The notes under the pieces are model-generated. The model saw nothing but the letters and a program-made list of their open reading frames with translations, was not told the DNA's origin and searched no databases. Position numbers and translations under genes: made by a program. This document shows positions 1 to 41,442 of a DNA stretch of 41,442 nt, one piece after another. The first letter of the stretch is position 1. Every line of letters begins with the position of its first letter. Origin of the DNA: Calothrix sp. MO_167.B42 (lineage in GTDB: Bacteria > Cyanobacteriota > Cyanobacteriia > Cyanobacteriales > Nostocaceae); contig JASJCX010000013.1 in NCBI GenBank assembly GCA_030065255.1, positions 1 to 41,442 of the forward strand. The letters run 5' to 3'.

Positions 1-655
1 ACCCCTTGCGGTATCTAGCCCAGAGGTGGTTCTCTCACGCCAGTTGCTTCAAGTCGGCAAAGCCGCCCAACGCACTGGCTCCTCAAGCGTTGACTTTCCG
101 AGTGCCCCTCGGTAGTTGGATTGCTCCAAAAATTTGTTTTACTTAAATTCTGTGTCGTCTAGTTCCCATGTAGACGCGGAGCGGCTTCCCGAAGGGTAGA
201 TTTTACCTATTCCCAGGGCAGAAACTAGAACTATGGAATAGAACCCCATATCTTCAATTGTCAAGGTACAGATTGGCGTTAAGCAGTTAGGTTTTTATAC
301 AGGTTGATTACCCTTCCTGTGAATAATACTGTAGCACCAAATGTCACGAATGGGCTAAAGCCCTTAAATAGTTTTCATCCCCGGCTTAAAAGACATTAAA
401 CCCTAAAAACACAAAACGTTTTTAGGGTTTAATTCCGGGGCTTTCAACTTATTTTCTTGTAAATAGAGAGGTAATTAATGGTGTCTTTTGTTGTAGTCTA
501 TTTATGATTGGCAAATCACTTTGCTTTCGCACTCACCCATTCTATGATGATTTTCTCATAATTTGCCTCGATTAACAAAGGAACTTTTATAGCTAGTCAA
601 CTTCATTCAGAGAAATTTGATGTGTAAGGTAAGGTAGTGAGCGAGGAAGTTAGAA
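1..655. other. Intergenic repeat-rich stretch before the glycan locus
   Basis: I see no convincing gene here. The stretch holds three palindromic repeats. One at 39-79 pairs GCCAGTTGC with GCACTGGC around an inner CGGC/GCCG stem. One at about 171-200 is of the 'acgcggagcggcttcccgaag' type common in Nostocales. A large hairpin lies at 379-440. The first 170 bases resemble cyanobacterial dispersed palindromic repeats rather than coding sequence. Confidence 0.6.
379..440. repeat. Large nested hairpin (terminator or MITE core)
   Basis: A 15-bp perfect inverted repeat pairs 396-410 with 418-432 around a 7-base loop (ACAAAAC). An outer CCCCGG/CCGGGG stem pairs 379-384 with 435-440. GGGCTAAAGCCC forms a further short palindrome at 353-364. 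It could end transcription arriving from upstream of the window, or be a small palindromic element. It lies about 215 bases before the exporter genes. Confidence 0.6.
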
Positions 656-1516
656 TTGTTGCGAAGGATGCGAGAAATTATCCGCAAAGCAGGAAAATTC
701 AGAAGTTGGTTGCCCGTTAATGAACAATGGTGGGTAAAGTTAGATTTACTTAGAACCTTGGTGCGGCGAGATTTAGAAGCTAGGTATAAGGGTTCAATTT
801 TAGGTAACTTATGGCCCTTGCTCAATCAACTATCACAACTATTGATTTACACTTATGTGTTTTCCATAGTTTTACAGGTCAAGTTGAGCTTGAAAGGCTT
901 ACCTGCTGATAATAATTTGAGTTTTGGTTTATGGCTGTTTGCGGGGTTACTTCCCTGGATTGCCTTTACAGGTGGCCTAATGCAGTCTGCTAATTCCGTA
1001 GTCGGACAACCGAATTTAGTCAAAAAAGTTGTTTTTCCCCTGACTTTATTACCACTGATCCCAATTTTATCAGCTTTCATCGAAAGTGCTTTTGGTTTAA
1101 TGGCGCTGATTTTTCTGGTAGCAATAGTTACTCATACTTTACACCCAACTTTAGCAATTTTACCATTGGTATGGCTACCGCAGTTATTGTTTACGGCTGG
1201 TTTGGGTTATTTAGCGGCAGGATTAACGGTATTCTTGAGGGATATACCCCAAACCCTAGTAGTTATTCTCAATCTTTGGTTTTATCTTACACCACTTGTC
1301 TATCCAGCTAGGGTAATTCCACAACAATGGCGGGCTTTAGTATTTTGGTTCAATCCCATGGCTGCGATTGCGGAAGTTTACCGTGATTTAATCTTAGTAG
1401 GAGAGGTCAACCATTGGGGCGAGTGGGGTATTGCTTCTGTAATATCCATATTATTATTTTGTTTTGGGTTGTGGATATATAGAAAACTACGTCCGGCTTT
1501 TGCCGATGTTCTCTAA
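656..1516 (+). CDS. wzm: Polysaccharide ABC transporter permease (Wzm/TagG type)
   Basis: This is the inner-membrane permease of a type-2 ABC exporter for undecaprenyl-linked glycans. The 286-residue protein has an amphipathic N-terminus, about six hydrophobic segments between residues 50 and 280, and the family-typical stretch 'RRDLEARYKGSILGNLWP' near residues 38-55. The conserved region 'LTPLVYPARVIP' sits near 211-222. The start is uncertain: TTG at 656 lies 8 bases after GAGGA (643-647), whereas the in-frame ATG at 668 has poorer spacing. The ATPase partner follows 137 bases downstream, which fits a Wzm-Wzt pair. The family assignment is firm; the exported polymer is unknown. Confidence 0.9.
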   Translation: MLRRMREIIRKAGKFRSWLPVNEQWWVKLDLLRTLVRRDLEARYKGSILGNLWPLLNQLSQLLIYTYVFSIVLQVKLSLKGLPADNNLSFGLWLFAGLLPWIAFTGGLMQSANSVVGQPNLVKKVVFPLTLLPLIPILSAFIESAFGLMALIFLVAIVTHTLHPTLAILPLVWLPQLLFTAGLGYLAAGLTVFLRDIPQTLVVILNLWFYLTPLVYPARVIPQQWRALVFWFNPMAAIAEVYRDLILVGEVNHWGEWGIASVISILLFCFGLWIYRKLRPAFADVL

Positions 1517-1653
1517 TATTTTCCATCGGATCGATCAATTCAGTTGGCTATGGTTATACGATACAATACTGCAATTATTTACTGATATGGCATCTACGTC
1601 CTGGTATGTGATTATGTGGTGATGTGGGAGTTTTGAGGAGTGATGTTGAAATT

Positions 1654-3054
1654 ATGGGTGAGGATATAACAATTTCTCTGAAAAATGTCTCGAAGTGCTT
1701 TAAGCGGTATGCCCGTCCTGTCGAACGTTTAAAAGAAATTTTACTCCCAGGGAAAAGTAGGGCAGATGAATTTTGGGCACTGCACAATATCAATTTAGAT
1801 ATTTTTAAAGGAGAGACAGTAGGTATTGTCGGACGCAATGGTTCTGGGAAAAGTACACTTCTACAAATTATTGCAGGTACTTTAACCCCCACTACAGGAG
1901 AAGTAAAAGTCAATGGACGTATTTCGGCTTTATTAGAATTAGGCAGCGGATTTAATCCTGAATTTACAGGCAGACAAAATGTCTTTTTTAATGGACGTTT
2001 ATTGGGCTTAACTCAAGGGGAAATTGAGAATAAATTAGATGATATTCTGGGATTTGCAGATATTGGTGAATTTATTGATGAACCTGTTAAAACCTATTCG
2101 AGTGGGATGTTTGTCCGTTTAGCGTTTGCAGTGGCGGTAAATGTTGAACCAGAAATTTTGATTGTAGATGAAGCTTTATCAGTAGGGGATGGAGTTTTTG
2201 TTCACCGTTGCATGGCAAAAATAAAAAGTTTCCAAGATGCTGGTGGAACAATTTTATTTGTATCCCATGATACGGGAACGGTAGCTCGTCTATGCGGCAA
2301 AGTCATATGGATTAATCAAGGGAATATTGTTGAAATCGGCGAACCAGATGTCATTAGTAGGCATTATCAAGCTTGGATGTATGAGCAAATTAATGACTAT
2401 CAAAAAAAATATGCTCAAGAGCAATTAACAGAAAATGAGCAAAATCCTGAGAAAGTAGAAAATGTACCTCAAAATCTGATTAAACAGCAAAAAGAAAGTA
2501 TTAAATCAAATCCTTTTACTGAGAAAAAATATAAATCATATAATAATGTAGAACGTTTTGGAACAGGCAGGGCAGAAATTATAAATATTGAAGTATTAGA
2601 TATTAATAATGCCAATATAGGATTTGTATATCCGAAGGATAAAATTAAATTGGTAATTCAAATCGTCAGTTTTGATCGGATAAAAATGCCTATAGTTGGT
2701 ATTGCTTTATGTGATAGATTAAGAACAACTATAACTTCTCTAAATACAGATCAATATAATTATAAATTAAGTAGTTTATTGCCCCATCAATTATTAACAG
2801 TAGAATTTCAGCTAGATTGGCCTGAGATTCAAGGTGATAACTATGTGTTAGAATGTGCCGTCGCTTGTGGAACCCAGGAGCAGCATGAAATGTTGGATTG
2901 GTTACAATCACCACTGAATATTATGTCAGGGGTAATAGATTTAACATTTGGAATATTTCGTATCCCAAATATTGAAATTTCCCATAGGGTTAAAGCTTAT
3001 GGGCATGATTTAAAAACAAATAGCAAAGTTTTAGAGGGAAATATGAACTATTAG
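1654..3054 (+). CDS. wzt: Polysaccharide ABC transporter ATPase with C-terminal glycan-binding domain (Wzt type)
   Basis: This is the nucleotide-binding subunit of the exporter. Counting from ATG 1654 (466 residues), Walker A 'GRNGSGKST' lies near residue 60, the signature 'YSSGM' near 148, Walker B 'ILIVDEALSVGD' near 168 and the H-loop His near 205. A polar hinge (about 230-295) leads to a beta-rich C-terminal domain of about 150 residues, placed like the Wzt-C domain that in E. coli O8/O9a recognises the modified non-reducing end of the finished chain. The frame is open to a GTG at 1624, but ATG 1654 begins the conserved sequence and follows GAGGAG. Methyltransferase genes immediately downstream would fit export licensed by a methyl cap; that link is inference. 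Confidence 0.92.
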   Translation: MGEDITISLKNVSKCFKRYARPVERLKEILLPGKSRADEFWALHNINLDIFKGETVGIVGRNGSGKSTLLQIIAGTLTPTTGEVKVNGRISALLELGSGFNPEFTGRQNVFFNGRLLGLTQGEIENKLDDILGFADIGEFIDEPVKTYSSGMFVRLAFAVAVNVEPEILIVDEALSVGDGVFVHRCMAKIKSFQDAGGTILFVSHDTGTVARLCGKVIWINQGNIVEIGEPDVISRHYQAWMYEQINDYQKKYAQEQLTENEQNPEKVENVPQNLIKQQKESIKSNPFTEKKYKSYNNVERFGTGRAEIINIEVLDINNANIGFVYPKDKIKLVIQIVSFDRIKMPIVGIALCDRLRTTITSLNTDQYNYKLSSLLPHQLLTVEFQLDWPEIQGDNYVLECAVACGTQEQHEMLDWLQSPLNIMSGVIDLTFGIFRIPNIEISHRVKAYGHDLKTNSKVLEGNMNY

Positions 3055-3129
3055 TCAAGCCAATATTTTTAATTTTATGATTATCGCTTTAATCAAAGAT
3101 TACTTAATTTTATGGAGTATTGCAGTTAA

Positions 3130-3873
3130 ATGTTAGCAGAAGATATCAAAAGATATGGTCAATGGATGTATGAATTTGACCTTGGTAATGGAGTAAAAAC
3201 CCCTATTTATTCAGAATCCTTGAATCAGGTGAATAAAGTCAGGCATTCAATGATATTCTCCTTTTTGGATGGCATCTCTTTTAATTATAAATCTGCTTCT
3301 ATTTTAGACCTAGCTTGTAATGAAGCATACTTTATGTTTGAGATGTTAAAACGAGGAGCAAAATATGGTCTTGGAGTTGAGGGAAGAAAGGAAAATATAG
3401 AAAAGGCTTTGTTTATTCAGCAGGCTCTTAATTACCCAAATTGTGATTTCCAACATCAAGATGTTTTTGAATTTAACTATGAAAAAGACAAATTTGATAT
3501 CGTACTTTTATTAGGCATTATTTACCATGTAGAAAATCCTATTGGACTGATACGAAAAGCAGCTCTAGCAAGTTCAAAATACCTGTTTGTGGAAACCCAA
3601 CTGTGTAAAAGCGATCGACATATTCCCTTTGGTTGGGGTACTCCTAATGAATATTTACATGGGGAGAGTTACTTTGTAGTTCATACAGAGCAAGAACCAG
3701 AAAACCCACTAGCATCTTTAGCTGGTTTAAGTTTAATCCCAAATTTATTTACTGTGGTTAAAATTCTCAGGCATTTAGGCTTTCAAAGTATTATTCAACT
3801 ACATCCAAATTATCTGGTGCAAGAACCCCAATATAATCAGCTAGATAGAGTCATATTAGTGGGTATCAAGTAA
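3130..3873 (+). CDS. SAM-dependent methyltransferase (class I)
   Basis: This 247-residue Rossmann-fold methyltransferase has motif I 'ILDLACNEAYF' at 58-68, the acidic ribose-binding residue in 'GVEG' (E84) and the post-motif stretch 'FDIVLLLGIIYHVENP' at 122-137. The C-terminal third contains 'FGWGTPNEYLHGE', resembling sugar or lipid methyltransferases of surface-glycan clusters. It follows wzt by 75 bases with a GGAG at 3114-3117. The substrate cannot be read from sequence; methylation of a sugar hydroxyl or of a chain terminus is the contextual guess. Confidence 0.8.
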   Translation: MLAEDIKRYGQWMYEFDLGNGVKTPIYSESLNQVNKVRHSMIFSFLDGISFNYKSASILDLACNEAYFMFEMLKRGAKYGLGVEGRKENIEKALFIQQALNYPNCDFQHQDVFEFNYEKDKFDIVLLLGIIYHVENPIGLIRKAALASSKYLFVETQLCKSDRHIPFGWGTPNEYLHGESYFVVHTEQEPENPLASLAGLSLIPNLFTVVKILRHLGFQSIIQLHPNYLVQEPQYNQLDRVILVGIK

Positions 3874-3899
3874 TATTCATATACTTATTATATTGTATT

Positions 3900-4601
3900 A
3901 TGCCTATATGTGAAGCAATCAATTCCTGCATTTGTTGCGGTTCTAATCGCATAGCACTTAACGCTGTGTTATGGAAATCACTGATAGATGAATGGCGGAT
4001 TTCCCATTATGAAGTTGAATATATTAATCGTCAACAAGGATTGCATTGTCTTGATTGCTCCTCTAATTTACGTTCCATGGCATTAGCAATGGCAATTATG
4101 AGATGTTTTGGCTATCGCGGAATATTTCAGGATTTTATCAAGCAAGAAATTACGCAAAAACTCAAAATTTTAGAAATAAATACAGCAGGTAGCTTAACCC
4201 AATTTTTATCAGAACTACCAGGACATTGTTTGGGAAACTATCCAGAAGTAGACATGATGTCCCTTAAATTTGTAGATGAATCCTTTGATTTAGTAGTTCA
4301 CTCCGATACCCTAGAACATATTCCTTATCCTGTGAGGGGTTTATCTGAGTGTCATAGAGTATTAAAATCTGAAGGCTTATGTGTTTTCACGATTCCGATG
4401 ATTGTTGATAGACTAACTAGCAATCGAGAAGGATTAGCTCCTAGCTATCATGGTGTTTCTGAAGTTCAACAATCTGATTTATTAGTTTATACAGAGTATG
4501 GTTGCGATGCTTGGAAACATACTATTCAAGCTGGATTTCAGGAGTGTAGGATAATTTCCCTAGAATATCCTGCTGCCCAAGCAATTGTTGCAGTCAAATA
4601 A
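3900..4601 (+). CDS. SAM-dependent methyltransferase with N-terminal cysteine pairs
   Basis: The 233-residue protein begins with a possible zinc-binding segment, 'CICC' at 10-13 and 'CLDC' at 50-53, followed by a class I methyltransferase fold. Motif I is degenerate ('ILEINTAGSLT', 90-100), but 'FDLVVHSDTLEHIPYP' (129-144) and 'HRVLKSEGLCVFTIP' are typical. The gene sits 26 bases after the previous methyltransferase and 20 bases before the giant glycosyltransferase, so it is probably co-transcribed. The degraded glycine-rich loop leaves open weak SAM binding or a structural role. The substrate is unknown. Confidence 0.72.
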   Translation: MPICEAINSCICCGSNRIALNAVLWKSLIDEWRISHYEVEYINRQQGLHCLDCSSNLRSMALAMAIMRCFGYRGIFQDFIKQEITQKLKILEINTAGSLTQFLSELPGHCLGNYPEVDMMSLKFVDESFDLVVHSDTLEHIPYPVRGLSECHRVLKSEGLCVFTIPMIVDRLTSNREGLAPSYHGVSEVQQSDLLVYTEYGCDAWKHTIQAGFQECRIISLEYPAAQAIVAVK

Positions 4602-4621
4602 ATTAAAGGAGCTAAAGTTTT

Positions 4622-7600
4622 ATGGAATTCACTGGTGAAAGGTATGTTCCACATTTAAATGGTCAAATTAAATACGAGCATATACATAGATATGCATTGT
4701 GTTTGGAATTTGTGAATGGTAAATCAGTATTAGATATTGCTTCTGGTGAAGGATATGGTTGTGCATTATTAGCAACAGTGGCAGAATCTGTTGTTGGAGT
4801 TGATATTAGTTCTGAAGCCATAGAATCTGCAACCCAGGAATATGGTAGTCTGCCCAATCTCAAGTTTTTGGTGGGTTCATGCGATTCTATACCATTACCG
4901 GACAATTCATTTGATGTAGTCACCTCTTTTGAAACTATTGAGCATCATGATAAACATGAAGAAATGATGCTGGAAATTAAAAGGGTTTTGAAGCCAGATG
5001 GAGTGCTAATTATATCATCTCCAAACCGCTTGATTTATTCAGATGAGCCTAAGTATCAAAACCCATTTCATGTTAAAGAACTTTATTATGACGAATTAGT
5101 TGATTTATTGAATCGGCATTTCAGATTTTCCAAATTTTATGGACAAAAATTAGCTATCAGTTCTTTTCTCTTCTCTTTGACAGAATTAAATGTAAGTGAT
5201 TTTCAATCGTATAGTGGTAGTTCAAATAATGTCAAGAAAATAGTTCCGGCATTAGAGTCTCCCTTATATTTTTTGGTCATATGCTCAGACAATGAACATA
5301 TCCAACAAAATATTGATTCAATTTATATTGATAAAAATGATGACTTATTAAAAAATATTTATGTAGATATAAAAAATTTTCAATCCCAATTAGAACAAAC
5401 TCAAACAGAACTAGAAAAATCACAATCCCAATTAGAACAAACTCAAGCAGAACTAGCAAAATCACAATCCCAATTAGAACAAGCTCAAACAGAACTAGAG
5501 GATTTAAAATATAAATATAAATATTATCTGTATATTTTGAAAAAAATACTCCATAAAACTAAGAATTTTGTGCTCAATGGGATTCGTAAATTACGAAGCA
5601 AAGATAAATTCAAATGGGAAAGAGTTATTAATACTGGAGATATAGAAGGCTATTTAGAATCACCACATATTCAAGAAAATAATGTAGATGGTAAGTTAAT
5701 AGTCTCTGGCTGGGTTTTTAGTAGAAGCTCGAAAATTAAGGATTTAATTTTAATTATAGATGACTTATTAGAAGAAAAAATTGAATATGGCTTGTTTCGC
5801 CCAGATGTATCTGAAGCAAACATAGATGTTGTAGATGCAGGTTTATCTGGATTTACAAAAACTATTCTATTTGACACTAATTACTCTGGTAAAATCAACA
5901 TTAGAATTTGGTCAGTTTTGGAAAATGGAACACGAATTTGTTGTTTTGCTAGACAGGTAAAATTTAAGGCTAAGAAACCAAAGAAAACTATTAGAATCGA
6001 TTTCTTGATTTTTCTACGCAGTGCATTATTTAAAGCTTTTGATGCTTTTAAACAAGGTAGATTGCCACTTTCTCCATATTTGTGGTTTTATTATCTCCGT
6101 CGGCATTACAGAAAAATTAAGGGAATCCAAAATTCAGCTATAGAGTATTCTAATATTATTCATCCTTGGCAAACTGAAAATTTATATCAACGTTGGATAC
6201 GCACAAATTTTCCCACACCAAAGCTTTTGGCGCGGATGGAAGCAGATGCAGAAAAATTAGAACCAACGGGAGTCAAAATAAGTATTGTAGTTCCTGTTTA
6301 TAACACTCCCGAAATTTTTCTCAAAGAAATGATTGATTCAGTGAGAACACAAATTTATGCCAATTGGGAATTGTGTATTGCTGATGATTGCTCTACAAAA
6401 CCTGGTGTTCAAGAAATATTAAAACAGGTAACGGCAGAGGACTCACGCATCAAAGTTATTTTTAGACAAAATAATGGTCATATTGTAGAAGCAACTAATT
6501 CAGCATTGTCAATTGCGACGGGTGAATATGTGGCATTACTAGATCATGATGATACCTTGTCCGTGGATGCACTGTTACATATTGCTGAATGCGTCAACAA
6601 GCATCCCGATGTGGATTGGATATATACAGATGAGGATAAAATTAACCAATCTGGATATCATTTCGATCCACAAATGAAGGGTGCCTGGAGTCCAGAAATG
6701 GCTATTACTCACAACTTTACCCACCATCTTACCGTGATTCGTAAAGCATTGATTGCAGAAGTCGGAGGGATGCGAAAAGGGTTTGAGGGAGCGCAGGATC
6801 TTGATTTATTTTTGCGTGTAAGCGAAAAGACAACACCAGATAAAATTAAGCATATTCCCCATGTGTGTTACCACTGGCGAACCCACACAGGAAGTACAGC
6901 TTCCCACGGAACTCAAAAGCAGTATGTATTTGATAGTGCTCATCATGCTATTGAAGATGCAATTCAACGTAGAGGTTTAAAAGCTAAACCATTTTTGCCC
7001 AAAATTGCCAAAAAGCATGGCTTGTGTTTGTACCAACTAAAGTGGGATGATTCTTTATTAGCGCATAATTCTGTGACAATTGTTATCCCTACCAGGGACA
7101 GAACTGACTTACTAAAAAAGTGCGTATCTAGTCTGGAAAAAACTGTAGACAAACGTTTTGTCAAATTGATTATAGTAGATGATAATTCTCAAGAACCAGC
7201 TACTCATCAGTATCTGCATAAATTGCAAGCAGATCAAGTCTTAAAATGCCAAGTTATCCATGCAGAACGAAAAATAGATACTTTTAATTATGCCCGTTTA
7301 ATGAATTTGGCTGCTGAACATGTTGAGACACCATATATGCTACACCTCAACAACGATGTGCAAGCCATAGAACCAGGTTGGTTAGAAGATATGGTTGGCT
7401 GGATGTCAATCAATGGTGTAGGAGTAGTAGGAGCTAAACTTTTATATCCGAATGGAAATATTCAACATGCTGGTGCGGTAGTAGGGCCTCATAATGGATT
7501 AGCGGACCATTTATTTCATGGTTTACATAAAGATGAAGTCGGTTATATTTGCCTGCCCCATGCAGCACGAAACGTTTCGGCAGTAACAGGAGCTTGTCTA

Positions 7601-9103
7601 CTGACTTCAACAAGTTTGTATAGAGAAATTGGAGGATTTGACGAAGATAAATTCACAGTTGAGTACAACGATGTAGATTATTGTCTACGAGTAATTCAAT
7701 CTGGAAAACGTATCGTCTATACACCTCAAGTAATTCTAGTACATGAGACTAGTGCTTCTAGGGGTCAGCATTTTAATCCTCAAGAGCATATTAATTTTCT
7801 GGATAAATATAAATTTTTTACTGATAGTTATTTTAGCAAAAGTTTAGATATTAATTCTATGGAAATGGCGGTTAATCCCTATCATTTCTGTCATGTGGAT
7901 AGAGTATCTCATCCTAAAATACTATTCATTACTCACAATTTAAATTTGGAAGGAGCGCCACTGATTGTTTACAATTATGCCCGTTATTTTGCAACGAAAG
8001 GTGATTGTAAAATTTACGTAATTTCTCCCATCGATGGTGTTTTGCGACAAGAATATGAACAGTTAAATATTCCTGTAAAAATTATAGAAAAAACTTTGCC
8101 TCTACCAGAAGAAAATATAGATAAATATCGCAGTCGTTTGCAACAAATAGGAGAGAGCTTAAATCTAGATTCCTTTGATTTAGTTGTATGTAATACATTA
8201 CTCAGCTTCTGGGGTGTTGAATTGGCTAAACTTTTCAAATTACCCACTATTTGGCATATTCATGAAAGCCAAAATATTAATATGAGCATCAATAGTTTCT
8301 TTGGTTCTGCACCAGAAAATGTGATGCAATATATATTGCCAGATTGTTTAGCAACATCCAATAGAGTAGTTTTTCAAGCTGATGCTACACGCAGAATTTT
8401 TCATCAATATGATATTCAAGGTAATTTCCGTACTATACCCGGTGGACTCAATTTACAGCGAATCAAGCAATTCCGAGACGAGCATAACAAATCAGACTTA
8501 CGGAATAAATATGATATAAATCCCAATCATACAGTAGTTTCTATTATTGGCACTACCTGTCAGCGTAAAGGACAACATATTTTTATAGATGCGATTAAAG
8601 AATTAGCAGCAATTTTCCCTAACAAGTTTGCCAATATATCTTTTCTCATAGTCGGTGCTAGAAATAAAACCTATTTAGAGCAAAGTTACTTAGAATTATT
8701 AAACCGTAAAATTAAAAACTTCTCATTAAATAATATCTATATATATCCTGAAACAAAAGATGTTTATGACTTCTATGCTTTGAGTGATATTTTCGTTTGT
8801 GCCAGTTTTGAAGAATCTTTCCCGAGAGTATTACTAGAAGCAATGGCTTTTGAACTTAAAATTATTAGTACTGATGTATTTGGCATTCCCGAAATAGTGA
8901 ATGATAGAAGTGAAGCATATTTAGTACAACCAGGAGATGCCAAAGCCCTAGCAATTGCTATGAAAAAATGCATCGCAGACCCCAATTTATCATCTTGTCT
9001 AGCTCAAAATTCCTATGCAAAATTTTGCCGGATGTTTGATAATCAACATCTTTTACACCAACATCTGTTACTGGCAAAGGAAGTGATTTTACAAAGGGAT
9101 TAA
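4622..9103 (+). CDS. Giant fusion: methyltransferase - coiled coil - beta-sandwich - GT2 - GT2 - GT4
   Basis: A 1493-residue multifunctional glycan-assembly protein. Residues 1-170 are a class I methyltransferase (motif I 'VLDIASGEGYG' near 36-46, acidic D61, 'PDNSFDVVTSFETIEH'). Residues 254-295 are a coiled coil made of three 14-residue repeats. Residues 345-448 form a beta-sandwich-like module ('VSGWVF', 'GLFRPDV', 'GLSGF'). Residues 553-780 are a GT2 domain ('IVVPVYN', 'DDCS', DHDD at 641-644). Residues 817-1060 are a second GT2 domain ('IVIPTRDR', 'DDNS', NNDV at 910-913, 'GGFDED'). Residues 1099-1480 are a GT4 domain ('GTTCQRKGQH' and the E-x7-E motif 'EESFPRVLLE' near 1397-1406). No signal peptide or membrane span is seen. 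A sequential sugar-adding and methyl-capping enzyme is the likely role. An AAAGGAG-like ribosome site at about 4605-4611 precedes ATG 4622. Confidence 0.9.
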   Translation: MEFTGERYVPHLNGQIKYEHIHRYALCLEFVNGKSVLDIASGEGYGCALLATVAESVVGVDISSEAIESATQEYGSLPNLKFLVGSCDSIPLPDNSFDVVTSFETIEHHDKHEEMMLEIKRVLKPDGVLIISSPNRLIYSDEPKYQNPFHVKELYYDELVDLLNRHFRFSKFYGQKLAISSFLFSLTELNVSDFQSYSGSSNNVKKIVPALESPLYFLVICSDNEHIQQNIDSIYIDKNDDLLKNIYVDIKNFQSQLEQTQTELEKSQSQLEQTQAELAKSQSQLEQAQTELEDLKYKYKYYLYILKKILHKTKNFVLNGIRKLRSKDKFKWERVINTGDIEGYLESPHIQENNVDGKLIVSGWVFSRSSKIKDLILIIDDLLEEKIEYGLFRPDVSEANIDVVDAGLSGFTKTILFDTNYSGKINIRIWSVLENGTRICCFARQVKFKAKKPKKTIRIDFLIFLRSALFKAFDAFKQGRLPLSPYLWFYYLRRHYRKIKGIQNSAIEYSNIIHPWQTENLYQRWIRTNFPTPKLLARMEADAEKLEPTGVKISIVVPVYNTPEIFLKEMIDSVRTQIYANWELCIADDCSTKPGVQEILKQVTAEDSRIKVIFRQNNGHIVEATNSALSIATGEYVALLDHDDTLSVDALLHIAECVNKHPDVDWIYTDEDKINQSGYHFDPQMKGAWSPEMAITHNFTHHLTVIRKALIAEVGGMRKGFEGAQDLDLFLRVSEKTTPDKIKHIPHVCYHWRTHTGSTASHGTQKQYVFDSAHHAIEDAIQRRGLKAKPFLPKIAKKHGLCLYQLKWDDSLLAHNSVTIVIPTRDRTDLLKKCVSSLEKTVDKRFVKLIIVDDNSQEPATHQYLHKLQADQVLKCQVIHAERKIDTFNYARLMNLAAEHVETPYMLHLNNDVQAIEPGWLEDMVGWMSINGVGVVGAKLLYPNGNIQHAGAVVGPHNGLADHLFHGLHKDEVGYICLPHAARNVSAVTGACLLTSTSLYREIGGFDEDKFTVEYNDVDYCLRVIQSGKRIVYTPQVILVHETSASRGQHFNPQEHINFLDKYKFFTDSYFSKSLDINSMEMAVNPYHFCHVDRVSHPKILFITHNLNLEGAPLIVYNYARYFATKGDCKIYVISPIDGVLRQEYEQLNIPVKIIEKTLPLPEENIDKYRSRLQQIGESLNLDSFDLVVCNTLLSFWGVELAKLFKLPTIWHIHESQNINMSINSFFGSAPENVMQYILPDCLATSNRVVFQADATRRIFHQYDIQGNFRTIPGGLNLQRIKQFRDEHNKSDLRNKYDINPNHTVVSIIGTTCQRKGQHIFIDAIKELAAIFPNKFANISFLIVGARNKTYLEQSYLELLNRKIKNFSLNNIYIYPETKDVYDFYALSDIFVCASFEESFPRVLLEAMAFELKIISTDVFGIPEIVNDRSEAYLVQPGDAKALAIAMKKCIADPNLSSCLAQNSYAKFCRMFDNQHLLHQHLLLAKEVILQRD
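5381..5506 (+). repeat. 42-bp tandem repeat (3 units) encoding a coiled coil
   Basis: Three nearly identical 42-bp units start at 5381, 5423 and 5465, each beginning CAATCCCAATTAGAACAA. They encode 14-residue (two-heptad) units of the form QSQLEQTQTELEKS. The third unit diverges in its last bases. Because 42 is divisible by 3 and fits the heptad register, gain or loss of units would lengthen or shorten the coil without a frameshift. Confidence 0.9.
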
Positions 9104-9157
9104 AAAATGTTCAGATTTTATACAAGCATATAAAAATAATATCATCCATAATTTGTC

Positions 9158-10912
9158 ATGCTAAAAAACAATTTTGTATTGTATAAAAAACGATTATTTT
9201 TGTTTTTTATTTATTTTATCCCAGTTATATTAGTATTATGGTATGTTGCCAAATTTAGTGTGAATGTACCCTTCTGGGATGAATGGGCATTGGTTCATTT
9301 CTTTGAAAAATTTGCAGCCGGAAATGTAAATTTTTCTGACTTTTTTGCACAGCATAATGAACATCGTATCTTCTTCCCCAGGATATTTTTCTTAATAATT
9401 GGCTTTTCCTCCAAATGGGATACAAGGCTAGAAATGTACTTTAGCATTTTCCTAACTATAGTATCTTTCTGGATAATATACACTATTTCAAGTAATAGCC
9501 AAACTCGAGACAAAATATTTCATGTAATTAATATTGCTACATGTTTTCTAATATTTTCTTTAGCCCAGCATGAAAATTGGTTATGGGGATTTCAAATAAC
9601 TTGGTTTCTCATCAATACCTGCGTCATCATAGCAATATTTTTTCTAGTTATACCGAAAAAAATAAAAATCCATCAGAGAATAATTATTTCGGCTATATGC
9701 TGTTTTGTTGCTAGTTTCTCTTCAGCCCAGGGTCTCCTGTCTTGGATAGCTCTCATCCCCACGATAGCTTTTGTTGAAGGCAGTGAAAGACAGAAAAAAG
9801 GTAGAGTCATACTATGGATAATACTTTTTTTATTATCCGTTGCTATATATCAAATAGGGTACGCTAAACTAAGTTATCATCCTGATATATTCTTCTTTGT
9901 AAAAGAGCCATTAATAGCAATTAATTATCTATTAACTATTTTAGCAATGCCAATTGCTAGGCAGTTATTTCCTATTTGGATAATTGGCTTATTTCTATTA
10001 TTAAACTGGTTATTTGTTAATATATATTGCCTGAAAAACTACCAATCAAAATTTACTCATGATGCAGCTCCCTGGTTGTCGTTAGGTTGGTTTGCAGTTC
10101 TATTCGCTTTAATGACTACTGTAGGTAGATCTGGTTTCGGTGTTGAGCAGGCTATGTCATCTAGATACACATCTATTTCATTATTATTAATTGTTTCTTT
10201 GTTACAAATATGGCGGCTACTTATTTATCACGAACATTTTTTCGTAGTAAAAAAAAGATATATTAATTCAGCTTATATCTTTCTTGTTGGTATTTTAACA
10301 ACTATTTTTATTGCTAACTCAGTTGATATGATTCATATGGGGAAGGCAGATTGGTTACGGAAGACTACGGGTAAATCTTGCCTAGAAGTAATCCACTTCA
10401 TAGATACTAAATCCATTGCTGCACAACCGAATAACTGCTTACAGTCGCTTCAACCTGATCCAGTTAACCTCAAAAAAGAAGCTGAAATGCTTCAAAGGTT
10501 AGGTTTCAGAGAGTTTCCTAAAGATATAACTTTTACAACTCAACCGAAGAAAAATTACGGCTATATTGATATTCCTCCCACAACTGATAATGCCTTAATG
10601 TTACAGAGAAGTGGGAACATAAAGCTTTTTGGCTGGGCTATCTTACCAAATAGTCGGGAACAACCAAAAATAGTATTTCTGTCTTATGGTGATAGACAAT
10701 TATTTTTTGCAAATGCTGTAGTAGAATTAGGCAGATCTGATATAGAAAAGAGCTTGAACTCAAGTCTTTATAAAAACTCAGGCTGGAAAGTCGAACTTTC
10801 ACTAAAATCCTTACCGTTGGGGGAAACTGTAATTAAGGCTTGGGTTTATGACCCAGATAACAAACAGTTTGTCAAGTTAAATGGCGAACCAAAAATTAAA
10901 GTAGTGGAGTGA
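9158..10912 (+). CDS. Multi-spanning membrane protein with C-terminal beta-sandwich module (GT-C-like candidate)
   Basis: 584 residues. Residues 15-390 carry about ten hydrophobic segments. The first large loop has 'NVPFWDEW' (D41, E42) and 'QHNEHR' (65-70), an acidic and charged pattern resembling the first outer loop of GT-C lipid-linked glycosyltransferases. A conserved-looking 'SRYTS' motif lies near 335-339. After the last helix, residues 483-583 form a soluble module ('LFGWAIL', 'GRSDIEKSL', 'NSGWKVEL', 'KAWVYDP') that also ends the next protein. I do not recognise a named family; a GT-C-type transferase is inference from topology and motifs. The gene lies 54 bases after the giant glycosyltransferase and 53 before its partner. 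Confidence 0.78.
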   Translation: MLKNNFVLYKKRLFLFFIYFIPVILVLWYVAKFSVNVPFWDEWALVHFFEKFAAGNVNFSDFFAQHNEHRIFFPRIFFLIIGFSSKWDTRLEMYFSIFLTIVSFWIIYTISSNSQTRDKIFHVINIATCFLIFSLAQHENWLWGFQITWFLINTCVIIAIFFLVIPKKIKIHQRIIISAICCFVASFSSAQGLLSWIALIPTIAFVEGSERQKKGRVILWIILFLLSVAIYQIGYAKLSYHPDIFFFVKEPLIAINYLLTILAMPIARQLFPIWIIGLFLLLNWLFVNIYCLKNYQSKFTHDAAPWLSLGWFAVLFALMTTVGRSGFGVEQAMSSRYTSISLLLIVSLLQIWRLLIYHEHFFVVKKRYINSAYIFLVGILTTIFIANSVDMIHMGKADWLRKTTGKSCLEVIHFIDTKSIAAQPNNCLQSLQPDPVNLKKEAEMLQRLGFREFPKDITFTTQPKKNYGYIDIPPTTDNALMLQRSGNIKLFGWAILPNSREQPKIVFLSYGDRQLFFANAVVELGRSDIEKSLNSSLYKNSGWKVELSLKSLPLGETVIKAWVYDPDNKQFVKLNGEPKIKVVE

Positions 10913-10965
10913 GTTATTACAGTTGTAGCAGTTAGTGTAGGCATCGCAAATTTACAAAAATCAAT

Positions 10966-13536
10966 ATGGCAACTCTAAAAAAAACTTTGGCTCCCCTTCA
11001 ACTATATCTACCAAATATACTCTGGATACTTGCAGTCATATATTGTTCCTTTGCATTTATTCCCATCCCTGGAGGTGTAAAGATAGGGCTAGATCCATCT
11101 TGGCAATATGCAATTAGTCAAGCAGCAGCAGAAAAACTTATTTTTGGGCGAGACATTATATTCACCTATGGTTCATTTGGATACCTTATTCATGGTTCTG
11201 TAGTGGAGCATAATTTTTGGGCAATAACTATTTTTCGTTTGTTCATACACTTTGGGTTATTTGCTGTTATCTTGGTGAGAATATTAGCCCTAAAATCTAA
11301 TATTCTGAGATTATCTTTAGCCTTGAGTGTTCTATTTTCTTATTGGAGAGTATTGAGTTTTTCTGCTGATTATCAGATACTGTTTATTTTTTTAATCATT
11401 TTATCCTTCAAAAGTATATGGCATCCAAAATCAATCAGATGGTGGTCTTTAGGTCTTGGTGCAATCTCAGGATTTTGTATATTGACTAAATTGAATTTAG
11501 GTATTTGTACATTTGGTTCACTGACTTTAATTTTATTAGTTTATCTTTATACTGCTATTAGAACAAAGTCAAATATAACTATTAGATGTATATCCATAGT
11601 AGAAGCAATATTAGTAGCAACTTCTGTAGCTTTTGTACTTTTGCACCCCAATTATATTTATAGTAATTTAACTAAAATATTTATATGTATTCTGGCTTCT
11701 CTCACTATTTCATTCATTTTTAATTTAATTTATAATTTACTTATCTCTGGGAAACTTCAAGAAAAAAACAAAGTAAAACTTAATTTGCCTATTAGCAGTA
11801 TTTCCTTTTACTTATGTTACAGTCTTGGACTGTTTATCCTAATTCATTATTCAGTACCTTCATTAACAGCATATTTAAAAAGCTCCTGGGAGATATCATC
11901 TGGTTATTCTAGTGCAATGAGCATTGTAGGTCCTATATCAGATTTAATATTGGGAGTTTCTCAAGTAATTTTAATATTAATAATTTTATTTTTTGTAGCC
12001 AGAGAAGGAAGTTTTGGCTTTTCTCTAGGTGTAGCACTCGTCTTAGCCATATCTTTCAAACACGGATTTATACGTCAAGGCGGGCATAGTTTGTTCTTGT
12101 TTATTACTACGCCAATTATAGTTACACTATGTATTGCTAAAGTTACAAAAAAAAATAGTAAAATATTTTCATTCTTTATTCATTTTTATACATTACTAGT
12201 ACTATTGTTTGTATATCAACCATATCAACCAATCAATACAGCATCATTAAGAAATTTAGCTCCTGTAAAAATTATTGATAATGTGTCAACTATTTTCAAT
12301 TTAAGTCAGTTAGAAAAACAAATACATACATCTAGCAAGACTAACTTATCTGGAGCTAAACTACCTGAAAAAATTGTGAAAATTATAAAAGATAAACCAA
12401 TCGATATTGTTCCTTGGGAAATTTCACTTGTAGCAGCCAACAATCTCAACTGGAAGCCAAGACCAATATTTCAATCCTATTCAGCTTATACAAGTTTTCT
12501 TGATCAGACTAATTCAAAAAGCTTGTTAAAGAATCCTAGAGATTACATTATTTACCAATTTACTTCCATTGACCGTAGACATCCTTTTTTTGATGAGCCA
12601 GAAACATTTTTTCATATATATTGTAACTATAAATTATCTTCTGAAATACCAGATTTTGTAAATACAGAGAAAATTTATAATTTGATGCTTTTAGACCAGC
12701 GTCAATCAAATATATGTTCACCGAGTGTTGTAGGTAAGCAATTTTCAAGTTCTTGGAATAAGAATCAATCCTTAGAAGCAAAGGATGGATTAATGGTTCG
12801 TGCCGCAGTGAAAATAGAGTATTCCACTTTCGGTAAAATTTATAAAACTCTCTTCAGAAGCCCACCTGTAAAGATGCAAGTTACTTATGTAAATAATCAA
12901 GTAAAATCATACAGAATCATTCCGGAAAATTCAAATAATGGTGTAATAATCAGTCATCTGCCAAAAGACAATTATGAAGCTTTAAGTTTTTTCAAAGGCA
13001 ATTTGCCTGTGCGGATTAAATCTTTCAGATTCTCGAACAAGAATCCTATTTTATACAAACCAAATATTAAAATCAAGTTAACCTCATATAATCTATTAGA
13101 TAAGTCCATAAAACAAGATTCATGGATTGATATATCAAAGTTAACAGATATCCGTTTCCTCGATACAAAAATGGATACTGATGGCCTTATAGATACTCAA
13201 AATAAAAATGCAGAGAAAGCTAAAAGATTGAAAAGAGGAAAGAAAATTTCTGTATCTGGATGGGCTATTAACAAGAATAAAAAGGGAGAAATAATCTGGA
13301 TACTTTTAACATCTGGTTCTAACAATAAACCTCTATTACTTGGCAAAACAGGTGGACGCAGATCGGATATTGCTAAAGTTTTCAAGAATAGCAAATATAC
13401 TAATTCAGGCTGGTCTATAGACTTTAGTTCTCAGGACATGCCTAAAGGTGTTCACAATATAAGAGCTTGGATTTACGAACCAACTGGTAAATTGGCGATA
13501 CCAATTAGTGGAAACTACCGTGTAGATATACACTAG
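10966..13536 (+). CDS. Large membrane protein with the same C-terminal beta-sandwich module
   Basis: 856 residues with roughly ten to twelve hydrophobic segments between residues 15 and 420, then a soluble region of about 430 residues. An early loop carries 'LDPSWQYAISQAAAEKL' and 'FGRDIIFTYGSFGYL', a pattern seen in large uncharacterised bacterial membrane proteins of polysaccharide loci. Residues about 755-856 repeat the module of the previous protein ('VSGWAIN', 'GRRSDIAKVF', 'NSGWSIDF', 'RAWIYEP'). The coding sequence is very AT-rich. The function is unknown. Tandem arrangement with the 584-residue protein suggests they act together, perhaps in transfer of a lipid-linked sugar or in export. 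Confidence 0.75.
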   Translation: MATLKKTLAPLQLYLPNILWILAVIYCSFAFIPIPGGVKIGLDPSWQYAISQAAAEKLIFGRDIIFTYGSFGYLIHGSVVEHNFWAITIFRLFIHFGLFAVILVRILALKSNILRLSLALSVLFSYWRVLSFSADYQILFIFLIILSFKSIWHPKSIRWWSLGLGAISGFCILTKLNLGICTFGSLTLILLVYLYTAIRTKSNITIRCISIVEAILVATSVAFVLLHPNYIYSNLTKIFICILASLTISFIFNLIYNLLISGKLQEKNKVKLNLPISSISFYLCYSLGLFILIHYSVPSLTAYLKSSWEISSGYSSAMSIVGPISDLILGVSQVILILIILFFVAREGSFGFSLGVALVLAISFKHGFIRQGGHSLFLFITTPIIVTLCIAKVTKKNSKIFSFFIHFYTLLVLLFVYQPYQPINTASLRNLAPVKIIDNVSTIFNLSQLEKQIHTSSKTNLSGAKLPEKIVKIIKDKPIDIVPWEISLVAANNLNWKPRPIFQSYSAYTSFLDQTNSKSLLKNPRDYIIYQFTSIDRRHPFFDEPETFFHIYCNYKLSSEIPDFVNTEKIYNLMLLDQRQSNICSPSVVGKQFSSSWNKNQSLEAKDGLMVRAAVKIEYSTFGKIYKTLFRSPPVKMQVTYVNNQVKSYRIIPENSNNGVIISHLPKDNYEALSFFKGNLPVRIKSFRFSNKNPILYKPNIKIKLTSYNLLDKSIKQDSWIDISKLTDIRFLDTKMDTDGLIDTQNKNAEKAKRLKRGKKISVSGWAINKNKKGEIIWILLTSGSNNKPLLLGKTGGRRSDIAKVFKNSKYTNSGWSIDFSSQDMPKGVHNIRAWIYEPTGKLAIPISGNYRVDIH

Positions 13537-13643
13537 ATTTACAGACTTAAAGATGCAATTAGTAAGTAGTGGGGTGTTAAAAAAATAGTGAAAATTGCTT
13601 TGTGTGATGATAACTTTTATCCCTAGTTAAGGATTTGTGATTG

Positions 13644-14984
13644 ATGTTAAAAAAAATACTAAGTCCCAAAATATTTAAATTTCTCTTAGGTGGTGGATTA
13701 GCAGCATTAGTCAATTTATTACTGATATTTTTGCTGATTGAAAAATTAGAATTTAATACCCCTTTTTTACGTAATGTCGCCAACCTAATCTCAATTGAAA
13801 TTTCACTAGTATTTAGTTTTTTTATCTACCGCATTTGGGTTTGGACGGGAGGTACTTGGACATTTAGAGAAGTGATATTGCGACAACTTCCCCTCTACCA
13901 TGTATCTGCTGGAGCGGCTGTAATGACTCGCATATTCTTTCTCTTCCCTATATTAGATTGGATGGGAGTCAATTATGGAATCAATACTATTATTGGCGTA
14001 CTTTTAAGTGCATCGATTAACTATTTGATTAGTGATAGATTTGTCTTCAAAACACCAGTTAACAAAGTTGATAGTCAGCAAGAAACGAAAATATCTTCTG
14101 ACATATATTATCCAGAAGCTTTGACTCCTGCAATATCAGCTAGTTCCGGTTTAAGAAATACTGAATCCTACAATATCGATAAATCGAAATATATTAATAA
14201 TGGTCAACTGAAAACTCTATCAATAGTAATTCCGGCTTACAATGAAGAAAGTTGCATAGTACAAACTGTTCAGACTATAAGTGAACTTCTAGAATCAGAA
14301 GAAATTAATTACGAAATTTTAGTTGTTAATGATAATAGTCGCGATCGCACCGAAGAATTATTACAGCGACTTAGTTCTCAAAATCATCAGGTGCGTTACA
14401 TCAACAACTATTATCCCAATGGCTTTGGTTTTGCAGTTCGTTGCGGTGTAGAGAATTTTCAAGGAGATGCTGTAGCAATTGTGATGGCAGATAGTTCAGA
14501 CGATCCAATAGATATAGTATCTTATTATCATAAATTGCAAGAAGGTTATGACTGTATTTTTGGTTCCCGATTCATTAAGGGAGGTAAAGTCATTGATTAT
14601 CCGACCCATAAATTAATTATAAATCGTTTATCAAATCTATTTATTCAAATTTTATTTGGCTTAAAGTTTAACGATACGACTAATGCATTTAAAATTTATC
14701 GTCGAGAAGTTATTGAAGGTATTTCCCCATTAGTATCTCATCACTTTAATTTAACAGTAGAAATGCCTCTGAAAGCTATTGCACGAGGATATTCCTATGG
14801 GATGATGCCTATTACTTGGAGAAATAGAGCTACAGGAGTTTCTAAATTAAAACTAAAAGAAATGGGAAGTAGATATTTGTTTATAGTTCTCTACATCTGG
14901 CTAGAGAAGCATTTATCACGGGGAGATTATCATCGCAATAAAAAAGGGATTATTGTCAATTCAAAGGTCGAAAAAAATGCCTGA
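13644..14984 (+). CDS. GtrA-like membrane domain fused to a GT2 polyprenyl-phosphate glycosyltransferase
   Basis: 446 residues from ATG 13644, with AAGGA at 13630-13634; the frame stays open to TTG 13641. Residues 10-140 are a four-helix GtrA-like domain ('FLLGGGLAALVNLLLIFLL', 'NYLISDRFVFK'). A polar linker (140-192) leads to a GT2 domain: 'LSIVIPAYNEE' near 193-203, 'VVNDNSRDRT', 'VMADSSDDP' near 281-289 and 'GSRFIKGG'. The GT2 part resembles dolichyl/polyprenyl-phosphate mannose or glucose synthases (DPM1/GtrB). The pair would make a polyprenyl-phosphate-sugar on the cytoplasmic face and help flip it, supplying a donor to GT-C enzymes such as the two membrane proteins upstream. GtrA and GtrB are usually separate genes. 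Confidence 0.88.
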   Translation: MLKKILSPKIFKFLLGGGLAALVNLLLIFLLIEKLEFNTPFLRNVANLISIEISLVFSFFIYRIWVWTGGTWTFREVILRQLPLYHVSAGAAVMTRIFFLFPILDWMGVNYGINTIIGVLLSASINYLISDRFVFKTPVNKVDSQQETKISSDIYYPEALTPAISASSGLRNTESYNIDKSKYINNGQLKTLSIVIPAYNEESCIVQTVQTISELLESEEINYEILVVNDNSRDRTEELLQRLSSQNHQVRYINNYYPNGFGFAVRCGVENFQGDAVAIVMADSSDDPIDIVSYYHKLQEGYDCIFGSRFIKGGKVIDYPTHKLIINRLSNLFIQILFGLKFNDTTNAFKIYRREVIEGISPLVSHHFNLTVEMPLKAIARGYSYGMMPITWRNRATGVSKLKLKEMGSRYLFIVLYIWLEKHLSRGDYHRNKKGIIVNSKVEKNA

Positions 14985-16044
14985 GAGTATTATTATTTTA
15001 GGAGGTGCGGGTTTTGTTGGCAGTTCCCTGGCAATTGGTTTAAAAACCCTTCATCCCCAGTGGAAAATTATCTGTTTTGATAACCTACGAAGACGTGGCT
15101 CAGAATTAAATATTCCGAGACTAAAAAATTTGGGTATTGAGTTTGTTCATGGTGATATTCGCTGTTCTAGCGATCTTGAACCAGCAATATTTAAGGTTGA
15201 TACTATCATTGATTGTTCTGCTGAACCTTCTGTATTAGCTGGATTTACTTCCCCACAATATGTTTTGCAAACAAATTTACTAGGAACTATCAATGCTCTT
15301 GAACTTGCTAGACAAACCCAAGCAAGTTTACTTTTTCTCTCCACTAGTCGTGTCTATCCCATCGAAACGCTCAAATCGATTAATTTGATAGAACTACCAA
15401 CTCGCTTTGATATTGCTCCTGGACAGACTATACCCGGAATATCCCAACTTGGCATAGCAGAGAACTTTCCACTACAAAGCTACCGTTCTCTCTATGGTAC
15501 TACTAAACTTGCCTCTGAAATGTTGATCGAAGAATATCGGCAAGCCTATGATATTCAAGCCATTGTCAACCGTTGTGGAGTAATTACAGGTCCTTGGCAA
15601 ATGGGTAAAGTTGACCAAGGAGTTTTTGTGCTGTGGGTAGCTGCCCACTATTTTGAAAAATCTCTAAGTTACATTGGCTATGGTGGTACTGGAAAACAGG
15701 TTAGAGATTTACTGCATATTGATGATTTGTTAAGGCTGATTAATTATCAATTAGAACACTTTTCAGAACTGGATGGGGATGTTTTGAATGTGGGTGGAGG
15801 TGCTGATAATAGTTTATCTTTGCTAGAAACTACTCAGTTGTGCGAGACTATTACTGGTAAATCTATTCCTATTAAATCACAAGAAACAGCTCGACAGGGT
15901 GATATTCCCCTTTTTATTACAGATTCTTCTCAAGTGATGAGTAAAACTGGATGGAAGCCAACGATTACCGCACAGCAAACACTCCAAGACATTTATCACT
16001 GGATTTGTGAGAATGAAATCATGCTCAAGCCAATTTTGTCATAG
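14977..16044 (+). CDS. NAD-dependent sugar epimerase (CDP-tyvelose/paratose 2-epimerase-like)
   Basis: An extended short-chain dehydrogenase of 355 residues. It has the Rossmann motif 'GGAGFVGSS' near residues 7-15, the sequence 'DNLRRRGSELN' with 'VHGDIR' that recalls tyvelose/paratose epimerases, and the catalytic YxxxK in 'YGTTK' near residue 175. ATG 14977 overlaps the end of the GtrA-GT2 gene by 8 bases, implying translational coupling; a longer reading from TTG 14953 is possible but lacks the motif-proximal start. It probably converts one nucleotide sugar to another for the GT2 enzyme or its neighbours. The exact sugar cannot be fixed from sequence. Confidence 0.85.
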   Translation: MPESIIILGGAGFVGSSLAIGLKTLHPQWKIICFDNLRRRGSELNIPRLKNLGIEFVHGDIRCSSDLEPAIFKVDTIIDCSAEPSVLAGFTSPQYVLQTNLLGTINALELARQTQASLLFLSTSRVYPIETLKSINLIELPTRFDIAPGQTIPGISQLGIAENFPLQSYRSLYGTTKLASEMLIEEYRQAYDIQAIVNRCGVITGPWQMGKVDQGVFVLWVAAHYFEKSLSYIGYGGTGKQVRDLLHIDDLLRLINYQLEHFSELDGDVLNVGGGADNSLSLLETTQLCETITGKSIPIKSQETARQGDIPLFITDSSQVMSKTGWKPTITAQQTLQDIYHWICENEIMLKPILS

Positions 16045-16193
16045 GATATTTATGGTGTTGTGATGTGAGCAAAGAATGCCATGTCAACTGTGATTATTAC
16101 AGGTTCAACTGCTCTAATTGGTTCAGAGTCCGTTCATTTTTTTGCCCAAAAGGGCTTTAATATTGTGGGCATAGATAATAATACAGCACATTG

Positions 16194-16290
16194 CAGGTAA
16201 ATGAGGTACATTTTCTTCTGCTTCTTCTGCCTCCTGCCTCCTGCCTCAAAGCGATATGAATTGTACCTCACTCAGATGAAAACGGCTGTA
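16194..16290. repeat. Hairpin repeat element, copy 1
   Basis: A 97-bp element begins CAGGTAAATGAGGTACA and ends CTCAGATGAAAACGGCTGTA. TGAGGTACA (16202-16210) and TGTACCTCA (16262-16270) form a perfect 9-bp inverted repeat. The same framework, with the compensated stem change GGTACA/TGTACC to AGTACA/TGTACT, recurs at 34012-34105. The loop differs between copies and here carries CTGCCTC-type tandem repeats. Confidence 0.8.
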
Positions 16291-16354
16291 AGTAGGTTGG
16301 TGTTGAAAATTATCGTTATAGTAAGGCAGAAGACTCTAGGGCAGGAGGCAGAAG
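16224..16354. repeat. 15-bp inverted repeat within the pseudogene
   Basis: CTTCTGCCTCCTGCC (16224-16238) is perfectly complementary to GGCAGGAGGCAGAAG (16340-16354). The left arm lies in the loop of the hairpin element and is part of a short tandem run of CTGCCTC. It shows that the foreign material in the epimerase extends beyond the 97-bp element. Confidence 0.7.
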
Positions 16355-16539
16355 GAAAGAGAGTTAAAGAATATTCTGCCGATCTTACTTCAACCAATAA
16401 AGTATATGGAGACACCCCTAATTATTTGCCATTACAAGAGTTAGAAAAACGTAAGGAGATTCCCAGAATTAAAATTACCACGGGGACGGTTTAGATATCA
16501 TCTAATACTTAACAAAATTAATTACTCATAAGTAAAAAT

Positions 16540-17637
16540 ATGGTGATTCAAAAACAACTGCCAGAGGACTTTGATAGTAAAGTATATCTTGAACTTAATC
16601 CTGATGTTGCTGAAGCTGGTATGAATGCTCGTTTTCATTACTTAAACTATGGTATTGAAGAAGATAGAAAGTATAAAGAAGAATCATTTAGCAAAAAAGA
16701 AAAAATATCAAAGTGTTGGGCTAACCATGTAGATAGACAAAAATCTAGAACTTCTTGGTTACATTCACCAATAATTATTAATCATGTAAATCGATTAGTT
16801 AGTGGTGATGAAAAAAATAATTGGTTAGCATTTTTTCTGAAAAAATATTTTTCCAAAAAACGTTGGGGAGGTCGGGGTCTAATTTTAGGATGTAATCATG
16901 GAGAATTTGATAGACAACTTATCAAAGCCAGAATATTATCTAAAATAGATGCCTATGATATTTCTGAAGAAAGTATTGAATTAGCTAAAAAAGCTGCCCT
17001 AAAAGAAAAATTAAATATTAATTATGAAATAGCAGATATAAATGAATTAGAATTACCAGAAGAATATTATGATCTAGTCCTAGTAACACACTCAGTTCAT
17101 CATTTTGAAAAATTAGAAGAAATATTTACTCGTATCAATAATTCACTGAAAAAAGATGGATTTTTCGTTTTTGACGAATATATAGGTCCTAAAAGGTTCC
17201 AATGGACTGAACAACAACTTAAAATTATTAATACATTAAGAGAACAACTACCTTCAGAGTTAAGATTACTCACAAATGGTTTATTAGCTGGTCCTGTTGA
17301 GCAAACAAATATTGAGGCTCTTATCAAGGAAGATCCTTCTGAAGCAATACGTAGTGATGAAATTGTCAACTTAACATATGAACATTTTCAGGTAGTAGAA
17401 TATTTAAACTATGGTGGAACTATTCTTCATATGTTTTTTCATGAAATTATCAGAAATTTTGATGAATCTAATTCAACCCATGTAGGGTTGATAAAAATGC
17501 TATGTACCATAGAAGAAATCTTAATTGAGCAAAATATTTTGTCGAGTGATTTTGCAGTCATGATTTGCAAAAAACTTTTGAGTAGTGGGGAAGAGGATGA
17601 GGTTTTTGCAGTAACTAATCATCCGGATTTCATATAA
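16540..17637 (+). CDS. Methyltransferase with an N-terminal NPDV module
   Basis: 365 residues. The N-terminus (about 10-45) matches a short module found at the ends of many bacterial glycan proteins ('YLELNPDVAEAG', 'HYLNYGIEEDRKY'). Residues about 105-230 are a class I methyltransferase: 'RGLILGCNHGEFDRQL' as motif I, acidic D in 'AYDISEES', 'ADINELELPEEYYDLVLVTHSVHHF', and 'NSLKKDGFFVFDEYIGP'. The C-terminal region is helical with no recognised motif. It sits between the broken epimerase and a glycosyltransferase and is the fourth methyltransferase domain of the locus. The substrate is unknown. ATG 16540 lacks a strong ribosome site. Confidence 0.8.
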   Translation: MVIQKQLPEDFDSKVYLELNPDVAEAGMNARFHYLNYGIEEDRKYKEESFSKKEKISKCWANHVDRQKSRTSWLHSPIIINHVNRLVSGDEKNNWLAFFLKKYFSKKRWGGRGLILGCNHGEFDRQLIKARILSKIDAYDISEESIELAKKAALKEKLNINYEIADINELELPEEYYDLVLVTHSVHHFEKLEEIFTRINNSLKKDGFFVFDEYIGPKRFQWTEQQLKIINTLREQLPSELRLLTNGLLAGPVEQTNIEALIKEDPSEAIRSDEIVNLTYEHFQVVEYLNYGGTILHMFFHEIIRNFDESNSTHVGLIKMLCTIEEILIEQNILSSDFAVMICKKLLSSGEEDEVFAVTNHPDFI

Positions 17638-17794
17638 CACCTTCGTAATTAAAGTGAGACAGGTTATTAATCACAAAATCTCGTTATTCTATAGAAGATG
17701 TGAAGAAATTACTACCTGCTACTCACTCTATTGTGGAGTGCTAAAATTTTTGATAAAGGGCAAAAAAACAGAATTTATTGTCAATTTAACTGGC

Positions 17795-18808
17795 ATGACA
17801 GAAAAAATCGCTATTGTTTTAGCTACATATAATCCCAATCTGGAATATTTCCAGAAACAAATCCAGTCCATCAAAAATCAGAGTTGGCAAAACTGGATAT
17901 GTCACCTTGTGGATGACTGCTCAAAACCGGAATATCAAGCTGAAATTCAAAACATTATCCGTAATGATGGCCGGTTTATCTGTCATTTTCACGAGCAAAA
18001 CCTCCAACATTATCATAATTTTGAGCGCGGTTTACAATACTGTACCCAAGACCCTACAATTACAGCGATCGCTTTTGCAGATCAAGATGATGTTTGGACT
18101 GTAGATAAGTTGACAATTTCCCTAGAAAAATTGCGATCGCAACAGGCTTTACTTGTCCATTCTGATTTACAATTAATTGACGGTGAAGACAAAATCATTA
18201 ATGCTTCTGCCTGGGATTTTGAAGGACGAAAACCAGAAAAAGTCACTCCAGAATTATTATTACTTCGCAATGTAGTGACTGGATGTTCTCTCTTATTTTG
18301 TAGTTCCTTACTTCCCCATATTCTCCCGTTCCCACCACAAACGACAATTGGATGGCATCATGACTGGTGGGTGGCATTGATTGCTGCTCAAAGAGGAAAC
18401 ATTGCCCATATTCGCCAACCTTTATTGTATTACCGCCTCCACGGTGCCAATACAGTAGGTTTGATGACAGATTATGGAAAATTATACCGCGAGTTAATAG
18501 TCTGGTGTCAGAAAAAATTCCCCATTACCAATAACAGCTATTTAATTCACTCTCATTTAAGTCAAGCATTCCAAGCTCGGGAACAATTAGATACTAATTG
18601 GTTCAATCCTTTTGATGAGCAACGATTAGATTTTGGTGTCGGTATTATTAATCTCTGTTACAAAAGTATGAAAGTTGGCTATGGTTCCGAAGGAATAGGA
18701 TTGCGAATTTGGTTTGGGAAAGTATTATTTGATTTGAACCGAGTTAGGCAAAGGTTATCACAAATTCTGAATAAATTCTCAGTCAAGCAGCAAAATATCT
18801 CTAAATGA
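17795..18808 (+). CDS. GT2 family glycosyltransferase (rhamnosyltransferase-like)
   Basis: 337 residues from ATG 17795, which starts directly at the fold ('MTEKIAIVLATYNPN'). The frame is open upstream to 17654, but that part has no family resemblance. Motifs are 'VDDCS' (UDP/dTDP-sugar binding), 'FADQDDVW' with the DxD-equivalent near residue 92, and 'GWHHDWWVALIAAQRG', typical of bacterial alpha-rhamnosyl and related transferases. It precedes the next GT2 gene by 4 bases, so co-translation is likely. dTDP-rhamnose from the rfbCDA set downstream is a plausible donor. Confidence 0.85.
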   Translation: MTEKIAIVLATYNPNLEYFQKQIQSIKNQSWQNWICHLVDDCSKPEYQAEIQNIIRNDGRFICHFHEQNLQHYHNFERGLQYCTQDPTITAIAFADQDDVWTVDKLTISLEKLRSQQALLVHSDLQLIDGEDKIINASAWDFEGRKPEKVTPELLLLRNVVTGCSLLFCSSLLPHILPFPPQTTIGWHHDWWVALIAAQRGNIAHIRQPLLYYRLHGANTVGLMTDYGKLYRELIVWCQKKFPITNNSYLIHSHLSQAFQAREQLDTNWFNPFDEQRLDFGVGIINLCYKSMKVGYGSEGIGLRIWFGKVLFDLNRVRQRLSQILNKFSVKQQNISK

Positions 18809-18812
18809 AATA

Positions 18813-19712
18813 ATGCAACAACATAAAACTTTATGTTCTATTATTTTAGTTAACTATAATGGAGCAGATGTCTTACTTGATTGTTTAAATTCTATAGAAA
18901 AATTTATTCCTAAACATAATTTAGATATTATAGTTGTAGACAACGCTTCTCAAGATGACAGCCGAAAATTAATTGCAGATAAATTTCCCCATATACATCT
19001 AATTAAATTACCAGAAAATCGTGGTTTTGGTGCTGGCAATAATGCAGGTGCTAGCATCGCTACTGGGGAGTTTTTGTTGTTATTAAACACCGATACTATT
19101 CTGACTGAGAATATTCTCCCACATCTAATTGACTTGATGTATACTAATCCGCAAATAGGAATTGTTGGACCAAAATTACTCAATGCCGATGGCAGCTTTC
19201 AAGTTTCCTTTGCACATACCATTAGTATTCAAGGCGAGTATCAAACTTTGAAACTACATCAAGCCGCTAAAAACCCTTCCCAGTTGAAAATTATAGAACA
19301 GCAATACCAAGATATTCAAGAGGTAGATGTGGTTGTAGGAGCAGCATTGTTAATCCGTTCTAGTTTATTTCAAGCCTTAGGGGGATTTGATGAAAATTTT
19401 TTCATGTATTTTGAAGAATCTGATTTGTGTCAAAGGGTACGAAACCAGGGATATAAGATTGTATACACTCCCCATGTATCATTGATCCATTTAAAAGGAT
19501 ATTCTACACAACAGGCTGCAAGTCCCATGGCAATTGAATACCGGCGCAGTCAAATGTATTATTATTATAAACATCGTCCTTCGGTAGAACAGTTATTAGT
19601 GCGAGTTTATCTATTCGTTAAATTCTTATTTGAATGGTTAAGGACAACTAATCCTAATAGTTGGAAAATGGCGATTGCAATTATGACATTTAAACCAGGT
19701 AAATTCAAATAA
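18813..19712 (+). CDS. GT2 family glycosyltransferase (WbbL-like)
   Basis: 299 residues with the complete GT2 signature: 'IILVNYNG' at the N-terminus, 'VVDNASQDDS', 'LLNTDT' as the metal-binding DxD near residue 92, and the acceptor region 'GGFDENFFMYFEESDLC' with 'GYKIVYTPHVSLIHLKG'. This pattern is typical of rhamnosyltransferases such as WbbL/RfbN, and of galactofuranosyl-type relatives. It is soluble, with a hydrophobic C-terminal patch that may touch the membrane. It follows the previous transferase by 4 bases. Confidence 0.88.
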   Translation: MQQHKTLCSIILVNYNGADVLLDCLNSIEKFIPKHNLDIIVVDNASQDDSRKLIADKFPHIHLIKLPENRGFGAGNNAGASIATGEFLLLLNTDTILTENILPHLIDLMYTNPQIGIVGPKLLNADGSFQVSFAHTISIQGEYQTLKLHQAAKNPSQLKIIEQQYQDIQEVDVVVGAALLIRSSLFQALGGFDENFFMYFEESDLCQRVRNQGYKIVYTPHVSLIHLKGYSTQQAASPMAIEYRRSQMYYYYKHRPSVEQLLVRVYLFVKFLFEWLRTTNPNSWKMAIAIMTFKPGKFK

Positions 19713-19734
19713 AAATACCTGGATTATATTGATT

Positions 19735-20805
19735 ATGACTCTACTAGTAAATTTATCTTTTGCTCCATCCCAGCCTACGGGCTGGTTAAACTATAGTTTA
19801 AATTTATTGCCAGAATTAAAAAGTATAGATTTTAATATACTAAGTCCAGTAACCATAGCGGGGATGAAATGTCATCAATCTCCACCTCATATAACAACTG
19901 ATTTTGGCATTCAAGGACATTTGCAACGCTTGTTATGGATGCAATGGCAACTACCTAAATTATATCTACAGATGCAGTCAAAACTGCTCTTTTCTCCTGT
20001 ACCGGAAGCACCGTTTTTTTCCGACTGTCGTTATATAATTACTGTTCATGATTTAATCCCTTTAAGGTTTAAAGAATATTTTTCAGCAGCACAAAATTTT
20101 TATTGTCGTTATTATATTCCTACTGTCATTCAAAAAGCAGAACACGTCATTTGTAATTCCCAAACCACGGCTGAAGATATATGCAAATTTTGGCAAGTTC
20201 CAGAAGATAAAATTACAGCGATTCCCCTTGCACATGATGGCAAAAATTTTCGGTTTTTGGATTTACCCAAAAAAAATTATTTTCTCTATTTAGGAAGACA
20301 TAATCCTCACAAAAATCCCGGTAGAGTCATTACTGCTTTCGCCGCACTACCGAATTATCATGATTACGAGCTGTGGTTTGTAGGACCAACTGATAAACGT
20401 TATACTCCAGTTTTACAAGCGCAAGTTAAAGAACTAGGTATTATCCCACAGGTAAAATTTCTCAACTACTTACCTTACAGCGATTTACCCCAAATCATTA
20501 ATCAAGCAATAGCATTAGTTTTCCCCTCTCTCTGGGAAGGTTTTGGTTTTCCAGTACTAGAAGCAATGGCCTGTGGTACTCCAGTTATTACTTCCAACCT
20601 CTCCTCTCTACCAGAAGTAGCTGGTGATGCTGCCATTCTCATCAATCCTGATAACACTGGGGAAATTACAGAGGCGATGGATTCAATTGCTACTGACAAA
20701 CAATTATGCAATCGCCTTTCCTTTGCAGGTATTGACAGAGCAAAACAATTCAGTTGGTCAAAGACAGGACAAGCCACAGTTGAAGTTTTGCAACAATTTC
20801 TTTAG
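19735..20805 (+). CDS. GT4 family glycosyltransferase
   Basis: 356 residues from ATG 19735 (TTG 19729 is also open). It is a GT-B fold retaining transferase: the N-terminal acceptor half contains 'ITVHDLIPL', the donor half 'YLGRHNPHKNPGRVI' and the E-x7-E motif in 'EGFGFPVLEAMACGTPV', followed by 'SLPEVAGDAA'. It is similar to mannosyl or rhamnosyl transferases of O-antigen clusters. It is the last gene of the co-directional glycan run; a long non-coding stretch follows. Confidence 0.9.
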   Translation: MTLLVNLSFAPSQPTGWLNYSLNLLPELKSIDFNILSPVTIAGMKCHQSPPHITTDFGIQGHLQRLLWMQWQLPKLYLQMQSKLLFSPVPEAPFFSDCRYIITVHDLIPLRFKEYFSAAQNFYCRYYIPTVIQKAEHVICNSQTTAEDICKFWQVPEDKITAIPLAHDGKNFRFLDLPKKNYFLYLGRHNPHKNPGRVITAFAALPNYHDYELWFVGPTDKRYTPVLQAQVKELGIIPQVKFLNYLPYSDLPQIINQAIALVFPSLWEGFGFPVLEAMACGTPVITSNLSSLPEVAGDAAILINPDNTGEITEAMDSIATDKQLCNRLSFAGIDRAKQFSWSKTGQATVEVLQQFL

Positions 20806-21484
20806 TTCTTCTTGAACGTAGCAATCACAACTTGTAGGGTCACGCACTAACTACCGATTGTGACACCCAGCTTTAATCCTGTGATTATCACAAAGTTTAT
20901 TATTATAAATAGGTAATAATTTTATCACAATTTATCTATTTGTCAAATGAATGTTATACAATAAGTATAGGCAAGACTTACGCAAACAACAATTGTCATT
21001 ACGACCTGATTGCCGCCCTAGGCTTGCAAAAGGTCTGGTATAGGGAAACAATCCCAGAATTTTGGGCAATTAAGTCCCTGTGGTTTGTCCATGCCGGACA
21101 TACTAAGCACTAAGGGAAGCCATGCCCTAAGCTTTACCTAATAATTACGTTAATAATTACGTGGGTTTTGCGTAAGTCCTAATAGGATTAAAAACAAAGG
21201 TAAGACAGAAGCAATATTGCTTGTTTAACCAAGTCGGCACGAAAAAACTTCAGGATGCATCAAGTGCTGTTTATTTGGGAGTAGTAAGTGAAGAAGCCTA
21301 AATTAGATTGAAAACCTTACTAATACTGTCTACTGCCTTGTCACATAATCCTTTAAAAACAGCCTCTAAAGCCAAATATTAGAGGGGAGTCATCCTATCA
21401 ACTAGCCAAAGTTGGAAAAGTTTAATCCGTCCTTGGTGGTGGGTGCTTTTGTCTGGTACATGGCTGTAACTGGAAGGGGGTTAT
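20806..21484. other. Intergenic stretch with a MITE
   Basis: No gene is seen in these 679 bases. The one clear feature is the 204-bp element at 20975-21178. The remainder is AT-rich and ends in a purine-rich AAGGGGG (21474-21480), which may be the ribosome site of the repeat protein. Possible hairpins near 20838-20870 (GTCAC/GTGAC) could end transcription of the glycan run. Confidence 0.5.
20975..21178. mobile_element. MITE-like element with 12-bp terminal inverted repeats
   Basis: GACTTACGCAAA at 20975-20986 is perfectly complementary to TTTGCGTAAGTC at 21167-21178, bounding 204 bp without a transposase gene. The 'acttacgcaaa' ends are a recurrent cyanobacterial repeat motif. No clean target duplication is visible. 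It lies at the boundary between the glycan locus and the repeat-protein gene. Confidence 0.7.
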
Positions 21485-23266
21485 ATGAATATTTTAAAAT
21501 TAACAAACAACATCTATAATGACGTATTACCTCAAATCTCAGGCAATAATATTGTCTGGTTTGGTGATGATGGCAATGACGGGGAAATTTTCCTCTACGA
21601 TGGCAGCCAAACTCGCCAATTAACAAACAACATCTATGATGATGGTTTTCCTCAAATTTCAGGCAATAAGGTTGTCTGGTATGGTGATGATGGTAATGAC
21701 ACGGAAATTTTCCTTTACGATGGCAGCCAAACTCGCCAATTAACAAACAACATCTATGATGATGGTTTTCCTGAAATCTCAGGCAATAACGTTGTCTGGT
21801 TGGGTTATGATGGCAATGACTATGAAATTTTCCTCCACGATGGCAGCCAAACTCGCCAATTAACAAACAACATCTATGATGATGTGCTTCCTCAAGTCTC
21901 GGGGGATAATGTTGTTTGGTTTGGTTCTGACGGCAATGACTATGAAATTTTCCTCTACGATGGCAGCCAAACTCGCCAACTCACAAACAACAACTATGAT
22001 GATTTGCTTCCTGAAATCTCAGGCAATAACGTTGTTTGGTATGGTTTTGACGGCAATGACACGGAAATTTTCCTCTACGATGGCAGCCAAACTCGCCAAC
22101 TCACAAGCAACAACTATAATGATGAGTATCCTCAAATCTCAGGGGATAATGTTGTCTGGTTTGGTTCTGATGGCAATGACACGGAAATTTTCCTCTACGA
22201 TGGCAGCCAGACTCGTAAACTAACAAACAACAACTATAATGATGAGTATCCTCAAATCTCAGGGGATAATGTTGCCTGGTTTGGTTCTGACGGCAATGAC
22301 TATGAAATTTTCACAACAAATTTATCATCAATAGATGCCGAGTCCACAGATATCGATTTAACAGATGCCGATTTCAACAATGACGGCCATACAGATATTT
22401 TATGGCGCAACTCTCGCACTGGTGAGAATGCCATCTGGTTGATGGATGGAACTAACGTCTCAGAGGGTGTGTCCATCACAACTGTATCAGACACTGATTG
22501 GCACGTTAAAGGAACTGCCGATTTCAATCATGACGGTCATACAGATATTTTATGGCGCAACTCTCGCACTGGTGAGAATGCCATCTGGTTGATGGATGAA
22601 ACTAACGTCTCAGAGGGTGTGTTCATCACAAGTGTATCAGACACTGATTGGCACATTAAAGGAACTACTGACTTCAATAATGATGGTCAGACAGATATTT
22701 TATGGCGCAACTCTCGCACTGGTGATAATGCCGTCTGGCTAATGGATGGAACTAACGTCTCAGAGGGTGTGTTTATCACAAATGTATCAGACGCTGATTG
22801 GCACATCAAAGGCACTGCTGATTTCAATCATGATGGTCAGGAAGATATTTTATGGCGTAATTCTCGCACTGGTGAGAATGCCATCTGGCTGATGGATGGA
22901 ACTAATATCTCAGAGGCTGTGTATCTACCAGAGGTGGGTGATGCTGATTGGCACATCAAAGGAGTTGCTGATTTCAACAATGATGGTCAGGAAGATATTT
23001 TATGGCGCAACTCTCGCACTGGTGATGATGCCATTTGGCTGATGGACGGAACTCATATGTTACATGGTGCGTTCATAACAGGTGTATCGGACACTGATTG
23101 GCACATCAAAGGCACTGCTGATTTCAACAATGACGGTCATGGGGATATTTTATGGCGACACTCTGGTAGCGGTGACAATGCTATCTGGCTGATGGATGGA
23201 ACTAACATGTTAGATGGTATGTTCATCACAGGTGTACCAGACACTGATTGGTCTTCCATGGTTTAG
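21485..23266 (+). CDS. Tandem-repeat protein: seven TolB-like blades plus six FG-GAP/VCBS-like repeats
   Basis: 593 residues made almost entirely of repeats. Residues 6-276 are seven copies of a 40-residue unit with the consensus 'ISGNNVVWFG.DGND.EIFLYDG', probably one seven-bladed beta-propeller. Residues 295-593 are six copies of a 50-residue unit with Ca-binding loops of the DxNxDGxxD type ('DFNNDGHTDILWRN', 'NAIWLMDGTN', 'SDTDWH.KGTADF'). The FG-GAP/VCBS family usually acts outside the cell in adhesion, but no signal peptide is seen at ATG 21485, so a non-classical exit or a missing N-terminus must be considered. AAGGGGG at 21474-21480 could be the ribosome site. No partner gene is evident. 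Confidence 0.85.
   Translation: MNILKLTNNIYNDVLPQISGNNIVWFGDDGNDGEIFLYDGSQTRQLTNNIYDDGFPQISGNKVVWYGDDGNDTEIFLYDGSQTRQLTNNIYDDGFPEISGNNVVWLGYDGNDYEIFLHDGSQTRQLTNNIYDDVLPQVSGDNVVWFGSDGNDYEIFLYDGSQTRQLTNNNYDDLLPEISGNNVVWYGFDGNDTEIFLYDGSQTRQLTSNNYNDEYPQISGDNVVWFGSDGNDTEIFLYDGSQTRKLTNNNYNDEYPQISGDNVAWFGSDGNDYEIFTTNLSSIDAESTDIDLTDADFNNDGHTDILWRNSRTGENAIWLMDGTNVSEGVSITTVSDTDWHVKGTADFNHDGHTDILWRNSRTGENAIWLMDETNVSEGVFITSVSDTDWHIKGTTDFNNDGQTDILWRNSRTGDNAVWLMDGTNVSEGVFITNVSDADWHIKGTADFNHDGQEDILWRNSRTGENAIWLMDGTNISEAVYLPEVGDADWHIKGVADFNNDGQEDILWRNSRTGDDAIWLMDGTHMLHGAFITGVSDTDWHIKGTADFNNDGHGDILWRHSGSGDNAIWLMDGTNMLDGMFITGVPDTDWSSMV
21500..22313 (+). repeat. 120-bp tandem repeat, seven units
   Basis: Units begin every 120 bases (21500, 21620, 21740 and so on to 22220), each starting with TTAACAAACAAC or a close variant. 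The phrase TGGCAGCCAAACTCGCCAA recurs in almost unchanged form. High DNA identity, not just protein similarity, indicates recent duplication or gene conversion. Confidence 0.92.
22367..23266 (+). repeat. 150-bp tandem repeat, six units
   Basis: Units start at 22367 and repeat every 150 bases to the stop codon, exactly six periods. ATATTTTATGGCGCAACTC and GATGGATGGAACTAA recur with few changes; the last unit is the most divergent. Each unit encodes one 50-residue Ca-loop repeat. Confidence 0.92.
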
Positions 23267-23776
23267 TCACGGAAAGATTTGGTAAGTAAAAAGTTACTTA
23301 ATTGAGAGTTAAATTAAGCTTAATTACTTAAGCTATATCAATTGTGAGTTAGCAACAATTGGTATATGGGAGTCTGGTTTGAATATTGAAAAAAATTAGG
23401 TATTTGTAGGGTGCATTATGACGCTAGTCTAATGCACCGAAATCTCTATATAATGGTGCGTTGCGCTGCGCGACAACACACCCTACGTATATTTCAAAAA
23501 TCAAATAGGAGTCCTATAGTTTTTCTGTTGCAGGTATGGCGTTATATCGTTTCCGTTTGTATCGGAATTATTTAAATTTCCTCTCTCTTCCTTTTCCTGT
23601 TGCGTTCTGTTGCGCCTGGAGTGGTTTTTTATCATTCCAGTGAACCGGATTTGATATTACACCCAAGCCAATGGCTTTCACAAAACCCCAGACAAAAAAT
23701 AGAATTATATAGTTCAAAATATAAACATGGGAATAATACTAGTATTGTAATTATCCATGAAAAATACTAGCCATCA
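23267..23776. other. Intergenic stretch before the rhamnose genes
   Basis: No gene is seen. It holds the palindromic repeat at 23406-23486 and AT-rich sequence before rfbC. The promoter of the rfbCDA set is presumably here; I cannot assign -35/-10 boxes with confidence. Confidence 0.5.
23406..23486. repeat. Palindromic GTAGGGTG repeat
   Basis: The outer arms GTAGGGTG (23406-23413) and CACCCTAC (23479-23486) are complementary. An inner hairpin pairs GGTGCATTA (23410-23418) with TAATGCACC (23430-23438). This is a dispersed-repeat type common in cyanobacterial intergenic regions. Confidence 0.7.
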
Positions 23777-24322
23777 ATGTTGATTGAAAATACAGCAATA
23801 CCAGAAGTTATTACAATTAAGCCCAAAGTCTTTAAAGACGATCGCGGCTTTTTTTTGGAGTCGTTTAATGAACAAAAATTCATTGATAAAGTAGGTATTA
23901 CTGCGAAATTCGTTCAAGATAACCACTCCCAATCCCACCACAATGTCCTACGGGGACTACACTATCAAATTATTCAACCCCAAGGCAAACTAGTGCGTGT
24001 GGTTGTTGGTAGTGTTTTTGACGTGGCTGTAGATATCAGGAAAAGCTCTCCCACCTTTGGACAATGGGTGGGTTACGAACTCAGTGCCGAGAATCAAGCT
24101 CAAATTTGGATACCACCGGGTTTTGCCCACGGCTTCCTTGTGGTTTCGGAAGTTGCTGAAGTTATTTATAAAACCACGGACTATTATTGCCCCCAAGGGG
24201 AACGCACATTATTATGGAATGACCCAGATGTAGGGATAAATTGGCCAATGAGTGCCCCACCCATCCTATCTGCAAAAGATAAAGTGGGTAAAACTTTCAA
24301 GGAGATTGAATTATTCCCATGA
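23777..24322 (+). CDS. rfbC: dTDP-4-dehydrorhamnose 3,5-epimerase
   Basis: A cupin epimerase of 181 residues, the usual size, converting dTDP-4-keto-6-deoxyglucose to dTDP-4-keto-rhamnose. It has 'VFKDDRGFFLESFNE' at the N-terminus, the catalytic His in 'LRGLHYQ' near residue 62, 'VAVDIRKSSPTFGQWVG', and 'PPGFAHGFLVVSE' near 112-124. Its stop overlaps the rfbD start by 4 bases (ATGA), so the two are translationally coupled. The product feeds rhamnosylation by the GT2 enzymes upstream. Confidence 0.95.
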   Translation: MLIENTAIPEVITIKPKVFKDDRGFFLESFNEQKFIDKVGITAKFVQDNHSQSHHNVLRGLHYQIIQPQGKLVRVVVGSVFDVAVDIRKSSPTFGQWVGYELSAENQAQIWIPPGFAHGFLVVSEVAEVIYKTTDYYCPQGERTLLWNDPDVGINWPMSAPPILSAKDKVGKTFKEIELFP

Positions 24323-25206
24323 AAAATATTTTGCTTATTGGTAGCAATGGTCAAGTAGGTCAAGAGCTACAACAAATACTACCAGCCTACGGTAATACTA
24401 TCCCAGTCGCCCGTCCGGTGGTAGATTTGGCCCAACCAGACTCTCTACATCGTGTTGTCCAAGCATACCAACCACAAATCATTATTAATGCCGCTGCATA
24501 TACGGCCGTTGACAAGGCTGAAAGTGAGCCAGAATTAGCATTGGCTATTAATGGAACTGCACCAGGAATTCTCGCAGAAGCAGCCAAAAAATTAGGGGCT
24601 TTTCTCATTCATATTTCTACTGACTACGTTTTTGATGGTAATCATAGCAGTCCCTATGGAGTGAATCATCCCACCAATCCTTTAAGCGTTTACGGCAAAA
24701 CCAAACTGGCTGGGGAACAAGCCATTAGGGAAGTAGACAGCAATTATATTATCCTCCGTACTGCCTGGGTATACGGTACCTATGGCAAAAGTAACTTTGT
24801 CAAAACCATGTTACGCTTGGCCGCACAACGCCCAGAAATTCGTGTTGTTGCCGACCAAATTGGTAGTCCCACCTGGGCAAAAGATATTGCTGGAGCCATC
24901 GCCCAAATTGTTGCTCGATTAACTCCAGAAATGACTGGAATTTATCACTACACCAATAGTGGAGTTGCTAGTTGGTATGATTTTGCTCTGAGTATTTTTG
25001 AATCAGCACAGCAGCAAGGCTTCCCTGTACACGTAAATAAAGTTGTTCCCATTACTACCTCAGATTATCCTACCCCTGCCCATAGGCCTGGCTACTCAGT
25101 CCTTGATTGTGCCAGAATAGCGGCAGTTTTAGATAACTATCCGCCCCATTGGCGGCAAAGTCTACGGAAAATGTTAGCAGAATTTTATACACAACAAAAT
25201 TTATGA
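24319..25206 (+). CDS. rfbD: dTDP-4-dehydrorhamnose reductase
   Basis: An SDR enzyme of 295 residues making dTDP-L-rhamnose. It has the nucleotide-binding 'GSNGQVGQELQ' at residues 7-17, 'NAAAYTAVDKAESE', 'STDYVFDG', catalytic 'YGKTK' near 130, and 'RTAWVYG'. It overlaps both neighbours by 4 bases (ATGA at 24319 and at 25203), a tight translational relay of epimerase, reductase and nucleotidyltransferase. Confidence 0.95.
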   Translation: MKNILLIGSNGQVGQELQQILPAYGNTIPVARPVVDLAQPDSLHRVVQAYQPQIIINAAAYTAVDKAESEPELALAINGTAPGILAEAAKKLGAFLIHISTDYVFDGNHSSPYGVNHPTNPLSVYGKTKLAGEQAIREVDSNYIILRTAWVYGTYGKSNFVKTMLRLAAQRPEIRVVADQIGSPTWAKDIAGAIAQIVARLTPEMTGIYHYTNSGVASWYDFALSIFESAQQQGFPVHVNKVVPITTSDYPTPAHRPGYSVLDCARIAAVLDNYPPHWRQSLRKMLAEFYTQQNL

Positions 25207-26279
25207 AGGCACTAATTCTTTCCGGTGGTAGAGGTACAAGATTGCGTCCCCTGACCTACACAGGAGCTAAACAACTCGTTCCTGTTGCGAATAAGCCAAT
25301 TTTATGGTATGGCATCGAAGAGATGGTAGCAGCAGGGATTACAGATATTGGTATTATTATCAGTCCCGAAACAGGAGCAGAAGTCCAAGCGAAAACTGGA
25401 AATGGGGAAAAGTTTGGAGCCAAGATTACCTATATTGTCCAAGAGGAGCCAGCAGGACTTGCCCATGCGGTAAAGGTTGCCTTGCCGTTCCTAGGAGATT
25501 CACCTTTTTTGATGTATTTGGGAGATAACTTAATTCAACAGGGAGATTTAAGTTATTTTTTACACAAATTTACTGAAGAACCACAATCAGCTTTAATTTT
25601 ATTACGCCAAGTCCCTAATCCCAGTGCTTTTGGTGTAGCGGAAGTTGACCATACAGGTAGGGTTTTACAACTGATAGAAAAGCCCAAAAACCCACCTTCC
25701 AATTTAGCCCTAGTAGGGGTTTACTTCTTTTCGCCAGTGATTCATCATGCGATCGCTAACATCAAACCTTCAGCCAGAGGGGAGTTGGAAATCACTGATG
25801 CGATTCAATACTTAATTGACGAGCAAAAGCCAGTTACAGCTTGTCAATTAGAAGGTTGGTGGCTAGATACGGGTAAAAAGGATGACTTACTCGAAGCCAA
25901 TCGTCTAATTCTGGATACTTATTTAAAATCATCAATTGTTGGTGATGTTGATGACCAAAGTAATGTAAGCGGGAGAGTACAAATAGGGAAGCAATCCCAA
26001 TTAATCAATTGTACCGTCCGTGGGCCTGTGGTTATTGGTCATAACTGTTACTTAGAAAATTGTTTTGTTGGTCCCTATACGAGTATTGCTGATAATACCA
26101 CCCTTATTGATACGGATTTAGAGCATAGTGTGGTTTTAGAAGGTGCTAAAGTCGCCGGAATCCACCAACGTATCATTGATAGTGTGATTGGACAACGGGC
26201 GCAGTTAACTGTTGCACCCCGTCGTCCTAAGGCCTTACGGTTTATGATTGGTGACGATTGTCAAATCGAATTAACCTGA
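25203..26279 (+). CDS. rfbA: Glucose-1-phosphate thymidylyltransferase, long form
   Basis: 358 residues from ATG 25203 (the frame opens earlier, but this start overlaps the rfbD stop as ATGA). The N-terminal nucleotidyltransferase domain has 'SGGRGTRLRPLT' at about 7-18, 'KQLVPVANKPILWYG' and 'YLGDNLIQ'. The C-terminal 110 residues form a left-handed beta-helix of hexad repeats ('CTVRGPVVIGHNCYLENC'). The length and helix match the long RmlA type known from actinomycetes and archaea rather than the ~290-residue RfbA. It makes dTDP-glucose, the first step of dTDP-rhamnose; rfbB (step two) is absent from the window. Confidence 0.93.
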   Translation: MKALILSGGRGTRLRPLTYTGAKQLVPVANKPILWYGIEEMVAAGITDIGIIISPETGAEVQAKTGNGEKFGAKITYIVQEEPAGLAHAVKVALPFLGDSPFLMYLGDNLIQQGDLSYFLHKFTEEPQSALILLRQVPNPSAFGVAEVDHTGRVLQLIEKPKNPPSNLALVGVYFFSPVIHHAIANIKPSARGELEITDAIQYLIDEQKPVTACQLEGWWLDTGKKDDLLEANRLILDTYLKSSIVGDVDDQSNVSGRVQIGKQSQLINCTVRGPVVIGHNCYLENCFVGPYTSIADNTTLIDTDLEHSVVLEGAKVAGIHQRIIDSVIGQRAQLTVAPRRPKALRFMIGDDCQIELT

Positions 26280-26514
26280 AATAGTTGTTAGTTGGGAGTT
26301 GATAGTTGTTAGTTATGAGCGCCCGACTAGCAGCTATCGCCACTAGCAACAAATGAAACTAACACATTTGATTAAAGCTCAAATCCTTAGTGCATAAGGG
26401 TTTTAAAATGTGTTAGTTAGAAGTAAGTGTGGGGAGTATGGGAAGTGTGGGAAGCAATATTATTTCTTTCACTCACTCCCTCTCAACTGTCAACTGTCAA
26501 CTGTCAACTCTTCC
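26280..26514. terminator. Bidirectional terminator-like hairpin between convergent genes
   Basis: Between convergent rfbA and pyk, ACTAACACATTT (26358-26369) and AAATGTGTTAGT (26406-26417) form a perfect 12-bp stem with an inner CCTTA/TAAGG hairpin near 26385-26399. A symmetrical stem flanked by AT-rich bases suits termination in both directions. The rest of the gap holds GTTAGTT-like simple repeats and the TCAACTG repeat. Confidence 0.55.
26483..26508. repeat. Heptamer short tandem repeat (TCAACTG)
   Basis: Just under four direct copies of TCAACTG end 6 bases before the pyk stop codon (pyk is on the minus strand). It is of the class of short tandemly repeated repetitive sequences typical of heterocystous cyanobacteria. 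Confidence 0.85.
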
Positions 26515-28284
26515 TCAAGGGGTTCCCACAGCACCAGAATAAATCAAACCCCGTTGTACATCCATAGTTAGAATTGCACCATCACGAATTGCTTGGGTTG
26601 CTTTTTTTACCCCTACAATTACAGGCACTCCCAAACGCAAACCAATAACTGCGGCGTGACTATTAAGACTTTCATCTTCAGTAATAATACCGCTAGCCTT
26701 GCGAATGGCTTCCACAAAGTCTGCACTCGTATGTTTAACTACTAAAATATCTCCATGGTTAAAAGTACCTACATCTTTACCCGTGTGTGCCAGCCTAGCA
26801 CGACCACTGACTGAACCCTGCCCTAAACCTATACCTTTACCAAGTACCGTAGTGACTACCTCTACCTTAATTAAGTCAGTGGAGCCAGAAATTCCTTGTA
26901 GGGTTCCAGCAGTCATGACTACCAAATCCCCCTCCGACACCAGATGATTTTCCAGAGCCACATTAATTGCAGCCTGGAAAGTTTGCCCCGTGGAAGGTAA
27001 TTCTAATACCAATAGGGGCTTTACTCCCCAAACTAGCTGTAATTGCCGTGCCACACTGACGTGGGGAGTAACAGCTAAAATTGGAGTCCGGGGGCGGAAT
27101 TTAGAAACGTTGCGTGCAGTTGCCCCGGATTGGGTCAAACTCATAATTGCAGTCGCTCCTAACTGTTCGGAAATTTGGCCCACCGCTTGACTAATTGCAT
27201 TGGGTATGGAGCGTCTAGTATCCACAGCTAGCCGTGCATTTGTATTGTCAGCTATTTCCTGTTCAATTCTTTGGGCAATTCTGGCCATGGTAGCTACTGC
27301 TTCCACGGGAAAATTACCAACGGCTGTTTCATTGGAGAGCATGACTGCATCCGTACCATCAAGGATGGCATTTGCCACATCAGATACTTCCGCCCTGGTA
27401 GGACGGGGATTGCTCACCATGCTATCTAGCATTTGAGTTGCGGTGATAATGGGTATTCCTAAACGATTGGCCGTGGCAATTAATTGTTTTTGCAGCACAG
27501 GAACATCCTCTGCTGGTAATTCTACACCTAAATCACCCCTGGCCACCATTACGCCATCACACAGGGCTAGAACTGATTCCATTTGTTCTATAGCCTCGTG
27601 CTTTTCAATTTTGGCAATTACTGGTACTTGTTTGCCCGTACTGGAAATCAAAGAATTAATTTCCATCACATCCTGGGGATTGCGAACAAAGGAAAGTGCA
27701 ACCCAGTCAACCCCTTGATCGAGACCAAACATCAAATCTTCTCGGTCTTTATCAGTTAGGGCTTTAATTGACAAGTAAACTCCAGGAAAGTTAACACCCT
27801 TATTATTGGAAAGTTTACCACCTACGGTGACCCGGCAATACAAATCGCCTTTGTCCTTATTCACCTCTTCTACTGACATTTCTACCCGTCCATCATCCAG
27901 GAGAATAGTAGCCCCGGTGGGCACTTCGTCAGCTAAAGAATCGTAGGTAACACAGCTAATATCCTGGGTGCCCACAATTGGGCGATTAGTTAGGGTAAAG
28001 CGATCGCCTTTTTCTACTACTATCGAACCATGTTCAAACTTGCCAAGACGAATTTTTGGGCCTTGTAAGTCTTGGAGAATAGCTACTGGTTGATTGAGTT
28101 CAAAGGCTGTTTGCCGAATTAAACGAATATTACGCTGATGATCGGCATGAGTTCCATGGGAAAAATTTAACCGCAGTGTGGTAGCACCAGCTTCGATAAT
28201 CGCCTTCAGCATTTCTGGGCTGCTGGTAGCAGGGCCAATGGTAGCGACAATTTTTGTTCGGCGGATTGAATCTCTTAGTTGCAT
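26515..28284 (-). CDS. pyk: Pyruvate kinase with extra C-terminal PEP-utiliser domain
   Basis: 589 residues. It has the family start 'RRTKIVATIGPATSS', the conserved 'LNFSHGTH', the active-site region 'VIAKIEKHEAIE', 'MVARGDLGVE' and 'ITATQMLDSM'. It converts phosphoenolpyruvate and ADP to pyruvate and ATP. After the ~475-residue catalytic and allosteric part comes a ~100-residue domain with 'SLNSHAAVIGLRLGVPVIVG', homologous to the swivelling domain of PEP synthase, as in Bacillus and many cyanobacterial enzymes. The role of that domain in isolation is unclear. It is monocistronic, convergent with rfbA and divergent from crtR. Confidence 0.97.
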   Translation of the reverse strand: MQLRDSIRRTKIVATIGPATSSPEMLKAIIEAGATTLRLNFSHGTHADHQRNIRLIRQTAFELNQPVAILQDLQGPKIRLGKFEHGSIVVEKGDRFTLTNRPIVGTQDISCVTYDSLADEVPTGATILLDDGRVEMSVEEVNKDKGDLYCRVTVGGKLSNNKGVNFPGVYLSIKALTDKDREDLMFGLDQGVDWVALSFVRNPQDVMEINSLISSTGKQVPVIAKIEKHEAIEQMESVLALCDGVMVARGDLGVELPAEDVPVLQKQLIATANRLGIPIITATQMLDSMVSNPRPTRAEVSDVANAILDGTDAVMLSNETAVGNFPVEAVATMARIAQRIEQEIADNTNARLAVDTRRSIPNAISQAVGQISEQLGATAIMSLTQSGATARNVSKFRPRTPILAVTPHVSVARQLQLVWGVKPLLVLELPSTGQTFQAAINVALENHLVSEGDLVVMTAGTLQGISGSTDLIKVEVVTTVLGKGIGLGQGSVSGRARLAHTGKDVGTFNHGDILVVKHTSADFVEAIRKASGIITEDESLNSHAAVIGLRLGVPVIVGVKKATQAIRDGAILTMDVQRGLIYSGAVGTP

Positions 28285-28681
28285 GGGGGCTGAACCTAGG
28301 GAGCTATTCAGGAAGTAATGATAGAATTTTGGGGAGCTACTTGTCTGTCACTGCTGAGTCAATCAATTGAGCGTCCCAAAAAAAGTTGGGGCTAAAAGTG
28401 CTTGTAGATTGGCTACAAATCTAGTGTGAGAGTAATTGCACTACATCACTTAATTTCACGTTTTCCACCCTTGACACACTTCGGACAATTTCATGGGTAA
28501 AATTAATCTCTCGTCTGGGATCATACCCCTATTAGGCCGCTAATAGGTAATGGTGTAGATAAATCTTGCTCAACAAAATTTATTTTTTAGTCAAAAATAC
28601 AAATATTGGCGCAACAAAACTTTATTATTAACCATTTTTTATCGTATACTCGCAATATTTGGTTTAATAAGGAGTTATACA
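28285..28681. promoter_or_regulatory. Divergent intergenic region pyk/crtR
   Basis: These 397 bases carry the promoters of both genes. CCTATTA/TAATAGG at about 28527-28546 is a clear inverted repeat that could be an operator or stem. TTGACA at 28471 has TAAAAT about 20 bases later, too wide for a confident promoter call. The AAGGAG ribosome site of crtR is at 28669-28674. No gene is seen. Confidence 0.45.
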
Positions 28682-29602
28682 ATGCTGATGTCGGAGGTAA
28701 AGAAGCCACTGACAGTGCCCCCCAAGGAATTATTAGCGTCTCCAGGTGGTTTCAATCCGACACTACTTATGTTTTTAGGGGCAGTGGGAATTGTGATTCT
28801 ATCGGTTTGCGGTTACTGGATGTGGCAGTGGCCCCATTGGATATGTTTTATGTGCAATGTCTTGGCCCTGCATATTTCTGGCACAGTAATCCATGATGCC
28901 TGTCACCAGTCCGCCCACCGCAATCGCATTGTCAATGCCATTTTAGGACACGGCAGTGCTTTGATGCTAGCATTTGCATTTCCTGTGTTTACCAGGGTAC
29001 ACTTACAGCACCATGGTAACGTTAATGACCCCGAAAACGACCCAGACCATTACGTATCTACGGGGGGACCATTATGGTTAATCGCAGTCAGGTTTTTCTA
29101 TCACGAGATATTTTTCTTTAAGCGTCGATTATGGCGTAAATATGAACTTTTAGAGTGGTTCTTGAGCCGCTTATTGGTGGTGGCAATTGTGTGTATTTCG
29201 GTGCAATATCACTTTTTGCATTATGTTCTGAATTTTTGGTTTGTACCTTCTTTAGTAGTGGGTATTACTTTGGGGCTATTTTTTGATTATTTACCCCATC
29301 GTCCTTTTGTAGAACGCAATCGTTGGAAGAATGCCCGGGTATATGCTAACCCAATCTTAAATATCTTGATTTTGGGGCAGAATTATCATCTAATCCATCA
29401 TTTATGGCCTTCCATCCCCTGGTATAACTATCAGCCTACTTATTTTTTAATGAAGCCGACACTAGACGCAAAAGGTTCTCACCAATCCCTGGGGCTATTG
29501 CGTAAAAAGGACTTTTTGGAATTTATGTACGATATTTTCTTGGGGATTCGGTTTCACCATCACCAACCATCTAGTAAAGAAAAGAATTCTACTGATAGCT
29601 AA
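28682..29602 (+). CDS. crtR: Beta-carotene hydroxylase (CrtR type)
   Basis: A membrane di-iron hydroxylase of 306 residues adding 3-hydroxyl groups to beta-carotene in the zeaxanthin branch. Histidine boxes are visible: HDACHQSAH (71-79), HLQHH (107-111), 'YLPHRPF' (204-210) and 'NYHLIHH' (234-240). Two to four hydrophobic stretches (30-65, 85-104, 165-200) anchor it. The sequence 'NDPENDPDHYVSTGGPLW' is characteristic of cyanobacterial CrtR rather than the short CrtZ family. ATG 28682 follows AAGGAG by 7 bases; ATG 28688 is an alternative. It is a stand-alone gene. Confidence 0.93.
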   Translation: MLMSEVKKPLTVPPKELLASPGGFNPTLLMFLGAVGIVILSVCGYWMWQWPHWICFMCNVLALHISGTVIHDACHQSAHRNRIVNAILGHGSALMLAFAFPVFTRVHLQHHGNVNDPENDPDHYVSTGGPLWLIAVRFFYHEIFFFKRRLWRKYELLEWFLSRLLVVAIVCISVQYHFLHYVLNFWFVPSLVVGITLGLFFDYLPHRPFVERNRWKNARVYANPILNILILGQNYHLIHHLWPSIPWYNYQPTYFLMKPTLDAKGSHQSLGLLRKKDFLEFMYDIFLGIRFHHHQPSSKEKNSTDS

Positions 29603-29699
29603 TTTTTGCTTTAACTCGATGGCTTGATTTATGGTATAGTATAAATCCTGATTAAATTGGGAAATCCATCTATTAATTATCATGTAAGACGATAGGCAC

Positions 29700-30026
29700 A
29701 AAACTCTATCTCTTCAGAGTACAGATGTAACGCCAACGGTTGTTTTAACAACCGTAAACAGGTGCTATATATTAGTCAGTACAAGACGTTAAAACCTACC
29801 GGGGGAATCTCGGAAAGTATACGCCCAACACCTGAATCGGCAGGGTTTTAAGGAAATATCAGTACTCCCAATTGGGTAGACGTATTGAGCCTGGGAACTT
29901 GCACAAGTAAGATAACAGCATCCCGTAAGGGATACGTTGTGAATCTCCTTATTTATAGTAAGGAGAGCGTCAATAAATAAGAATGACATGGAACACTACA
30001 TTAGTGGAGATTGTGTTCCCTTTTTC
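29700..30026 (+). ncRNA. Candidate structured non-coding RNA with terminator
   Basis: A protein-free stretch dense in pairing. Hairpins lie at 29703-29720, 29736-29755 (ACGGTTGTT/AACAACCGT), 29920-29933 (ATCCC-GTAA-GGGAT) and 29944-29966 (TCTCCTTA/TAAGGAGA). CAGGTG (29759-29764) pairs with CACCTG (29829-29834). ACGT and CTACC (29786-29800) pair with GGTAG-ACGT (29875-29883), which crosses the previous helix and makes a pseudoknot. GGAACAC/GTGTTCC (29990-30019) followed by a T-rich run looks like a terminator and sets the strand as +. It does not match tmRNA, RNase P, SRP or 6S by eye. A HEARO/omega-RNA-like stand-alone RNA is one possibility, but no IscB gene is nearby. Confidence 0.5.
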
Positions 30027-30033
30027 ATTTTTA
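29990..30033 (+). terminator. Intrinsic terminator candidate
   Basis: GGAACAC at 29990-29996 pairs with GTGTTCC at 30013-30019, followed by CTTTTTCATTTTT. It would end either the candidate RNA or read-through from crtR; aroH comes in on the other strand. Confidence 0.6.
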
Positions 30034-30082
30034 TGTGTTGTGTTACGAATACATACCCATAACACAATCTGTTCACCACATA

Positions 30083-30592
30083 TTATCCGATTTCTGGACC
30101 TGATCTAACTTCATTGCTGCACCCTCTCAACTTCCCGTTATTTCCAACTTGAAGCTTCGATTCCCAAACTGCTGAAGGCATCACGGGTTTTTTTACGCTC
30201 CAGTCGGGACGCAAGCTGGCAGCATTACCCAGATAAACATGATATACAGGTGCAGAAACCGGAAGGCGGGTATGTACCAAAAACCTGATGCAACTTTTTA
30301 AACTACCTTCAACATACATATGCTGCACATCTAGCATTGGTACATTGTCCCAAAAGGGACGGGTGCGTGCGATGGCAGCAGGGAAAATCGCATTTAAATC
30401 ATTAGTTACAGAGAAAGTAACACTAACAATATCTGTAGGATGTAATTGATTGCGCTGTTCTAGTTCATCTAACAATTCCGTAACCGCTGCTCGCATTGCC
30501 TCAATTGTATTTCCCGAGACAGTTATCGCACCGCGAATAGCCCGCATTCCCCACTCCACATCAAAATCCTCCTGAGTTTTTTCTTTAGTCAT
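30083..30592 (-). CDS. aroH: Chorismate mutase (AroH type) with a C-terminal tail
   Basis: A monofunctional chorismate mutase converting chorismate to prephenate for phenylalanine and tyrosine. The AroH fold is recognised by 'MRAIRGAITV', 'HPTDIVSVTFSVTNDLNAIFPA', 'EGSLKSCIRFLVHT' and 'VYHVYLGNAASLRPDWS'. At 169 residues it is longer than the usual 120-135: there are about 15 extra residues at the N-terminus and about 30 after the normal end near 'SLRPDWSVKKPV'. The tail is rich in Gly, Asn and Ser and looks like read-through past a lost stop. It lies 34 bases downstream of sppA on the same strand, probably one transcript. Confidence 0.9.
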   Translation of the reverse strand: MTKEKTQEDFDVEWGMRAIRGAITVSGNTIEAMRAAVTELLDELEQRNQLHPTDIVSVTFSVTNDLNAIFPAAIARTRPFWDNVPMLDVQHMYVEGSLKSCIRFLVHTRLPVSAPVYHVYLGNAASLRPDWSVKKPVMPSAVWESKLQVGNNGKLRGCSNEVRSGPEIG

Positions 30593-30626
30593 TATTCCTT
30601 AGCAAGGGTAAAAGCACAATCAATGT

Positions 30627-31448
30627 TTAAGGTTTGTATAGCCACAATGGTAAGCCACTGGTAGACATTTCAAATTCCAGCCAGTCAATACCAGCACCAA
30701 TACCAGTTTTCATCTGACGATTTCCTGGTAACAATCGACTTAACAATGGTTTACGTTCCTCCATTGTATGGACTTGGGTTTTGTCTGGATCGAGTCCTGC
30801 TAATTCCGCAGCCCAGCGACGGGCATCTTCTTCGGTTCCCAATCGATCCACAACTCCCAATTCTAAAGCTTGCTGGCCAGTAAAAATTCGACCATCAGCA
30901 AAGGTTTTCACCTTTTCTACGGCTAAATTTCTTCCTTCTGCGACAGTTTGCACAAATTGTTGATAACTTGTGTCGATCAATTCTTGCAAAATACTTTGTT
31001 CTGGTGCTGTCAATTCCCTATCAAATGCCAAAATATCTTTATAGGGACCAGATTTGATTACTTTAAAAGATACCCCTATTTTCTCTAGTAACCGCTCTAA
31101 ATTATTGCCCCGTAGAATTACACCAATACTACCAGTGATGGTTCCTGGGTTAGCCATGATATGCTCTGCACCCACACCAATATAAACGCCCCCTGAGGCA
31201 GAAATATTACCGAAACTGGCCACAACTTTGACTTTTGAGCGCAATCGCTTCAGAGCCTCGTAAATTTCTTGGGAATCCCCCACTGTCCCCCCAGGACTAT
31301 CAATACGTAACAACAGGGCGGGAAATTTTTTCTCTTCTACTGTTTTAAAGGCTTCCAATACCCGTTTACGAGTAGCACTAGCGATTGCTCCAGTAATTTC
31401 AATTCGAGCTATTTGTTTGCGAAACTTGGATTTAAAAGGCCAAACCAT
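30627..31448 (-). CDS. sppA: Signal peptide peptidase SppA, short form
   Basis: A serine-lysine protease of the ClpP/crotonase fold that cleaves leftover signal peptides. 273 residues, the short type. Motifs are 'RIDSPGGTVGDSQEIYEAL' near 48-66, the nucleophile Ser region 'GNISASGGVYIG', 'PGTITGSIGVI', and the lysine region 'SGPYKDIL'. There is no obvious N-terminal membrane anchor or signal, as in other short cyanobacterial homologues. The N-terminus carries a Lys/Arg-rich stretch. It is followed by aroH. Confidence 0.93.
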   Translation of the reverse strand: MVWPFKSKFRKQIARIEITGAIASATRKRVLEAFKTVEEKKFPALLLRIDSPGGTVGDSQEIYEALKRLRSKVKVVASFGNISASGGVYIGVGAEHIMANPGTITGSIGVILRGNNLERLLEKIGVSFKVIKSGPYKDILAFDRELTAPEQSILQELIDTSYQQFVQTVAEGRNLAVEKVKTFADGRIFTGQQALELGVVDRLGTEEDARRWAAELAGLDPDKTQVHTMEERKPLLSRLLPGNRQMKTGIGAGIDWLEFEMSTSGLPLWLYKP

Positions 31449-31659
31449 AATTGCTCAAACAACCTCCAGCATATTTTTTACATCAACACCTAAGTTTACA
31501 TAATATGCTGTTTTCCTTTGTATACAAATATCAGCACCTATGGGACTTCTCACTACGAATTATTACATTTTAGATAACTTTACGCTTAACAATATATTTT
31601 CCCTCTTGAAGCAAATTATCTTGTAGTCTATTGTCTAGAGGAATATATCCCCTAAGTTC

Positions 31660-31956
31660 CTAGGAATCCACCCGTAGTATTTGACACCTGTAATAGGCAT
31701 ATGTGTCAAATAAACCACCAACAAAGCTACAAGTTAAGCTAATCACGCATAATCCCCGAAAGGAGGTTCCATTACCAAAAACAGATAGGAAATGCAGAAT
31801 CTGATTCAACATTGCTTCACTCAAGTTTTGTAAAGGAGGTAAATAACCAATTACAGAAACCATGAGCAAACAAACACCTACTAACAGCATGGGAGCAACA
31901 AAGCAAAAAACAACCGCTAGTAACAGGGAACGCAGGAAGTTAGTCAAAATAGTCAT
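31660..31956 (-). CDS. Small membrane protein of unknown function
   Basis: 98 residues with two or three hydrophobic segments (about 8-37, possibly 50-62 and 65-82). It ends in a polar tail with 'YAYYRCQILRVDS'. I do not recognise the family. The even codon use and absence of an opposing gene support coding. It stands alone between sppA and the divergent MlaE-type permease, with 211 bases upstream of sppA's start and 652 bases to the permease. Confidence 0.6.
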   Translation of the reverse strand: MTILTNFLRSLLLAVVFCFVAPMLLVGVCLLMVSVIGYLPPLQNLSEAMLNQILHFLSVFGNGTSFRGLCVISLTCSFVGGLFDTYAYYRCQILRVDS

Positions 31957-32608
31957 TGTCTAGAAGACTCCGTGACTTGAGTGGACAAGGGGGGTTATAC
32001 CCATTTGTCACTTCCTACTAGAATAAGCGCCTTCGTCACCAATGGAGCCATATTTCAAAAATCTTAAGTTTTCATTAAAAAACCTACACATTAATACCAA
32101 GATATGTTTACAACTGCAATGGGGTCGTTCATCACTCAAACCTCGACTCAACAAGAGTTATACCCTGTTTTGCACTGGTAAAACTAATGTTAGAGAAGTA
32201 ATTAGAAATGTTAATTTATGAAATTGACGTTAATCTAAGTTAACCCTAAAGTCCAGAATCAGAAAGATTTACGATTTGAGACTTGGTTCGTGACCATATA
32301 GTGCTACACGCAAGTTATAAAGTTAAAAGTTTACTGCTCATGGATTTTAGCGTTTAACGATGTCCGCGCCCTAATTGCGTAGTGCTATATCTGTCCCTCT
32401 TCTTGCTTAACACATGTGTATAATTTTCCTTTATTTTTTTTGGCAAACTTGGTAAGGGATACTATCTCACAGTGGAACAAGGGGTATTTGATGGGAACAC
32501 CAACCTAAATTTATCAGGGGTAGTTATATCAAGTCTACACGATCGGCTATTTCGTGGTGTAATGGGAGTGGCAATCTGAATGCAGTTTAACGATTTAACC
32601 TGGGAACA
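31957..32608. promoter_or_regulatory. Long intergenic region, divergent promoters
   Basis: 652 bases without a convincing gene. TAGTGCTA recurs at about 32300 and 32381 as a direct repeat. Long T- and A-rich runs precede the permease. The region should hold the promoter of the lipid-permease gene cluster and that of the small membrane protein; I cannot place boxes. Confidence 0.4.
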
Positions 32609-33406
32609 TTGAGCGAGACTATATCCAAATCCGGTTTAGGAGTATGGGGCCAGCGATTGTTGGCAGCATTTTTTTTGGGTGGACAAGTGATTATTCACCT
32701 AATTCAAGGCAAAATACATCGGCGTAATACCCTAGAACAAATGGCAGTAGTGGGTCCAGATTCCCTATTTATTGCCCTACTAACGGCGATATTCGTTGGT
32801 GCGGTGTTTACAATTCAAGTTGCACGGGAATTTGTCAATTTTGGGGCAGGTAATTTAGTGGGGGGAGTATTAGCACTGGCACTCACAAGGGAATTATCTC
32901 CAGTCTTAACAGCTGTGATTTTAGCAGGGCGAGTTGGTTCTGCATTTGCGGCCGAAATTGGAACTATGCGGGTGACAGAACAAATAGATGCTCTTTTGGT
33001 ATTAAAAACCGATCCCATTGATTACTTGGTGATTCCCAGGGTAATAGCTTGCTTATTAATGTTGCCTATTTTAACCCTGTTGTCTTTGTTAACTGGCATG
33101 ATGGGAGGAATGGTAATCGCTACTAATTTATATAGTCTTTCCGATACCCAGTTTTGGGATTCTGCCCGTAATTTCCTCGGTGTTTGGGATATTATCAATG
33201 CCATACTTAAAGCCTGTTTTTTTGGGTTGTTAATTGCCGTGGTTGGTTGTAGTTGGGGCTTGACAACCAGCGGAGGTGCTAAAGGTGTGGGACAATCAAC
33301 TACAACAGCCGTTGTTACTTCCCTATTATTAATATTTGTAAGTAACTTCTTCCTTACCTGGTTAATGTTTCAAGGTTCTGGGAGTGCATTACGGCAAAGT
33401 TTTTAA
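32609..33406 (+). CDS. mlaE: MlaE-family lipid ABC transporter permease
   Basis: The permease subunit of an MCE-type phospholipid transporter. 265 residues with five to six hydrophobic segments and the family core 'AGRVGSAFAAEIGTMRVTEQIDAL' region near residues 108-131, plus 'TDPIDYLVIPRV'. The likely start is TTG 32609; no in-frame ATG occurs before the conserved N-terminal sequence. In cyanobacteria the homologue serves lipid traffic between envelope or thylakoid membranes, like the chloroplast TGD1 protein. DUF3119, DUF3086 and plsY follow on the same strand, a lipid-related neighbourhood. The MlaF ATPase and MCE partner are not in the window. Confidence 0.92.
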   Translation: MSETISKSGLGVWGQRLLAAFFLGGQVIIHLIQGKIHRRNTLEQMAVVGPDSLFIALLTAIFVGAVFTIQVAREFVNFGAGNLVGGVLALALTRELSPVLTAVILAGRVGSAFAAEIGTMRVTEQIDALLVLKTDPIDYLVIPRVIACLLMLPILTLLSLLTGMMGGMVIATNLYSLSDTQFWDSARNFLGVWDIINAILKACFFGLLIAVVGCSWGLTTSGGAKGVGQSTTTAVVTSLLLIFVSNFFLTWLMFQGSGSALRQSF

Positions 33407-33563
33407 CCCCGCCTCATAACTGCTGCGCCAATTTCCCTATGGTGATTCCCAGACAACCAACCTGAGGAGAAAGCGATCGCCAATAACTTCTAAAATATGG
33501 ATAATATCTACTTATAGTCAAAAATTTTTCCCTGATTTCAAGCCCCTCAATTTATCCATGGGG

Positions 33564-33591
33564 TAACTGATAACTGATAACTGATAACTGA
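33564..33591. repeat. Heptamer tandem repeat (TAACTGA), four copies
   Basis: Four perfect TAACTGA units lie immediately before ATG 33593, where a ribosome site would be expected. Short tandem repeats of this type are frequent in Nostocales intergenic DNA. Confidence 0.9.
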
Positions 33592-33592
33592 A

Positions 33593-33979
33593 ATGACTAC
33601 TTCATTTACCTCTAATTTATCCTCCACCGTAGAACTTAAGCCCAGTTACAACATTCCCATTGTGTTGGTGCTAGGGGCAATCCCGTTGTTATTCGTACAA
33701 GTTTGGGTAGGAGCAATATTGGCATTATTTGGCTTATTTCTATTATTTCAGACGGTAACGTTACGCCTACAATTTACCCCCACGGATTTAGATATTTACA
33801 GGGGTGAAACAATGATTCGCCGTTTTCCTTACCGAGAATGGCAGAATTGGCGCATTTTTTGGAACCCGGTTCCCATCCTGTTTTATTTTAAAGAAGTTAA
33901 AAGCATCCACTTTTTGCCAATTTTGTTCAATCCCAATACCCTCAAGGAATGTCTGGAACAACGTTGTCCTCGCATTTAG
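33593..33979 (+). CDS. DUF3119 family protein
   Basis: 128 residues with two close hydrophobic segments ('IPIVLVLGAIPLLFVQVWVGA' region near 20-40, and 41-58), then a PH-like beta region ('LQFTPTDLDIYRGETMIRRF', 'YREWQNWRIFW'). It resembles the cyanobacterial DUF3119 family, which has no known biochemical role. It follows mlaE by 186 bases. ATG 33593 sits one base after four TAACTGA repeats, so translation probably starts without a normal Shine-Dalgarno. Confidence 0.8.
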   Translation: MTTSFTSNLSSTVELKPSYNIPIVLVLGAIPLLFVQVWVGAILALFGLFLLFQTVTLRLQFTPTDLDIYRGETMIRRFPYREWQNWRIFWNPVPILFYFKEVKSIHFLPILFNPNTLKECLEQRCPRI

Positions 33980-34011
33980 TATAAATGGAACCAACTGCAT
34001 ACATCACTTTA

Positions 34012-34105
34012 CAGGTAAATGAAGTACAAGGCTACATACAAAAGCTCTTGTGGTGTGGCATCCCTACCCCTCTGAATGTACTTCACTAAGATGAAATATG
34101 CTGTA
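34012..34105. repeat. Hairpin repeat element, copy 2
   Basis: A 94-bp relative of the element at 16194-16290, beginning CAGGTAAATGAAGTACA and ending CTAAGATGAAATATGCTGTA. TGAAGTACA pairs with TGTACTTCA (about 34019-34027 and 34077-34085). The stem change relative to copy 1 is compensated on both arms, and the loop sequence is different. It lies between DUF3119 and DUF3086. Confidence 0.8.
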
Positions 34106-34155
34106 TTATTGCTGTTTTTCTTAATTTTTGTGCCATTGTCATTACATCATTGCTT

Positions 34156-35355
34156 ATGAACACCGAGGAATATAAAACTCCACAATCAGATGATGAGTCT
34201 TCGATGCAACCAGAATCACAACAGCCTACACCTGAATCACCAGAACAAGAAACTCATCCATCCGTCGATGTGATAGCAACATCATCTGTGGTAAATTCCA
34301 TCGTTGATACCACAGATGATGAATCACAAGAAGTAACAAATAATATATTAGAAGTAGAAGAACAGCCATCCCCATCAGAGTTAGAACAAAAAATTGTCCA
34401 ACTACAGCAACAAGAACAAGACTTAAAAACAGAAATAGCTCAATTGCAAACTGCCAGCAAAACTCTACAAGGGCAGTTATATCAGTCCCAAATTGCCATG
34501 GGAAAGATGACACAAGAGGCTCTTTCCCAGTTAGAGGAACGCAAACAAGCTCTGCAAATTTCCGTAGAGCAATTAGAAAGGCGACAAGAACGGATTCGCA
34601 ATGAGATGAAAACTTCCTTTGCGGGAGTTTCCCAAGACTTAGCAATTCGCGTCCAGGGTTTTAAAGACTACTTGACCGGTAGTTTACAGGATTTAGCCGT
34701 CGCCGCCGAGCAGTTACAATTAGCACCTCCACCCAGGCCAGAACCAGAAAAAATGAGAATGAAGGTGGTGCAATCCCAGGAATCATCAGCAGAAATAATA
34801 CAATTTGCTCCGGCAAAGTTTGAGGAAACAACCAAGAAAATTCGTTATCTAATTGACCAATACCGGACTAAACCAGATTATTATGGCCCACCTTGGCAAT
34901 TAAGACGCACCTTTGAACCAGTCCACGCCGAACGTGTTGCCAACTGGTTTTTCCAACAAGGGGGAAGGGGTGGTTTGCGTAGTATGGGTAGTAGGTTGCA
35001 AAATACACTAATTGCCTCAGCAATTATATCTATACTGTACCAAATGTATGGTAATCGCCTCCGCCCCCTAGTGATAGCAAACAGCCCAGAAAGCTTGGGT
35101 GATTGGCGCAGGGGATTGCAGGATTGTTTGGGAATCGGCCGTTCAGATTTTGGTCCAGATAGGGGGGTAGCATTATTTGAAAGGCCAGAGGCGGTGGCAC
35201 AAAAAGCTGAACGACTGCAAAAAGCCAAGCAAATGCCCTTTATTATTATTGATGATTCGGAAGAGCAAATTAGTTTGTCCCTACTGCAATTTCCTTTGTG
35301 GTTAGCTTTTGCTCCCGATCCCAGGATGGCGAGGAGTTATGATGATGATTTTTGA
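34156..35355 (+). CDS. DUF3086 family protein with coiled coil
   Basis: 399 residues from ATG 34156 (TTG 34150 is also in frame). The first 75 residues are acidic and low-complexity, rich in Gln, Pro and Ser. Residues about 78-150 form a coiled coil ('LEQKIVQLQQQEQDLKTEI' and 'ALQISVEQLERRQERIRNEM'). Residues 220-399 are a compact domain ('YRTKPDYYGPPWQLRRTFEP', 'ANWFFQQGGRGGLRSMGSRL', 'QFPLWLAFAPDP') that I recognise as cyanobacterial DUF3086, function unknown. The neighbourhood with plsY and mlaE hints at an envelope or lipid role. The stop codon overlaps the start of a heptamer repeat. Confidence 0.85.
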   Translation: MNTEEYKTPQSDDESSMQPESQQPTPESPEQETHPSVDVIATSSVVNSIVDTTDDESQEVTNNILEVEEQPSPSELEQKIVQLQQQEQDLKTEIAQLQTASKTLQGQLYQSQIAMGKMTQEALSQLEERKQALQISVEQLERRQERIRNEMKTSFAGVSQDLAIRVQGFKDYLTGSLQDLAVAAEQLQLAPPPRPEPEKMRMKVVQSQESSAEIIQFAPAKFEETTKKIRYLIDQYRTKPDYYGPPWQLRRTFEPVHAERVANWFFQQGGRGGLRSMGSRLQNTLIASAIISILYQMYGNRLRPLVIANSPESLGDWRRGLQDCLGIGRSDFGPDRGVALFERPEAVAQKAERLQKAKQMPFIIIDDSEEQISLSLLQFPLWLAFAPDPRMARSYDDDF

Positions 35356-35402
35356 TGGTTGACGGTTGATGGTTGACGGTTGATGGTTGAGGGTTGACGG
35401 TT
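35354..35402. repeat. Heptamer tandem repeat (GAYGGTT), seven copies
   Basis: GATGGTT and GACGGTT alternate for seven units (one GAGGGTT), starting in the stop codon of the DUF3086 gene. The same unit recurs at the end of plsY (36543-36566). Confidence 0.92.
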
Positions 35403-35424
35403 GACTTTTAGAGAGTGGTACTAG

Positions 35425-35550
35425 TGCTCTGTCCCATTAATCTTGATGGGTATTTATCACACCCGCCTGGGGTTGAAAACCCCACCTCTTATAGCTAAAG
35501 TCGTCTAAAGACGACTGGGAAATAGCCATCATATTTTATGGGACAAAGCA
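35425..35550. mobile_element. MITE-like unit A1
   Basis: Bounded by CTAG at 35421-35424 and 35551-35554. Ends are TGCTCTGTCCCAT and ATGGGACAAAGCA, complementary but for one base. Internal hairpins are GGGGTTGAAAACCCC and AGTCGTCTAAAGACGACT. No coding sequence. Confidence 0.85.
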
Positions 35551-35554
35551 CTAG

Positions 35555-35681
35555 TGGTCTGTCCCATAAAATATGATGGGGTTTCCATCACACCCGCCTG
35601 GGGTTGAAAACCCCACCTCTTATAGCTAAAGTCGTCTAAAGACGACTGGGAAATAGCCATCAAAACTAATGGGACAAAGCA
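35555..35681. mobile_element. MITE-like unit A2
   Basis: Bounded by CTAG at 35551-35554 and 35682-35685. It has the same ends and the same internal core as unit A1 in the same orientation (core about 75 bp essentially identical), but different bases just inside the ends. Confidence 0.85.
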
Positions 35682-35685
35682 CTAG

Positions 35686-35809
35686 TGCTCCACCACATTA
35701 GTTATGAGGGGATTTGTAGTTGGGCTTTAGCCCTTATTAATCCCAAAATATAATGCGCTAAAGCGCTACTACGAAAACTTTTACCCATCATAATTAGTGT
35801 GGTGAAGTA
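35686..35809. mobile_element. MITE-like unit B
   Basis: Bounded by CTAG at 35682-35685 and 35810-35813. Its ends are TGCTCCACCACATTA and TAGTGTGGTGAAGTA, imperfect inverted repeats unlike those of A1/A2. It contains GGGCTTTAGCCC and GCGCTAAAGCGC palindromes. Confidence 0.8.
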
Positions 35810-35863
35810 CTAGTTTGGTACTTTATTCTCAAATAATAATTCATCATTCATAACTCTGAGATT

Positions 35864-36544
35864 ATGGCTATTTGGTTAAGTTTGTGTGGAGTTATTGTAC
35901 TGGTTGCTTACCTATTGGGTTCATTTCCTACGGGATATCTAGCAGGAAAGGCAATCCAAGGTATTGATATTCGGGAAGTTGGTTCTGGTTCCACCGGAGC
36001 AACCAATGTGTTGAGAACCTTGGGTAAAGGTCCTGGAGCATTGGTATTAGGGGTAGATTGTTTGAAAGGTGTGTTGGCAATTTGCTTAGTTTATTGGTGG
36101 TTCCAATTTGCTGTTGGGCAAAATCTCCTACCTGCAACGGTAGATAGTCAAATATGGCAACCGTGGATAGTAATTTTGGCTGGTATAGCTGGAATTTTGG
36201 GACACAGTAAATCGATTTTTTTGGGTTTTACTGGGGGTAAATCCGTAGCCACTAGTTTGGGTATTTTGTTAGCAATGAACTGGCAAGTAGCCTTAGCAAC
36301 GGTGGCGGTATTTGCTGTGGTGGCAGCTATATCGCGGATTGTTTCCTTGAGTTCAATTTGTGGTGCGATCGCAGCTTCCTTAGCAATTATAGCTCTTGGG
36401 CAGCCCTTACCCTATATTTTATTTGGCATAACGGGGGGTTTATATGTAATCTGGCGACATAGTGCTAATATCCAACGTTTACTAGCAGGAACTGAACCGA
36501 AAATAGGGCAAAAGTTAGACACTCAAACAGAACAAAGTGGTTGA
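35864..36544 (+). CDS. plsY: Acyl-phosphate:glycerol-3-phosphate acyltransferase PlsY
   Basis: An integral membrane acyltransferase making lysophosphatidate from acyl-phosphate and glycerol-3-phosphate. 226 residues with about five membrane spans. The three family motifs are visible: 'GSFPTGYLAGK' near 19-29, 'GSGSTGATNVLRTLG' near 41-55, and 'GHSKSIFLGFTGGKSVAT' near 109-126. The C-terminus ('TEQSG') runs into a GATGGTT heptamer repeat that contains the stop codon. Its place after mlaE, DUF3119 and DUF3086 gives a lipid-related co-directional group. Confidence 0.95.
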   Translation: MAIWLSLCGVIVLVAYLLGSFPTGYLAGKAIQGIDIREVGSGSTGATNVLRTLGKGPGALVLGVDCLKGVLAICLVYWWFQFAVGQNLLPATVDSQIWQPWIVILAGIAGILGHSKSIFLGFTGGKSVATSLGILLAMNWQVALATVAVFAVVAAISRIVSLSSICGAIAASLAIIALGQPLPYILFGITGGLYVIWRHSANIQRLLAGTEPKIGQKLDTQTEQSG

Positions 36545-36566
36545 CGGTTGATGGTTGATGGTTGAT
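36543..36566. repeat. Heptamer tandem repeat at the plsY stop
   Basis: Three units of GAYGGTT plus a partial one begin in the plsY stop codon, the same unit as at 35354-35402. The identical relation of repeat to stop codon in two neighbouring genes is notable. Confidence 0.88.
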
Positions 36567-36738
36567 TAAAGGACTTAATTACTTTCCTTTTTTCCTGTTT
36601 CCTGATGCTTTTGACTTTTGCCTTTTTACTTTTTACTTGAATCGTGTTTCCAGCTACAGTTATTTCCCTGATAATTGGGCAAAAATAGAGGGAAATATTG
36701 CAATCATGCAGCTTTTTCTGCACACCATGCTGCTACTT

Positions 36739-36914
36739 CTTGACATCCTCCTGCCGCTCTAGCGAAGCGTGCGCGGAACGCGCGTAACCCTTCAGGTGTA
36801 GCGGGGGATTCCCAAGACTCACGACTTGAGTTTCTGTTTCTTTCCCTTACGGGTCTTTCGCAACTGCCCTTTAGACTTATGCCTATCAGGTCTTACGTAT
36901 GCGCTTCGCGCAGG
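36739..36914 (-). ncRNA. IS200/IS605-type right end and likely TnpB guide-RNA scaffold
   Basis: Downstream of the tnpB remnant on the minus strand, GGGAATCCCCCGCT pairs with AGCGGCAGGAGG and is followed by ATGTCAAG at about 36739, the typical right end of IS200/IS605-family elements. In active elements this segment is the 3'-derived RNA that guides TnpB, with the guide lying just past the end. The hairpin loop is enlarged by a GCGCGTTCCGCGC palindrome. A second GC-rich palindrome (about 36897-36917) provides the tnpB stop codon. Confidence 0.6.
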
Positions 36915-37634
36915 CTACGCCAACGCTCCACAGACTGCAACGGTGTGTCCCACCGCCAAAACATTCTTAGCTGCGTTGATGTCTCGGTCATGGTGTGTCC
37001 CGCAATTAGGACAATCCCAGTCTCGGATGTTCAACGGCAATTTTTCAACAATATATCCGCAGTTACCGCAGCGTTTAGAACTGGGGAACCATCGATCAAT
37101 TTTTACCAAGTCTCGACCATACCACTTGGCTTTATACTCCAGTTGCCTAACCAATTCACCCCATGCAGCATCACTGATAGCACGGGCAAGTTTATGGTTT
37201 TTGATCATGTTTTTAACTGCCAAATCCTCAACTGCTATGGTTTGGTTTTCACGTACCAGTCGAGTTGTCAGTTTATGCAAATGATCTTTTCTGGAGTCAG
37301 AAATTTTAGCTTGAATCCGGGCAACTGTAAGTCTTGCTTTGTCCCTATTGCGAGAACCTTTCTGCTTGCGGCTAAGGGATTTTTGTACTCTCTTGAGTTT
37401 TTGGTAATGCTTGCCAAAAGCTTTTGGGTTAGTAATTTTTTCACCCGTACTCAAAGTAACAAGAGAACCAATTCCAACATCCAACCCTACAGCGCTATCA
37501 ACTGGCTGCATAGCTTTGTCCGTTGGGTCATCGATTCGCAAGCTAGCAAACCATCTCCCGGAAGGATCAAGTCTAACAGTTATGGTTGTGGGTTCACATC
37601 CGCATGGAAGTTGCCTAGACCATCTAATTGGCAA
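36915..37634 (-). pseudogene. tnpB: 5'-truncated TnpB (IS605 OrfB family)
   Basis: 239 residues corresponding to the C-terminal ~60% of TnpB. The RuvC-like catalytic acids are all present: Asp in 'VGLDVGIGSLVTLS' , Glu in 'TIAVEDLAVKNM' and Asp in 'DRDINAAKN'. The four-cysteine zinc ribbon 'CGNCGY...CPNCG' is intact. The N-terminal ~150 residues (the target-recognition and WED/REC region) are missing: the frame starts at TTG 37634, can be read back to about 37675, and then meets a stop next to the ion-channel gene. There is no tnpA. It is most likely a dead IS remnant. Confidence 0.85.
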
Positions 37635-37677
37635 CGGTTGAGAGCAAGTTTGGCGGGAGTCTCTTGGGGGTGATTAG

Positions 37678-39369
37678 ATGAAACCCCGAATCATTGTCTG
37701 TGGCTTAGGACGTACTGGATATAAAATCTTTCGTTTGCTGAGACATCAAGGAGCTATTGTTGTCGGCATCCATCACAAACCCATGCCCGGCGAAAAGGCG
37801 GGAGATGTGATTGTCGGCGACTTGCACGCCGCTAGTACCTTGAAATCTGCCGGAATCAAGCAAGCTAATACATTAGTCATCGCTGGAGGCGATGATGCAC
37901 TAAATTTGTGGATTGTGATGCAAGCGCGGGTACTCAATCCCCGAATTCGGATTATTAATCGCTTCTTTAATACTAGTTTGGGAGAACGTCTGGATCAAAC
38001 TTTACCAGACCATTTAAGTATGAGTGTGGCTGGTTTGTCCGCACCGGTATTTGCCTTTGCAGCCATGGGTAATCAAGCCATTGGCCAGCTCAAGTTATTT
38101 CAGCAAACTTGGCCAATCCATGAAGAATATATTCATGAAAACCATAATTGGCGGGGTTGCAAACTCAGCCAATTATGGGAAGAGCCATCGCGAATGCTAC
38201 TGTATTATTTACCAGTGGAAGAGGAGATAGATCTAGTGTCTGCAGTGGTTTGCGGCCATCGGTTAAAAGTAGGCGATCGCTTAATTATTGGCACCCAACC
38301 CCAAGTCGGCTCCTCCCGCAAATCCGTCATTACTAAGCTACTCAAAGTATTTACCAACCTGCAACAGTTTCGTCACCATGCCCATTCGGTATTAGTAGGG
38401 GCTATGGTACTGATGGTAATTATTACCATGGCTACCGTTACCTATGTTTCCACGGAGCTACGTGTATCTATTATCGATGCCCTTTACTTTGCTGTGGGTA
38501 TGATTACTGGAGCCGGTGGCAATGAGAAGGTTGTAGAACACGCTTCTAATAGTGTGAAAATCTTTACCGTAGTCATGATGTTGATTGGGGCAGGGGTATT
38601 TGGTGTATGGTATGCCCTGCTCAATGATTTTATTTTGGGAACCCGCTTCAAACAATTTTGGGATGCGGCTAGGGTTCCCCGTCGCCACCATTATATTGTT
38701 TGCGGTTTGGGGGGTTTGGGGATGAAAATTGTCCAGCAACTCCACGACAATGGTTATGAAGTAGTAGTAATTGAACCCGATATTAATAATAGATTTGTTA
38801 GTACTGCCCGTCGCTTAAGTATTCCCATTATTCATGCGGATGCCAGTTTCCCCGAAACCCTCAAATCAAGTAACGTGCAAACAGCAGCTGCCCTGCTGGC
38901 GGTAACTGGTGATGATGCGACTAATGTAGAGATTGCCCTCAAAGCCAAAGGCATATGTCCTAAAGTACCTCTGGTGGTGAATTACGCAGAGCCGGATTTT
39001 GCCCGTATGGCGCAAGAAGTATTTGATTTTGAAGCTGTATTGAGTCCGGCGGAACTAGCAGCTCCCGCCTTTGCTGCTGCGGCTTTGGGTGGGCGGGTAC
39101 TCGGTAATGGCATCACATCCGATAGCCTCTGGGTTGCTTTTGCTACCTTAATTACACCTGCCCATCCATTTTGTGGTCAACGGGTGAAGGATGCGGCCAT
39201 GTCTGCTGATTTTGTGCCTTTATATGTGGAAACTAGCTCTCAGACTATTCATGGTTGGGATTTATTACGGGTTGCTCTGAGTGCGGGGGATATTCTCTAT
39301 TTGACTATGCCAGCAACAAGGTTGTATCAATTGTGGCGTTATAATCCTTCCCAAGCGATGGTGAGTTAA
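37678..39369 (+). CDS. Two-RCK-domain ion channel with non-canonical filter
   Basis: 563 residues: RCK/TrkA-N domain (1-205, NAD-type loop 'GLGRTG'), two membrane spans (about 235-256 and 292-318) around a pore loop, then a second RCK domain (336-545, 'GLGGLG' at 343-348). The fold is that of a tetrameric RCK-gated potassium channel. The pore loop reads 'FAVGMITGAGGNEKVV', so the filter position holds TGAGGNE (about 277-283) in place of TVGYGD. A glycine-rich change of this kind recalls the plant CASTOR/POLLUX channels ('DAGNH'-type filters), so selectivity for K+ is uncertain. ATG 37678 lies 44 bases from the truncated tnpB. Confidence 0.85.
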   Translation: MKPRIIVCGLGRTGYKIFRLLRHQGAIVVGIHHKPMPGEKAGDVIVGDLHAASTLKSAGIKQANTLVIAGGDDALNLWIVMQARVLNPRIRIINRFFNTSLGERLDQTLPDHLSMSVAGLSAPVFAFAAMGNQAIGQLKLFQQTWPIHEEYIHENHNWRGCKLSQLWEEPSRMLLYYLPVEEEIDLVSAVVCGHRLKVGDRLIIGTQPQVGSSRKSVITKLLKVFTNLQQFRHHAHSVLVGAMVLMVIITMATVTYVSTELRVSIIDALYFAVGMITGAGGNEKVVEHASNSVKIFTVVMMLIGAGVFGVWYALLNDFILGTRFKQFWDAARVPRRHHYIVCGLGGLGMKIVQQLHDNGYEVVVIEPDINNRFVSTARRLSIPIIHADASFPETLKSSNVQTAAALLAVTGDDATNVEIALKAKGICPKVPLVVNYAEPDFARMAQEVFDFEAVLSPAELAAPAFAAAALGGRVLGNGITSDSLWVAFATLITPAHPFCGQRVKDAAMSADFVPLYVETSSQTIHGWDLLRVALSAGDILYLTMPATRLYQLWRYNPSQAMVS

Positions 39370-39650
39370 AACCGCAAAGAGATAAACAGGAAAACCTCAC
39401 CCTGTCCTGGCGGACATCCCTCTGGTTAATAAGGCTACGGTGTACACACAAGTAATCAAATTTAGCCAAGCCCTCACTCAAACGCCCCCTAACCCCCAAT
39501 TTTGGGGGAACAAGAGTTCTCAAAGTCCCCCAGGTACCCCCAGGATTGGGGGTCACGGGGGCGGGGGATTTAGGGGGCTAAATAGGCCCAAATGAAAATA
39601 AGTAGGACTTGTGTGTACACGTAAGCCTTATTAAAGAGAGGGAAAGATTT
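39370..39650. other. Intergenic region occupied by a MITE
   Basis: No gene is seen. The 290-bp element at 39391-39680 fills it and extends into the 3' end of the following minus-strand gene. Confidence 0.65.
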
Positions 39651-39680
39651 TTACTCCGTAAAAAGCGAGGGTGAGGTTTT
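39391..39680. mobile_element. MITE-like element with long imperfect terminal inverted repeats
   Basis: The arms pair in three blocks: AAAACCTCACCCT (39391-39403) with AGGGTGAGGTTTT (39668-39680); TTAATAAGGCT (39426-39436) with AGCCTTATTAA (39624-39634); GTGTACACACAAG (39440-39452) with CTTGTGTGTACAC (39608-39620). The interior holds C/G-rich palindromes (39484-39590). No transposase is encoded. Confidence 0.82.
39563..39590. repeat. GC-rich repeat arm, inverted copy at 41194-41221
   Basis: This 28-base arm (GGGGGATTTAGGGGGCTAAA and onwards to GGCCCA) is complementary to 41194-41221 with one mismatch. The surrounding CCCCCAATTTTGGGGG palindromes also occur on both sides, in opposite orientation. 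The pair brackets the small membrane protein and the STAND ATPase. Confidence 0.75.
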
Positions 39681-39896
39681 TGATTGGGATGGCTGTCTAC
39701 TTTTTGCGATATTTTCTATTACTTGGCATTCTCTTTTATCTACATCAGTCTTTACCCGTAACCCTTTAGTATTTACTACCACATCAACATAGTAGCGGCC
39801 ATTAACCATATAAATGGTGGTGACACATCCCATGGCAAACGTTAGCACTCCACAAAGTGGTAAGGTAATAGACCAGATAGTTAAATTGCGTTGCAT
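39651..39896 (-). CDS. Small single-span membrane protein, C-terminus from a MITE
   Basis: 81 residues from the ATG at 39896, chosen because GAGGAA lies 9 bases upstream; an earlier ATG at 39920 lacks a ribosome site. One membrane span ('WSITLPLCGVLTFAMGCVTT', about 7-27) is followed by a short soluble part ('YYVDVVVNTKGLRVKTDVDK'). The last ten residues ('KTSPSLFTE') are encoded by the end of the 39391-39680 element, which therefore changed or truncated the protein. I do not recognise the family. It is divergent from the STAND ATPase gene. Confidence 0.6.
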   Translation of the reverse strand: MQRNLTIWSITLPLCGVLTFAMGCVTTIYMVNGRYYVDVVVNTKGLRVKTDVDKRECQVIENIAKSRQPSQSKTSPSLFTE

Positions 39897-40059
39897 ATGA
39901 TGTTTTTCCTCAAAATCCATATTCTCATTAAAAATTGCGGCTAGTTGAGAAACGGGTTGAGAAACAGTTCATTATTAACTGACTTCTAGCTGATTTGTGC
40001 CTTAACTGTCATCTTAATCGGTTTACAATTAACTAAATTGGTATCAAAAATGAGGAGTG

Positions 40060-41148
40060 ATGGCGCGATCGCTTCGTGTTGCGGTAGAGTACATTCAACG
40101 GGTTAAGTCAGCACTGCGTCGGAATGGCTATCCTAGTCAAAAGGCTTTGGCTACTGAAGTGGGATTTTCCTTGTCCACTGTAAAGAATTTTCTCAGTGGT
40201 AAACCAGTTGACTATCTCTATTTTGTGGAAATTAGCGAGAAGTTGGGGTTAGACTGGCAAGAAATCGCAGACAAAGAACCAGAAGCGCAACCAAATCACA
40301 ACTCAACCATTGAGGAAACCTCGCCCTTTGTCACTGGTTCTCCCATCACCCATCCCCGCCATTTTTTCGGACGACAAAAAGAACTCAAACGCCTGTTTAA
40401 TTTACTCAAGCGTCATCCCCTACAAAATGCTGCGATTATTGGTAAGCGACGCATTGGTAAAACATCTTTGTTGCATTACCTGAAAAATATTACCACCACG
40501 CCAGTAGAAGAATTACGTCCTAATCAAAAGTCTGACTGGCTACCTAATCCAGAAAATTATAAGTGGATTTTCGTAGATTTTCAAGACCCACGCATGGCAA
40601 GCAAGGAAAGGTTTTTAAGCTACATCCTGGAAAATTTGGGGATGAAAGTACCAGAAGGTTGTGATTTAGATAACTTTATGGATGTAGTCAGCGACAAGTT
40701 GCATCATCCCACGGTTATTTTACTGGATGAGATTGGTGTGGGGTTGCAACGCTGTCCAGAATTGGATGATGAGTTTTGGGAAAGCTTGCGTTCTTTGGCG
40801 ACTAATCAGACGGGGGGAAATCTGGCGTTTGTTTTGGCTACCCACGAATCACCCATTGAATTGGCTCATCATACGGGACATAGTTCGCCATTTTTCAATA
40901 TTTTTGGTTACACTGCGACATTGGGAGCATTGAGTGAGGAAGAAGCACGGGAATTAATCGCCAGTTCGCCAATTCCCTTTGCTGAGGAAGATGTGGAGTG
41001 GATTCTCCAGCAAAGTCAATGTTTACCACTTTTGTTGCAAATTTTGTGTCGGGAATGCTTGTTTAATTTAGAAGATGGGGAGACGGATGATTGGCGTGAA
41101 GAAGGATTGCGACAGATAGAACCTTTTGCTCATTTATTGTCAGGATAA
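40060..41148 (+). CDS. Small STAND ATPase with N-terminal HTH (vMAP-like)
   Basis: 362 residues. Residues about 5-75 form a helix-turn-helix-like domain ('SQKALATEVGFSLSTVKNFL') of the type found at the start of cyanobacterial vMAP and other STAND proteins. After a polar linker comes a P-loop ATPase: 'FFGRQKELKRLFNLL' near 103, Walker A 'GKRRIGKTS' near 128-136, Walker B 'VILLDE' near 219-224, and a sensor-like 'LAFVLATHESP'. The C-terminus ends shortly after the ATPase lid ('LLLQILCRECL'), with no WD40, TPR or protease effector. GAGGAG at 40052-40057 is close to ATG 40060; GTG 40057 is also open. A role in signalling or defence regulation is inference. Confidence 0.8.
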   Translation: MARSLRVAVEYIQRVKSALRRNGYPSQKALATEVGFSLSTVKNFLSGKPVDYLYFVEISEKLGLDWQEIADKEPEAQPNHNSTIEETSPFVTGSPITHPRHFFGRQKELKRLFNLLKRHPLQNAAIIGKRRIGKTSLLHYLKNITTTPVEELRPNQKSDWLPNPENYKWIFVDFQDPRMASKERFLSYILENLGMKVPEGCDLDNFMDVVSDKLHHPTVILLDEIGVGLQRCPELDDEFWESLRSLATNQTGGNLAFVLATHESPIELAHHTGHSSPFFNIFGYTATLGALSEEEARELIASSPIPFAEEDVEWILQQSQCLPLLLQILCRECLFNLEDGETDDWREEGLRQIEPFAHLLSG

Positions 41149-41442
41149 AAGGAAGTACCTAATTGTTTACATGCAATCCTACTTGCCTTTGTTTGGGCTT
41201 ATTTAGCCCCCTAAATCCCCCAATTATGGGGGACTTTGAAAATTCTTGTATCCCCAATTTTGGGGATGGTTTGGGGGTAGAATGGGGAACCCATGAAAAT
41301 TCTTGTCCCCCCAATTTTGGGGGTTATATCATGTCCGCCTGATTACTTATGATATTGCCATCCATGCAAAAATCACCAAAACTCTTTCTCCCCCTGCCCC
41401 CTGCCCCCTGCCCCCTTGCAGTCTTAATGATAAGTCTTTAAC
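41149..41442. repeat. Repeat-rich 3' edge of window
   Basis: No gene is seen. 41194-41330 holds CCCCCAATTTTGGGGG-type palindromes, including the inverted partner of 39563-39590. Tandem CCCCCTG heptamers lie at about 41391-41415. Confidence 0.75.

Follow-up and report, generated by a model that had tools for sequence, protein, structure and literature searches.

Chain terminators of ABC transporter-dependent glycan export provide the closest described parallels to the locus considered here. WbdD, the terminator of the Escherichia coli O8/O9a and Klebsiella pneumoniae O3/O5 systems, carries an N-terminal methyltransferase with a coil after it. According to three reports, this coil acts as a ruler and is followed by a membrane-associated amphipathic helix, and the ABC transporter of the corresponding systems has a module for reading the terminal group (PMC3482155; PMC11231755; PMC5082667). 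One of these accounts describes the coil as about 20 nm (PMC5082667). In K. pneumoniae O7, ORF6 combines an N-terminal methyltransferase, a coil and C-terminal polymerase glycosyltransferase (GT) modules in one polypeptide, again with ABC export, and a 223-residue kinase domain and an Ig-like CBM precede its coil (PMC11231755). The same report notes cyanobacterial orthologs of O7-type terminators, of which some carry C-terminal GT modules and others stop after the coil; the terminator-GT architecture is therefore not new (PMC11231755). O12 WbbB of K. pneumoniae, as portrayed there, unites a terminator transferase with polymerase GTs in one protein (PMC11231755) and ends chains with a beta-Kdo residue. 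In another instance, the stand-alone "MT" protein of E. coli O101/O162 consists of a methyltransferase and then a C-terminal coil; in the available portion of that article a ruler role is likewise a suggestion, and tandem DNA repeats are unmentioned (PMC13168486). For cyanobacteria, an export survey states that O-antigen assembly has been suggested to follow mainly the ABC-transporter pathway (PMC4594306).

The window, a 41,442-nucleotide stretch of Calothrix sp. MO_167.B42 (contig JASJCX010000013.1), shares with WbdD-type systems wzm and a wzt carrying Wzt_C, and it encodes a 1493-residue protein in which, as in WbdD and O7 ORF6, a coil follows an N-terminal methyltransferase. This protein is without a kinase, whereas O9a WbdD has one and the O8 homologue is called methyltransferase-only (PMC3482155). 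Its polymerase is fused rather than recruited as by WbdD, and a coil of near-identical 42-bp repeats is a further difference from WbdD. Unlike O7 ORF6, it has neither a kinase domain nor an Ig-like CBM before the coil, which begins some 15 residues beyond the methyltransferase, and it possesses three GT domains including a GT4; in other respects the two layouts run parallel. WbbB differs in its terminal Kdo, where the window has a methyltransferase, and resembles the GT2-capped relatives L133, L146 and L152 described below. Among the open-licence papers listed, none was found that deals with sulfo- or pyruvyltransferase-coil-polymerase fusions or with tandem repeats that vary in such coils. 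The architecture is known; repeat-number variation and exchangeable caps look new.

Anatomy of the fused gene

The first-pass annotation had placed a methyltransferase, a repeat-built coiled coil and three GT domains in a single protein, encoded three genes after a Wzt with a C-terminal domain. Pfam and AlphaFold2 support this anatomy, in the order methyltransferase, helix, GT2-GT2-GT4, and two methyltransferase-type genes do lie between wzt and the fused gene (Table 1). Within the first domain, Pfam assigns Methyltransf_11 to residues 37-131. A kinase hidden in the protein was considered and ruled out: the methyltransferase ends near residue 225 and the helix starts at 241, so that no segment is left for a kinase domain before the coil, and the 25 of 44 Pfam families listed include no kinase family. 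WbdD is absent among the structural matches listed for the window model and among the 60 of 109 PDB sequence matches listed. The window Wzt scores 71.3 bits against PF14524 (curated cut-off, 30.4), and a sequence search with its C-terminal domain against solved structures returned no match at E≤10.

Table 1. Coordinates of the wzm-wzt cluster and of the parts of the fused gene in the window.
Feature	Position	Strand	Basis
wzm, ABC-2 permease of glycan exporter	656..1516	+	PF01061, 75.2 bits; conserved near wzt in relatives
wzt, ABC ATPase with C-terminal domain	1624..3054	+	PF00005, PF14524
Wzt_C domain, wzt residues 309-433, candidate cap-reading domain	2548..2922	+	PF14524, E 1.1e-19; similarity follows cap enzyme in relatives
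Methyltransferase-type gene "MT2"	3130..3873	+	PF13847; close relatives in same place in L041, L068
Methyltransferase-type gene "MT3", frequent partner directly before coil gene	3900..4601	+	PF08241
Fused candidate terminator-coil-polymerase gene, 1493 aa	4622..9103	+	ORF, Pfam, AlphaFold2
Class I SAM methyltransferase domain, residues 1-225, candidate chain-capping enzyme	4622..5296	+	
Predicted unbroken helix, residues 241-327, coil plus basic end	5342..5602	+	AlphaFold2
42-bp unit 1, reads QSQLEQTQTELEKS	5381..5422	+	TRF, unit comparison
42-bp unit 2, reads QSQLEQTQAELAKS	5423..5464	+	TRF, unit comparison
42-bp unit 3, reads QSQLEQAQTELEDL, last codons diverged	5465..5506	+	TRF, unit comparison
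Basic amphipathic stretch, residues 308-325, possible counterpart of relatives' SKFWKLRxxWFKxK end motif, candidate membrane-contact helix	5543..5596	+	
GWVF domain, residues about 340-450, between coil and polymerase	5639..5971	+	Sequence; similar stretch in fused relatives; low-confidence model
GT2 domain 1, polymerase module, Glycos_transf_2, residues 554-713	6281..6760	+	PF00535
GT2 domain 2, polymerase module, second GT2-type domain, residues 816-1046	7067..7759	+	PF13641
GT4-type domain, polymerase module, Glycos_transf_1, residues 1290-1465	8489..9016	+	PF00534

The repeat array is recognized by TRF at 5381-5499 as 2.8 copies of period 42 with 93% matches and a score of 217. Each 42-bp unit corresponds to two heptads, and the units share 40 (1 and 2), 37 (1 and 3) and 35 (2 and 3) of 42 bases. 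When the ORF is matched to itself at a lag of 42, the best segment reaches 77 of 84 columns, against a maximum of 46 in 2,000 codon shuffles. AlphaFold2 predicts one helix through this segment in the single chain, with 10-residue mean pLDDT values of 72-89 across the repeats (residues 254-295), 62 at the helix start and 57 at its end; the prediction is thus compatible with the earlier description of the segment as a coiled coil.

No Pfam family among those listed covers the GWVF domain. Two large membrane-type proteins without a significant Pfam match, encoded at 9158-10912 and 10966-13536 of the window, both end in a GWA...R.D...SGW domain that appears GWVF-like by eye, and relatives of either protein are found again next to the fused genes L146, L148, L150 and L151.

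Relatives, gene linkage and repeat number

Searches with the N-terminal part found matches in 24 of 193 Nostocaceae genomes at E≤1e-20 and, across the order, in 19 of 388 at E≤1e-60; the methyltransferase alone was found in 15 of 218 Nostocaceae genomes at E≤1e-60, and further searches added 6 of 53 genomes of one Nostoc-type genus and 15 loci in named genomes. For some genomes in the two Nostocaceae searches, one match per locus is listed. The locus counts rest on 27 distinct loci, window included, and leave out ten weaker family matches (E 2.5e-30 to 1e-21; contexts seen for L054 and L055). In 21 of the 27, wzt lies upstream of the methyltransferase-coil gene on the same strand, either directly or with MT2/MT3 between, and MT3 is the immediate upstream neighbor in 15, including the window. 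The available stretch contains no wzt in the other six (L070-L075), of which L070 and L071 carry the longest heptad ladders. Outside the cyanobacteria, wzt precedes the gene in 6 of 10 loci (Lysobacter and five Bacteroidota); three of the remaining four have little upstream sequence.

Among 27 upstream Wzt proteins scanned, 23 match PF14524 at E≤0.001. The C-terminal parts of L076, L077, L078 and L039 miss this threshold, those of L079, L034 and L038 fall below the curated cut-off, and all seven adjoin members with little or no coil. Four cyanobacterial relatives (L076-L079) have short spacers of 46-54 residues, and the five Bacteroidota relatives adjoining wzt have no coil; the coil is therefore dispensable in some members. 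In L072 and L073, the methyltransferase is joined directly to a GWVL-type domain, with no coil and no wzt in the stretch; in L073, TPR-like repeats, recognized by eye, come before that domain.

In many relatives, the methyltransferase-coil protein stands alone and ends in METSKFWKLRxxWFKFK or a similar sequence, and a pattern search detected a basic, aromatic-rich end motif after the coil in 19 of the 27 loci. The window protein has no canonical end motif. Its residues 308-325 carry a net charge of +6 with a moment of 0.52 and a score of 2.47; in the background, no score exceeds 1.49 among 105 methyltransferase stretches or 2.15 among 30 from the GT part. At the DNA level, the motif pattern matched eight times in six genomes, five times in the methyltransferase-coil gene and never in G000; of the other matches, L085 is an unrelated short ORF, and L086 and L087 yielded no motif-bearing ORF of more than 100 residues under the expression used.

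Spacer length varies far more than the enzyme that precedes it. The methyltransferase core measures 215-221 residues, whereas the stretch from it to the end motif measures 46-244 in the 19 loci where that motif is recognizable, a set that excludes the window and seven others. At a rise of 0.15 nm per helical residue, these spacers would span about 7 to 37 nm. A constant repeat number in all relatives, which the first-pass annotation had named as evidence against its proposal, was not what we found: the number of units varies, and three close pairs differ by whole 14-residue units. For example, Desmonostoc geniculatum (L044) and Nostoc calcicola (L045) encode identical 225-residue methyltransferases, with six synonymous differences in 675 nt, and their spacers differ by 14 residues, exactly one unit. 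The spacer of L046 differs from those of L047 and L048 by 28 residues, L042 and L043 differ by 14 and L047 and L048 by 0, and L070 and L071 are 28 residues apart in total length. In the repeat-poor L050-L052, differences of 9, 12 and 21 residues are not multiples of 14.

Comparison of the units themselves gives a mixed picture. The L044 units are more alike within their array (0.978) than to the best L045 units (0.955), while the flanking methyltransferase DNA is 99.1% identical, and the L042/L043 units behave similarly (0.893 within, 0.798 across). The order is reversed for L046/L047 (0.876 within, 0.933 across), and the values are about equal for L070/L071 (0.914 and 0.917). Turnover of whole units is seen in some close pairs and not in all, and the changes in unit number lie between species rather than within one strain. 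Short-read assemblies may collapse repeats, and the L029 array contains a 10-N gap. In the long ortholog L028, the predicted structure comprises helices at 242-416, 427-464 and 466-482, with confidence of about 46-63 before and in the break.

Two further ideas about the coil were set aside. Conservation of heptad phase across the whole spacer was dropped, since spacer lengths fall into mod-7 classes 5, 3, 2 and 1 in 8, 3, 3 and 1 of 15 measured. A generic cyanobacterial repeat was not borne out when the L045 coil served as query in eight genomes: among the 31 places listed, 7 matched at 52% identity or more and the other 24 at 14-41%. At most 150 candidates were scored in six of the eight genomes. 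Five of the seven are the methyltransferase-coil gene, one per genome; of the other two, G187 contributes a GT2-coil-GT fusion and G095 a GT2-coil gene from its own cluster. L109 and L112, the two weaker places examined, are signalling-type proteins with another coil.

A sulfotransferase-type relative, L195 (fused gene 3206-8431, minus strand), contains a near-perfect coil repeat of 28 residues, or four heptads; repeat-built coils therefore occur with different units. In L074, a methyltransferase ORF and a second-frame ORF bearing 11 coil-like units overlap (8815-9642 and 9591-10523, minus strand), so that a frame change, whether genuine or introduced by assembly, seems to break up the coil.

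N-terminal enzymes, polymerases and Wzt C-terminal domains

In 210 Nostocaceae genomes, 12 proteins matched the polymerase part (residues 331-1493) at E≤1e-150, and all 12 were examined. Six of them are 70-73% identical to the window polymerase module and five 36-40%. Seven kinds of N-terminal domain occur among the 12 fused proteins, in every case connected through a coil: a sulfotransferase, a pyruvyltransferase, GT2, GT4-like and three types of methyltransferase. Six of the seven kinds are already present within the 70-73% group plus the window (seven proteins). The window-type methyltransferase is the partner in the window and L029, Methyltransf_23 in L148 and L154, and an MT3-like methyltransferase in L153; GT2 occurs in L146, L152 and L133, a GT4-like domain at or just under the Pfam cut-off in L149 and L151, a sulfotransferase in L147 and a polysaccharide pyruvyltransferase in L150. 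The window-type polymerase of L029 (Nostoc sp. S13) lies beyond the 10-N assembly gap inside the coil, and the fusion is therefore presumed. Seen from the other end, the methyltransferase-coil protein continues into other enzymes in the window, L041 and L046. In L153 (3311-8062, minus strand), a gene of the MT3 type, which in other loci is a separate neighbor, is itself fused to coil and polymerase.

A wzt-type gene lies upstream of all 12 on the same strand within about 2.7 kb, in L153 only as a C-terminal part at the contig end, and wzm was seen near 11 of 12. The neighboring Wzt has PF14524 in nine; in L147, L148 and L150 it has none and consists of an ATPase of about 245 residues. By reading, aminotransferase-like and hexapeptide acyltransferase-like genes were recognized between wzt and the fused gene in L146 and L152, and hexapeptide-repeat and acyltransferase-like genes in L133, as expected if the N-terminal GT2 were to add an unusual acylated or amino sugar.

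Beyond the family, an order-wide search listed 150 of 388 genomes at E≤1e-120, many matching in the GT2 part only. Sixteen of these were picked by hand and examined, so the share of sulfotransferases among them is not a frequency. Seven are sulfotransferase-coil-polymerase fusions near wzm-wzt; Sulfotransfer_3 was found in all five scanned (L190, L192, L194, L195 and L197), and L193 and L196 were assigned by similarity. L191 is cut by the contig end, and the remaining eight (L182-L189) have a separate polymerase gene. A coil gene lies directly upstream of it in L182-L185, ending in an SKFWKLR-like motif in L182 and L185, the two whose ends were examined. In L186 and L187, the upstream neighbor is methyltransferase/sulfotransferase-like; L188 and L189 have no wzt in the stretch, and the genes examined before the L188 polymerase are unrelated. 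The occurrence of the same pair in fused and split forms is as expected of proteins working as one complex. The L053 cluster contains an additional gene for a GT2-coil protein.

Similarity between Wzt C-terminal domains (Wzt-C) follows similarity between the N-terminal enzymes. Over the nine fused proteins with Wzt_C, the correlation is 0.76, a value reached by 8 of 10,000 permutations, and with the seven sulfotransferase cases added, whose Wzt C-terminal parts enter without a Pfam scan, it is 0.94 (n=16; 0 of 10,000). Against the polymerase, the corresponding values are -0.23 (n=9; 8,991 of 10,000) and 0.19 (n=16; 450 of 10,000). Similarity of the Wzt NBD likewise correlates with that of the cap (r 0.85 for n=9, 0.91 for n=16), so that physical linkage is a serious alternative and can explain part of this co-tracking; the partial correlation of Wzt-C with the cap given the NBD is 0.33 (n=9) and 0.68 (n=16). 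At the level of sequence, Wzt-C thus appears to follow the N-terminal enzyme and not the polymerase, and linkage may contribute.

Individual pairs illustrate the pattern. L149 and L151 share 72% identity in the cap, 76% in Wzt-C and 46% in the polymerase, and L146 and L152 share 71%, 62% and 46%, respectively. Conversely, L029 and L146 have polymerases 93% identical with Wzt-C at 29% over 131 columns, a low-scoring alignment. L152 and L133 retain 90% identity in the NBD, 93% in the polymerase core and 92% in Wzm but only 28% in Wzt-C and 37% in the cap; in this one pair, therefore, the exchanged piece begins inside wzt. L153 is an exception in that its cap is MT3-like, yet its Wzt-C is 66% identical to that of the window. 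MT3, or both methyltransferases, may therefore make the feature read by Wzt-C.

Possible function and further features of the window

We regard it as probable that the window protein is a single-chain terminator-spacer-polymerase for a Wzm-Wzt-exported glycan, similar to WbdD and the Klebsiella O7/O12 proteins but without a kinase. Judging from its domains and from Wzm-Wzt, the GT2-GT2-GT4 part would extend a lipid-linked chain at the membrane, where the basic helix after the coil probably holds the polymerase part. The predicted helical rod, perhaps in an oligomer, would keep the N-terminal methyltransferase away from the polymerase modules, at the far end. By analogy, the N-terminal enzyme probably caps the growing sugar chain: when the chain has grown far enough to arrive at the methyltransferase, its free end would be modified and growth would stop, and the C-terminal domain of Wzt, as the co-tracking suggests, would read the modified end for export. 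On this model, coil length would set polymer length in the window system. Because the rod is built from in-frame 42-bp repeats of two heptads each, gain or loss of a unit would alter its length while keeping reading frame and heptad register, and chain length may be tunable in this way.

The likeness to WbdD drawn in the first-pass annotation survives in part. It is strengthened by the wzm-wzt linkage, the varying repeat number with three close pairs that differ by whole 14-residue units, the end motif in 19 of 27 loci and the coils joining several candidate capping enzymes to related polymerases; the missing kinase, the five coil-less Bacteroidota, the four short-spacer cyanobacteria and the 3 of 12 Wzt proteins without Wzt_C do not fit it. 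In an alternative that we consider unlikely, the N-terminal enzymes would act as decorating enzymes on internal sugars, and the coil would be only a tether or oligomerization stalk that keeps them near polymerase and membrane, its length being neutral and drifting by slippage. Coil-less relatives beside wzt, the extra GT2-coil gene in the L053 cluster, a length range of 46-244 residues without obvious constraint and arrays that in two of four pairs look homogenized, like any tandem repeat, are all compatible with such a stalk. However, Wzt-C tracks the N-terminal enzyme, which terminal caps would predict more readily than internal decoration would, and the same layout in WbdD is a ruler (PMC5082667; PMC11231755). 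Coiled coils are moreover generally less variable in length than other regions (PMC5082667), so that free drift would be unusual.

Neutral recombination alone is a somewhat doubtful explanation of the pairing. It would treat wzm-wzt-cap as one block and the repetitive coil as a hot spot joining this block to any polymerase, which accords with the NBD also tracking the cap and with a junction that falls in the repetitive coil. The exchange between L152 and L133 begins inside wzt, which in this one pair speaks against a single block, and every N-terminal domain that was identified is a group or sugar transferase that could plausibly serve as a cap; recombination may be the route while function keeps the pairs together. 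We find it highly improbable that the protein is an ordinary multidomain glycosyltransferase with a low-complexity linker whose repeats are incidental and roleless. The window does have three units only, and helical Q/E/L-rich linkers are frequent, but heptad register is kept in the window units, the gene is syntenic with wzt, and the seven best of the 31 listed places for the L045 coil are this gene (five) or glycosyltransferase-coil proteins (two).

A wider proposal, which we consider less likely than not, can be put forward. Cyanobacteria might possess a plug-in system in which a cap enzyme (methyl-, sulfo-, pyruvyl- or glycosyltransferase), sometimes with donor-making genes, and the matching Wzt-C are swapped over a constant polymerase, with the tandem-repeat ruler as the joint; its unit number would change on short time scales and give heritable glycan-length steps of 14 residues, or about 2 nm. 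In the literature surveyed, ruler control of polysaccharide length so far rests on few enterobacterial proteins. Related methyltransferases with spacers of 46-244 residues and an ortholog pair one repeat apart form a natural graded series, so the ruler model can be tested by comparing existing strains. The exchangeable N-terminal enzymes, sulfo- and pyruvyltransferases included, predict chain-end chemistries undescribed for this pathway in the literature surveyed, and if the matching of Wzt-C and cap is true, genome sequence would predict what a Wzt-C domain reads.

Tandem repeats also occur elsewhere in the window. A 593-residue ORF at 21485-23266 is made up for the most part of two repeats, one of 120 bp (about 6.8 copies) and one of 150 bp (5.9 copies). 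Heptamer tandem repeats, which are common in filamentous cyanobacteria, are found in perfect or near-perfect form at 26483-26509, 33564-33591, 35352-35405 and 41390-41416.
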